This document shows, piece after piece, positions 1 to 64,000 of a DNA stretch of 64,000 nucleotides. Each line of letters begins with the position of its first letter. The stretch's first letter is position 1. The translations under genes and the position numbers were made by a program. The notes beneath the pieces were generated by a model, which did not search any database, was not told where the DNA came from, and worked only from the letters and a program-made list of their open reading frames with translations. This DNA comes from Owenia fusiformis (lineage: Eukaryota > Annelida > Polychaeta > Sabellida > Oweniidae), in the NCBI GenBank assembly GCA_903813345.2, contig CAIIXF020000002.1:22954455-23018454 (forward strand), written 5' to 3'.

Positions 1-114
1 ACCCATTTCGGTGCATCGATCGGCGCGTTCGATGCACCGATTGATGCACCGATCGTTGCAACGGGGAATTCTGTCGGTGCATCGAATGTTGCGCCGATCG
101 GCACAATAACTTGG
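1..114. repeat. GC-rich cluster of GATGCACCGA-type motifs
   Basis: This stretch is built almost entirely from overlapping short words such as GGTGCATCGATCGG, GATGCACCGA and GCGCCGATCGGCAC in both orientations. The same vocabulary recurs at about 7605-7785, and one weak copy lies near 637-658. It is strikingly GC-rich against AT-rich surroundings. I see no coding sense in it. It could be the end of a mobile element or a degenerate satellite. Confidence 0.5.
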
Positions 115-186
115 GACAGGGTAAATTACAATGGGGACAGATTATTTTTTAGTCTGATATCTGTACATTTAGATTGTACGTCAAAC

Positions 187-491
187 CAAGGAGGATTGGC
201 TCCCAGAGTGCACCACCGATATTCTGTCCCATATATGGGTATGTCGTAATACAAAATTCGAATTCAAACAGCCGCCATTTTGTTCACTTCAACATTTAAA
301 TCGTGAATTTTGGTCTTATTTCCAAACGAAAAATTCCAAAACTCACAAGAAACGATCGAGATATTGGTTCGAATCTTTTGAACTGTTTATTTTGAATTTA
401 TAGTCGGTTTTAATTTCAGAAAATAACGACATTTCGACGTTTTCATTGTTGGAAAATATCGAGTTTCGATCCTGGGAGCCAATCCTCCTTG
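187..491. mobile_element. Mutator-type MITE, copy 1
   Basis: A 305-bp element starts CAAGGAGGATTGGCTCCCAG and ends with the inverted form, CTGGGAGCCAATCCTCCTTG. It is flanked on both sides by the 9-bp direct repeat ACGTCAAAC (178-186 and 492-500). A second copy with its own different 9-bp duplication lies at 60670-60976 in the opposite orientation. A 9-bp duplication is typical of Mutator-like (MULE) elements. The internal reading frame on the minus strand is not conserved as protein and is taken as non-coding. Confidence 0.8.
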
Positions 492-501
492 ACGTCAAAC
501 G

Positions 502-1540
502 TTTAAATACTTTATAATCCTTCTCTTCGAACACAGTATTTTAATTAGACATTGACTTTTAACAAATATAAGCCAGCTCAAAATACTGTATATTTGAAAT
601 ATTTCGTACAATTTTCGTTTGTTATATATAACCAGACATTGCGTCGATCGGCACATATTTTCACTGATCATTAATAAATAACGTCTTTATAAAATATAAT
701 TTCTGACAACGGGGGCAAATCACGATTGAGACAGATATATATATTTATTATACGAGTGGGACATATTTATGATCATATTGAAATCAGGAGTATTGTGTTC
801 GAACGCGGTAGTTAATGTCAATGAACGAATATAAAACACGTTATCTATTTATTAATTGGCGTTATTAATTTATTATAGTTATAGTGATTTAGTTTATTTG
901 TTTTATATAATACGTTGCTTAAGTGAACTGGATTTTGATTCAGTGGTCGTCTTCGAATGAACATTCATTTGTCATGATAACCACCGAGATGCAATGGTCA
1001 ACTTTTGCTTTTACGTTTAATTATAATCAACGCCTTCCCTAAATTTCCTGTCAGATCATGAATGCCAGACTTCACCAAGTATTTAAATAATATTTTGCGT
1101 TTTATCATCTTTCTCAAAAGCTAAAATTCATGCATATGGTACAACTACTACTTACTGACTTTGGTTTATCATTGTTTTGTTGCAAATATGGGGATGTTTG
1201 GGTTGATGTGTTAGGACCTCCCCTTTTCATAATGTAATTATATATTATTCTATTTTGTAGGTTCTCGTGGGTAAGGTACACACAAGAACAATATACGGCC
1301 CATCCTAAAGGGGCACCGACACAACAGTGCCGTTCTTCAAGTTATAGCCGTGGAATTATATAGTTTATGCATCTTGCCTCAAGCGACGTGTTAACCCTAA
1401 AAAGGTTTATCCCGATTGGATTTGAGAAACACAGTTGCTGGACAAGTGCAAACTATGAAATAACAATAATATAACAATAGATAATGTTTGGCATGTATTG
1501 TGTTTCCGTTTCATTGTTAAATTAGTTGAAAGTATATAAG
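502..1540. other. Intergenic, no recognisable feature
   Basis: AT-rich sequence with no exon that I can support by splice sites or similarity. One degenerate fragment of the GC-rich motif near 637-658 is all I recognise. Confidence 0.5.
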
Positions 1541-1541
1541 G

Positions 1542-1668
1542 GTTATGTACTGGGAGGATTTGGATATGGGGTTTATCCTGAGGGAGATATGCATATCTAC
1601 CTGAGGGACCGTAGATGTGCATATCTCACGAGGGATGAACCCCATATCCAAACCGACCGTACATAACT
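1542..1668. mobile_element. Hairpin MITE (GTTATG...CATAAC family), copy 1
   Basis: The left arm GTTATGTACTGGGAGGATTT pairs with the right arm AAACCGACCGTACATAAC, and the inner arms GGATATGGGG and CCCCATATCC extend the hairpin. A shorter relative lies at 49555-49630 with the two ends exchanged. Non-coding. Confidence 0.65.
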
Positions 1669-1671
1669 GCT

Positions 1672-1932
1672 TTATCCCATACCAAGTAGAGTTTTCTAAT
1701 TTTCTTTCAATTTTTTTTTTATTTTTTCAATATTTTTCACATTTTTCAATTTTTTTTCAATTCTTTTTTCTATTTTTTTCAATTTTTTACATTTTTTCTT
1801 TTTTTTTCAATTTTCGATGCGGGGAGATATGGCGGGAGATATGGAGGTTCAGGATATGGAAACCTCAAAATCAGGATACGGGATATATCTTACCAACTTA
1901 TCTCCCTAAAACTCTACTTGGCATAGGATAAA
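1672..1932. mobile_element. Hairpin MITE with poly-T core
   Basis: The ends TTTATCCCATACCAAGTAGA and TCTACTTGGCATAGGATAAA are inverted repeats, with a T-rich core at 1700-1815. It directly follows the previous hairpin. A frame running through it reads only poly-Phe and is not a gene. Confidence 0.65.
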
Positions 1933-1936
1933 TGTA

Positions 1937-2068
1937 GTTATTCACCAGGAGGGTTTGATATGGAGAATATCATATGATATTAATATCTCCCGAGGGAACG
2001 CAGTGACAGAGGGAAATATTGATATCATCCTAGGGATATTCTCAATATCATCCCGATAGGTGAATAAC
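1937..2068. mobile_element. Hairpin MITE (GTTATTCACC...GGTGAATAAC)
   Basis: A short element with inverted ends GTTATTCACC and GGTGAATAAC and paired internal words (GATATGGAGAATATCAT against ATATTCTCAATATCAT). It is the third consecutive hairpin in 530 bp, each with different ends. Confidence 0.6.
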
Positions 2069-2699
2069 GACCTTATACCATAGTCAAGTGCAACATATAT
2101 CTAAAATCCTCTTTTGAATGAGAAAATGAAAATTTTTGAAAAAATATCTTTTTTGAAAAATGAAATTTTTTTGAATAAATACCCGGGTTGATATCCATAT
2201 CATCCCTCTAATCCCAATATCATCCATATCCCAAATATGTGATTTATCACTTACTATTATATACTGAGATATTGCCCTGACCATGGTATAAAAAGAATAA
2301 CTTATCATAAGCAGATTTCTTTTCAGGGTATTCAACGGCGATGTAGTTTCCTCGGATATTCTCAAATAAGCAGTTATACCTGTTTGCATGTTTTACTTTT
2401 GATTTGATTTGATTGTTTAAATTAGATGAAGTCTTTCAAATGCGGTCAGATGTCACCAGTGTCTGGAGGGTTGAGATTTGATTTAGGAATTAAATTAGAA
2501 TAAGATTTTTTACTATCTGTTTTGTTTTCAACATTATATAACGTTGATCTTATTGATTTATTTTCTAACCCATTTTCCGTTTTGTCGCATGAGTTAACTT
2601 GATTTCAGCTAAAATAGATTATGCGTTGCAACCATTGAAAGATTATCCTTCTGTTGCTTGTAACCATAATTAATTAATGAGCATATGTTTAGGGGTGCA

Positions 2700-3050
2700 T
2701 GCCGTTTTATTTTGCCATCTACATTTTATATTATCATCTCTTATCTTGATATGTTGAGAATTCTTCAGAGACAACTCCCAGACACTATCAGGGACCGACT
2801 ACACACTTTAAAGTATAAGCAGCGGCCTGCTTTTGCCAAGGGGATTTTTATTGGATAACTATGAAATTAAACTGTTAAAGGCATCTTTTCATGTGGGTGA
2901 CAAATTGCAAGCAAAATCAGATCAGATTATTTTGCCATCTACATTTTATATTGTTATATGTCTTGATAAGTTGAGAATTCTTCAAAGATATCTCCGAGAA
3001 ACTAACATGGACTGGCTACATTATTCATAACCTGCTTTTGCCGGGGGGTC
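2700..3050 (+). repeat. Two-copy tandem duplication, ~220-bp spacing
   Basis: The words ATTTTGCCATCTACATTTTA and GTTGAGAATTCTTCA occur near 2708-2770 and again near 2928-2990. The rest of 2390-3700 shows only C/G homopolymer tracts and no gene I can support. Confidence 0.5.
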
Positions 3051-3724
3051 AGGGGTCAGGCCCGTCAGAAACCTGTCTTCAAAGGGTGCGGTTTACCCCC
3101 CCCCCTCCGGGGGCCTGATACGTTTGTATTTCCCTACCCACTTTGGCAGTCAGAAATTATCTACTCCACCCCTTCCCCTTTATCATATGAACTATGCATG
3201 TAGATTCCTCATGACTTGAAATGCTGAACTATGCTTTATGTGCATTGCAACAATATCAAAATCAGAATTACGCCTTGTTTTCTAGTAACATTCAACAAAA
3301 ACAAACGTTCAACAAATTGAGACGTCTGATTGCTTATTCCAGCGACCGTTTCCCGTCATTACATTGCAATGGTATTGTGGGCAGAGGAAATCGAGTCTGC
3401 ATTGATCCAATTAATATGTGATTATAGATTAAAGGAAGTGAGAGGAAAAGCAACTTTTGAGAAATCGAAATTATTTGATACCATGCGCACAGACATTCAA
3501 TAGGCTAGTTTTTTTTATTTATTTCATTCCTATCCAACAGCAATCATCCGTGACTTTTGACAAAGTGAAATCAACTATTCAGGCTTCATGATCTCGTGAA
3601 ACTTCAATAAGGGAACGAAGGTTTTATCCTCATTATAAACAAATGCAAGAACCTTGAAGTATATTAAACTTTAATAATCTAGGATCTGTTTGGAAGGGGA
3701 GGGGGGGGGGGTCTTATTTCTATG

Positions 3725-5215
3725 TCACTCCACCACAAGTAGACACATTTTGTCTCCAACTTTTTTTGTGAACGATCGATGTTTGGCGGTCGGTGTTCGA
3801 CGTTCTGTAACAAAATGTAATCACACAGGCAGATTAATAGTACTTTGAGTAATGATTATTATAGGTTATACCTAGGATGATTCTAGGTTATACCCCGGGG
3901 GTTATACATGTAATGTCATCATGGGAATCGAGGAAACTTGCATGGCATTGCAAACTTTTAACCCATGATAAGCCTACATTTGATAGCAGTTTGATTTTTC
4001 ATCGAACATAATTGCAATCAACTTCCATGATATTTGGAAAGAGCAAACATTTTGAAAGCAAATGTAATCAAGTTTCGGGATTTCTGATAAAGTTCAATCA
4101 AGCTTTGACGAAATTAACTTCATTTCCCCATTGTATCCTCAGAAAATTAAACTAATTGGAGGCATTATACTGTTTTTTAATTTCAAATTGATATCATATT
4201 ACGCCTTTAATGTAGGCTACGGGGCGTAATTAAAATGTATTCTAAGATCCCGGCCTGCACTTTATTGTGTTCAGTACTATGCATAGGCGTAGTCAGGGGA
4301 GATGGGTGCGACCCCGATAACCAATAAAAATAGAACCATTGGATAGAAGAAAAGAGCTTTAAAATGCTATATATTGAAAGCGTCCAGCTCACTTTTGAAG
4401 GCAGTTGCATCAATTTTTGTAAAATTCAAAACAAATTGTTTTTGCCTTGCTCATGCCACGATCGCCCCCCCCCCCCCCGGGCAATCTGACTGAAAGCTGG
4501 CTACGCCCTTGCTGTGTATTAAAATAACTCACGACTTTTTGCTGGGAAGAGCGTCTGAGGACCAATATGACGCTAGCTTTTCCTACTTTTAATTTGAAAA
4601 TTGAGAAATTGAATCATTATCTGGTCAGAGAGTGTTATGTGTCGTACATGCAGACATGTACAATGTCCAGTTGGAACTGATAATTTTAAATTTCCCCTTA
4701 GAATAAATTTGAAGCAAGTTAAAAAAAAGTTTGATCTAATCGTGAGAACTTGTAGATTTTATGGTCAATTTGAAGCGACTTGCAAAAACTTTGGAAGCGG
4801 CTGCCCCCCCCCCCCCCCCGCCTAAAAACCTTTCAAACCATGCAATTTTTCACCATTCTGATCACTTTCCGCATGATATTTTTGCCAAAACTGTCAAAAG
4901 TTACTCTCCTTGGCAATATTTCATGTATTTGCAGACGATGAAGAAAAAAGATTATACTTGTTTATAAAACAATTTTAAGAAATCAAAATATCCTGTTTGT
5001 GCCGGAAAGAGATCGCCGTGCTCCAGACAGTTAATTAGTACTATTTGTTTTGTATAGTTACTGATCAAAGATGTCAAATTGTGGGAATCGTGAATAATGA
5101 CCGTTCAGACCAGTTTTTAAAATACCAACCGCCGAACTTCGAACACAAACCATCGAACACCGTCCACAAAAAGTTGGAGACTATAACAATATGTCATCTG
5201 TCTCACCGATTCTGA
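3725..5215. repeat. Fragments of the 'gtggtgaca/ggtctcc' repeat in opposite orientations
   Basis: At 3735-3830 there is a diverged piece reading TTGTCTCCAACTTTTTTTGT followed by a GTTTGGCGGTCGGTGTTCGA-like stretch. At about 5105-5200 the reverse complement of similar sequence occurs. Both resemble the left end of the large array element at 9541. The DNA between them contains a separate MITE and long C tracts at about 4467 and 4805. Confidence 0.4.
4286..4507. mobile_element. MITE with GGCGTAG...CTACGCC ends and a C tract
   Basis: Begins GGCGTAGTCAGGGG and ends GGCTACGCC, with a long poly-C run just inside the right end. It is related in style to the element at 12416-12623. Short frames inside are not coding. 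Confidence 0.5.
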
Positions 5216-6063
5216 TGGTGACACAATAATAACCCCTACATCCCCCATGGATATACGAGCAGTCTTATATCCACTATCCAGTCTCATAATAATCAGAGGC
5301 ATATTAATAATATTTCATCTGACTTTATATGCCTCTGTTATAATCATGGACGTCTATCCCCGTCAGATTATTCCCGGTCAATCATCATGCTACACGCAGG
5401 TAGCCATGCACAAAGATATGAAAAAATAACTGACACAAGAAATGAAAACAAGAATTTTGGAAAGCAACTATAAGTCAAAATTTAAAAAAAAATTAACAAC
5501 AAAGCAACACAACTAACCGTTGAAAACGTCATTGATTAAAGAAGCACAAAAGCAATTAGCTTAATTTAAATAATCTGTTTTATCTATAATAGTGCTGTAA
5601 TAATCTACATGTATTTTTGCAAGAGTTTGTCCCCGTCTGCTAAGGTGATAATAGGGTTAAAACACACGTTTCTTAAAAAAACTTGTACGTGAACGTGGTT
5701 CTTAAGATAATTATTTCTCCCATGTGTACTGTTTACTTGGCCGATTGAGTATAAAGGCATACGGAAAACAGTCCCAAGTGAATATGAGAGTGGAACAATA
5801 TTCCCTGGCGGGGAACGAAATAGTACACGTTCGGGTACAAGTTCTTTTAAAAACGTGTAACTCAACCTTCTTATAAAACAAAGCAAAGGAAATGTAAAGC
5901 TAGCGTTAAATCGTGGAATTAACAGCCTTAACTATTTTTTGAATATTAAGACTCTCTCTCTTTCAAGCATTCTAGTGCATGGCTCTGATCAATCAGAATG
6001 CTAGCTCTAATAAATTAAAAATGTATAAACTTAAATACAGTATGCAAAATGCCTAAAGATTAA
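5216..6063. other. Intergenic, nothing recognised
   Basis: Small open frames occur on both strands, but none has splice or similarity support. Confidence 0.4.
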
Positions 6064-6144
6064 TTATTCGAAATGAATGTAGACCTCGTCATCAAAATTG
6101 TCATCATCACCGTCAACAGACCTACACCAACTATTTATGAATAC
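6064..6144 (-). CDS. Candidate terminal exon, 26 codons, acidic C-terminus
   Basis: On the minus strand a good acceptor (TTTATCTTCCAG) at 6145 is followed in phase 0 by 26 codons and TAA. The peptide contains WCRSVD and then an acidic run, GDDDNFDDE. I do not recognise the family. A possible preceding exon that joins in phase lies at 6571-6691. There is no polyadenylation or transcript evidence, so this is a candidate only. Confidence 0.28.
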   Translation of the reverse strand, partial: VFINSWCRSVDGDDDNFDDEVYIHFE

Positions 6145-6239
6145 CTGGAAGATAAATTAAACCCTTAATTATTAACGTTTAAGTGTTAACAATAGAACAA
6201 GAAACTGCATGCATAACATGAAGTATAAACACCCGGGTA

Positions 6240-6520
6240 TAAACGCATTGTTGGGCGCCGAGGAAGCATTCGCCAATTCAACTGACGGCTGACAGATTCA
6301 CCAACTAGGTTAATTCATGTCCAACTCATTTAATTATGAATAGTGACTGGAGATTCCTTCATTTATGTTTAAAATGGCTTAAAAACTAGGTTAAACCACC
6401 AGCCGTCATCTGGCAGGTGAATTCAACTCAGTACCTGCCACTATAAGTAATTGAGTTTGCCACTGATAAAAAGTAGGTTAAACCACCAGCCGGCAGCTGA
6501 ATTCATGAATGCAACCTTAG
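6240..6520. repeat. Degenerate repeats of AGGTTAAACCACCAGCCG
   Basis: AGGTTAAACCACCAGCCG occurs twice (near 6390 and 6476), with related words around GGCTGACAGATTCACC. The pattern weakly resembles the GGTTAATCCGGTAGCCGACAGG repeats at 40440-40870. Non-coding. Confidence 0.35.
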
Positions 6521-6570
6521 TTCTGAATTATTTCGGAACAGTTTCTGCTGAATCCCAGGATGCGTTTTAC

Positions 6571-6691
6571 ACCTTTCCCGAGTGAAGACCCCCCGCTTTT
6601 CTCTACGTTGTGTCCTCCTCGCATGTGTCCATGCATAACCCCAAACTTCACATGTCCGTCATGTCTGCAGCATTCCATTCATTGAAAGAAC
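6571..6691 (-). CDS. Candidate exon upstream of the 6064-6144 exon
   Basis: The minus strand has an acceptor after a strong pyrimidine tract (CTTTTTTTACAG) ending at 6692. An ATG at 6678 opens a frame rich in Gly and His (starts MECCRHDG, later GHMRGGHNVEKSGGSS). A weak donor GGT|GTAAAA at 6571 would join in phase 0 to 6064-6144. The frame is closed upstream of that ATG within the exon, so this would have to be the first coding exon. Unrecognised. Confidence 0.2.
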
Positions 6692-7600
6692 CTGTAAAAA
6701 AAGAATATAATATTTAGCAGATGAGATATCAAATGGTGACTGAGACATCAAATGTTTTAACCACGGGCTGGGTTAAATATTGTACTTGCTTAAATTATAT
6801 AAGATGGGGCATGCAGGCTCAATTAATGTGGGACGGGCATTTTAAAATCAATAACAAAAAGTAGCTGTCACAGTGTCACATTCGCTGTATGGGCTCACCG
6901 TTTGCCACTGAGTTGTTATTTGGGGCATACATTTTTTAATATTTTTTTTTTAATTTGATGTTACTGGATATATCTAGATATTTGTTTTGCCCACCGTGTA
7001 TACATGCCGTGTCCCGCTGTCTGCCCAAGCAGAGTATTGACACGTTGTCGAACGATGAGCCCTTATGTCATGAGTGTGATAGCTCCATAATAATAATGGT
7101 TTGCTTTTAAATGTTCAAAATACTCAAACATGTCTAAAATGAAAATATCATGAAAACCAGAGGCCTTGTTTTAAATACTGAACATTGTATTAACGTCTAA
7201 TGCTATTTGTAGTATGACACAGATACTTTGGTATATTCAGGGCTGAAATCAAAGTCCCATTGAACAAGAAGGGATTAGGCTATTTCATTATTATGTCGAC
7301 TTAAACATAATGTTTGAAGTAAAATAATTCATATTTTCGTATATTTCTGTTTATCTGAAAAGAATATCGAATCATCATTGCATTACACAAATGCGTTGCT
7401 TGCAAACATAAGTGAACCTTTACATTCGACTGACAGTCTGACAGTTAACTGAAATCTGTGAACGCGTCTTGACCCCCGTTCTTTTCTGCGGCACGTTTTT
7501 GAAGTTTGGTTTCAAGAACTATTAATATTAAAATTCATTTATTGGCGTGGGCCTTCTGAATAATTAAATTGTCTTAATATTCTGTCTTTATTGATTCATT
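6692..7600. other. Intergenic, nothing recognised
   Basis: No exon, repeat or element that I can define. Confidence 0.4.
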
Positions 7601-7604
7601 ACTC

Positions 7605-7785
7605 GATCCACCGATGCACGTTGCACAATGCACCAAGGAATGCATCGGTCGGCGCGTTAAGCTTGCCGATCGATGCATCGATTAAATGCGCCGCGATGCA
7701 GCTCGGTGCGCCGATGTCGTACCGACCGTTGCACCCATCGATGCATCGTTCGATGCACCTTTCGATGCACCGAGGTGAGATCCTC
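7605..7785. repeat. Second GC-rich GATGCA/CGATCG motif cluster
   Basis: It uses the same words as 1-114: GCATCGGTCGGCGCG, CGATCGATGCATCGAT, GATGCACCTTTCGATGCACCG. Open frames on both strands through it follow from the self-complementary words and are not taken as genes. Confidence 0.5.
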
Positions 7786-8209
7786 GGCGTGACCTGTACT
7801 GTAGGTACATAAATCAAATATAAATGTGTAAAAACAAACACATTTATTACGTGTTTCGAATTATTTTAATAGAGTGGAATATCAAATGGTTGTAATCAAA
7901 TACAAAAGTGTGAAAATCGAATAAAGATGCAGGAAAAATTCCATACATCAGTACATGTGTTAGTTATCTGACACCAATCACTTTCAACCAACAGGTCTGT
8001 CCCTGAATTTAGGCACATTTTACAAGTAGTTAGTAGTATCTCTTTTTCACATCACTTCCCTTCATTCAGCCATTTGTCAGATTCCTACTATTAAGCCTGT
8101 GTACCTACTGTATAAAAAACATGCATTTTCAAATCTCATCCAATGTGTGAACACCTTAATTGGACATTTTCTATTTATCTCTGATTCTTACCATCATTTG
8201 TTACATTAG
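7786..8209 (+). other. Presumed intron or upstream DNA of the CAIL gene
   Basis: No coding exon recognised. The sequence ends in a weak acceptor, GTTACATTAG, directly before the exon at 8210. Confidence 0.35.
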
Positions 8210-8430
8210 ATGCCATCTGCCTACTGGACAAATAAGATGGCTATGCAAGGAACACCAGGGGGCGCCACGTGTCACAGTTCTCAGTGTCACAACTTCTAAA
8301 TCGGACGCCACAAATCGCAACATTACAGAGGAAGATATCTTACTCAAGGAACAGCTGGGGTCACATAGCCATTTGGGTGAGAAATATTTAGAGATGCGGC
8401 CTGGTTCCACCGAACAGCAGCTAGATTTTG
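8210..8430 (+). CDS. Penultimate coding exon of a CaaX-box protein
   Basis: A 221-bp exon is bounded by the acceptor ACATTAG and a consensus donor G|GTAAGT. Its frame is open throughout and contains QIRWLCKEHQGAP and then a hydrophilic segment, NRNITEEDILLKEQL. The last base (G, first of a codon) joins exactly to the two bases that open the exon at 11802, giving a Gly codon and a continuous frame. I do not recognise the domain. No upstream exons were found in the 8 kb to the left, so the gene probably starts outside the window or across a long intron. Start codon unknown; boundaries are by inspection. Confidence 0.55.
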
Positions 8431-9540
8431 GTAAGTTGCCACAAGTTGGTACATGTACAGTACTGTACATATATCTTCTTATGTAAAGTTAAATGTTCAT
8501 TGCCACAAATTGGAAATATATTTCTGGAATGCTTTTGCGTGTCATCGGGAACCCAAAAATGTTCAAATTAATTCTTATATAAGAAACCATGAAATATACA
8601 GGGTGTTCAAAAAAACGCAACCCAAAGAAATCACTATATCTTGAAAAATACTGGTTCAATAACGCAGGTGCGAGTAGGTAGTTACCAGATTCACCACCAG
8701 GTGGCTCGTTTGGGTCAGATAGCATGGCGGGTATAGTAGAAAGTTCCCTTTAACTTAAATTACATCTATTTGCGTGGTTCAATTTTCATATAACCCTTAT
8801 GTATCTCATAGTTATGCAAATTAATATATGTCCGCCAGTAGAACATGTTATCTGTCCAATACAAGAGAAGATAATTTCCTTTTTGTGATTTTGTAGCATG
8901 GGGTCTATGGGGAATCAACCCGAGCAAGAAGTCACATTTTCAAAAAAAATTAAATTTTCAAAGTTGATAGACAATTTTTGAAACCATATTTCTAAATGTA
9001 CTTTTACATGCAGATTTCAAATATGAGATTAATTTGATTGAATTTCGAATATTTCATGACGTAAATTACGATTATTTCTACCTGCATCAAGTCTATTATG
9101 TTCATATTTTCAGGAAATAAAGAAGAGACTGTGTATGTATAAGTCCTGTAAATGGTTAGTTGTAAAACATGATGCCTTGGACACCTGCTCAAAAAACATT
9201 TGTAAGAGGAAAATACCAAAAACGTAGTCAGGGGTGACTGCAACGGCAACGGCAACGGCTCTTCAAATTTGGCACAAATCACCTTCATTCACTGTATGGT
9301 AAATCTGTAGAGTGAAATCAAAATCACTTCAGGGACTTTACAGTCATGGTTGAAATGCTTTCAAATCGCAGTCAAACGCCCTGGTTCAGGGAGACTTAAG
9401 AAGCCATTTTGACCATAACTGTAAAGTCCCTGGAGTGATTTTGATGAAACTCCACAAATCTACCACACATCGAGTGAGGATAATTTGTGCCAAATCTGAA
9501 GTGCCAAAACATCATGGTTAGAAAGTTATTTGGTTTTTAT

Positions 9541-11275
9541 GTCACCACCAAAAGTGGTGACATATTGTTATGGTCTCCGTTTTTTTGCGACGGCGGTTGG
9601 TGGTTGGCGGTTGGTGGTTGGTGGTTGGCGGTTGGTGGTTGGAGGTTGGCGTCCGGCGTCCGGCGTCTGTAACAATTTCTTACAACTTCCTATAACTTAA
9701 CAAATACTGTTTAGACTGACTTCAATTTTTTTCTAAATCATCTACATGTTCTCAGAAGTTCAAATCTGACTTTAGATTTGACATTTGACCTTCAATGACC
9801 TTCTCAAGGTCAAAAAGGTCTTTTTTCAACTTGCTTCACATTGACTAAATTTTTTTTCAAAATCATCTACATGTTCTCAGAAATTCAAATCTGACTTTAG
9901 ATTTGACATTTGACCTTCAAATCTGACTTTAGATTTGACATTTGACCTTCAGTGACCTTCTCAAGGTCAAAACAGGTCAAAAAGGTCTGTTTTCAACTTG
10001 CTTCAAATTGACTAAATTTTTTTTTCAAAATCATCTACGTGTTCTCAGAAATTCAAATCTGACCTAAGATTTGACTTAAGATTTGACCTTTGACCTTCAA
10101 TGACCTTCTCAAGGTCAAAAAAGGTCAAAAAGGTCTGTTTTCAACTTGCTTCAAATTGACTAAAAAAAATTTTCAAAATCATCTACGTGGTCTCAGAAAT
10201 TCAAATCTGACTTTAGATTTGACTTAAGATTTGACATTTGACCTTCAATGACCTTCTCAAAGTCAAAAAAGGTCAAAAAGGTCTTTTTTCAACGTGCTTC
10301 AAATTGACTAATTTTTTTTTTCAAAATCATCTACATGTTCTCAGAAATTCAAATCTGACTTTAGATTTGACATTTGACCTTCAATGACCTTCTTAATGTC
10401 AAAAAAGGTCAAAAAGGTATTTTTTCATCTTGCTTCAAATTGACTAAATTTTTTTTTCAAAATCATCTACATGTTCTCAGAAATTCAAATATGACTTTAG
10501 ATTTGACTTTAGATTTGACATTTGACCTTCAATGACCTTCTCAAGGTCAAAAAAGGTCAAAAAGGTCTTTTTTCAACTTGCTTCAAATTGACTAATTTTT
10601 TTTTTCAAAATCATCTACATGTTCTCAGAAATTCAAATCTGACACCAGATTTGACATTTGACCTTAAATGACCTTCTCAAGGTCAAAAAAGGTCAAAAAG
10701 GTCTGTTTTCAACTTGCTTCAAATTGACCAAATTTTTTTTCAAAATCATCTACATCTTTTCAGAAGTTCAAATTTGACTTTACAAGTTCTCAGAAGTTCA
10801 AATCTGACTTTAGATTTGACCTTCAATGACCTTCTCAAGGTCAAAAAGGTCTTTTTTCAACTTGCTTCAAATTGACTAATTTTTTTTCAAAATCATCTAC
10901 ATGTTCTCAGAAGTTCAAATCTGACTTTAGATTTGACATTTGACCTTCAATGACCTTTTCAAGGTCAAAAAGGTATTTTTTCAACTTGCTTCAAATTTAC
11001 TTAATTTTTCTTTCAAAATCATCTACATGTTCTCAGAAGTTCAAATCTGACTTTACATTTGACATTTGACCTTCAATGACCTTCTCAATGTCAAAAAAAG
11101 TCAAAGAGGTATTTTTTCAACTTGCTTCAAATTGACGAATTTTTTTTTCAAAATCATCTACAGGTTCTAAGAAGTTCAAATCAAACCTTCTTAAGGTCAA
11201 AAGGTATTTTCCAACTTGCTTTAAATTGACCAAATTGTTTTAGGTGGTGACATTTTGTCATGTTAATGCCTTGTA
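9541..11275. mobile_element. Nested 'GTCACCACC...GGTGGTGAC' element carrying a tandem array
   Basis: Starts GTCACCACCAAAAGTGGTGA, passes through a GGTTGGTGGTTGG-like stretch and GTCCGGCGTCTGTAAC, and ends TTAGGTGGTGACATTTTG. A deletion derivative lacking the array lies at about 14245-14375. No protein encoded. Confidence 0.6.
9680..11240 (+). repeat. Tandem array, 11 units of ~136-148 bp, rich in AGGTCA half-sites
   Basis: The anchor word CTTGCTTCAAATTGACTAA recurs at roughly 9831, 9998, 10146, 10294, 10430, 10578, 10714, 10862, 10986, 11122 and 11216. Most steps are 136 or 148 bp. Each unit carries TTTGACCTTCAATGACCTTC followed by TCAAGGTCA and two further GGTCA repeats in an A-rich context. 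Those half-sites match the nuclear-receptor core AGGTCA in DR4 and DR3 spacing. Regulatory function is inference only. Confidence 0.8.
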
Positions 11276-11801
11276 TTGCTGTGGCAGTCACCTCAGACTG
11301 CGTTTTCATATTTTCCTAGTACAACTGTCATTTGAGCAGGTGTCCAAGGCATCTTGTTTTACAACTTACTGACAACAGGAGCTATACATACACAGTCTCT
11401 TCTTTCTTTTCCTGAAAAAATAAACATAATTGAATTAGTATTTTGCAAGATATAGTGATTTTCCATTCACGTTTTTCGTATTTTGCTAGTACATCTGTCT
11501 TTTGAGCAATTGTCCAAGATATCATGTTTTACAACTAACTAACAGGGGCTATCCATACATAGTCTCTTCTTTCTTTCCTGAAAATATGAACGTAATTGGA
11601 TTAGTATTTTCCAAGATATAGTGATTTCTTTGGGTTGCGTTTTTTTGAACACCCTGTACATGATTGAAAAACACGCAGTATTAGTTGAGACAATTCTATC
11701 AATTACAGTACATGTATATTAGAAAATAAAAATCATCAATGAATTCATTGTTCGATAGAAATGCAGGAATGATCCGAATAGTTGTGATTCTTGTTTTTCA
11801 G

Positions 11802-12250
11802 GATGTTGGTCAGATGATGATGATTTTACATCTACATCGAACACAAATCAGAACATGAAGAACAATCTTACTGCAACTCAGCAACCAGGGAACCATGACA
11901 ACCATGACACACCACATAGCAATAATGAATTACCCCAAACAAATGCTTCAAATAATGAATCTGATAAAACACATAGATCTGGTAGTAGAACTGTCTCAGA
12001 TTCAACGTTCAAACAAGAAGAGTCTTCATTGGAGAAAACCCATGCTCCATCAAGTGTAAATAATTCTTCAGCGACCAGTTCGCCTGTTTCAGGGGACACA
12101 CATATTAAGAAAGCAATTGCAGAACTAAGTCAATTGGATGATATGAAGCGACAGTTTAGTGAAGAAGAAGTGAAACGTTTTCAGAAAGCAGGACAGTTAA
12201 TCGCTGCAACAACTGCTAATCCTACAAGTAGAGCATGTGCTATACTATAA
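11802..12250 (+). CDS. Terminal exon of a CaaX-box protein
   Basis: The acceptor GTTTTTCAG is strong. The frame opens with CWSDDDDF and ends with RACAIL and TAA. The middle is low-complexity (Asn, Ser, Thr, His, Gln), so probably disordered. A more regular C-terminal part, IKKAIAELSQLDDMKRQFSE to about VKRFQKAGQLIA, looks helical. The last four residues CAIL fit a CaaX prenylation signal; a final Leu usually favours geranylgeranylation. This would place the C-terminus on a membrane (inference). A polyadenylation signal AATAAA lies at 12342. The exon joins in phase to 8210-8430. Confidence 0.65.
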
Positions 12251-12341
12251 CTTCTCATTTATCCAACAAGAAGCCATAACCCTGATATTATAAAGATTAA
12301 TGTGATACTTTCACTTATTACCATCCTGACATGTTAATAGT

Positions 12342-12347
12342 AATAAA
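12342..12347 (+). terminator. Polyadenylation signal AATAAA of the CAIL gene
   Basis: AATAAA 92 bases after the stop codon at 12248-12250, the first canonical hexamer downstream. Confidence 0.4.
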
Positions 12348-12415
12348 TCATTTATCAAGCAATTCATGGTAATACATGATATTTACTGATATTCCTTTAT
12401 AAACTGAGTATATCT

Positions 12416-12623
12416 CAGGCCCGTAGCCAGGATTTGCCAAGGGGGGGTTCAGTTTTCAAAAATTTCCAGGGGGGGGTTCACATTTGACAATTTTGGCCCA
12501 AATATGGCTAAAATCACTTGAGAAGTACTAAAAATTGTGAAAAACTGCATGATTTTGAGAGAATTTTTGGCCAGGGGGGGGGATTCGCCCGAACCCTGCG
12601 AACCCCCCCTGGCTACGGGCCTG
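12416..12623. mobile_element. MITE with CAGGCCCGTAGCCAGG ends
   Basis: Ends CAGGCCCGTAGCCAGGATTT and CCTGGCTACGGGCCTG are inverted repeats, and G/C tracts (GGGGGGG, CCCCCCC) lie just inside. Half-copies or relatives with 'CCCGTAGC' or 'ATGGCCAGG' appear near 63170 and 63722. Confidence 0.65.
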
Positions 12624-12846
12624 TATCTATACATGAAAATGTTGAGATGACCAGTCAGACCATACAGTATATGATAAGGACTGCTGTATTTGGCTATTTA
12701 TAAAAAATCGTCTAATTCACAGTAAATGTCTGACCTACACTGTATTATTATTCAGAAATATAGTTTAACAAGCAATCTAATAGGGGACTTTCATTTGCCA
12801 AATTATTGGAGGATCAGATGTTTCTTAATGTTAATCTGATTGAACA

Positions 12847-12918
12847 TACAGGGTGGCCCAAAATTAGGTTTACAGAGATTGTTGAGTAACTCTGGACATG
12901 TTCTAATGGCACCCTGTA
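12847..12918. repeat. Short TA...CAGGGTGG / CACCCTG remnant
   Basis: CAGGGTGGCCCAAAATTAGG at the left and GGCACCCTGTA 70 bases later resemble the ends of the TA-flanked elements elsewhere in the window. It looks like a deletion remnant. Confidence 0.35.
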
Positions 12919-12958
12919 TTTTTTATCAATCTATGAGTTAACAATGTATGTAAACATG

Positions 12959-13067
12959 ACAAAATGCCGTCCAGAGTATTCAAAATGCCGTCCAGAGTAT
13001 TCAAAATGACGTCCAGAGTATTATAAATGCCGTCCAGAGTATTAAAAATGAGGTCCAGAGTATTCTA
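12959..13067 (+). repeat. Minisatellite, five ~21-bp units
   Basis: AAAATGCCGTCCAGAGTATTC is repeated five times with small changes (GCC to GAC or GAGG). Confidence 0.85.
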
Positions 13068-13301
13068 AACATATAAGCAATACAAGTGTGTCAAATAAAA
13101 CATAAATGATTTAACACATTGTCTGGTAATATATCAGACACTGTTCAAGCACAAGGTGGAATGACAAAAATAAGGCTTGACAGATGAAAAAAGAGCAAGA
13201 TACATGTAGTTGAATGTAAGAAGAATAGTTGACTGTGCAAGCAAACGGGTTGTGTTTTTTATAAGAATATCTTTACAAATGATACATAAATATGTGAGAC
13301 G

Positions 13302-14067
13302 TTAAGGTGCTATGGAACTTAACAGGAAATGACAAAACAGGAAGTGACAATTTTTTTTGCATTTTTAGATATTTTTTGAATAAAGATAACAGAGTTCTGG
13401 TTTGACCTCCAGTCAATTTAACTATTTCCACATATCATTTACATGACCAGGATCACAATGTGCATGGTCAGAATGACCCTAAACATGATGAAATAACCTT
13501 TTTAGCCCTTTGAAAGTGTGACTGAAAAAAAGCTAAAAGTAGGAGCGTAGGGAAGGTCACTGAACAGAATCTTTTGAATTTTTCAGAAAATGTGCCCAAT
13601 ATATTGCTCTAAATGATACAATCTTTGAAAATTTGATATCATTCATAGAAAAAGAAAAAAAAATGAAAAAACTGATTTGAAAAGCAATCTATTTTCCTTT
13701 TTATGACCGCCATTTATGTTTAAGACAATTTTCTAAAATTTCAAAGATTGTACTAGTTAGAGCATTATATTGGGCACATTTTCTGAAAAATTCAAAAGAT
13801 TCTGTTCAGTGACCTTCCCTACGCTCCTACTTATAGCTTTTTTTCAGTCACACTTTCAAAGGGCTAAAAAGGTTATTTCATCATGTTTAGGGTCGTTCTG
13901 ACCATGCACATTGTGATCCTGGTCATGTAAATGATATGTGGAAATAGTTAAATTGACTGGAGGTCAAACCAGAACTCTGTTATCTTTATTCAAAAAATAT
14001 CTAAAAATGCAAAAAAAATTGTCACTTCCTGTTTTGTCATTTCCTGTTAACTTCCATAGCACCTTAA
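13302..14067. mobile_element. Long foldback element, ~330-bp arms
   Basis: Starts TTAAGGTGCTATGGAA and ends TTCCATAGCACCTTAA. The two arms (13302-13640 and 13740-14067) are almost perfect reverse complements over their whole length, for example GTGACTGAAAAAAAGCT against AGCTTTTTTTCAGTCAC. Both ends carry TTAA, which would fit TTAA-targeting insertion (piggyBac-like). However, TTAA is part of the palindrome, so this is not proof. No coding. Confidence 0.8.
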
Positions 14068-14244
14068 TGCACTATTTTTCTACTTTACTATTACTTATAC
14101 CTGGTACATAAACATAACTATTAATTTTGCAATTTTAAAATGAAACCCATGACAGTTTGCTATTGATATTACATGATAAGTCTAGCTACAGTACAAGCCA
14201 CTGTGACCCCTCTCTCAACTTGACTACACACCTTGTGACCTTGT

Positions 14245-14375
14245 CATGACATAATGTTGTGGTCTCCAATTTTATGTGACGCCGGTTCGGCAGTTGATAT
14301 TCAGGGATTGGCATCTAGCGCTCGGCGTCTATAACAAATGGCAGGTGGTGACATTTTGCTTGTTAATGTCTTGTT
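14245..14375. mobile_element. Deletion derivative of the 9541-11275 element
   Basis: Contains TTGTGGTCTCCAATTTTATG, a GGCGTCTATAACAAATGG segment and GGTGGTGACATTTTGCTTGT, that is, the two ends of the large element without its tandem array. Confidence 0.55.
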
Positions 14376-14885
14376 AGGATGAGAAGGGGAGGGCGGGTCA
14401 CAAAGACTTGTAGCTAGACTATACATGATAGTACTATAGTATATGATTTTTCTATAAAGATACATGTTTGTGCCAGTAGTTAGTAATTACCTGTTTCAAC
14501 AACGGTCGTAACGGAATCTACCTGAACTAGAAATCACTTTTTCAAATTTGACATACAACATGTTTACATTCATATATAATTTTGAATGTATTATATTGTA
14601 TCTTTTATCACCACAGATATATTGTAGAGTTGATGGCGATGCGACTTGCTCTTGAATATTGATATTACGTATGTCTATTTTGAGACTCAGATACCACTGA
14701 CCTCATATAACATATAACTATTTTATATTTGTTTATGAGAATCATGTATATATACTTTTATCATATACTTGTACTGTGATATGTAATAGTTACTAATCTA
14801 TTTTACAATAATATCAGCAGTTTACTATGCTTGTAGATACAATAAATATTATTATTTACCGAACTTTATGTATACATGCCCATTT

Positions 14886-16252
14886 CAACCCGGAATAGCC
14901 TGACTACGGTAAAGTCAGATGCCGTTGTCACAAATGACGGACATAACCGTCGCTTCAATTAGATTTTCATGAATTGGAACAACAATCAATCAAAGTGTCT
15001 TAATACTCATTATACAGTTAATAATGTTCTACCATCGAAATAAAGTCTTTAATTTAACCGATCAAAATGACAAACGGGACAACGGACACTGTAATTACCA
15101 TATGCCGTTGTCTTCCTAAATTACTCAAAGGAGCACGTGGGTTATCGCAAACAATTTCAGAAGGTTATATCTTGGATTATGACTATTTTCTGACAATGAA
15201 GACAAATTTATCTTTTAGATCAATTCATTATCTCAAAGAAAATTATGCACAGTAATAATAAACTCAAACTAACTCGGAGATATTTAACTAGCAATTAACC
15301 CATCAACACACTTTTTGACCCCATTTTGAAGATGTTGACCCCATTTTCACCAAAAATGCAATCATTTTTTTGAATGTTTAATGCATTACTATTCTTTATT
15401 TTGATGTATCAAATAGTTCTTGAAAGAAAAACTTAATTGCATTAAGATAAGTGTTCCCCATGTTATTTCTCCATTGAAAAATCTCATGCTATCCATTGGT
15501 TTCAGTTCATTTTGGTCATCCAAATTGAATATCTTTAAAGTCCCTGGAGCAATCAAATTTTCCTTTTAGGAAATCGAACATGTCTCAAAGCACATTCTAA
15601 TTATGCATTCAACAATATAATAATAGGTTGCATTTTTGGTGAAAATTAGGTCAACATTTTTGTAAAAGTATGTTGATTGGTCCATTGCCCCTTCAATATC
15701 ACTTAGGTCTGATTAACTAAATTATCATTATATATACTTTTCTTGAAGATAATGAATGGATCTAAAAGATACACCCATATTCATGATCAAAAAATATTCA
15801 TAATTCAAGTTAGAATCGTTTGAAATTGTTTGCGATAACCTACGTGCTCCTTTAGATTCCGTTGTCATTGACGATATCGAAGACGCTTTATTGTGGCGAT
15901 TCACGACCCAATTTGATCGAAAATGGGATTTCATATGATGCATTATCACAAGAGCTTAGTGCATGTACCGAATTAGCCACGGTAACACGGGGGTAAAGCA
16001 GACCCGATGATGCAATGAGCTTGCTCGGCGGTATCATGACTGTGTAACGGGTCTTAATGTATAAGTGTGCTCGGCGGTAGGTTCAAACAACGCGGATCCT
16101 CAAAGCATGTGCTCATGGTATATTCGTGTTTTAACACCCGTGGATAAAATCCCATGAAATGAGGACCAAGTGATTGAACAGTTGAAGGGACGGTTATGTC
16201 CGCCATTTGTGACAACGGTGTCTGACTTTACCGTAGTCGGGCTATTCCGGTG
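14886..16252. mobile_element. 1.37-kb foldback element with ~80-bp terminal inverted repeats
   Basis: The left end CCGGAATAGCCTGACTACGG and the right end CCGTAGTCGGGCTATTCCGG are inverted. The match continues through GTTGTCACAAATGACGGACA. Subterminal segments are also inverted copies (15110-15250 against 15725-15880, and 15320-15360 against 15620-15660). The two similar short peptides seen on opposite strands are by-products of this symmetry. A diverged end copy lies at 35915-35985. Confidence 0.7.
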
Positions 16253-17750
16253 TGCATTTGTCATCTATGTTGCTTTTACATTGCTCATTAAGGGTTCAAT
16301 AAACAGTAAAACAGTGAAGAGTGAGTTTTTATATTGTATTATATCATATCATATGATAATATTAGAATATTATTACACAATATATTAGGATATTGTGACT
16401 TAACTACAGTATGTGTGTACGCACAATGCTGGTTCCAATATAATATCATATGACATTATATTGAAATATGTGATATCATTCCTCGGAACCTAAACATGAC
16501 TAGGCAAATTAAAACCAAAAATAAAAATAGTCTTAACTTCAAAATGTCATGTCATATTGCAAATTGACCTTATGGCAAATTTTGGGTCAAGACACGAATA
16601 ATGGTTTTCAAAGCATGAAAAGACTCGACTTAATAATATTTATGTGAACAACAGCGCCACAATAAATTATGTCACCTACATCTTGCCATTAAAAAGTTCA
16701 AAAGGAAGTGCGTAACCTGAATGAAATAAGTTCAACAGTTAATGAAGTATAAATATATATATATATCATATATTATAAGTATATTTTACAGGTTTTTGAC
16801 TTCATGAAACATGCTCACGTCAACGTACTAGTAAATATTAATTCTGACATTTTTTGTTTTGCTTCACGGCTTCTCAAATATTAATAACGTTTTGCTAATG
16901 TGTTTGTGTAATATTTTTCATTTTGTACTAAATAAAAGGCATTAATACAGATTTCAACCTAATTTAAACTCAACCATTATACATGGACTATAATTCATCC
17001 ATAGCTTACGACGTATTTTCCATCCAATGACACAACCACTGTTGATGTTATCGCATGTTTTTCAATGTGATACACATCGAATTTTTCTGTTTCACAGACA
17101 CATGTTATGATAAAATGAGACATATTCTTTGAAATCCTCACCTGATATCCCCAAATCCTTTCATTTCATCACAGTGAAGACCCCCCCCATAGGTGCTAAG
17201 AGGATACTCGATATACTACTCAAAAACGTAGATCTATTCGTCCCTGCCATCTTCCACTGATAATGATGATAATGTATGCGGGGATCATTTAGAAAAGCAT
17301 AGCCAGGGGGAGCTGGGGGAGCATTTTTTCACCATTCTGAGCACTTTTCCCATGAATTCCTAGCCAAAAGTATTAAAAAGCTCCCCCCTTTGCAAATTAA
17401 AGCTCCCCCTTGGTTACGGGTTATTCAACATTCTGAGCACTTTTCTCATGCCAAAACTATTAAAAAGCCCCCCCCCCCCCCCCTGGTTACGAGTATGACA
17501 TGTGTTATGATATTGCATGATGAACTCATTAAACCAATAATGATGAACAACTCTCTAATTCACAACATCTCACAATATTAATACGTTTTCTGGTCACATT
17601 TATTTTCCTTTCATTGCAATTCCTTTTTTGCATGATTAAACAACATGCTCAAACTTGGGATTCATGATTAATGAAGTGTTTTTGTCTTGGTATAATTTCT
17701 GATACTGATTCACTTTATTTACCAATCTAGTGCATATTTATACATTTATA
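16253..17750. other. Intergenic, only repeat fragments
   Basis: AT-rich DNA with an AT dinucleotide stretch near 16755, C tracts near 17185 and 17467, and two copies of a CTCCCC..GGTTACG piece near 17385-17490. No gene seen. Confidence 0.45.
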
Positions 17751-17779
17751 TTAAATACATTTATTTTCACACCCTTGGA

Positions 17780-18400
17780 TAAACTTCTCTCTGGATTGAT
17801 TTTTATCACAATCTTGTTTGAGACTTTTTACTTGAGTACATGGTAGAAATGCCTAAACTGTCAAACTACTATTGTGTTAGAAGAAATATTACAGTTAGAA
17901 TTTACAATGGGTGATTTTTGTTTTCAGGTGTTTGAATGCAAATATTGTTTGTAAATAAAGATTAACTTGTACATATGCTATACATTAGTATTCATTATTT
18001 GATAGATTGTTTTTCATCGGAAATGAACATGCACACATTGATTGATTTCAAGGAAACTCTCCCATGAGATTTTACTAAAATGACTATTATAGAAATGTAG
18101 AACTGTAAAATACCATTGAAAGGAACATTATTAAGTTACATTTTCATGATATGTGCATTTTTATTTTCAGGTGGTCGAATGTATATTTTAACATGTTTTT
18201 AATGTCAAATTGTTATCATAGTCTGCTAAAAAACAGGATATATTGCTTAAAATAATTTACCATCCAATTAACTGTGGAACTACTCATACTTCTTTAAAAC
18301 CTGCCTTATTGGAATATGTACCTAATATGGTGCATTTTTGTTTTGAGCAGAACAAATCAAATTAATTCAGTTCATTCATTTAGCATCTATTATCATTTTG
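17780..18400 (+). repeat. Degenerate ~240-bp repeats upstream of the LINE frame
   Basis: The segment GGTGATTTTTGTTTTCAGGTGTTTGAATG near 17910 recurs as a diverged form near 18150 and again near 18330, with similar spacing before the reading frame. This looks like tandem 5' repeats of the retrotransposon, possibly promoter monomers. Low conservation makes this tentative. Confidence 0.4.
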
Positions 18401-18403
18401 GTT

Positions 18404-20980
18404 ATGTCTAGAAATATAGAGGTTATGAAATGGCAGATGTTTCCATTTTATGAGGCAACACCAATTGAATTTCTTGACTTAGCACCTTCTTTAATTCCAA
18501 CCAATGATTATGAAAGTCTTATTTTTAATCCACTGACTTTAGAAAAGAGACAGAAGGATGAACCTCTCACTGCACATGATTTTGAAATAAATCAATCAGT
18601 TAATCAGTGCAACTACAATAATATTGATCAATTTAACTATCACTTACAAAAATCAAATGATCTTAGCATGTTACACATCAACATGAGGAGTGTATCTAAA
18701 AATCAATGGAAATTCCATAATATGTTGCAATTGTTAAAAAATAATCTTTCAATTATTGGTATGACTGAAACATGGCTTACATCAAACTTAGAGCCTATTT
18801 ATGAGGAAAATGATTCTAATTATAATAGTATTTTTAACTCTAGGAAAGATAGACCAGGGGGTGGTGTTGCACTTCATATTTTAAAAGGCATTGACTTTAA
18901 ACAAAGGGATGACCTCAAATTAGATTATAAAGCATGTGAATCACTATCTATTGAAATTCCTAGAAAAAATGAGAAAAATATGATTATTACTATAATATAT
19001 AGACCACCAAATACAGACATGGCATCTTTTCTTGAAAGTTTTGAGAGTCTTCTTTCTAAAATTGATAGGGAACTTAAAATTTCTTTTATAATGGGTGATT
19101 TCAACATTGATTTACTTAAAACTGAAAGTGATGCACAAACGTTGAATTTTCTTAATCTATTATACTCCCAATCTTACAACCCATTGATTTTTAAACCTAC
19201 TAGAATAACAGAAAAAAGTGCTACGCTTATTGATAATATCTTTTCTAATTCAAATAATGTAATCAAAAGTGGTCTTCTTTCATTTCCCATTTCTGATCAC
19301 CATCCTATCTTTGCCCTTACATCACACCATCAAAATGTTTGTGAAAATAAACAAATCACTTTTAGGAAATATCCATTGAGTGCGATCAATAATTTTAGTG
19401 ATTCATTGAAAGATATAGATTGGACAGGTATAATTAATGAAAAGGTTGATGTAAATGTGGCTTATAATTTGTTTGCAGACAAAATTAGTAGAAAATATGA
19501 TGAACATTTCCCTGTAAAAGTCAAAAATACAAAAATTCACAAGAACCCAATTAAGCCTTGGCTCTCACATGGTATACTAACATCTGTGAAACAGAAGAAT
19601 AAACTTTATCGAAATACTTTGAAACACCCAACGAAACAGAATCAAGCTGAATACAAAACTTTTCGAAACAAACTCCATAAATTAATCCGTAAACCAGAAA
19701 GGAAATATTTTTGTGATAGATTTACTGAAACAAGCAATAATATCAAGAATACTTGGTCAGTTATAAATGATTTACTTCACCGCAAAAAATGTGATTCAGT
19801 TTTTCCAGATAAATTTTATGATGGAGATGATACTTTGACTGATAGAAAAGATATTGCTAATCATTTTAACAGATTTTTTTCTAATGTTGGACCTACATTA
19901 GCATCAAAGATAAGTTCAAAAACGTCCCCTTTAACATTTATGGAAATCAATGAATCTTCTTTAGAACTTACTCCTGTGAGTAAGAATGAAATCGGAAATT
20001 TAATGTCAGTTTTAAAAGATTGCTCACCAGGCCTAGATGAATTCAAACCAATAGTAGTTAAACACGCAAGAAATAACTTACTTTTACCATTTGTTCATAT
20101 AGCAAACTTATCTATCCATACAGGGGTTTTTCCCACTAAGTTGAAAACAGCCAAAGTTATCCCACTTTTTAAAAAAGGAAACACTTCAAAATTTTCAAAC
20201 TATAGACCCATATCTCTACTTAGTGTCTTTTCTAAACTCTTAGAACAGATCATGAAAAATAGATTAATAGCATTTATTGAAACATACAAACTTTTATTCA
20301 AAAATCAGTTTGGTTTTAGAAAACATTATTCAACTTATATGGCAATCCTCTCCTTCTTGGAAGAAGTGAGGATATCTCTAGATAAAAGCTCAACTCATGC
20401 TATTGGAATATTTTTAGATTTATCGAAAGCCTTCGATACAGTAAATCATGAAATTCTTCTAAAAAAACTTGAAAATTTTGGAATTCGCAATGTTGCAAAA
20501 AATTGGTTCGAAAGCTATTTATCGGATAGAAAAATCATTACTTCTTTTAACAACACTCTATCTGAAGAAAATATTATCACTTGTGGTGTACCTCAAGGGT
20601 CTGTTTTAGGCCCCATCTTATTCATTCTCTATATAAATGATTTACATAAGGTTTCAAATATTCTTAAATTTACTATTTTCGCAGATGATACAAATATCTT
20701 ATGTTCAAACAAAAATCTTCATGATCTATATAGAAATGTAAATTTAGAAATGGAAAAGACATTAGAATGGTTCAAATCAAATAAACTTTCTTTGAATATA
20801 GACAAGACAAATTATATGCTATTTACAAGATCAAAGTTAAATATTGATGAAAATCAAGATTTTAATTTAAAAATAGGGGGTAATATTCTTAATAGAGTAA
20901 TGCATACGAATTTTCTGGGAGTAACAATTGATTGTAAATTAAAATGGAATGAACACATAAATAAGGTTATACCTTTTTGA
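18404..20980 (+). pseudogene. LINE ORF2: endonuclease plus reverse transcriptase (Jockey/CR1-like group)
   Basis: About 858 codons from the first ATG. The apurinic-type endonuclease occupies roughly residues 85-310: HINMRSV, the catalytic TETWL, GDFNIDLL and SDHHPIF. The reverse transcriptase occupies roughly 520-790: KVIPLFKKG, YRPISLL, FLDLSKAFDTVNH, GVPQGSVLGPILF and the active site FADDTN. The late motif KLSLNIDKTNYMLF follows. The frame closes at 20980 right after EHINKV. The usual thumb segment is absent, and the C-terminal part resumes in another frame at 20977. This implies an internal deletion of perhaps 40-50 codons plus a frameshift, so the copy is dead. ORF1 was not found. Clade assignment is by motif style only. 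Confidence 0.85.
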
Positions 20981-21396
20981 ATAAATTGCTTTTGTTACAA
21001 AAACGTGCAGTGAGAATAATCACAAATTCTGACTTTTTAGCACATAGCCCACCTCTTTTTAAACAACTCAATTTTCTAGATATTGTTGACATACATAAGC
21101 TTGAAGTTGCAAAATTTCTTTATCAATACACAACAAAACCCGATGGCTTTCCTTTTGACATATTTGAAAATTATTTTACTCCAAATTTAATATTTCACGA
21201 ACATGAGACAAGATTCCAAAATTGTCTTCACATGAAAAAATTTAGAACAAGTATAGGTCAACACTCAATAAAATATTCAGGTGCTCAGCTTTGGAATAAT
21301 CTGCCAACTTCCTTGAAAACATCACCTTCCATTTACTGTTTTAAAAAGAATTTTAAAATCCATATGACATCAACATATGATGAACTGAATTACTGA
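20977..21396 (+). pseudogene. C-terminal part of the same LINE ORF2, out of frame
   Basis: About 139 codons starting NKLLLLQKRAVRII, the conserved LQKRAVR block typical of this LINE group. It is followed by LWNNLPTSLKTSPS and a short FKKNFK tail. It overlaps the preceding frame by four bases in a different frame, so it is the continuation of a broken gene and not a separate one. Confidence 0.8.
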
Positions 21397-21800
21397 CAAA
21401 CATATATGTAGATTTTATATATTGTTATCAATTTTATTCTCTTTTTACTGAGTAAATATTCTTAATTGGTCTTTTTTCTCATTTCCATGTGACTCAGGTT
21501 AATATTTAAATGTTTTCACGCTGATACACTTATTTAAAGTGTCAAGTGTTATTATGTATTTGATTTTAATTTAGAGAATACATATTTTTAATAAAAAAAA
21601 AAAAAAAATGTTAAACATTTTTAAATCTGACCTGGAAAGTGAACGGTCATATTTGAATAATGTACCTATCCAAAATAACACATTTCTTTAAAAAAGATTA
21701 ACTCAAATATTTTTTTACTAATCGCCATTTGTACATGTTGTATTTAATGTTCCTCAGTCTTTCTATATGACTAATAAATTCATTTGAATTTGAAACAATA
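21397..21800 (+). mobile_element. LINE 3' untranslated region and tail
   Basis: AT-rich sequence with an A-run at 21592-21608 and a final ATTCATTTGAATTTGAAAC near 21778-21796. The 3' end is placed by eye. Confidence 0.5.
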
Positions 21801-22053
21801 TTCAAGTTTCACGATTTATCGTGTTTCAACTTGAAGCTAAACATTTTGCTTCCCCACAAATCAATGACATGACATTTACATATAGTTATACAATATTTAT
21901 ATAGTAAATTACAATTAATGCTTTTATATTTTTTATATACTAACTATCGTGCAATCAAATACTTTCCCTTTTCAAATAGCTCCAGACGTTGATTAAAACG
22001 TTTTATAAATTAGTCAATACATTTTAGTTTATTTAGAGAATCATATCTACTTT

Positions 22054-22132
22054 ACAGTGGAGACGACGGGCTCAATTGCCGTCTCATATTGCAATTGAAC
22101 GACGATACAGCAATTGCCCATCGTCTCCACTG
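22054..22132. repeat. Perfect-ended short hairpin CAGTGGAGACGA...TCGTCTCCACTG
   Basis: A 79-bp inverted repeat with arms CAGTGGAGACGACGGGC / GCCCATCGTCTCCACTG (imperfect inside). Inside, CAATTGCCGTC and CAATTGAACGACG elements recur. Likely a tiny MITE. Confidence 0.55.
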
Positions 22133-22680
22133 CTTTATAGCCATTTATAAAGCAAAAAATGCTTTTTATCCTCAACTTCGCCCCCTTTTTGCAAATCATG
22201 TTTAGTGCCATCTTTTTCTTTTTCCCGTGTCTTGTATCAATTCTTAAATTATGATACTATATTTGCCATGCTGCTCGGCTGGGAACAAATCAATTGCCTG
22301 CTTGCAGATAGCAAAATCTGATGGTCAATGACAAAGAGGCACCAATTATTCCAACACAAAAACATATTCAGCAAGCCAAAACCTTTTAATTTTATCTGGA
22401 TTTCGAAGCTCTAATTGCACCCTGAAAAAATAAAAATGCAACATGATTGAATACGAGTTTAAATAAACCGACATGACATATATTCATTATTGATACATTC
22501 ATTTATTTATAGACAAATTTATTTTCCTGATAAATAATCATCACAATATGTAAATGATGTCATGGTATTTTTTCCCCAAGCTTCAATAGTTTCAGAAAAG
22601 AAAATTAATGTTTAAGTGTACTAACAAAATAAGTTTATAGTGATAATGGAATTTCTCAGATAAGCCTTAATTAAGCTGTT
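22133..22680. other. Intergenic, nothing recognised
   Basis: AT-rich. No exon or element defined. Confidence 0.4.
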
Positions 22681-24240
22681 TCATCCTGTTCATCCTCCAA
22701 TCGTTTTGATGAGTTTAAATGATAAAACATATATTCCTGCATACGTTTTCACTTGTTGAGCACTTGTCGACATTACCATTTACTTATTATTGAGGGGTTT
22801 AACAGGGGTCCACAAAAAATAAAAAATATTAGATTTTGATATTTTTGAAGTTTACAACAGATTATCTACTTATGAATTGGTTTTTGGGAAGGTTATTAGC
22901 ATGACATATTGATTTTATCTGTTTAATTGAAAATAAGATCACCTGTCTGACTATATTTTGCATTTAAAATGATTAAAATTAATTGTTCTATTTAGTTCAC
23001 TTCCTTTTAACATCATCTTGTTTTTTGTTGATCCGCCAATTGTTTTGATATGTTTAAATGATAAAACATATATTCCTACATACGTTTTCACATGTGGAGC
23101 ACTTGTCAACATTACCATTCACTTATTATTGAGGGGTTTGACAGAGGTCGACAAAAAATAAAAATATTAGATTTTGGTATTTTTGAAGTTTACAAAGGAT
23201 TATCTACTCATGAATCGGTTTTTGAGAAGGTTATTAGCATGACCTATTGATTTTATCTGTTTAATTGAAAATAAGATCGTCTGTCTGATAATATTTTGCA
23301 TTCAAAATGATTAGAAATAATTGTTCCATTTTGTTCACTTTCTTTTAACATCATCTTGTTTTTGTTGATCCGCCAATTGTTAAATGATATGTGTAAATGA
23401 TAAAACATATATTATCACATACATTTTCACCTGTTGAGGACTTTACCGTTTACTTATTATTGAGGGGTTTAACAGGGAGGGGTCAACAAAAATGTTAGAT
23501 TTTGATAGTTTTGAAGTTTGCAACAGATTATCTAGCTAGTCATTAATAGGCTTTTGGAAAGTATAACATATTGATTTTATCTCGATGTACATTAGATGTT
23601 CAAGAGACCAATAAACTTATTCATTAATTACTGAGGGGTTTAACAGGGGTTCACAAAAAATATAAAAAATATTAGATTTTGATATTTTTTGAAGTTTTTT
23701 GGAAAGGTTATTAATATTAGTATGCCATATTGATTTTATCTGTTTAATTGAAACTTAGATCGTCTGTTTGACTATATTTTGCATTCAAAATGATAAAAAA
23801 TAATGGTTCCATTTAGTTCACTTTCTTTTAACATCATCTTGTTTTTCGTTGATCTGCCAATTGTTAATGATATGTTTAAATGATAAAACATATATTCCTA
23901 CATACGTTTTCACCCGTTGAGGACCTGTCAACATTACCGTTTACTTATCATTGAGGGGTTTAACAGAGGTCCATGATAATGAAAAATATTAGATATTGAC
24001 ACTTTTGAAGTTAACAACGAATTTTCCACTTATGAATCGGCTTTTGGAAATGTCATTAGATGATATATTGATTTTATCTGTTTAATTGAAAATAATATCT
24101 TCTGTCTGACTATATTTTGCATTCAACATGATTAAAAATAATGGTTCCATTTAGTTCACTTTCTTTGAACACAATCTTGTTTTCGTTGATCTGCAAATTG
24201 TTTCTGCCTATATTCCTACATACGTTTTCACCTGTTGAGC
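22680..24240 (+). repeat. Satellite, ~345-bp units, about four to five copies
   Basis: GTTTAAATGATAAAACATAT recurs near 22705, 23050, 23390 (variant) and 23877, with a truncated copy near 24205. The words TTATTGAGGGGTTTAACAGG and TTGATTTTATCTGTTTAATT recur in step. One unit near 23600-23860 is rearranged. Non-coding. Confidence 0.8.
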
Positions 24241-24835
24241 ACTGATACTGAGCACTGTTTACATTTTTAAACCTTGGAAAAAGCATTTGATCGCATATAA
24301 TATTGCATTTAAATCACAATCTAAGATGATTTAGGAATTTATTCCCACTATTTATAAAAATGAATTTTAACATCAATAAAGCAAATGATATGATGTGGGG
24401 TGAAAAGATAAATAATTTTTGCGATACGGGCTCTACAAGCAAATAACTTTAGTAATAAAAAAGCGTTTACCCTGATTATTTTATTTAGTAGAAAATAGAC
24501 TGTCCCATGAGGCAATGCTAGAACCCAAACTTTCTATTGAAATCAATTAATACCGTCTCGCCCAATATTTTTTTCTCGAATAGGTATTCTGCCATATCCA
24601 GTTCCTGATCATCTAGTATTTGTTTATATTGCCCGCAGAAATGACGTTATTAGAATTATTGCTCAGGTCGATATAGTAACATAAATGCCACATAAACTAG
24701 CACTAATACCCCTAAAACATGCCCTGCAAGGTGGTAATAATAGTAATTGATCCGAGAACTATCCACAAAAATATTCATCTTTTTGAATTAATCTTGAATT
24801 AAATCTTCAATAAATGAAAATCTGAACCACTTTAA
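24241..24835. other. Intergenic, nothing recognised
   Basis: AT-rich sequence without a supportable gene. Confidence 0.4.
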
Positions 24836-24839
24836 GATA

Positions 24840-25445
24840 TTCAAAAAATTCAGTGTGCCTTGTTTATAGTATTCACATACCAGAGATGATCAAAATCGCT
24901 CCACAACTTTTCGAGTTATAGTAAAATACGTTAAAATGGCGGCTATGTTTAAAATGGCCGCCTTCTACCAAAAGTGTCATTAGACAGTGTGCCATGCTCG
25001 AAGTATTCACATACCAAATATGAACAAAATCACTACACTACTTTTCGAGTTACAGCAAAAATCGTAAAATAACAAGTAAATGCCACCATTTTTCAAGATG
25101 GCTGCCATGTGCTTCTTTAATATCTACATTTCTAGCTTTATTAATGTCCTATATAATTTCTTTTTCATTTAAAAGATATTGCTATTACAGTTTTACATAT
25201 TGCACCTAAATTACTGTAAGATCGGCACTAAAATGATCGCTATTTTTAAATGAGTGGCCATTTTGAAAATCAGCTTTCGAGCAGAACTTCTACCCCCATA
25301 GGGTATATGTGTACAAAATATGAACAAAATCCGGCAAACGGTATTTGAGTTATTGCCTGAACGGACATACAGACGAACAGACGGACGGACAGATAGATGG
25401 ACAGAGGCCCGTTCCCTATATCCCTCCGAAGTTCGTTCAATGGGA
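24840..25445 (+). repeat. Repeat ending in an ACGGACGGAC tract
   Basis: Two diverged direct copies of a segment with GTATTCACATACCA..GAACAAAATC..CTACACTACTTTTCGAGTTA (near 24870 and 25000) and a third partial one near 25310. They are followed by an ACGAACAGACGGACGGACAG tract and CCTATATCCCTCCGAAG. This organisation is common in dispersed repeats of marine invertebrates (general knowledge). Confidence 0.55.
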
Positions 25446-26740
25446 TAACTATTTAAAATAAATTGTTAGGACATGATACTAAGCTTATAAAGTAAAAGTT
25501 TGATTAGTTACACCAATCATTGTGATTTTAGAGCCCATTGTTATCTCATTTTTCAGTTTAAATTGTATAAATCTTCTTGCTGTCAACGTATTTATAATAG
25601 TCTACACTTATTTAATGCCTGTTTATAATGATACCGACATTACTGTAATATTGAAATCATATAAGTAATAAAGATCCCCAAGTGGAGGTCAATGTCCCCT
25701 CCCCCCATTTGTGACATGGCGTTATACGAATTAGGTTGAACACATCAAGATGAAACCTGTTTTCATGATTTATAAACCTCAATGATGTAATTTAATCATA
25801 ACAATGTACTAGCTTTTCATCTAAGAACTATCCGGAAAAATATTTAATATTTGTAAAATAGACCCCTGCTGAAATCGTTCATAAATGAAGTTCTGTAACT
25901 TTATATGGTGCTCAAAAATTCATAAATGGTCAATGCTATAATCCTAACTAAGAAAAGCAAATTAAAAACATTAGGCTGTAACAATAAGCTTTAAAAAAAT
26001 TATCAAATGTTTGATGAGTTATACCCCCCACTGTGAACATGGATTCCATTTTGATCTAATTTTCAGCTGAAATTTTACATTATGCTCTTGATATATAATA
26101 ATTCATGCTTTTTGTACTAATTTATTATCTATTCACAAGAAATCTTTTAAAACGATCATTTCTTTAAAAAATGGACCCCTGCTTAAATCTCAAATAAATG
26201 ATAAACGGTAATGTTGTGTGATCCTCAACAAGCAATACCATATTCAGTGATATTAAATCTATCAATATAATCTGTAAAAATGATTGGAACTTGAACAGGA
26301 GGTAATTTTCAAATATTTGTCAATTCCTTTATCACTATTACATATGAATTGAAATATTTTAGTGAGGATGAGAATAAGAGTTTTTTTTATCATTTTTATT
26401 ATCAATTTGTCACAGGACTTTGAAAAACAATTCTACTTATTAGGTGTGTCGCTCATTTATTTATCTTGATATACACTTTTATTATAGTGGCACTTTTTGT
26501 ATGAAAAGGTGTATCGAGTTTATATACACACCAACACCCAAACCGAGTCACACTGAAAACTTGATTTTACTTGAAGTAAAACATTACTTCATTTTCTTCG
26601 TCCTTGACTGCATTTTACACTTCCTCTGACCTCTTAATTTCCTTTTAATCTTGGTAATAGTGTAATTGTTTATATACATGTAGTTGTAGTAGTGAAGTAG
26701 TAGTATTTGTTTATTAGAGTCTCATGGACATCAAGCCGTT
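25446..26740. other. Intergenic, nothing recognised
   Basis: AT-rich. Short frames lack any support. Confidence 0.4.
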
Positions 26741-26915
26741 GCCGGTGTGAAAGAAATGATGGTCCCCCAGGGATTATGGTCCCCTTTCTTAACGGCCCTT
26801 ACTGGCCCTGATTGCGTATACGATAATGAGGGAAAGAGTTGTATTGAGGTCACCATATAAATCAATGGAGAGTAGGACCATAATTTGATAGAACCTCCTA
26901 CCCTTTTACACCGGC
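26741..26915 (+). mobile_element. GCCGGTGTGAAAG...CTTTTACACCGGC element, copy 1
   Basis: A 175-bp unit with inverted ends GCCGGTGTGAAAG and CTTTTACACCGGC. Its reverse complement, strongly similar over the whole length, is at 29754-29918. Either these are two independent insertions, or they are the long arms of one ~3.2-kb element. Confidence 0.65.
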
Positions 26916-27348
26916 TTAGGAGAGACTATAAAATTTATTACATTAAAATTCATTTTTAAAATGGTATATAAAATATAAATCAGTTTATCCATATTAAAAT
27001 ATTAATGTTCTTTTGTGTTTCATTATATTAATCAATGCATTGGCTAAAGTCCTATGTAGGTTGGAGTTCATAATGAGAGCATATTGAACAAGATTATTGC
27101 ACTGATTAAAGTCACTATATAACATATTCATTTTGTTTATAAGTTCTTGCCTTTGTTGTTCATACATATTGCAAGATAAAAGAATGTGTCTTTCATCTTC
27201 AATTGAGCCTGTCCCACATGTACAAAGTCTGTTATCAATGGGAGTTGGTGGTCTACAGTATCTGCCAGTCTCTATATGGATTTTCAGTGTCCCTGATCTA
27301 AGCTGTGTGATCTATATTAGAGGAGTGCTTTAGTTCAAGAATAATGTA

Positions 27349-28688
27349 CAGGGTGGGCCAAAAAACAATACCCAACTTTAAATCAGGATAAAAATAGTTA
27401 CGTTCAATATGGCACATTGACTATAAGATATCATTTTAAAGGTAATACATTTTCAAACAATTTGGTATATAACGCTATGTCATGAATCAATAGTTAAAGT
27501 ATATTATCCTACTTATTTGGGGGGGGGGCTGGGCTGCTATTTAAAGTCTCTAGATTTTAGGGAGAAAACAGTAAATCTGTGGAATTATGTAAACTTTTTA
27601 TTTATAGAATATCATTTTGTCAGGTCTCTAGATTTTAGGGAGAAAACAGTAAATCTTTGGAATTATGTAAACTTTTATTTATAGAATATCATTTCTTAGG
27701 TGAATACATGCTTGTATATTTGCACCAATTGTGACTAAACTTATTGTCTATGAGTTTTAGTGTTGTTTACTATCAACAACATGGTGTTCTGGTCCTTGAT
27801 TGTGATATTGGTTCTCGATTGGAGGGGGGGGGGGATGTTAGACATTGTTTCTTTTCACGTTAGATCATGGTTTTGGGATATATAGGGTCTACTTTTGTTA
27901 TGACAGATTTACACTTACAGTTTGCTTTTCTTGTTGGGTTTCTTAAAAGTTTTCAGTCACCCTTCCCTTTGGTATTTGTGCTTATATATCAATAAGTACC
28001 AAAAAGAGGTCTGTTATACACATATTTGGCGAGGATTTGATTTTTCAACAAGACAGTGCTTCTTTCCAAAGATCAAAGGAGACCTTAGAATTTCTTCACG
28101 AACAATGTGTCAATTTGATGGATCCAGATGTTTGGCAGCCCATCAGCCCCAATGCTAATGTGGTGGATGTAATGATATACGTGTAATGTGTGAACAATCA
28201 CCGGGATTGTTATTTGATAAACGTTTCGTCCAGTACCTACATCCGGGATATAAGAGTGAGAATAAACGCCATTACAAATGAACCCAAAGTTTTATGTCTG
28301 TTGTTATTAAACCAAATGATCAGTTCGCAGTGGATTACCATACATGCAGCCATCGGAAATGGTGTACAATCACAAGCATCCAATAATGATGCAATGGTGC
28401 AAATATACAAGCGTGTATTCACCTAAAATGATTTTCTATAAATAAAAAGTTTACATAATTCCACAGATTTGCTGTTTTCTCCCTAAAATCTAGAGACCTT
28501 AAATAGCAATCTGGTCTTTCAAATAAGTATAATAAACCTTAACTATTGATTTTATGACAAAGTGAAATATACCAAATTGTTTGAAAATATTTAACCTTCA
28601 AAATGATGTATAAGGCAACGTACCAAATTGAACGTAACTGTTTTTATCCTGAGTTGAAGATTGGGTATTGTTTTTTTGGCCCACCCTG
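27349..28688 (+). mobile_element. Dead Tc1/mariner-like element, 1.34 kb, ~260-bp inverted arms
   Basis: Both ends read CAGGGTGGGCCAAAAAA(A)CAATACC and are flanked by TA. The arms (27349-27620 and 28425-28688) pair over about 260 bp. A ~75-bp piece of the left arm is repeated at 27620-27695. The length suits a mariner, and a transposase relic lies inside. Confidence 0.75.
28019..28175 (+). pseudogene. Mariner-like transposase fragment
   Basis: One frame reads IFGEDLIFQQDSASFQRS and, 30 codons on, WQPISPNANVVDV. This matches the mariner pattern of FQQD.A (second catalytic Asp) followed by W...SPD.N..D. The third acidic position is lost (SPNAN for SPDLN), and frames change on both sides, so it is inactive. 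Family-level call by motif only. Confidence 0.55.
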
Positions 28689-29753
28689 TATTTTCATTAC
28701 TTAATTCATTTTCATTTTCAAATAACTTAAAAAATGTTTAAAAAGATTTTTTTTAATCGTTGTTTCACTAAAATAGTCAGAAATATTTTGGAATACTGTG
28801 AGTATATTTTAGGAGATAGGGTTATTTCATAATTCATCAAAAGAGAAAAGGCATCTCTAAATAAATAATAATCATACATCAACAAAAGCATGAAGTAATT
28901 TGTATTTATATAACGAAATAATTTATTCTTTCTATCATGATAAATATGTTATTACATACAACAGAGACTTGTTCATATTCAGTCATTATTTCATAAATTA
29001 GCAGTGTAGGAACATGAGGAAGCTATATACAATGTTTGAATTTATAATTAAGTTTTACATCATGCTAATGTAAGACATATAGCAGTTAAACACTGTACAA
29101 TTGTGCAGCAATATTAATGTTTGCATATTTTAAATAATACCACAGGCTGCACTTGTGTTGCCAGTTTATGTTATATTTAAAGGTTCTGTCATTTAAAGGT
29201 TGTGTTTAAAGTTTATTTTAAAAAGGGAAGATGTAATGATTAGCAATGATCGATCCCTAAGTAGAAAAAACATTGACAGGTCTGGACTTCCTGAGTGAGG
29301 CATCTGGGAAACTGCATGGCTTAAAAAATAAAAGTTCTAAATCTGTAAATCAAGTTTGTCACTTACTGACTCTATATAGACAAACATTACACACCCCCTG
29401 CCATAAATTTGGCAACCGCCTTTTTATATTTCACAATTAAAAAAAGATAATCAAATCCATCATAAACTATAATATTGCAATAGATAAACAAAAAAGATCC
29501 AGACATTAAAGTTCAAACTTGAACATGCTTCCAAGTGAAGACTTCCAGATGCCAAACTTATGGACAGGAGTGTAAACTTATGGGTTTCTGAAATGGTGTA
29601 ATAAAGGAACGGATTTAAATTACACACTTAAACACGCAATTAAAATAAGCCTTCCCGTTCAAAAATCTATATACAAGGCCAGGATACAAGGCTAATTAGA
29701 AGTCATTTATGTTCCAAGTTGAGATGTATCACATTGAAATAGTGCCGGTGTAA
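28689..29753. other. Intergenic, nothing recognised
   Basis: AT-rich, no exon supported. Confidence 0.4.
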
Positions 29754-29918
29754 AAGGGTAGGAGGTCCTATCAAATTATGGTCCTACTCTCCATTGATTT
29801 ATATGGTGACCGAAATACAACTCTTTCCCTCATTATCTTATACACAATCAGGGCCAGTAAGGGCCGTTAAGAAAGGGGACCTTAATCCCCGGGGGACCAT
29901 CATTTCTTTCACACCGGC
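29754..29918 (-). mobile_element. GCCGGTG...CACCGGC element, copy 2 (inverted)
   Basis: Reverse complement of 26741-26915 with a few substitutions and a ten-base length difference. Confidence 0.65.
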
Positions 29919-30332
29919 GCAATGATATATATTTATAAACAAAGTGATTGAACTATGAATTATGTGATGCAAACAGGTATTCTGAGTTATATATTTGCAA
30001 GAATAAAGTAAGACTAAGTGAAATTAATGATACACATATATATCTTGACTATCATAAATTTAATGATTATAGAAAATTATGAAGCCAGGGATTGTATCAG
30101 TATATCAAAATATACCAAGGCGCAAAATAACTACACTTGGAAGAAAAGAGTAGAGTGTAGTGCAATTGTACTGTCTAATTGGCTTACGTATCACTGATTT
30201 TCTGGTTTTACATACAGCTCTCCAAGCAAACGTTACTTTATTTTTATGGATAAGGGGGTCAACTGTATATGTGATTTATTTCATGATCAGTCTGTACATT
30301 GGTGTTTTGATATTATCCCTTTAAAGTTAAGC

Positions 30333-30365
30333 TATATAATACGTGTACTCGCAGTGCATCTCAGT
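30333..30365 (+). promoter_or_regulatory. Core promoter of the PAN-domain gene: TATA box and initiator
   Basis: TATATAAT at 30333-30340 lies about 30 bases upstream of TCAGTTGT at 30361-30368, a classic TCAGT-type initiator. The ATG follows at 30401 after a CAACAACAA-rich leader. Spacing and both elements are as expected for a metazoan TATA promoter. Confidence 0.65.
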
Positions 30366-30400
30366 TGTACAACGACAACAACGTCAACAACAACAACATC

Positions 30401-30464
30401 ATGAACATGATTTTGCCGGCTCTTGCAGTGCTCTTGCTTTGTGTGGCACAAAGCAATGCTCAAT
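30401..30464 (+). CDS. PAN-domain secreted protein, exon 1: signal peptide
   Basis: Codes for 21 residues (MNMILPALAVLLLCVAQSNA then Q), a typical signal peptide with an A-x-A-like cleavage region (SNA|Q). It ends with one base (T) before the consensus donor GTAAGT. That T joins the first two bases of exon 2 to make Tyr. A second in-frame ATG lies two codons downstream; I take the first. The spliced product would be about 183 residues, secreted, with two PAN/apple domains. Confidence 0.8.
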
Positions 30465-30872
30465 GTAAGTACATTATTTAATTCCTACAATTTACATGTT
30501 TATACGCTAATAGGGTTTGGAAAAATTTCCTTTATTTTTTCTACTTAAGGTTTTATATAGAATAAAATAATTAGAGAAATGTTGCGATAGGAAAGCACAA
30601 TCAAGTCCCCTTAGACTTTTTTTTGCATGTTGAGCCGTAACATTTAGAATTCACCTATCACCTATTCAACTCGATTGCCGCGATCGATCCCAATTGTGTT
30701 AAATTATGACAATTGCAATTGGTTGTTCTGTTTGATTTTCTCAATATATCGCCAATACTATACCCAAGTTGGTCTCAAGACATATCTCAGTTATTAGTAA
30801 GATATTGTATAAGCAATTATAATGGGACATCATTGATTGTCCGGGAGAGAAAATTATTTTATTTAAGTGTCA

Positions 30873-31484
30873 TGGGGGTCATTAACAGAACTTTCGCAAA
30901 GTTACCAATTCGTAATTCGTAACTTTATGAAATTCGTAAATATTTAAAAAGTTACGAATGATTTACGAATTCATAAAGTTACGAATCGGCCATTAACAGA
31001 ACACTTTCGTAAGTCATTCATAGGTTTTATCGTTCGTAAACGAATTTCAAATTGTGACGTCATCTTATATCATTATTTAGCACAAATAAAAATATGATGT
31101 CATTTGATATCATTGCGCGCTGTGATCAAACCTGTCTCCGCGATTTCAAAGATTCCCAGCTCAGGAACATATTTGCTTATCATGTAAGAATAGGTAGATA
31201 TTTTAGCTTGAAACTCAGCATGCGTATAGAGAACAATTTCTTTTTGCCAACCTGTATACCTTACATAAGAATTGGATGAGAAATGTGCCATTCGCAAAGT
31301 TATGAAAGGGTCTGAGGTGCTATTAAAGTTACGAACGAAAGCATACGTGACGTCATTTTTTCGTAACTTTGCGAATCGTTCGTAACTTTACGAAAGTTCT
31401 GTTAATGCACATTTACCAAATTCGTAAACTTAACAATTGACTTGCGAATTCGTAACTTTACGAAAGTTCTGTTAATGACCCCCA
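30873..31484. mobile_element. Foldback MITE in intron 1 (TGGGGGTCATTAACAGAAC ends)
   Basis: Ends TGGGGGTCATTAACAGAACT and AGTTCTGTTAATGACCCCCA are perfect inverted repeats. The interior is full of TTCGTAACTTT and its complement. Confidence 0.75.
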
Positions 31485-31904
31485 GGTTAATAAATAGTAC
31501 ACTAAAGTTTCGTCAAATAACAATAACCCAGGCATATCTAAATGTATTATGGATACTGTGAACCAGTACGTATTGAATGCATTCTTGGTATTAAATAAAT
31601 TATGATCTTTTTAATACAAATGGCTCCGTATGACAGTTTTTATTTCAAGGATCTAAATTAATAATTCACATGATTTATACCATTTATACATGTACGTAGA
31701 TGTTTGAAAAATTCTTCCGAAATGATATTTATTTTTATTGAGAGTTTATGTAGAAAAATGATTATCAATTAGGAGTTTTAATATTCAATTAATTTCTGCA
31801 ACGTTTAGGCAAAGAGTGAGACATGTTTTATATGTCTGGTTTAGGGGACGGCAGCATGCAAAGATGTATCTCCTTGGAATGATTAACTTAATTATCTATT
31901 TCAG

Positions 31905-32024
31905 ATTTCTGGGTTAACATGCCGAGCAACACCTGCATTAAAGATCATAACGATAAAACTTTTTCCTCAGTCCCAGATAGACAGGCCTGTAGGCAGAAAT
32001 GTGAAGATGAAACAACATTCACAT
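31905..32024 (+). CDS. PAN-domain protein, exon 2: first half of PAN domain 1
   Basis: Acceptor CTATTTCAG, 120 bases, donor T|GTATGT. It codes for YFWVNMPSNTC, then SSVPDRQACRQKC and ends ..TFT plus one base. The Cys spacing (C..C...C) is the first half of a PAN/apple fold. The T left at the end plus GT from exon 3 restores the conserved Cys in front of RSIDY. Read-through past the donor meets a stop 24 codons later, at the TGA near 32093, so splicing is needed. Confidence 0.75.
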
Positions 32025-32111
32025 GTATGTCATACTATCAATTCTTCAGTAAAAATGCTCAATTTTGTAATGATACTGAATATTCAATCATTTGAAGTTA
32101 ACAAACAACTC

Positions 32112-32727
32112 CAAGTCCCGTCCCCCCTGCTGCAGCTAAAAACCTTAATAGATGGTACCTAGTGTGATATACCCTTGGAAAGATCATCCGAAGTTATGTT
32201 AACTCACCAACTGTCCAGGCTGAACTGTCAAGTATTTTGAATGAAATTCACCTATATTTTTATGATGTCCTTTATGTAGTTACAGTACCCTCCATAAGCA
32301 GCTTTCATTGCGTCAAAATGAGAAGGATATGACCTCAGAAATATGTCAAAAAGTTAATCTTTTTCGCATTCAACTTGAAACAAAAAGGTTTTCACCATTT
32401 TTCCATTCACCTCTATTTTCTACACATCTAACCCCCGGGATCTAACCCTATCCAGAAATTCCTTGAATTCATTACCATATGCATATGCAGTCATCTTTAG
32501 GTCCTTTGACTTTTCTTATACCCGATTCTTAAAATCCTGCCAAATTGCCATGTTTCTTGGCCTATGGTCACCTCAATTGATATAATGTAAAACTTTGTGA
32601 GATTGATTGACATGTGTCAGATATATGCATATCAACGTAACTTTGGAAGACCTTTCCTATGATATATCACACTTGGTACCATATAACTTGGTCTTGGCTG
32701 TAGAAGGGGGGGGGGGGGCGGGACTTA
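32112..32727. mobile_element. Foldback element in intron 2
   Basis: The left arm CAAGTCCCGTCCCCCC..GGTACCTAGTGTGATATA pairs with the right arm TATATCACACTTGGTACC..GGGGGCGGGACTT. The arms are about 90 bp and diverged, with a G tract at 32703. Confidence 0.6.
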
Positions 32728-33831
32728 TTTGACACCCTGCATATTCTAACGTATAGACGTCTTTATAAAAATATCACACTTATGGACGTATAGAGCTGCG
32801 CATGATGATTTAATCAAACGCTTCATAAGTTAAACGTTTTACAGGAATAATAAACATGCTAAGTTGATTATTGCAATTGATGAATACACAAAACTATCAG
32901 ATGGTTATGACAAGTATTTGGCTTGTTTATTTTTCGAGCTAACTGTGAGAATTGTAATATTTGAACAAGTTTGAGTTCGGCATATTCTAAAAGGTGTACT
33001 GGTTCCAGTTTAGTGGCCTCTTTGGCCCTAATCCATTGTTTAGTCACTATGTGATTGAATTGACTAAAAGGTGGACTTATGTTGCGGCAACTGTTCAGAT
33101 ATTTTGAAAGAAGAACGACTAAAAAGTGCTCCCGAAATGCAGTATAAAGGGTTAATCAAAATGATGGTACTGAGTGATTTAACCTGCCATACCATCCATA
33201 CAATAATTATGATCTACTCTAACATTTCTTCAATTTGAGTATAGCATACTTTGAAAAGATCAGAAAACTATTGCTAAATCCAACAAAAGGCAGCAATTTT
33301 GAGTATAAACGTCCAAAATTTCAAACAGTAATATCAATTACTTTGGTTGAAACTTAAAAACGTTTTTGCGAGATATCTTTAAAGCGGCAGCGATCTTTTT
33401 TACATAAAACTTTTCACCAATATACATCTTGCGGCCTCACATGAAAAAATCTGTCTACACTACATCTGGCTACACTACATCCCTATCGAAGTTCTTTAAA
33501 TAGATTTGTTATAAGTTGGTAAAAAATGCTTGAGGTCATTTTTTAGTCAAAATACGTGCAGAAAATTTAAAATGTGACTCCCCTACCCTATGGAGTATCA
33601 AGGGCTAAGTCTATTGTTCATGTTGTTAAGTAATTTCCCAGGGAATGTCGAAAATACGACCCAATCAAGAGTCCAGTCCACAGAACCCAGTCCACTTTTT
33701 AAAACATGCCTTTGATTTCAAGCATTGTAAAATATGATCTATAGTTAATTTTTCCACCTAAAAGTATATTTACATGTACAGGAATGAAATAAGCACATTA
33801 CCAAATATCGATCGAGTTTTATTACATTTAG

Positions 33832-33951
33832 GTAGGTCCATAGATTACGCAACAAGTACTGGCCAATGCCACCTTTCTGTCTCATATACTGGGAACGTGC
33901 AAATAGACGCCCCATGTGATCCTGTCTTTCAGTATTCCGAGAGACGAGAAC
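33832..33951 (+). CDS. PAN-domain protein, exon 3: second half of PAN domain 1
   Basis: Acceptor ATTACATTTAG, 120 bases, donor C|GTAAGT. The joined frame reads C-RSIDYATSTGQCHLSVSY, a textbook PAN/apple signature (F.CRS..Y....C.LS), and ends with DAPCDPVFQYSERRE. One base (C) carries over. It has the same length and phases as exon 2 (120 bp, phase 1 both sides), which fits exon-level symmetry of the domain. Confidence 0.75.
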
Positions 33952-33997
33952 GTAAGTTTTTCAATTTTATCCTATGAAAGCAAAACACCGATGTCTA

Positions 33998-34950
33998 CAG
34001 GGTGTACCCAAAAGTATATCAAGAGCACAGATAAACAAATCAATATTTTCAGACATGTTTTGCATGGTCACGTAGCTAAAACATGAAAGTTTTCTCCCCA
34101 ATACACCATTTTATTTCAGTCTTGTCTTTTTGATGCTTTAACCCTTTACATTTTACACCACATAATCGATGCTACCTCATATTTCGATGACAGCCTGTAT
34201 CCTTACTGCTACAGTAACATTGTTCATCACATTTGATAATAATTCCGGTGGAATGTTTTGGATTTCTCTTTGGATGTTGCCCTTAAGCTTAAGTTGGTAT
34301 AGGTCTTTTTGCTTGGAATGAGCATTAAAACATACCTTCAAATAGCCACAGAGAAAGAGGATTGAGGATGACGATGACAGAACAAAGACAGATAATTAGG
34401 TCAATTATCAGCAAATAATTCAGGGGTTACCTTCCAGAGTTAGACAGGCTAGCCTGGAGACCAAATTATATCCAAATGAAAACACAGTGGTCTAAAATTG
34501 ATACACACGACAAAAGCTACACTAGAAACCCAACCAATGCAGTTTTTGAACCTCTGACTTCTCTGTATAAGGGGGCTATAAGACATTGTGAGGGCCTCCC
34601 TAGTCGCCATATTTGACGGCCTATACTTTTTTCTCTGAGGCTATTTGAAGGACCATTTTTATGCTAAACCCAAGCTAAGAGACCCAGAACAACTTAAGAC
34701 CAGCATCCGAACAGAAATCAAAACATTCCACCAGGAATATCAAATGTGATGGACAATATGTAGTAGTAAAGATGCAGACTGTCATCGAAATATGAGGTTA
34801 CATTGAATATGTGGTGTAAAAGGTAACGGGTTAAAGTATCAAAAAGGCAAAACTCAATTAAAAACTGTGTATAGGGGAAAAAACTTTCATCTTTTATCTA
34901 CAAGATCAGTGCAAAGTGTCTGAAAATATTGATTGGTTTGTCTATGGTAT
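33998..34950. mobile_element. Foldback element in intron 3, ~340-bp arms
   Basis: Begins CAGGGTGTACCCAAAAGTAT after TA. The two halves pair over roughly 340 bp, for example CCTCATATTTCGATGACAG against CTGTCATCGAAATATGAGG. The right terminus is eroded. No transposase. Confidence 0.65.
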
Positions 34951-36476
34951 TGATGCAACAAATCTGGAAGATTTATTTTATCAAGAGAAAGTTTCAAATG
35001 GAATTAAAAAATGAATAGGCGCACGGTTTGGTTAAATAAAAAAATATGTTAGATCTTCCATGATTTTTTGAACCGATACGCTTCTAAGATATATAAAATC
35101 TATTAAAAAAGACGCAACGATACCAACGTTCACACGTCAAAGTTTTTCTAGTTCTATAAATCAATGCAAGCTTATATATATATTACTATCTAGCAATTGA
35201 CTAAAATAATCAAAAGGGACGGAGGGGGGGGGAGTAATGTCTATAAGGTGTAACAGATTCACACGAATTCTTGTATTTGAAAAATGAACTAGTAACTCAG
35301 TAGGAACTGGATGCTACATCTCTAATGAGTGAACATGGGGAAAAAGTTCTTATCATGTCTTATAAGACATATTACCCCCTCTCAATCCCATCCCCTCCGT
35401 ACCATTTTAGTTATTTTCGATTATTTTTACACAGAAGATAAGGGCTTCTTGTTTAGAAGTCATTTTGTACTTCTTTCCTATACTGTAATAGACATTGACC
35501 ATATGAAAACATTTTCCTGTGTTTTGCTAAATATGTAAAGTATATAATATATATGATTGTAGCTACCATATCAGGAGAGAAATAGTCTGGCAAGGAATGT
35601 TCCTTTAAGTCAGCAATGATGTTAATTTTGTAATTGTAACGTCACTTTTAGGCGTTAAGTACAGGTCGTGTAGACAATTGTTGCTTGATTTATAGCAAAA
35701 TCATTGACTTAGCACGTTGGTGACGATGCGCCTTTTCTTATAGATCTCAAAATCCCAGAAGATCTGACATATTTTACCATACCGTGTGCCTATTCATTTA
35801 GCGATTCAAACTTTCTCTTGAAAAAATAAATCTCCCAGATCTGATGCCACATCAACCGCCGTTCATTCTGTCACGTATATTAAACATGAGTATTTTAAAC
35901 CAAGACGAATATAAACCTGTGGCCGCCATTTGTGACAAGGTTATCTGACTAAACCGTTGTCAGTGTGTCCTGGTGTGTCATATACAGTTACTCGACAGCT
36001 ATACTCATTATAAATCGACACATAAATAAACAAAATTCCTTTTTAGTCATTTATTCAAAGATCAAATTCACAGTACAGTCAACAAAGAGACAACTTCACG
36101 TCTTGCTGTTCGTTTAAAATGTATGACACCGTGAAATAAATAGTACATACTTTAATGTAATTCAAATCTCACTCACAATCTCTCACGTATACGGATTCGT
36201 GAAAAAATTACCCGTCTCTATTATCGAACATACACGTTAACATACACGTTAAGTCAGATGTGACAAATTGAGCTAAAGTTACATAATTTGTAGCGCGCGC
36301 AAATAAAGATAGCATGGTAATCGATCTATGTTTATTTATAAGAGAAAAATATTTACTGGATTCTGTTGGTGCTGCCATCTTTATATCGCCCCAGAACCTA
36401 TGGTATATGTCATTCAAACTCAAAGATAGTTGAAGTGACCTCAATTTCGTAAAACGTCTAATTACATCCTTTTTAG
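34951..36476 (+). other. Remainder of intron 3 of the PAN-domain gene
   Basis: Holds one diverged end of the 14886-16252 element family at about 35915-35985 (GCCGCCATTTGTGACAAGG..). The rest is unrecognised. Confidence 0.45.
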
Positions 36477-36727
36477 CATCATGCTGGACCTGGAGTAACC
36501 TGGACAACACATGCATAAAAGGTCAAAACATAGCTACATTTACGACTTCTTCAATGTGTGAGTGCAAAGAGAAATGTACAAATTATGTTCCGACGACGTG
36601 TCGATCAGTTGACTATAAAGCATCAACCCAGACTTGCTATCTTCAAGCGGTATATTCCGAAACAACATTAATAAGCAGTCCTTGTTATTTACCTGGATTT
36701 GTCAATGCAGAGAGATTCCCTTGCTGA
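36477..36727 (+). CDS. PAN-domain protein, exon 4: PAN domain 2 and C-terminus
   Basis: Acceptor CATCCTTTTTAG. Two bases complete a Pro codon, then 82 codons and TGA. The peptide has CWTWSNLDNTC, MCECKEKC, CRSVDYKASTQTCYLQ and a final CYLPGFVNAERFPC. This is a second PAN/apple domain, here in one exon while domain 1 is split between exons 2 and 3. PAN domains bind proteins or carbohydrates in secreted proteins; the ligand is unknown. ATTAAA at 36803 is a possible polyadenylation signal. Confidence 0.8.
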
Positions 36728-36802
36728 ATCTGGATACGATTATGGTATTGATACAAATGATACACAAAGAGAGTTGAAATGAAATTGTAAATCTGAAAAT
36801 GT

Positions 36803-36808
36803 ATTAAA
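36803..36808 (+). terminator. Possible polyadenylation signal ATTAAA of the PAN-domain gene
   Basis: The common variant hexamer, 76 bases after the TGA. Confidence 0.35.
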
Positions 36809-37059
36809 TAATATGTTGAGATTTAGAAATTTTGCTTTTTTGTTAATACATTTTACATTTTGTAGTTTTTTCCTGAAACATTTTGAATCTAGAATAACCA
36901 ACTAAGTTGATTATCTGATTGTATTTCAATGATGATATATACTCTCATCAAACATTGTTGTAAACTGTTGTAAAATAATGATGATCAAAAAGCCTTTCTC
37001 TTATGCACAGAAGCGAGAACTACAACAAGTGTGTAATATATGTTTCTGAGAGCTAAACA

Positions 37060-37505
37060 AAAAGGTTGAATCAAGAATTGAGTCAAGCTACAGCAACCTA
37101 TTTGCGAGTATAACAACTTTATCACAGTCATGTTCCCTTAAAGTTGTAAACTCGGCTCAGCATGTTGGAATACCACTAGTTAGTACAAACGTACATGTAA
37201 ATATGCAATATCTTGTGCAAGGAGAAAATTTTGTTCACTGTCAGGCCTAGGCAATGGGTGTGGTGGAGTACACCCCCTACTTGGATCGGTCTTTCTCCTA
37301 CCCAACTCTGACGTATATGTATGGGTGGGCAGTTATACCTTACACAAACAATGATATTAATCTAATGGAAGGACTGCACAAAGAGATCGGAAAACGCATC
37401 CAGACACTGCCAAAGAATACACCGGACCCTGTTGCCACAAGTTTGCTTGGATGGATGTCTGTTAGAGCAGAAATTGACTGTGATAGATTAATGGTTTTGT
37501 CTTAA
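37060..37505 (+). pseudogene. Non-LTR reverse transcriptase C-terminal relic
   Basis: In changing frames the DNA reads KVVNSAQHVGIPLV and then, from about 37375, GLHKEIGKRIQTLP..TPDPVA..LLGWMSVRAEID. These resemble the region downstream of the reverse transcriptase core in LINE polyproteins (HR.I.K.IQ.LP....P......GW..IEA.ID). Only the second block is in one open frame. It is an isolated fragment without RT catalytic motifs. Confidence 0.5.
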
Positions 37506-37691
37506 GATCATTAAGTCTTAGTTTATGTTGAATTATAGATGAATTAATTCATGGGTAATATTGTCGAATACACCCCGCAGGGCAAACGTTTTCTGTACCC
37601 CGAACGACCGATGAATCTTAGATATGGTTCATAGGCATGGTAAGATATTACCATCAATCATAAAATATGACTTTTATATATCCCTTAAAAA

Positions 37692-39144
37692 CAGGATCTT
37701 AAGAGGTTCTGGACAAATCATTTGATTCTGGACTTGACATATTTTTTTCCAACGAAATCACATCCAAGGGTTGAATTTTTTTTGGATATTTAGAGAGCGA
37801 GTCCTGTATTGATTTCAATAAAAAGGTTAAAATAGAACGCTATTTGAGAGTTAATCTTATACTTTCATTACATTGATAAATTAAGGCAAATTCTGAAAAA
37901 TTTTAAAGTGCATTTTTTATGAAATATTATCCAAGTATTTAGATGAAACGGTCTTATTTAAATACAAATCATAACATGATGATATTTTTTCATAAAATAT
38001 TTCTTCAAGAAATTCAATTGAAGGCTTAAGATAAAACGAGCTAATTTAGGTGAAAACCCTTACATGATGATGTGTTTTCATGACTTCTTTCATAAAATTC
38101 CATCAAGGGGTGAAAATAAAATGATCGAATTTAAGTGATTTAAGGATCACGAGGATAGGTTTTCTTGGATATTTTCTATGAAATCCCATCCAGTGGTCAA
38201 GGTAAAAATTTTATTTGGTATATTTGGTCAAGTGTTCGAACCCATAGAACCATATAGGAACGTCATTTTGAATGTTACGTGATAAATCCATATAAGGCTT
38301 TTAGAACAATGTGGGGAAAGATGAGGGGAAACCCCTGACACCTGTTCACGATTTTATCCGAACGTTCATCGGATCATTTCGGTTTTTATGCACTTCATTA
38401 TTTTACCGAAGTTTGCCGATTCGATTCGTCGTATTTCGGAATATTGGGGACAATTTTATACTCCATTGGGAGTATTTTTAATCTACTTCTTATTACGAAG
38501 ATTCCCGAACCTTGTTCGGATTAATCCGGATTTTCTTACCTACTTCATCTACCGAGATTTAACGAGTTTACATTCGGCTCATTTCGGAATCCTGGTGACA
38601 ATTTTATACTCCATTGGAGTATTTTTGATCTACTTCTCTGGATTTTTGATCTACTTCTTATGACGAAGATTCCCGAATCAGTTCGGATTAATCCGGATTT
38701 TCTGACCTACTTTATCTACCGAGATTTAACGAGTTAACATTCGTCTCATTTCGGAATCCTGGTGACAATTTTATACTCCATTGGAGTATTTTTGATCTAC
38801 TTTTTCTGGATTTTGCCCTACTTATTATAAGTTGACAGCAAGCAAATCAAAAAGTTCGCCATGAACGGGTTTCGATCGACTAACCTAGAGAGTGAAGGCT
38901 AAACACGCTAGCCATGAGGCTAACGTTCACCTGTGTGAGATGATAAAAGTATCATATATTTATACCGAGCGTCAATTTAGAATGATCTTCGCTTTTGACT
39001 CCACTTAGATACAACTCGTCAGTTGTATCCAGAATAGGTGAACGCCTATGGTGTTAGTGAATAACCAAATCCCAGGCGAGTGGTTCGTATCCCACCGTGA
39101 TATGTTATTTTTGCTTTATTAATACGACAGAAAGGAGCAAGGTG
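37692..39144. repeat. Left arm of a giant inverted repeat (about 1.45 kb)
   Basis: Runs from AAACAGGATCTTAAGAGGTT to TTAATACGACAGAAAGGAGC. Its reverse complement is at 44927-46208, nearly identical for over 1.2 kb. This arm is about 171 bp longer because a segment containing TGGTGACAATTTTATACTCC and GGAGTATTTTTGATCTACTT is tandemly duplicated (about 38580-38820). Identical short peptides on opposite strands in the two arms are by-products. Confidence 0.85.
38858..38925 (-). repeat. tRNA-like segment inside the left arm
   Basis: On the minus strand it reads GTTAGCCTCATGGCTAGCG.. and ends with GTCGATCGAAACCCGTTCA. These resemble a Pol III A box (TAGCCTCATGG) and B box. A second B-box-like word, GGTTCGTATCCC, lies on the plus strand at 39082. 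The matching segment in the right arm is 45142-45208. It does not fold as a full tRNA by eye; a tRNA-derived SINE is the likely origin. Confidence 0.25.
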
Positions 39145-42100
39145 TAGGTTTGAAAACAAGACGTACGTTTATTTCAATACAGTTTTAGAAACATTAACCT
39201 CTGATAATTGAAGGATTTCCACTTCTGAAGCGCGACTAGATCTAAGAAGTTCATTAATCAAGACAGTGTAAACCTTTTAGATATATGTTAGACAATGTAC
39301 ACGCCCCGTGTGGAATCAACTAAATGTTACATTTTGGATTTCATTGAGATCCTGTCATAGTCCTAAAATTTATTTTTCTGGAACATCATTTTTTCAACAC
39401 TGATACAAATTTCCCTGACATTTCCATGACATGTCTACAGTTTCAAAATTCCCGGACTCTTTGGCCCTTTTTGACCTTATTTTAAAATTCTCTGACATTT
39501 CAGGCACTTGGAAAATTAAATCAAAACCCTGACATTTCCAGGTGTGTACGAACGCTGGAATTATTCTTAAAATATCCTTCAAACAAAAGGGGAAAATGCT
39601 ATGCACAAATACTCTAATTTAGTTTGTATTGTAATGCGTTGTATTACATTGCATTGCATTGTATTGTGTATTTATTTGAGTGTCCGTTGACGGTAAAGAA
39701 GGCATTTAAAAGTTATTTGTGAAACTTAATAAACTTAATAAACAATACTTTAACAGTATTCTGTTATGGCAAAGTATATTTCATTTCACACCCGTTTGTT
39801 TGCGTGGCATATTTATACGTATACGCACTTTCTCTGATTATTGTCAAACAAATACATTTCAGGAGAAGAACATAAAAAACAAATGCATGAAACGAATGCC
39901 GAAACATAAATCCCAAGTGATTAAGTATAGAATGTTTTATTCTTTTACGATTTGATAAGAGACCGAGACTAAGAAATTAAATGCGACGAAATACTTTGAC
40001 AACGTAATTTGTATACTGTTTTATTCTTAAAGTTCTATGCGATAAATTATTTTATCTGTTTCAAAATGTTTCATTTTATTTTGCCTATATAAAAGAGATT
40101 GAAGAAGATAAGATAAACTGTTCCGTAATATATATTGTGTTTTAATAACCTTTTTTTAGAATCACAATGTAAAATAAATCTCCCGTTCCTGCCATTCTGG
40201 TAACGCCATGCAATGGATGCAATTCAAAGTGAGAGAGAGATCTATGAATAACAGAATGCGTCCATGCCATTAATTTGGCCAAATACATGGCATGAAACTG
40301 ACGTAAGTTTAAGTAAGCTACGCCCCCCGCTTTCTCTGGTAAATTATGACTTTATTTTTCGGAGTAATGGGTTTCGGACAACTGGGTTTCGGAGAACTGG
40401 GGTGTACCCGATTACGCTTTGCACGCCGCTTTAAAATCCCGATGTCTCCAGAGGTAGTTTAATCCGGTAGCCGACAGGCGTTTCTTGCATTATTGAATAC
40501 AAGCTAACCTTATATTCGCGAATGCAACTAACGCCTTCCGGCTACCTGATTAACCCAGTATAATATGACCAAGTCATTTAAATATGAATGGAATAGTGGC
40601 AGGTACTATTCGTATTGACATGAGTTTCCAGTAAAATAATAGGTTAATCCGGTAGCCGACAGGCGTTAGTTGCATTTGCGAATACAAGCTAAGACTATGA
40701 TTTGGGAATGGAAGATTTCAGCTTCCGGATTAACCTACCATTCTATGGGCGACTCATTTAAATATGAAAAGAACCTGACAATATTCCATTAATATTTTAA
40801 TGAATTGCCCATAAAATAGTAAAGAAGGTTTATCCGGTAGCCGACAGGCGTTAGCGGCATTCGCGAATACAAGCTCCTTTATTTCATAATTTGGGAAATA
40901 TATATTTTCACAATATTGAAATAGATGGTGGTTCAAAGTGGAATACATATCATACAAGTGTCACAGATATTTTTAGTGCATATATGGTCTGTCTTTGCAT
41001 GACTTTGTAGAACATATCAAAACCCTGGGATCCACAGGGTAACAGTAAGTACATTTCGTTAGATCTTCCGAAGTTCATGCTTCAAAGTTGTCAAAGTTGT
41101 AAAAGGGTAATCCTTTTTTGAGTACGAAAGCGTACTTTTTGTTCAATAGCCTTTCCCAGCTGCTAATCTTTTGAGTGCATCGTGCATTCAACGAATTGTA
41201 TTCACTTATTAACCAATCAGTGCCAGGAACAAAATGCACGCTTACTTTTTGGGCTAAGTTTAGTGTTTTATGAAGCATGCTACATACAAATGTTACGCTT
41301 TTGCTCATTTACTTTGAGAACTATCTATAGGTACACATTACCAATTGACTCCTAGATTTGAGTGAACAAGTACCTCGTATTTTTCATTTTTCGATATTTT
41401 GAGATTTGTTGGCTGATGAGTAACTTGATATTTTATGTCTAAATATATTAAAGTTGTTAATAGTAATAGTTTTATTGTACACCATAAACTGTTAACGTTT
41501 TAGAATTGGGACACAATATATGATTTGATAATAGAACAATACATGTATATGTCTTACTCTAAACTCGGTGGTTTGTTTGTTAGTATGTTTTCTTAACAGC
41601 TCAATAACTGTTGTATTAATAAGGCGTTATACTATGAAAAAAAGATTGAACGATGTAGGCATAGGCAGAGGGAGTATCACACTACCCTACCACGTGAACA
41701 CATTTAAAAAGAATACAGGGTACAGTTAAGTTGCAAATAGAGCGGGTATTCTTTGTCCTTTTCCATAGGACTTTTCTGGTGATAGTGCGTTGCAAACTGC
41801 TCGATGAATCTATACAATGTAAAATCTAGTATTCCTCCAGAACTATGGAAATAAACAAAGGTCCTCCATTTGCAGCTTCACTGTAGCCTGTATTCCTTTT
41901 AAAGAAATACGGGCTACAGTATTGGGGTATAGTAGTTTGATTTTTCAATATATCACTAATCTAGCTTCTTTCCTTGAAAAAACATGAGTTTTGATGTACG
42001 TATATCAAACATGGGCATCTGCACTATATTGAACCAGGGTGCCGGTGTTACATAATGTGATTTTATGGGCCATCATACAACCACCTCTTGCCCACTTTAT

Positions 42101-44926
42101 TCATGTTTTGGATTACAGTTTATACACAATGCATAAACAGCATGAAACAATCATTTCTACTTGTGGATTAGATTTGTATACATCTCTTTGTGAACTGAGT
42201 GTTATGTTCAATATGTGAAAATATCATGGACTTAAATTGTACTTATATTTATAACCTGACCACATTTGCATATGTTCAACAACTGACTGAGTGATCGAGT
42301 TCATCAAACAATGTTCGTAATAGAGGTCATGAACTTTGCTTTATTCATAATCCTATTTCTGCAACTGACTCATATTATGCATCTTATTATATAATATTAT
42401 ATGATTTATTTTGATTAGCAGTGTCTCATAAGCCATTGGTGGCTCGAGGCTTTTTGGATGATTGTACAGATGTATATGTATGAAATTAAGCATGCGACAC
42501 TTAAATAAAAAACAATACAATATTAAGCTTATAAACTTGCTGATCATATGATTTTAATATTTTAATACTACATGATACTCATATCAAAATACCAATGTAT
42601 TTGTGAACAACTCTTACGTTTGATATTGTACGAATTTTCTGATTTGCTGTAGTAGTCGTAAATGCAACATATAACAATGTTATGTTACTTTGTGTCATAT
42701 GAAAAATAAATTCGTACAAAGATGAGTTTTATTTCGTTTGTTATTCAATGTAGAATACACGTTGTACATTATTTCATGTATAGGATATTGACAATAATCA
42801 GACTATCGTATTACAATACAGAAGAATAAAAGAGATAATGATATATGCATTCTAATTTGAGATTGACATGCGTAAAGGTATCAATATTTTATCTAGTATT
42901 TCATTTTATCCCTCCCATCCCATCCCACCCGCTCATCAGCAATCCTCGAGTTTTAAAAATAAATCTAAGCACTTTAAATCTAGATAAAATATTCATGATT
43001 TGATTGTGATTATCATTTCTAATTATTACATGACGGTTCCATTACATTCAATGCGTATCTAATCCTCATAGTTTATACTCGATTTTCGACAGGTAAAGGT
43101 AATATATCAACCCTCGGTCCCTACTATTTCTCGTGTAGATATATTGCATAACTTTCTCAGATATATCCTGTATATTAAATACATTAAATAACATTATATA
43201 TGTTAGTCTCAGCCTAGACAGTATATATATCAATTTTATTGGATAATGCCATGGGCTTTCCCACGATAATGCGTAAATTCGAATGAACTTGAAATAAAAT
43301 TCAACATCCAAAATGTGTTAATTTGATCATCCACCGTGTAACTAAAAGCATATTCATGGCATATTTGCCTTAAAATACGATTGTGATTATGATTTCGAAT
43401 TCTGTTCTCCATATGTAAAATCTAGAAACATAACAGAGTTAAGTTACACGAAATTCAGCCAACTTGAACATGAAGTCTTGTCAATTTACTTAATCGTTGA
43501 TTGATTTCTAGGTTTATTAGAATTAAAAGAACGAACGTTTCATCAAACGAGTCCTATATTCAATATCTATTCGTTGGGCCCATTCTTTAAATGTAACTAT
43601 ATTCTTTTAACTTTAAAAGTATCTGTTTAGTGCTACTTTAACATATATTCATTATTTTTATCCGCACAACAGTATCAAACGTTAATGCACAACTAGCCAT
43701 GCCAAGACATGGCCACTACCCTCGTCCAAAGTAAAATACAAGGTCCTCATTCTTTAATGATTATGTTTCAATTGATTTAGTTTAGTGATTTAAATGTAGG
43801 AAAATGAGTCGCTGTGATGTCATATCTGGCGCAGCAATTTCAGAGTCACTGCAAAAAATTGAAACATCAGTCGGATCATAAGACTAAATAAAAAAGCTAT
43901 TTAGGGATGAATAACATTCGGTGAAATCCGTGATATCGTTATATCATTCGTTAATTGTCAAAGCTGCGCCCATTTCTCGGTGCAGGCAGATATAAGGCGG
44001 CCAGACTGGGCATACACAAAATGTATTGTATGTGCTCCTTAGGTTGCACTCGGGTGCTATCAACATCGAACACACACACGTTTAAGATACACAGAGATAA
44101 TTAAGGGATGAGTGACAAAGGGATGTTAAAAACAGGTGGCTATTGCAATTGATATTTTAATGTAACTTTAGTATGTAAGAATCTTTTCATCAATAAAAAT
44201 AACATCTTAGATATTACAGCTACATGTACAATGTGAGTGTATTTAAAAATGTAGTACATAGCTAGTTCCATCTATAAAGATGTCTGATGACAAAAAGCTC
44301 AATTTTCCTTGATGTCGTGGTCAATGGGACTTTAACACGTGAACTAATGTTTTTTATTTTTTTGTTTTAAAGTCACTTAAAGCAAACCTAATCTAACAAT
44401 TATCTCACTATATGCTTATGACATATTCATGTATACGTTGTTTGTCTTTTTTTCAAATCAACCCACGGAAATATGCAATACACCAAGTTAAAAAAGTGGT
44501 ACGAATCATAAAAGCGACGTTGGGTGTTTCACTAGTAATTTTTATATGAAAAATCTAGAAATATTACCCAAATTAAACTATGACTATTCAAAAGAAGACA
44601 TTCAAATCTATATTATGTAAAAAAAATCAAATTTGTCCGAAGCAGGGATAACGCTCAATTAGAGTGACGAACTTTGTTCTCCAAACCGAGAATGGTCTTT
44701 TATGAAAAAGTTATGAAAACACATCACCAGATCATGTAAAGCTGTTTTACCTAAAAGATCGTTTTATCTTCACCCTTCGATTGGATTTCATGAAAAAATA
44801 TTTTTATGAAAAAATAGGATTTGTAGGATATCGACGCTCTAACATGTAGTTTTAATCACACGCAGGTATCTGGTTTTATTGCGTGTAGAATGTATCGATA
44901 TCAGGGCCGCTACATGCCAGTGACCT
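39145..44926. other. Spacer between the giant inverted arms
   Basis: 5.8 kb with no convincing coding sequence. It holds a CCCTGACATTTCCA-type dispersed repeat on the minus strand at 39405-39550, the ~190-bp repeats at 40440-40870, and a diverged piece of the arm sequence near 44700-44820. Confidence 0.5.
40440..40870 (+). repeat. Three ~190-bp tandem units with AATCCGGTAGCCGACAGGCG
   Basis: GGTAGCCGACAGGCGTT occurs near 40465, 40650 and 40838, each followed by a 'gcgaatacaagct' segment and then CATTTAAATATGAA. Non-coding. Confidence 0.7.
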
Positions 44927-46208
44927 TGCTCCTTTCTGTCGTATTAAAAAAGCAAAAATAACATATCACGGTGGGGTGCGAACCACTCGCCTGGGACTTG
45001 GTTATTCACTAGTACCATAGGCGTTCATCTATTCTGGATACAACTGACGAGTTGTATTTACGTGCAGTCAAAAGTGAAGATCATTTTGAATTGACGCTCG
45101 GTATAAATATATAATACTTTTATCCTTTCGTATCGGTTGCACGTTAGCCTCATGGCTAACGTGCCTAGCTTCCATGCTCTAGGTTAGTCGATCGAGACCC
45201 GTTCATGGCGAATTTTTTGATTTGCTTGTTGTAAAGATATAATAAGTAGGGCAAAATCCAGAAAAAGTAGATCAAAAATACTCCAATGGAGTATAAAATT
45301 GTCACCAGGATTCCGAAATGAGCCGAATGTAAACTCGTTAAATCTCGGTAGATGAAGTAGGTCAGAAAATCCGGATTAATCCGAACAAGGTTCGGGAATC
45401 TTCGTAATAAGAAGTAGATTAAAAATACTCCCAATGGAGTATAAAATTGTCCCCAATATTCCGAAATACGACGAATCGAATCGGCAAACTTCGGTAAAAT
45501 AATGAAGTGCATAAAAACCGAAATGATCCGATGAACGTTCGGATAAAATCGTGAACAGGTGTCAGGGGTTTCCCCTCATCTTTCCCCACATTGTTCTAAA
45601 AGCCTTATATGGATTTATCACGTAACATTCAAAATGACGTTCCTATATGGTTCTATGGGTTCGAACACGTGACCAAATATACCAAATAAAAATTTTACCT
45701 TGACCACTGGATGGGATTTCATAGAAAATATCCAAGAAAACCTATCCTCGTGATCCTTAAATCACTTAAATTCGATCATTTTATTTTCACCCCTTGATGG
45801 AATTTTATGAAAGAAGTCATGAAAACACATCATCATGTAAGGGTTTTCACCTAAATTAGCTCGTTTTATCTTGAGCCTTCAATTGAATTTCTTGAAGAAA
45901 TATTTTATGAAAAAATATCATCATGTTATGATTTGTATTTAAATAAGACCGTTTCATCTAAATACTTGGATAATATTTCATAAAAAATGCAAAATTTTTC
46001 AGAATTTGCCTTAATTTATCAATGTAATGAAAGTATAAGATTAACTCTCAAATAGCGTTCTATTTTAACCTTTTTATTGAAATCAATACAGGACTCGCTC
46101 TCTAAATATCCAATAAAAATTCAACCCTTGGATGTGATTTCGTTGGAAAAAAAATATGTCAAGTCCAGAATCAAATGATTTGTCCAGAACCTCTTAAGAT
46201 CCTGTTTA
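44927..46208. repeat. Right arm of the giant inverted repeat (about 1.28 kb)
   Basis: Reverse complement of 37692-39144 without the 171-bp internal duplication. It ends with AACCTCTTAAGATCCTGTTT directly before the 3' end of the minus-strand LINE. Confidence 0.85.
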
Positions 46209-46490
46209 AATTAAACTCAAAAACACACAAAAGGAACGCATGCTTGATATACATATATTTGCATTATTATACATATACGATATATATATTCAATGCTTTA
46301 TTGTACTAAAAATCCCTTTCGGGTGAGTGTACAGCAAATAAACATGATAAAATAAAACTAAAACTATACATACAATTACAATAACATACAATGCAAATTT
46401 TACTTGGCATATAATGACAATATAATGTGATTGACTGATCATTAGATATATACCAACAACTACTATTAGCCTACACCTACATGTATATAT
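46209..46490 (-). mobile_element. 3' untranslated region of the minus-strand LINE
   Basis: Lies between the stop of the LINE frame and the inverted-repeat arm. On the minus strand it contains ACAATAAAGCATTGAATATA near its end. Confidence 0.5.
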
Positions 46491-48000
46491 TTATATTGAT
46501 AATATAGTTGTTGATCTCTTTTCAATTATTTCATAAAGGTATTTTGCAAAGGTGATACACATGTTACCCTCAGCATTAAACATATAATTAGCCTTTTCTT
46601 CGGTAGTCAATACAGTTAGATTTGGGCAAATCGAGTTAAACGTATCAAAGTATTCATATCTCATTTTTTCCAATTTTTGGCACTCAAAAATAAAATGAGT
46701 TTCCGTACCAGTGGTGATTTTACATAATTTGCATTTTCTTTGATCTCTCGGAACTATTGGTATTGTATACCTTCCTCGCTCTATTTCTAAATTGTGTGCA
46801 CTTATTCTTAATCGCGTCATAGATTTCCTATGTTCAGCGTTCTTTATTAAATTCAAATATGGTTCTTTTCCCCATCGTTGTTTGATATTATTCAAAAATT
46901 CTAATTTCCCTTTATTATCATTGACAGTTTTTTCCCAATATTTTATATATCGTTTTTCAAGGATTTTCTTAATATCAAGCGGTTTACTTTTAATGTAATT
47001 TTTATCTTGTGGTTGAACATATGCCATTATTTTATCAATGTCATAGTACCATGATGGTTGATTATGAACTTTTGATAGTTCAATACTATCTGCATGTGCA
47101 TTAATTAGTAATGAACTCGTTCCTTCATTTTCTATATGATCTAAGTATTTAACTTGTTGGTAAAATATATTGATAAACAGAGGGAATCTACCTAACTCAC
47201 CCATCGTAGCTAAATTACTCGTTTTTCTATGCACCCCTAATAGAAACTTCAAATAAGATAGATGTAGTAATTCCAGTGGAAGTGACTTGTCATATTTCAT
47301 TTCAAGGCCAAAATCTTTATTTTTCAGAAGATCTTTATTAGTTATTAGACCAGCACCCCAGATTTCACATCCATATAATAAAATTGGTTTTACTAATATG
47401 TCAAATAATTTCAGGCACAAAGTTAGGTTAATATCACCATGTGTAAGCATACTTATCAATTTGAATTTCGCCTTTTCTGCTTTTTCTTTAATAAAGATTG
47501 CAGCTTGTTTCATCGATCCGTTGGCATGGAATTCCATACCCAAATAAGTATACTTTGATACGTTTTCAATTACCTGGTCCCCAATGTAGAATATATCATT
47601 ACATCGTTTACCACTTTTATTAAACATTGCAATTTTAGTTTTATCAGTATTGATATCTAAGTTCCATTGTTTACAATAATTGTTTAATTTTTTCAATTTT
47701 ATGTCCATATCAGTTTTATTTGCAGTAATTATGGCTAAATCATCTGCAAATAGCAGGCAACTCATTTTTTGTTTTTGTAATTTTAAGTCTGATTCGAGTG
47801 TTAATTCTTCAACAACATCATTGATGTAAATATTAAACATTAATGGACTGAGTGGGTCCCCCTGTTTAACCCCCCTCTCACATTTAAAGATATCAGTATG
47901 GTCACCGTTACTGTTAATTCTAACTGATGCCATTGAATTAGTATACATGTGTTTTACCATGTGATAAAAATGACCTATATGAAATATATGCCTAAACAAT
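46491..48000 (-). pseudogene. 5'-truncated LINE: reverse transcriptase 3' half with zinc knuckle
   Basis: About 500 codons are open to a stop near 46491. Motifs in order: RGVKQGDPLSPLMFNIYIND, the active site LLFADDLAI (about residue 90), DKTKIAMFNKSGK, YTYLGMEF, KPILLYGCEIWG, and near the C-terminus CKLCKITTGTETHFIFEC (Cys-x2-Cys-x8-His-x4-Cys). Endonuclease and the first half of the RT are missing, and there is no authentic ATG at the 5' edge. The 5' junction falls within about ten bases of the stop codon of a host terminal exon (48007-48077), so it inserted in, or recombined with, that gene's 3' UTR. The motif style is of an I/L1-like group, different from the LINE at 18.4 kb. Confidence 0.8.
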
Positions 48001-48006
48001 TTATAT

Positions 48007-48077
48007 TTATCCAACAATTCCTGCGTCCTTGCGTAGCTTTTCCAAAAATTCTAGATTGTTCACTGCAAAGCTCTGGT
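48007..48077 (-). CDS. Cys-rich cluster gene 5 (subtype I), terminal exon C
   Basis: Minus strand: acceptor CATTTCCTTTTCAG, then two bases completing His, then QSFAVNNLEFLEKLRKDAG, then IVG and TAA. The paralogous exon at 56843-56913 has the same length (71 bp) and differs by only a few residues. It joins exon B 48239-48354 in phase 1. The LINE begins immediately downstream. Confidence 0.6.
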
Positions 48078-48238
48078 CTGAAAAGGAAATGCAAGATTGT
48101 TGATCGATACATGCTAAACACCAACTTATACTTTTTGGTACCTTGGCCAATTGATTTGTACAAAAACGATAGGACCTACTCAAGTCAGATGATAATGTAG
48201 CATTATATGTACAGTGCAAAGTATAGAGTTGCACTCAC

Positions 48239-48354
48239 GCAGGCAGTAACCCTTTATATGTATGTACTCATTGCAACATATAATACTCTTCTCTGGACAG
48301 ATAGGCACAGGCCCCAATCTGTATCCAATCATCTGGACATTTCTGAATCTGGAC
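48239..48354 (-). CDS. Cys-rich cluster gene 5 (subtype I), exon B
   Basis: 116 bp on the minus strand between acceptor AATATTTCCAG and consensus donor C|GTGAGT. Peptide: FRNVQMIGYRLGPVPICPEK, then SIICCNEYIHIKGYCL. The CC pair followed by a Gly-Tyr-Cys recalls the end of EMI-type domains (CCPG...G.C), but the match is loose. Starts phase 2, ends phase 1. Paralogue at 57501-57616. Confidence 0.6.
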
Positions 48355-48648
48355 CTGGAAATATTTATACGACGCATTCATAAATGACCAAAACACTTTG
48401 ATATAACTAACAAATATGTACGCACAATTGCCATATGGAAAGAACCAAAACTTGTTGCAGAATCCACCAAGATAACATCTAAATGCACCCCGGTCATATG
48501 GTATAACCCACTACAGATCGCAAAGATCTATTCGACCGAACCAAATCAGAAGTTTAAATTTTGAGTGACATTTAACGAAGCAAGTCTCGCAAGATATTTT
48601 TATGTACATGTATACAGTTTGAAAGTATCAATTGAACGTACACATATC

Positions 48649-48797
48649 CTTGCACAGTTTTATAACAACGCCGACTGCCTTTTGGACCACATCTTCGAGA
48701 CTGTTTTAGATCGGCTTTCTCAACGTAGTATTCTCCTTTGTTGTAGTAGTACTTTTGTACAGGTCGTGCTGGTTTAGGTATACAGCACATATTCTTG
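48649..48797 (-). pseudogene. Cys-rich cluster gene 5 (subtype I), exon A with mutated donor
   Basis: Minus strand, acceptor TTTTTAG. Peptide NMCCIPKPARPVQKYYYNKG, then later SRRCGPKGSRRCYKT. Against the intact paralogue 58254-58409, the donor GTATGT reads ATATGT here, and the exon tail is eight bases shorter. The next GT would shift the frame against exon B. The gene is therefore probably inactive, or uses another exon A. No signal-peptide exon was found upstream. Confidence 0.5.
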
Positions 48798-48817
48798 CTA
48801 AAAACAATTGGTATACG

Positions 48818-48999
48818 ACGTCAATGACCCTGGCATTTTGTCATTTATGCTTCAAATGTCATGAAACTTGGTCAGAATGTTCCTTGTACATTTATAAATA
48901 TAAATATGAAGTATATGGAGTTACTAGCATTTGATTGGCCGGTTTCATGGTTTCATGACGTTTGAAGCATAAATGACAAAATGCCAGGGTCATTGACGT
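48818..48999. mobile_element. Foldback MITE, 48-bp arms
   Basis: Ends ACGTCAATGACCCTGGCATT and AATGCCAGGGTCATTGACGT; the pairing runs for about 48 bp, through TCATTTATGCTTCAAA. Confidence 0.75.
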
Positions 49000-49220
49000 T
49001 ACTTCTTGGACACCCTGTAGTAAACAAGATTCTCGAAATTTTAATACCTTTCTACATAGTCTTAATTACGTGGTTTCAAAATGTTGCATACTGTGTGCCA
49101 AAAAAACATTTTCATGCTCAAAATGCCGCTCTCGTTTCAGAAGGCAAACTTTGAACGCATCGGGTGAAGTTTTTCCGACTATAGTCTCAGAGATATCTTA
49201 TATCATATGTAATGGGTCAT

Positions 49221-49548
49221 ATCTCATACTTGAGTGGGTTTGGGGTAGATATCACCCGGGAATATATATCGTATCTGAGGAGCGGGCAGGATATATTGTA
49301 TATGTCCCGCTCCAGGCCAAATGTGGGCAGATATAATATATCCATCCCGCTCCCGGGAATTTTTCAAAAGTTTAAATATCATAAGTTTTAATTTTTTAAT
49401 TTTAAAATTTAATTTTTTTAAGTTTAAATGTTACAATTTCATTGTATTGAACAAAAAGAATATTACGAAAATGTTAAATATAAATATCTTGTCATTTGAA
49501 AAAGGTGGAAAGGGTTATATCTACCCTAAATCCACTCAAGTATGAGAT
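49221..49548. mobile_element. Hairpin element ATCTCATACTTGAGTGG...CCACTCAAGTATGAGAT
   Basis: Inverted ends of about 30 bp, with an inner second inverted set around GAGCGGGCAGGATATA / TATATCCATCCCGCTC. Confidence 0.65.
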
Positions 49549-49554
49549 ACACCA

Positions 49555-49630
49555 GTTATGCACGGTCGGTTTGGATACATGGAATATCCCTCGGGATATT
49601 CCCTGTATCCAAAACCTCCCAGTGCATAAC
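49555..49630. mobile_element. Hairpin MITE (GTTATG...CATAAC family), copy 2
   Basis: GTTATGCACGGTCGGTTTGG at the left and AAACCTCCCAGTGCATAAC at the right, with GAATATCCCTCGGGATATTC in the loop. Same family as 1542-1668. Confidence 0.6.
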
Positions 49631-49920
49631 CCCTATGTATCGTCCTTGTAATCTCTCCTTTCAACTCTCTGATGCTTCTAGAGTTGTTAGTTTTGACATT
49701 ACATTGGGGGTTTGGGTTTAGCATATTTTGTCATTTTGAGTACGTTTTGTGAAATGGCCATAAAGTCGTGATAATTCGAAATAGACCAATGAAAGTTTGA
49801 TTGTACTAAATGCATCTCACTCACAAGCTGGATGGCTCAGTCATAAATGTTATTTGGTTGATTTTTAGTTAAGTTTTATCTCATAACGTTTCTCATAAAT
49901 AAATAATTAAGATGTTTTTA

Positions 49921-49997
49921 TTACTTTTTTCCAATATCGCCTCCTGATCGTCTTACTTGCTCTATCAAATCCTTGTTACTCGTCACCACGTTTTTAG
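49921..49997 (-). CDS. Cys-rich cluster gene 4 (subtype II), terminal exon C
   Basis: Minus strand: acceptor TATTTTGTTTCAG, two bases complete Ala, then KNVVTSNKDLIEQVRRSGGD, IGKK and TAA (77 bp). The paralogue at 59687-59763 has equal length and near-identical peptide. Charged, helix-like tail without Cys. Joins exon B 50543-50655 in phase 1. Confidence 0.65.
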
Positions 49998-50542
49998 CTG
50001 AAACAAAATATTCCGCGTTTAGGTTTGGACATAAGTAAAGACTGATAAGGCAGTTTGAGAAGCGCTGGTGGAACTGGAGGGGAAGGGGGCATTAAACCCA
50101 CCCTTCTAGGATGGGCTCCAAAAAGGTATGTAGGGCCTCAATTGGTGGCGCTTTTTAAGCATAACTTGGCCTTTTTGGGTCCTATTTTCTAATTTTTAGT
50201 CAAATCTCCGGGAGGTTTGATTTTTTCTAGTTCGTTTTTTTGTGAACGCGAAAGTATATGGTTTTTCCCATCATTCTAAGAAATATTTCCCCCAAAAGGT
50301 GAGAGGACACCCCAGGAATCAAAATCACACGTTGGAGTGGGCATCAACATATCAACAATAATATTTCATTTTTGCATAGTTTTGCCTTGGTAATGTTTGT
50401 ATCATGGCTACAGCCTTGATGTGCATCGCTTCAGATTTAAATGTTCGTGGACAAACTAATTAGGATCAAATGATAGCACGGTATCTCTCCAAATGTAAGT
50501 ATTATAAACATAGTAGGTGATTGAACTACTTAGTTACTATAC

Positions 50543-50655
50543 CTATGCAATTTCCATGCACTTTTGCGAATCCATTACAACAAGTGACCTGGTTAGAAGG
50601 ACATGTTCTATATTCAGTCCTGTACATTTTTTTCTGGCGGTACAATGTTACCCTT
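50543..50655 (-). CDS. Cys-rich cluster gene 4 (subtype II), exon B
   Basis: 113 bp on the minus strand, acceptor GTTTTTTTCCAG, donor G|GTATAG. Peptide TLYRQKKMYRTEYRTCPSNQ, then VTCCNGFAKVHGNCI. The YR repeats before the CC pair and the G.C ending are EMI-like. It receives exon A in phase 2 and passes to exon C in phase 1. Paralogue at 61188-61300. Confidence 0.65.
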
Positions 50656-50815
50656 CTGGAAAAAAACTTTTGAAATGTTGATATCATTCAGAAAATACAA
50701 ATGGAGTCACGCAAAACACAATGTGACGAATATACATAAATATGATAAATATGTGCTTGTACATCTCTACGTGATATATTTGATAATTATGAAATAGTAT
50801 TTCGTTCAGTTGTAC

Positions 50816-50975
50816 CTAGTTCGTTGCCCTGATCTGTAACATCTCGCTGATCCCTTTGGGCCACATCTTCTTGATACCCTGCCCATATATGATTGTTGCT
50901 GATAATATGACTCAGATACATAATATGGGACTTGTCTGGGTGAAACATCCACTTTGCAGCATTTGTTTTCTTCCT
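50816..50975 (-). CDS. Cys-rich cluster gene 4 (subtype II), exon A copy 1
   Basis: 160 bp, acceptor TTTCTAG (an alternative AG two bases on would give phase 0), donor AG|GTACAA. Peptide NKCCKVDVSPRQVPYYVSES, YYQQQSYMGR, then SRRCGPKGSARCYRSGQRTR. The exon ends in phase 2, as required by exon B. It is the nearest of several tandem copies and the most likely one to be used. Confidence 0.6.
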
Positions 50976-51111
50976 CTAGAAATACACATACACTTTGTCA
51001 AGTACAAAATTTAATGTATCAATTTTTTGTTTGGCATAAACTTTTAGAATGGATATCAAGATTACTAAGTGTAATTTGATAATTATGAAAGAGTATTTCG
51101 TCAAGTTGTAC

Positions 51112-51271
51112 CTAGTTCGTTGCTCTGAGTTGTAACATCTCCGTGATCCCTTTGGGCCACATCTTCTTGATATACTACCCATGTATGATTGTTGCTGATA
51201 ATATGACTCAGATACATAATATGGGACTTGTCTGGGTGAAACATCCACTTTGCAGCATTTGTTTTCTTCCT
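51112..51271 (-). CDS. Cys-rich cluster gene 4 (subtype II), exon A copy 2
   Basis: 160 bp with the same splice boundaries and phases as 50816-50975. It differs mainly in the second half (SRRCGPKGSRRCYNSEQRTR). It would splice to the same exon B. Two intact, in-phase alternatives raise the possibility of alternative or mutually exclusive use; including both would break the single-domain layout. Confidence 0.5.
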
Positions 51272-51310
51272 CTAGAAATACAAATGCACTTTTTTTATTT
51301 TTTTATTTTC

Positions 51311-51421
51311 ATCTCGTAAATGCCACGCCCATGTATGATTGTTGCTGGTAATATGACTCAGATACATAATATGGGACTTGTCTGGGTGACACATCCACTT
51401 TGCAGCATTTGTTTTCTTCCT
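51311..51421 (-). pseudogene. Truncated exon A copy 3 (subtype II)
   Basis: Keeps the acceptor and the 5' half (through QQQSYMG) but continues GVAFTR and then a TGA where the CGPKGS block should be. The break joins an A-rich stretch that leads into the next copy. 150-bp repeat unit with copy 4. Confidence 0.6.
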
Positions 51422-51460
51422 CTAGAAATACAAATGCACTTTTTTTATTTTTTTATTTTC

Positions 51461-51571
51461 ATCTCGTAAATGCCACGCCCATATATGATTGTTGCTGATA
51501 ATATGACTCAGATACATAATATGGGACTTGTCTTGGTGACACATCCACTTTGCAGCATTTGTTTTCTTCCT
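51461..51571 (-). pseudogene. Truncated exon A copy 4 (subtype II)
   Basis: Near-identical to copy 3 at a 150-bp offset, with the same break point after GVAFTR. A frame-breaking duplication has been copied. Confidence 0.6.
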
Positions 51572-51761
51572 CTAGAAATACACATACAATTTATCAAGTA
51601 CAAGATTTAATGTATCAATCTTTGTTTGGCATAAACTTTTAGAATGGATGTCAAGATTACTAGGCGTAACTTATATAAAATATATCCTTGCTACTTCGCA
51701 GTTCAAACATGAAAAAAGATCGTGCAAACATCACCCCCCCCCCCCACCCTAGCATGTGTGT

Positions 51762-51838
51762 TTAAAGTTGATTATCACCCGGCAACTCCACCATCAATAA
51801 TTGCATATAGAATTTCCTAGTCCCGGGTGTTTCTTCAT
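51762..51838 (-). CDS. Candidate terminal exon C of gene 3 (subtype III)
   Basis: After GCACAG at 51839 the minus strand gives two bases completing Asn. Then follow EETPGTRKFYMQLLMVELPG, DNQL and TAA, 77 bp in all. That is the same length and phase as the subtype II terminal exons, although the peptide is not similar. The pyrimidine tract before the acceptor is poor, so the call is weak. Confidence 0.25.
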
Positions 51839-51910
51839 CTGTGCATTATTTCCAGTTCCACAAATGCGTATGATAAAAGATTTAACAGTAATAGGTATTA
51901 GTAAACTAAC

Positions 51911-52023
51911 TTGTACAATAGCCTTTCAAATTGTAGTAGCCTGGACAGCAAATTTTCTTATTCTGCGGACAAGGACGGGGTGCCATTCTATAGGCCAACT
52001 TCTGTCTGTATACGGGTGCGTTT
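51911..52023 (-). CDS. Cys-rich cluster gene 3 (subtype III), exon B
   Basis: 113 bp on the minus strand, acceptor GATTATTACAG, donor A|GTTAGT. Peptide NAPVYRQKLAYRMAPRP, then CPQNKKICCPGYYNLKGYCT. CCPGYYNLKGYC is the closest match in the cluster to the CCPG(Y/W)xG..C end of an EMI domain. Length, entry phase 2 and exit phase 1 equal those of subtype II exon B. The plus-strand frame over the same bases is a shadow. Confidence 0.6.
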
Positions 52024-52559
52024 CTGTAATAATCCAAATGAAAGCTTTTTTAAATAAATATCAGCAAATATGCTCAATCATTTATACTTGTACATATGAT
52101 TCTAGGGTCAGAGAGATGCTGTCAATATTTTATCATTCTGATGCCCATAGCATCTCTCTCTCTCTGTTTCATCGCAGATCTCTCCAGAAGGATAGAGATG
52201 GAGAAGGCGTGGCTAACAACGATGATATTTGATGATTCGAAGAAGTCAGTCCTTCTATTCAATCGAACGCTATTGGTAGAACATACACATGCACACACAT
52301 GCAACAAAACATTCTATCAAAATCAATTTAATTCTATGAATTCGTCTTATAGCGTGTGACGTGCACGAGACTACAGCCAGGGAGAGGAATAGTTGTTGGT
52401 GAATCATAACTCGCCCTCGCACCGCCTTGTGTTAGAAATTTCGATGTTTTTTGTACTGCTTTCAACACACTCACGGGATTGACGAATTTAGCAAATAATG
52501 AAATTGCCCCTTTACGAAAATATAAACAATTTATAGGCATTTAGCATAATTCAAACTAT

Positions 52560-53540
52560 AAATGTCCCTTAGTTTTTACGTTACCTTTATAGAGTTGCCT
52601 TCTTGGTAAATATCTGATTTCCTTTTGGTCCACGTTTTCGATTTTGCATATTTTTGTCCTTTTGGTAAACATAGTAGCAAACATTTTGAGTTTAGGCCAC
52701 ATTAATATAATCTGTATCATCAGCTTGTTACCTGTATTGTGTCGCATGGGAGGTACATCTCCGAGTTCCTTTTGGTCCACATCTTCGATATTGCGTAACT
52801 TTGTCCTTTTGGTAAACATACAAGTAAACATTTTGAATTTAGGCCACATTAACATTATCTGTATAATCAGCCTGTTACCTGTATTGTGTCGCATGGGAGC
52901 TACATCTCCGACTTCCTTTTGTTCCACATCTTCGATATTGCGTAACTATGTCCATTTGGTAAACAAACTAGTAAACATTTTGAATTTAGGCCACATTAAC
53001 ATTATCTGTATAATCAGCCTGTTACCTGTATTGTGTCGCATGGGAGGTACATCTCCGACTTCCTTTTGGTCCACATCTTCGATATTGCGTAACTTTGTCC
53101 TTTTGGTAAACATACAAGTAAACATTTTGAATTTAGGCCACATTAACATTATCTGTATAATCAGCCTGTTACCTGTATTGTGTCGCATGGGAGCTACATT
53201 TCCGACTTCCCTTTGGTCCACATCTTCGATATTGCATATTTTTGTCCTTTTGGTAAACATAGTCGTAAACATTTTGAGTTTAGGCCACATTAACATAATC
53301 TGTATAATCAACTTGTTACCTGTATTGTGTCGCATGGGAGGTACATCTCCGACTTCCTTTTGGTCCACATCTTCGATATTGCGTAACTTTGTCCTTTTGG
53401 TAAACATACAAGTAAACATTTTGAATTTAGGCCACATTAACATTATCTGTATAATCAGCCTGTTACCTGTATTGTGTCGCATGGGAGGTACATCTCCGAC
53501 TTCCTTTCGGTCCACATCTTCGATATTGCGTAACTTGTGC
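52560..53540 (-). repeat. 147-bp tandem array made from the 3' half of exon A plus its splice donor
   Basis: The word GCATGGGAG recurs at 52744, 52891, 53038, 53185, 53332 and 53479, exactly 147 bp apart, and a degenerate seventh unit lies near 52597. On the minus strand each unit carries TQYRRCGPKGSRRCTSHATQ, then YR, ending at CAG|GTAACA, that is, the end of exon A with an intact donor. No strong acceptor precedes the units. The repeat is a multiple of three, so long frames stay open on both strands (349 and 268 codons); I regard these as artefacts. Confidence 0.85.
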
Positions 53541-53625
53541 AGAAACTTGTCTTTGTCCGGATACCTCTGTAGTATAAAACGATTCTTTCTTTGGAGTGTC
53601 GTCAATGGAACAACAAACGTGTTTT
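53467..53625 (-). CDS. Cys-rich cluster gene 3 (subtype III), exon A (array founder)
   Basis: 159 bp, acceptor TTTTTCTGATTTTAG, donor AG|GTAACA. Peptide KHVCCSIDDTPKKESFYTTE, VSGQRQVSAQV, then TQYRRCGPKGSRRCTSHATQ, YR. It has the full exon-A layout (CC pair, then RCGPKGSRRC) and phases, and it is the only complete unit next to the 147-bp array. It probably joins exon B at 51911-52023 across the array. Confidence 0.6.
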
Positions 53626-53901
53626 CTAAAATCAGAAAAATAGACAAAACTGACGCAGTGTGGATGACACAACCACAAGTACATCTCATATAATGGCAAA
53701 AAATAAACATACTTCGAAAGTTTGGTTTTAATGTATAAAATAAAAGTAACAATTATCTCTTTAACGAGTTAAATAATCATATATTTTGTAACTTGCATCT
53801 CAGAACAGGTTTTGACACGGCCAATGGAGTCGTTCGTTATGCATTATATATTTTATTTCAAATGAATAAAAACATTAACCAAAAATTAAAATAATTGTTT
53901 A

Positions 53902-53955
53902 TTACGATGCTGGATTGAGGGGGTCGAAATAGCTTGCTACATCATCCCCTCTGGC
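53902..53955 (-). CDS. Candidate terminal exon with RGD motif
   Basis: Minus strand: strong acceptor TTTTATTCCAG, then in phase 0 ARGDDVASYFDPLNPAS and TAA, with AATAAA overlapping the stop and another AATAAA about 45 bases on. Only phase 0 is open, and it fits directly to the signal-peptide exon at 54884-54937, giving a 35-residue secreted peptide precursor. RGD is an integrin-binding motif in many proteins; whether it acts so here is unknown. Confidence 0.35.
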   Translation of the reverse strand, partial: ARGDDVASYFDPLNPAS

Positions 53956-54229
53956 CTGGAATAAAATTAAAACGAATAGTTATGAACAACTGTATTCAAA
54001 CTTAACTATATGTTAAAGGCCGAGTTCCGGGAAATATTAACACAATTGAACATCTTAAACAACTAATATACATACTTTTTGTGGCTTGGTTGAATGGCTA
54101 TTAATCCCAAGTTCCGATGTGCCTCATCAAGAAGACGATAGAGTGACAAAGATTATGTCAAGCGGGGTTTATAATTTTTGTGCAAATTTTCTTCTTGGAT
54201 CGAAAAATTTAATTTTAATTCGATTAACT

Positions 54230-54440
54230 TACGATAGGTGGCAAAAGGTCTAAAGGTAGGTCACGTGACACAAAACAACGAATCATATGACACGAAACAA
54301 TGATTCATTCGCCAGATGGCGCAGTTAAATGAGGTCAATTTTACGACAAACGAAAACCGTTTAGCTCAGCTTCAATTTTGCTCTCGCAGTCGAACGAAAC
54401 TGACACTTCTTTCGTTGATATCTAGGTGAGTGATTTTTTT
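54230..54440 (+). other. Possible promoter and 5' non-coding exon on the plus strand
   Basis: GC content rises locally, and ..TTGATATCTAG|GTGAGTG at 54425 is a consensus donor after a CTCGCAGTCGAACGAAACTG-type stretch. There is no following coding exon that I can identify. Listed as a faint possibility. Confidence 0.12.
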
Positions 54441-54883
54441 CAGGCTCCGGTATTTTGACAAAAGTAAGTTCACGTCGTAGCCATTCTTAGGGGCAGGTTT
54501 GAGGCACCAACGATTTATTTTGAAGATTTTCTAAGGAATTATTCCCGATTTCCAGTATTGTCCCTTTAATTTCCTTTATAATTGTTATAATTTTTGTTTG
54601 TACATGTACTTGACTCCAAGGGGTGTGAATGTACTTGAAGAATAAAAAATATATGTTTATTTCATAGATGTCATGCAAAAGCAGTAGTGCACATTCGAAC
54701 AAAAAAAACGAATCGTTATAAACAACTCGTTTTCAAGCTTACCTTATTTCATAGATGAGCTATTAACAGCTGTACAGATTTGAACTAAAAACGAATCTTT
54801 CTTACAACTTCTTTAATTATTATACAATGCCATTCTTATCTGATCGTACTAAATGTTTCTTCATCAAAAAGTACCGTTATTAC

Positions 54884-54937
54884 CTCAGTATGCGGCCATG
54901 AGACGATGACTGCTACAACTAAAAACAAACCATTCAT
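54884..54937 (-). CDS. Candidate signal-peptide exon
   Basis: Minus strand ATG followed by NGLFLVVAVIVSWPHTE and the donor GAG|GTAATA in phase 0. A short hydrophobic leader fits a secreted protein. Partners in phase: the RGD exon 53902-53955 directly. Alternatively it could serve as leader for a subtype II exon A if the alternative phase-0 acceptor is used. It cannot join the subtype III exon A in phase. Confidence 0.35.
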
Positions 54938-55284
54938 CCTGTTGAGTGTGAGTGAACTTAGTTATTGTTATACACAGACTTGGGTATCTTATATCTATCT
55001 TATATTGATGTATAAATGTAGATAATATTATCAGTCATATGTTATGGACAGAACCAACTGTGGAAAGCCGTGTATGTTCCCATACAACTGGTGAACTTGT
55101 TCCGATTGCGGGGCGTAGCCATGATTCCAGATAAGGGAAGGCAAAATGAACTGGACGAGTGAAATTGAACAGAGTTGAACAGAGTTCAATTTAAGACTCC
55201 GGACAGAATGTACCTAAATCTCGATCTCGACCTTTGATCTTCAAAATTTCAAATTGTCATTTTTTCATCGTTAATCGTTTTAAC

Positions 55285-55620
55285 CTGCTATTGGTTGGTT
55301 GGTTGGTTGGTTGGTTGTTGGTTGGTTGATTGGTTGGTTTGATATTTTTCTGTTCGTTGGTTGGTTGTCTGGCTGGTTAGATGGTTGGTTTGTTGCTTCC
55401 TTGCTTGGTTTGACGGACGCTTGGTTTGCTGCTTGGTTGGTTTATTGGCTTCTTGCTTGGCTGTTTGTTTTGTTGCTTGGTTGGTTGGTTACTTTCTCGG
55501 TTGCTTGGTTTTGTGATTGATTGGCCATTTGCTTAGTTGCATGTACGAATGTTTGTTTGTTTGCTTGGTAGGTGGATGGGGTTGGCTGCTTGCTCGGTTG
55601 CTTGCTAACTTGAATGATAA
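55285..55620 (+). repeat. Degenerate (GGTT)n low-complexity tract
   Basis: TTGGTTGGTTGGTTGG opens a long GGTT/GCTT-rich stretch. The frame through it is only Trp/Leu/Gly-rich and not coding. Confidence 0.85.
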
Positions 55621-56306
55621 CATCTTATGTAAACTATACAGATAAAAGAAAATTAATTTTACAGTATGATGGTAAAGATATTTCATTTGCAACTTGGCCT
55701 AAAGTAGATGCAAAGTCCCTAATTGTTTATTGGACATGATTACACATAGCTCAAGTAATCTGTACACAGGGTTAAAATGATGCAAAGCCTCAAAAATGCA
55801 CGTTCCTTGGACACACATGAGTAGAGTGCGCACTACACTCATTTGATCCGTGTTACTCAAGTATTGTCCAGAAAAATTGTCTGGCTCTTAAGAATTTTCC
55901 CCGGGGGTTTAATTAAAAAAAAATAGTATTTAACTTTTTCTTAAATATAGTTTTCTAGGATTCTTACGGGCAAAAAGTGATATTAAAACTTCAAAAACCA
56001 TATGCTTGTCTGGTTTTTCTAAATATGAGGCCCATCATGAAGTGCCAGTATTTGACAAAAGAGGGCGTGGCACTTCCTCATTTCGCTTAGGAAACGGACA
56101 CAGTTCCCAAAGAAACGAAAATCGAAGACAGTACACAGCTTTATGCATGAAACGCATGAAATGCATGAAAAGTGTTCGATCCTTATGCGAATAATATAAT
56201 ATAAAAATTTGAGAAATAGCAAATATATTTTTTTGTAAAACCGATACTAATCTCCATAGATCATAGAATATCAGTATTTTATTCTTTATATTAATATATA
56301 GAGGAT
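55621..56306. other. Intergenic, nothing recognised
   Basis: Short unsupported frames only. Confidence 0.4.
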
Positions 56307-56439
56307 ATCCTATGATTTATGTGTGATATGATTTTTATCCACGAATGGATATGATATCTGCACGAGCGAGCGTAGCGAGAGAGTGCAGGTATCAATACCC
56401 ATGAGTGGATTAAATCATATCACGAGTAAATCATAGGAT
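56307..56439. mobile_element. Hairpin MITE ATCCTATGATTTA...TAAATCATAGGAT
   Basis: 133 bp with inverted ends and an inner CACGAGCGAGCGTAGCGAGA GC-rich loop; ATATGATTT.. and AAATCATAT extend the stem. Confidence 0.65.
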
Positions 56440-56842
56440 GTTCTTTTTATTCCATAGTTAAAGTCATCATCAGAATCGTCGGAAATTAAGTTATTTAATT
56501 CGAATTTCCAAACGATCTGGCGATGTTGACACTTAGCCTCGTTTTGAGTCTGCAGTAGCAAAAATCCATAAACCATCGCATACGACGTCGTATGTCATGG
56601 CTAAAATACCGTATGTTATGGTTAAGTGAAAATTTGTCAAAAATATCATATTTTACCACTGATTACAAAAATACCGTTTTTATTTTCACATGTTATCCTA
56701 TGAATATCATGCTAACTATGGAATAGTATATGCATGTGTATATTTAAAAAACTCCTTGAATAAAATAAGACACAAACACATATGTATAAAGATACGTATA
56801 TTTTTCCTTTATAACATATCCATACAAGTACAAACAATTCAT

Positions 56843-56913
56843 TTATCCAACAATTCCAGCGTCCTTGCGCAGTTTTTCCAACAATTCCAGGTTGTTTACT
56901 GCAAAACTCTGGT
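56843..56913 (-). CDS. Cys-rich cluster gene 2 (subtype I), terminal exon C
   Basis: Minus strand acceptor TCTTTTTCTTTCTAG; two bases complete His, then QSFAVNNLELLEKLRKDAG, IVG and TAA. Intact and nearly the same as 48007-48077. Confidence 0.65.
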
Positions 56914-57500
56914 CTAGAAAGAAAAAGAAAAATTGACCGTTGTCGGGTTTAGACCAACATATTGTTTGTAGTACGTTAAAAACCGATTGAAAGAAAAATT
57001 GAAATGTTTCTGCAGGAGAGTCTTGGTTTTTCTGTTTAAAATAAGAAGTTACTGAACCAAGCACTGGCTTCTGCTGTGTAAAGGTCTCCTCACAAATAGG
57101 CGAATCCATTAAACGCAGCCTAATGAATTGAGTCTTGTAAATTCTGTCTATTGATAACGCAAATATGCAAAACGATGGGCAGTTTTAATTTGCGCATGCT
57201 TTCGAAGCCATCTGAGTGTACCCTCACAATTGACCAAATTTTGGAGTTTATCTCATGTTTATTTATTTTTTAATTTTATTTTTACAGATAATACCGACTT
57301 GGGCAAGGCAACGAATGTGCAATTATATAGTCAGAGGTTCGATTGACAAACTAAATTTCTATTGTAAATTGAAACTTAATAGTTACCACGACCACGACCG
57401 AAATAATTATTTGAAACGATATCTCAATCAGTGGAACATATATGACTTCAATACGAAATTACTATGTGTGTTAATAAACATGTACAGTAGTTGTACTCAC

Positions 57501-57616
57501 GCAGACAGTAACCCTTTATATGTATGTACTCATTGCAACATATGATATTCTTCTCTGGACAGATAGGCACAGGCCCCAATCTGTATCCAATCATCTGGAT
57601 ATTTCTGAATTTGGAC
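57501..57616 (-). CDS. Cys-rich cluster gene 2 (subtype I), exon B
   Basis: 116 bp, acceptor AATACCTTCAG, donor C|GTGAGT. Peptide KFRNIQMIGYRLGPVPICPE, then KNIICCNEYIHIKGYCL. Only three or so residues differ from the copy at 48239-48354. Enters in phase 2 and exits in phase 1. Confidence 0.65.
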
Positions 57617-58253
57617 CTGAAGGTATTTATACAACATTTATGAATGGCCAAAACACCTGCATACATATCAGGGGTATATATAATTGGGGTATATATTATG
57701 AAAACAGGAAAAAATCTGAGTTCTTTTTCTGAAAAATCGAAGAAAATTGCTATAAAAAATCGGGGTTTCTAAACATTCAGCACACAGCGAGAAAAAGAAA
57801 ACATCTAAGAGTACACCAGTAACTATAAGGACAACAAACCCCAATTATCCCCAGATTATAATCTAACGGGAAACGATATCTATTATCATCCACGGCTTTT
57901 AATGTACCAACATCAAAATCCAAGACTATTACACCAAGTGACATTTCCCATTAAAATACATGTTGAAGAATAAATTTAAATTGATAACAATGCTCATAGA
58001 GCAAAAATAGTTGCAGATACTAACTATTTTGAAAGCCCAGACAAAATCCAGTCTCGAAGTCCATAAGCGTTTCAAAGGGACTTCCCATAGTGAGAGATGT
58101 CTTTCAGCTAGACTTTCAAAACATATTGGAAAATCGTTTTGTTTTGAGGTAATTAAGATAACAATGTCCAAATGTTATGTAAATTGAATAAACCACTGAC
58201 CAATCAAGGTATTTTAAAATTGTAAAATAAATGGAGGTTGAACGTATACATAC

Positions 58254-58409
58254 CTGTATCCCGGCTCCGATCTATAACAACGCTCACTGCCTTTTGGGCC
58301 ACATCGTGTTGTCTGTAGAAGGTTGACTTTCTGAACGAAGTATTCTCCTTTGTTGTAGTAGTACTTTTGTACAGGACGTGTGGGTTTAGGTATACAGCAC
58401 ATGTTCTTG
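58254..58409 (-). CDS. Cys-rich cluster gene 2 (subtype I), exon A
   Basis: 156 bp, acceptor GCTTTTTAG, consensus donor AG|GTATGT. Peptide NMCCIPKPTRPVQKYYYNKG, EYFVQKVNLLQTT, then RCGPKGSERCYRSEPGYR. It joins exon B in phase 2, so gene 2 gives an uninterrupted A-B-C frame of about 110 residues with eight cysteines. A leader exon must lie upstream (to the right) but was not identified. This is the best intact subtype I gene. Confidence 0.65.
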
Positions 58410-58641
58410 CTAAAAAGCATTCGCAAACAAAATGTATGCTCAAAAGCCAAAGGAAGTGGACCAGAAATTATAACAGACTTAAAGGACAACTGAAATAGCT
58501 TTTCTCAACTTGCAGCTACAAAAATGCGGTTTTCTACATTGTAAGCCCAACGTAGAGTTCTTGCGATAGCCATTATAAAATAAATGTTAGATAACTGCTA
58601 ACGGTCATAAATAACGAAATAAAACTAACTGATCAATCAAA

Positions 58642-58817
58642 TTGGCCCCCACGTGATAAGTAACGTCATATACAAAATATAGCTTTGGTTTCTTGGTTCC
58701 TTAGTAATCACAACGTCACGGCAACCATAGGATTGTAGTGTAAACCAAAACAAAACATTTTGGCATTATGACGTTATGGGCCACGTGGGGACCAGTGAGA
58801 GATCACGTGGGGGCCAA
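58642..58817. mobile_element. MITE TTGGCCCCCACGTG...CACGTGGGGGCCAA
   Basis: 14-bp perfect inverted ends. Inside, a second GGGCCACGTGGGGACC copy lies near 58778. Confidence 0.7.
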
Positions 58818-59686
58818 TAACGTCACAACCAATTCGAATATTGCTTATTAAGCAGCTATAACGATCGTTAGAGTGAAATAATTTTTACAATACTGATGAG
58901 AAAACATGTCCAAATACATTTATCAAAAAATTATATTGATTCCTGTAGGTTAAAAATACCATTTCATATCTGCTTTAACAGCAAGAAAAAACATCTAAGT
59001 CATAAAGAAAGTAACTCTAACTTACTCGAGTCTCTGGCCAATTTACTTGGCTAGAAGTCATGGTATGTGGACCACCGTGCAGTAATGAAAAAGTTCATCC
59101 TTGAGAAAAATTAATTTAAATGTTATCTTAAAAATCGTAATGAGAATATTTCATCAATTAGAAACGAATCGTTCAGGTTTCGTCTAAAATTAAAATCATA
59201 GGGTCTGCCATTTTTTAAAACAGTTCCAACATGAAAGTAGAACATCACATGTATTTACAAGGAATAAATAAATACATAATATATACATGTATATATTAAA
59301 AGCTTAAATGTGAAATAGTTGGTCAGTTTAAATAATATCATTGACTCACTGTAAGTTGGTAATATAGTCTTATATGATATGTGACATCACGATAGCTGAG
59401 CAATTGATTAACTGGACTATATTGGAATTCATAACTGCAAATAGTTGTGTTTCTCGTCTGTTTATCATATTAGAATTGTAACAAAGACCCCGATTTTATG
59501 ATTTATGTCAAATATATGACCTCATATTTTATTCTGGCTTTGCAAAAGACCTCAATTGCTACGCGATTTTGGTCTTTTAACAATGAACAGAATAAAAATT
59601 TCGGTCGTATATTACGCCATAAGTCTTTATTCCTTAAGTAAAGAATTGTAGTAGTGTGCTAAAAATAAATCCATGATATACAATGA
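58818..59686. other. Intergenic between cluster genes 1 and 2
   Basis: No leader exon for gene 2 could be supported. One consensus donor, CGA|GTAAGTT, lies on the minus strand at about 59024, but the frame before it has no hydrophobic leader. Confidence 0.4.
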
Positions 59687-59763
59687 TTACTTTTTTCCAA
59701 GGTCGCCTCCTGATCTTTTTACTTGCTCTATCAATTCCTTGTTAGTCATCACCACATTTTTAT
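59687..59763 (-). CDS. Cys-rich cluster gene 1 (subtype II), terminal exon C
   Basis: Minus strand acceptor GTTCTGTTTCAG; two bases complete Asp, then KNVVMTNKELIEQVKRSGGD, LGKK and TAA (77 bp). Intact paralogue of 49921-49997. Confidence 0.65.
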
Positions 59764-60669
59764 CTGAAACAGAACATACAGTTTAGCTTTGTACAAGTAA
59801 ACACAAGCAAGGGAGATTGAGTCTTGAGTCGTGGCAGTCTTTCCCAGATTTACTCTATTTGTTCAGTTTGTAGTTGTATATCTTCAAAACTGTATGGCCT
59901 TCTTAGCAACACAACATTATGGACCCCTCTGGACCAAAGTATTGTTTTATATTATTCTTTCCGTCGATTTTTAACGCGTCAAAAACTATTCAAAACTTTA
60001 ACTCAAGAAGACAACATGTAAATTACGTGTCGGGTAGCAACCGATCGAATCGATGCATGACCACTGCAATATATATATATCTACATTACGAATGTTACCT
60101 GTGAGCGATCACATCGCAAAGTGTGCATTTAAAGAAAAGACAAAATTCAAAGTATTACCGTTTTTTACATTCCAAACGGACAATGTTTCTTTGAGAATAT
60201 TATATGAAGAACACTTCATAAAAATATTTAAACCCAAATTGAACTATAAATAAATAAAAGTAACCATAACAACAAGGTAAATATATAATTGAATATGAAT
60301 TATATTTGATTTACTACGTAACTATGGTATCTACTATGTATTTTTATTATAATGCGAATTAATGTAATTAAATGTCGTAATTGAATAATTGATCTACTTA
60401 TTACGTAATACATTCGCATGTTTATCCATTTCCAATGGAGATCAAAGGTATAACGTCATAATGTGCGATTTAAATGATAATCAGTTACCTGAAGAATAAA
60501 AGTGAAACCGGTAGTGACTGAATTACTTCTTCTGTTATTTTCTGTTTTTATAATCAATTTTTATATATATATATATATACATGTCACATTTTCATCTATA
60601 CATGTCACTTTTGCTGTGTTAAAGATATGACCGTACTTGGTGTAGATGGCCCACCATACAAGTTCAGTG

Positions 60670-60976
60670 CAACGAAGATTGGTTCCCAGAATCGAGGTCG
60701 ATATTTTCTTATAATGAAAACGCCGAAATGTCGTTATTTTCTGAAATTTTTACCGATAATAAACAGTTCAAAATAAACAGTTCAAATGATTCGAACCAAT
60801 ATCTCGATCATTTCTTGTGATTTATAGAATTTTTCGTCAGGAAATAAGACCAAAATTCACGATTCAAATGTTGAAGTGAACAAAATGGCGGCTGTTGGAA
60901 TTCGAATTTTGTAGAACGACATCCCCATATATGGGACAGAATATCGATGTTGCACTCTGAGAGCCAATCCTCCTTG
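60670..60976. mobile_element. Mutator-type MITE, copy 2, in the B-C intron of gene 1
   Basis: Starts CAACGAAGATTGGTTCCCAG and ends GAGCCAATCCTCCTTG. It is flanked by the 9-bp direct repeat AGTTCAGTG (60661-60669 and 60977-60985). Reverse-complement copy of 187-491. The intron here is 1.42 kb against 0.55 kb in gene 4. Confidence 0.8.
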
Positions 60977-61187
60977 AGTTCAGTGCCTTCAAAGTGACGA
61001 CCAAAATCATGTATCAACAAGTATACTTAAGAAGACTATACCTTGTTGTATGTATCCTGACTAAACCTATGGTAAATAACATATTCGAATGTTTCTAAAC
61101 AAAACAACCAGGACCAATTATCTCTATGATCAAAATCAAAATTATTTTAAAATAAACATAATAGGAATAGGTGAGTGTTTACTATAC

Positions 61188-61300
61188 CTATGCAATTGCC
61201 ATGTACTGCTTCGAACCCGTTACAACAAGTGACCTTGTTAGGAGGACACGTTCTGTATTCAGTCCTGTACATTGTTTTCTGGCGGTACAATGTCACCTTT
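61188..61300 (-). CDS. Cys-rich cluster gene 1 (subtype II), exon B
   Basis: 113 bp, acceptor TTTTTTTGTAG, donor G|GTATAG. Peptide TLYRQKTMYRTEYRTCPPNK, then VTCCNGFEAVHGNCI. Joins 59687-59763 in phase 1. The plus-strand frames over this exon are shadows. Confidence 0.65.
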
Positions 61301-61601
61301 CTACAAAAAAACTATCGGTACTGTATTTTGAAACAATCAGAAAACGGGGAATCACGAAATTATACAGCTAGGTGTAACCTGGAAAGCCTAATAAAATACA
61401 ATGAGACATTATGAAATTGCTACTATAATTTCACTTTTATCTAAATGTAAAAAATACATACACGTCGTGGAAGCAAAATGTTGCATTTGTCCCTCTCGTA
61501 ATTTATCGTTAAATGTACATCACACCTCGATATTTTGCCATGGTTGAATATGTGCTTTCAAATACTTCATACTCTATTCTAAAGAAATGATCAAAAACCT
61601 A

Positions 61602-62241
61602 CAGGGTGTCCCGAAAGTATGGCCCCCCTAAGCAGACATATACCAGTGTCGTCATAGTATGTGTCATACATTGTATATCATTTTAAAGCTTATCCAAAGT
61701 TACATTGATTCGCCAAGTATCATGGTTCAACTCTCAAATGTGAAAAAATTACAGGCATTTCAAAAGTTAGTGTTTGATCAAAATTAAGTTCAATTTTACA
61801 CCAAATCAATAGTCAATATGTCCTCCCAGGCCATTTTAACAGCAGCGATTATTTTCGGGTCGGATGGATATTGAGTTGGAAAAAGAGAACAGTGAGGGTA
61901 GAAACTCTAAGCAAACTCTTCTAAAGTTCCTTAGCAGGTTTTAAGAGGGTTATAAAGTTGCACACCCCTATTTGAAGGGCTTTTAAGGTATATCTGAAAT
62001 TAATTGCTGCTGTTAACATGGCCAAGGGTTGACTCGTGATGTGGTGTAAAATTGAACTTTATTTTGACAAAACACTAACTTTTAAAATGACTGTAACTTT
62101 TTCCCATTTGGGAGTTAAAGCATGATACTTGGCAAATCAATGTAACTTTGGGTAAGCTTTAAAATGATATATGACACATACTATGAGGACACTGGAATAT
62201 GTCTACCTGGGGGGGGGGGGGCATACTTTCGGGACACCCTG
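61602..62241. mobile_element. TA-flanked foldback element, ~240-bp arms
   Basis: Both ends read CAGGGTGTCCCGAAAGTATG.. and are flanked by TA. The arms (61602-61855 and about 62000-62241) pair throughout, for example GCCAAGTATCATGGTTCAAC against a diverged complement. A G tract lies at 62208. No transposase. Confidence 0.75.
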
Positions 62242-62335
62242 TATATCCACAAATCACGTGCAATTTTTAATTCTTCATCATTTTATAGGAAAGCGTAATA
62301 ATATTTTTTAAATCATGAAATACATTTCGTTGTAC

Positions 62336-62434
62336 CTAGTTTTCTGCTTTTGTGTGTAACATGTCATTGAACCCCTTGGGCCACATCTTGTAAATCCCAC
62401 GCCCATGTATGATTGTTGCTGGTAATATGACTCA
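62336..62434 (-). pseudogene. Truncated exon A of cluster gene 1 (subtype II)
   Basis: Keeps the donor AG|GTACAA and the 3' part: ESYYQQQSYMGVGFTRCGPRGSMTC in two pieces, then YTQKQKTR. Similarity to 50816-50975 stops at about 62434, removing the CC half and the acceptor. Gene 1 therefore lacks a complete exon A in this window and may be dead, unless another exon A lies beyond. Confidence 0.5.
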
Positions 62435-64000
62435 CACTTGGTAAAAAAGTTAAAATAATATAGAATAAAATGTTTAATATACTGCTAAATAATAGAAAAT
62501 CGTAGAGAATATTTTTTCCTGTATAATAGGCAGTTATTTCTTTTATTATAACGGAAAAAAATATAATACGTATTTTTAAGAATTATTTTTGCTTTAATAA
62601 TATTATTCGTGTATTATTTAAAGGGAACAACATATAATGCCAAATAATATAGAATAATATTCCTGTCAGGAGCAAATAATATGTTGGCATTTGCAATCAA
62701 AAACCTATTATACGCGGTTATTTTCGAGCCGTTAATCCCTAATTATTCAATTCCTATGAAATGAGTTTCATTCATACTGATAATTAATCTGTTTGTTAGG
62801 GTTAATGGATTAATCTCTACGGCTGATGGCTCTTAATTCCACAAAAATAATTTGCAAAATAAGTTTTTACATACATATTTGATTGTATAATGTCCCTCAT
62901 GTTATGATTAACATTGTGTTAAATTTTTGATTCAATCAATTAATTCATCATAAAGTTAATTTTAAATTTTTATTTAATTTGTTTTCCTCACATTTTTAAT
63001 CCATTGTTTCTCTGTCACATTAAGTTTATAGCAAACAACATTTAAATCGATCCCCTCTTACACAGGTACAAACAACCACCTGTATTCACTTTGCCAACCG
63101 GAAAAACAGTCATGACAGGGAAGTGCTCAATATTCAATAAACACATTACACATTTTATACAGACCCGTAGCTAAGGACCCCCATTCCCGTGGCCAACAAT
63201 TCTGTCAAAATCATGTAGTTGTTCACCATTCACATACATGTATTGACATTCCAGAGCAATACAATAAGTCAAACTTTAATCCCTTATTATTCAATTTCCA
63301 CGATTTGAGTTTTGTTCACACTGATAAATAATCTGTTTGTTTGAGTTAATGGATTAATTTCCACAGCTAATGGTTCTAATTTCAACTAAAAAATAAATTG
63401 CAAATTAAGTTTTTCGTATTTATTTGATTGTATAATGTCCCTTATGTTATGATTAACATTGTGTTAAAATTTGGATTTAATTGATTGACTCAACGGAAAG
63501 TTAATTTTTAATCAACGGGTTTCCTCACATTTTTACTCTATTGGGTTTCCTCACAATTTAACTCGACTGTTTTTCTGTCAAATTAAGTTTACAACAAACA
63601 ACACTTTATTAAAGCCCCTCTTACACAGACACAAACACCATTAATCACTTCACAAACAACACAAAACATTTATGACACGAAACTGCTATATATCAATACA
63701 TTACGAATTTGGTATAGGTCCATGGCCAGGGAGGGGGGGGGGGGCGTTTGGTTCAAGTAAATCCCCCCCCCCCCCCTTGCCAAAATTCTTTCAAAATCCT
63801 ACATTTTTTTTACCAATCTGAGCACTGTTACGTGATTTCGGGCCAAAATGATCAATTGTGACCCCTTGGTTTGTTTTGAAAATTGATCCCCTGGTCTAAA
63901 ACTTATTCAGAGCCTGTATTATATTGGATGTACATGTATTGCTCCGATTTCTTCTGGCAAATCGCTGATAATAAATAAGAAAGGTACATTAGGTTAACTG
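62435..64000. other. Right end: tandem duplication and G/C-tract MITE pieces
   Basis: Segments 62730-63090 and 63270-63640 are diverged direct copies (TTTGATTGTATAATGTCCCT, TTATGATTAACATTGTGTTA, then TTACACAG.). MITE ends with G and C tracts lie near 63170 and 63715-63780. No gene seen. Confidence 0.55.

Follow-up and report, generated by a model that had tools for sequence, protein, structure and literature searches.

EMI-like cysteine-rich exon modules in tandem in Owenia fusiformis: candidate parts of a multi-EMI gene

Introduction

A window of 64,000 nucleotides of the Owenia fusiformis genome (assembly GCA_903813345.2, contig CAIIXF020000002.1, positions 22,954,455 to 23,018,454) carries on its minus strand short cysteine-rich exons that recur in similar sets, which raises the question of what domain these exons encode and whether each set is a small gene or a module of a larger one. 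A first-pass annotation had read them as five small genes, each composed of exons A, B and C with its own stop, and had assigned their domain to no named family. Reverse transcriptases with endonuclease and PAN-domain exons are also present in the window, and both fit an animal genome.

Results

Exon sets and their conservation

The stretch from 62.4 down to 48.0 kb contains five minus-strand pairs of A and B exons, which follow one another as II, I, III, II and I (named here II1, I1, III, II2 and I2). The order and coordinates previously given for these sets were borne out for the A+B pairs, and the proposed duplication of a II+I block holds. The features are the following:

62336..62436, minus strand: II1 exon A, shortened at the 5' end and lacking the CC pair (exon HMM)
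61188..61300, minus strand: II1 exon B (exon HMM, EMI profile)
59687..59763, minus strand: II1 exon C, either the last exon with stop TAA or an internal linker to 59691 with donor AAA/GTAATC
58254..58409, minus strand: I1 exon A (exon HMM)
57501..57616, minus strand: I1 exon B (exon HMM)
56843..56913, minus strand: I1 exon C, terminal (GIVG stop; exon HMM)
54884..54937, minus strand: candidate signal-peptide exon MNGLFLVVAVIVSWPHTE, donor GAG/GTAATA, phase 0, hypothetical
53906..53955, minus strand: candidate linker exon ARGDDVASYFDPLNPA+2 nt, donor ATC/GTAATA in phase 2 overlapping an in-frame TAA, acceptor with 13/17 pyrimidines, hypothetical
53467..53625, minus strand: III exon A, first half of the EMI-like domain (exon HMM)
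52580..53466, minus strand: tandem 147-bp repeat with five partial III exon-A copies and one decayed copy
51911..52023, minus strand: III exon B, second half of the EMI-like domain, exit phase 1
51762..51838, minus strand: III exon C of the first-pass annotation, unsupported as an exon (no C-HMM match, poor acceptor)
51312..51571, minus strand: II exon A, two truncated copies that run into stops
51112..51271, minus strand: II2 exon A, full copy A3 (exon HMM)
50816..50975, minus strand: II2 exon A, full copy A4, not usable in frame together with A3
50543..50655, minus strand: II2 exon B, best EMI-profile match of the window
49921..49997, minus strand: II2 exon C, either the last exon with stop TAA or an internal linker to 49925 with donor AAA/GTAATA
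48642..48797, minus strand: I2 exon A (exon HMM)
48239..48354, minus strand: I2 exon B (exon HMM)
48007..48077, minus strand: I2 exon C, terminal (GIVG stop; exon HMM)

Exon-derived HMMs were run on the six-frame ORFs of at least 15 residues in the whole 64 kb. Five loci were recovered by the exon-B HMM (E 2.1e-21 or better, next match 0.19), four by the exon-C HMM (E 9.4e-14 or better, next match about 1) and 13 by the exon-A HMM, a count that takes in extra and partial copies; a further exon-A copy, decayed, matched at E 0.017. When the segment 64.0-56.0 kb was compared with 56.0-47.9 kb by blastn (plus/plus, E 1e-3), all nine matches fell on A, B or C exons and their edges, up to about 60 nt; none was wholly intronic, and the remaining intron sequence gave no alignment between the blocks. 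Chance exon-like ORFs were ruled out by the HMM loci and by this restriction of the matches to exons. The I1/I2 comparison shows purifying selection, with 20.5 synonymous changes in 70.3 sites against 21.5 nonsynonymous changes in 268.7 sites (dN/dS 0.23; Fisher p 2e-5). The II1/II2 pairs are more relaxed (dN/dS 0.43-0.48), with II1/II2b below neutral (Fisher p 0.024). The exon matches between blocks and the dN/dS values of both pairs therefore indicate that the A, B and C exons are, or recently were, protein-coding.

The fixed A-B-C exon formula described earlier applies to four of the five sets, the exception being III, which has no credible exon C. The A-B junction is in phase 2 in all five sets, as had been claimed, and the B-C junction is in phase 1 in the four sets with a credible C exon. 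The RCGPKGSxRC core and the eight Cys are each found in four sets, and set II1 departs from both, since it reads RCGPRGSMTC and has seven Cys, one of them new. Its exon A is also the one that falls outside the reported 156-160 bp with a CC pair, measuring 101 bp and lacking the CC part. In I2, exon A requires a shifted donor, GT/GTACGT. Exon A of type II is entered in phase 1 and left in phase 2, and exon A of types III and I is entered in phase 2. Every exon A lacks a start codon and is directly preceded by an acceptor, and therefore some upstream exon must be spliced on.

Exon C encodes a tail or linker of 22-24 residues. The C exons of the I and II sets are homologous, and each of the four can be read as far as a stop. 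The exon C proposed for III (51838-51762) gave no C-HMM match, and its acceptor has 5/17 pyrimidines versus 9-16/17 in the other 15 exons listed. Amphipathicity of the four C tails was not clear, the observed moment being reached by 1705, 1694, 293 and 434 of 5000 shuffles.

Identity of the domain encoded by exons A and B

The comparisons below suggest that exons A and B together most likely encode a divergent form of the EMI domain, with two Cys beyond the three-disulfide EMI. Six Cys match the EMI pattern, two more are extra, and the CC ending is present. The opinion that the domain belongs to no named family is thus probably wrong, EMI being the best lead on the basis of the Pfam match of III, the shuffles and the window-wide ranking given below. 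A profile search of the joined A+B peptides against EMI and other families, which had been proposed as a check, gave an EMI match for III only among six A+B peptides; it is nearly full-length (profile positions 2-68 of 69) and sub-threshold (E 0.055), with 14.7 bits versus the curated cut-off of 25. The corresponding single-model figure is about 2e-6 (0.055/24736), which is usable because EMI had been named beforehand. Two consensus peptides scored worse than III against Pfam EMI (no match and E 0.94), and Pfam returned no EMI match to the joined chain. An Ependymin match of II2a (E 0.075, residues 47-78, below cut-off) and a DUF604 match of one consensus peptide (E 0.11) were taken as chance.

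A further EMI profile was built from seven vertebrate EMI domains, each of them matching Pfam EMI at E 5.4e-14 or better. Over the 2930 ORFs of the window, the three top matches of this profile were exon B of II2 (6.6e-5), II1 (7.1e-5) and III (1.8e-4), followed by a match at 0.034. When each peptide was compared, on the same profile, with 2000 full and 2000 Cys-fixed shuffles, the scores of III and II1 were reached by none of either kind, and those of II2a and II2b by none of the full and one of the Cys-fixed shuffles. Subtype I scored no better than shuffles (217 full and 188 Cys-fixed of 2000 for I1; 1013 and 645 of 2000 for I2). EMI similarity beyond composition and Cys spacing was therefore found in four of the six peptides, those of the II and III sets, and not in I1 and I2; subtype I is thus connected with EMI solely by way of III and II, with which it shares 30-40% identity. 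The EMI resemblance that had earlier been half dismissed is consequently supported for II and III, although it stays below the Pfam cut-off and subtype I is indistinguishable from shuffles.

Profile-profile comparison with EMI (hhalign) gave E 1.5e-5 (79.6%) in a single comparison, and BLASTP of III against a MEGF10 sequence gave E 7e-6 for one comparison; both cover only the C-terminal half. This concentration of the likeness in the C-terminal half would fit a distinct Cys-rich domain that is not EMI and shares with it the CC-x-G-Y ending, as would the lack of any match above the curated cut-off, the behavior of subtype I and the presence of eight Cys instead of six. Such a domain seems unlikely, given that III matches Pfam EMI almost end to end and that II and III pass the shuffle and window-wide tests. 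PDB sequences yielded no match, Rfam gave nothing at the gathering threshold, and 101 pattern matches in viral contigs included none that was confirmed. In the literature excerpts available, the letters RCGPKG occurred solely in a text on syndecan-4/MLP.

Additional exon-A copies and signs of decay

Set II2 has four exon-A copies, two truncated and two full (A3 and A4). The full copies differ by 2 synonymous and 7 nonsynonymous changes and are not jointly in frame, because exon A of type II has entry phase 1 and exit phase 2; they are alternative exons, or one of them is dead. Set III has five further partial exon-A copies with donors, spaced by 147 bp, plus one decayed copy. Constraint on these extra III copies was considered and rejected: their divergence (0.052) is about that of the adjoining intron piece (0.0625) and, in a frame-adjusted reading, most of the differences are at first or second codon positions.

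Some of the cluster might be decaying pseudogene material, above all II1 and the additional copies of exon A; we hold this reading to be possible though rather doubtful. Exon A of II1 is truncated and starts inside the domain, the truncated II exon-A copies carry stops, the extra III copies bear no sign of constraint, and the II1/II2 dN/dS is as high as 0.43-0.48; however, all B exons and four C exons remain open, I1/I2 have a dN/dS of 0.23 and II1/II2b are still below neutral. Partial decay of this kind is compatible with the joining of modules in one multi-EMI gene.

Proposed joining of the exons

We tentatively propose, at somewhat less than even confidence, that a single gene for a secreted multi-EMI protein (54.9-48.0 kb) has III, II2 and I2 as its modules. 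A second copy, with damage to its first EMI exon, would be represented by its 3' part, II1-I1 (62.4-56.8 kb). From the minus strand, a signal exon (54.9 kb) and a linker exon (53.95 kb) would be followed by EMI-III, EMI-II, the linker C-II, EMI-I and the terminal C-I (48.0 kb). Each A+B pair would give a disulfide-rich extracellular domain of divergent EMI type, about 88 residues long and containing eight Cys, with exon C serving as a tail or linker of 22-24 residues.

The phases of this chain fit from the linker exon to III exon A (2-2), from III exon B to II exon A (1-1) and from II exon C to I exon A (2-2), three matches with a chance probability of 1/27. In both II1 and II2, exon C has a GTAAT donor, of exit phase 2, that overlaps the stop and agrees with 6/9 consensus positions (range 5-8 in the eleven A and B donors); the last C exon of each block, that of type I, has no such donor. 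The donor of the linker exon is weak (5/9 consensus positions). The signal-like exon at 54937-54884 is the most hydrophobic of the 8 signal-like frames above 47.8 kb and lies in the gap before III. Frames of this kind with a donor often arise by chance: the 64 kb has 32 on one strand and 36 on the other. By the criteria used, no signal-like frame with donor was present in the gaps before II2 and I2; the gap before I1 contains a single one (59288), in the wrong phase, and a weak frame at 63669 would fit II1 exon A in phase 0.

One gene of the order signal peptide-III-II-I, plus a partial copy II1-I1, is favored because the phases fit, the II exon-C donor is kept and absent from the type I C exons, III has no credible exon C and lies near II2, and the gaps before II2 and I2 hold no signal-like frame with a donor. 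The chain falls short of proof because the II C exons and the linker exon can also be read as ending in TAA, the donor for the II-to-I join overlapping the apparent stop, because AATAAA occurs at the stop of II2 and 56 nt past that of II1 (background AATAAA/ATTAAA 2.86 per kb), because three phase matches may arise by chance, and because signal-like frames are common.

The original interpretation as separate small secreted EMI-like genes, tandem duplicates each with exons A-B-C and its own undetected signal exon, is a possibility of some weight that still falls on the doubtful side. The homologous C exons of I and II that read to a stop in four sets, the AATAAA after the II1 stop and the weak signal-like frames at 63669 and 59288 speak for it, but III has no credible exon C, its supposed stop is separated by about 190 bp from the first exon-A copy of II2, neither II2 nor I2 is preceded by a signal-like frame, the frame at 59288 is out of phase, and the splice phases suit a single III-II-I chain. 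It is very improbable that one signal exon is alternatively spliced to III, II2 or I2 cassettes with their own stops. The common orientation, the single good signal-like exon nearby and the resemblance of A3 and A4 to alternative exons agree with such splicing; nevertheless, a donor shared by the three is incompatible with their entry phases, which are 1 for II exon A and 2 for the A exons of III and I.

Discussion

If the modules are joined, we infer that the product could be secreted and carry three EMI-type domains in a row (III-II-I), with one additional Cys pair in every domain; in its gene, exon A was copied in tandem and A3 and A4 may be mutually exclusive. This proposal is made with still more reserve than that of the gene itself. 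By analogy with EMI proteins, the simplest role for the product would be that of a matrix or cell-adhesion protein, an adhesion linker whose EMI modules bind partners. Should the sets instead be separate genes, they would be small, secreted and EMI-like, and specific to one lineage.

The EMI domain is described as consistently singular and N-terminal, with three disulfide bonds, and in the EMILIN/Multimerin group its proposed roles are multimerization and interaction between proteins (PMC11949838). Another work states that the EMI domain of NimA promotes cell adhesion and is dispensable for NimA multimerization, and that adhesion through EMI has been reported for PEAR1 (PMC13076899). A CCxGY motif is attributed to the Nimrod superfamily in a third (PMC4073527), and the exon-B end carries a similar CC[NP][GE][YF].

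With the EMI domain (PF07546) of MEGF10/PEAR1, NimA/Draper and EMILIN/Multimerin, the A+B peptide shares C...C-x7-C...CC-x-G-Y/F...C and a YR-rich middle; it differs from PF07546 in staying below the Pfam cut-off, in its eight Cys and in its tandem occurrence. No EGF-like, gC1q or transmembrane part was seen at the locus. Three regular expressions for EGF-like repeats, a trait of Nimrod/Draper/MEGF proteins, found no match in the 2930 ORFs; this test is coarse and targets EGF-like patterns, not the NIM repeat itself, and on its result the reading of the window as holding a MEGF/Draper-type gene with EGF repeats was rejected. The type I C exons end in a stop, unlike Nimrod/Draper/MEGF proteins, in which EGF-like or NIM repeats follow EMI or CCxGY. 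EMI proteins are described with a single N-terminal EMI; here several modules occur at one locus and may be joined. The III-II-I chain, if true, would be new as an EMI variant because EMI is described as single and the literature excerpts searched held no tandem counter-example. Split, sub-threshold EMI modules of this kind would escape domain annotation, and EMI would then be usable as a tandem block, in the same way as EGF repeats or TSRs.

Repeats and other genes in the window

Two LINE-type reverse transcriptase frames were found, one at 18347-20977 (+), in which RVT_1 (E 8.2e-38) was accompanied by an endonuclease, and another at 46494-48050 (-), with RVT_1 at E 7.3e-21. Exon C of I2, a minus-strand exon set of the EMI-like cluster, is located directly upstream of the latter. 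The A-B intron of II1, another set of this cluster, contains an inverted repeat with 143-nt arms (61674-61816 and 62029-62171) that show 90% complementarity, and this structure is probably a mobile element. One frame (GETPDTCSRFYPNVHRII...) is present twice on opposite strands, at 38325-38663 (+) and 45165-45575 (-), and is an interspersed repeat; its comparison with Pfam gave no match.

An open frame of 163 amino acids (11759-12250, +), also unmatched when compared with Pfam, ends in CAIL, a CaaX-like motif. Exons of a PAN-domain gene were found on the plus strand at 31892-32092 and 36434-36724, with PAN_1 matches below (E 0.0021) and above (E 3.1e-7) the cut-off, respectively.
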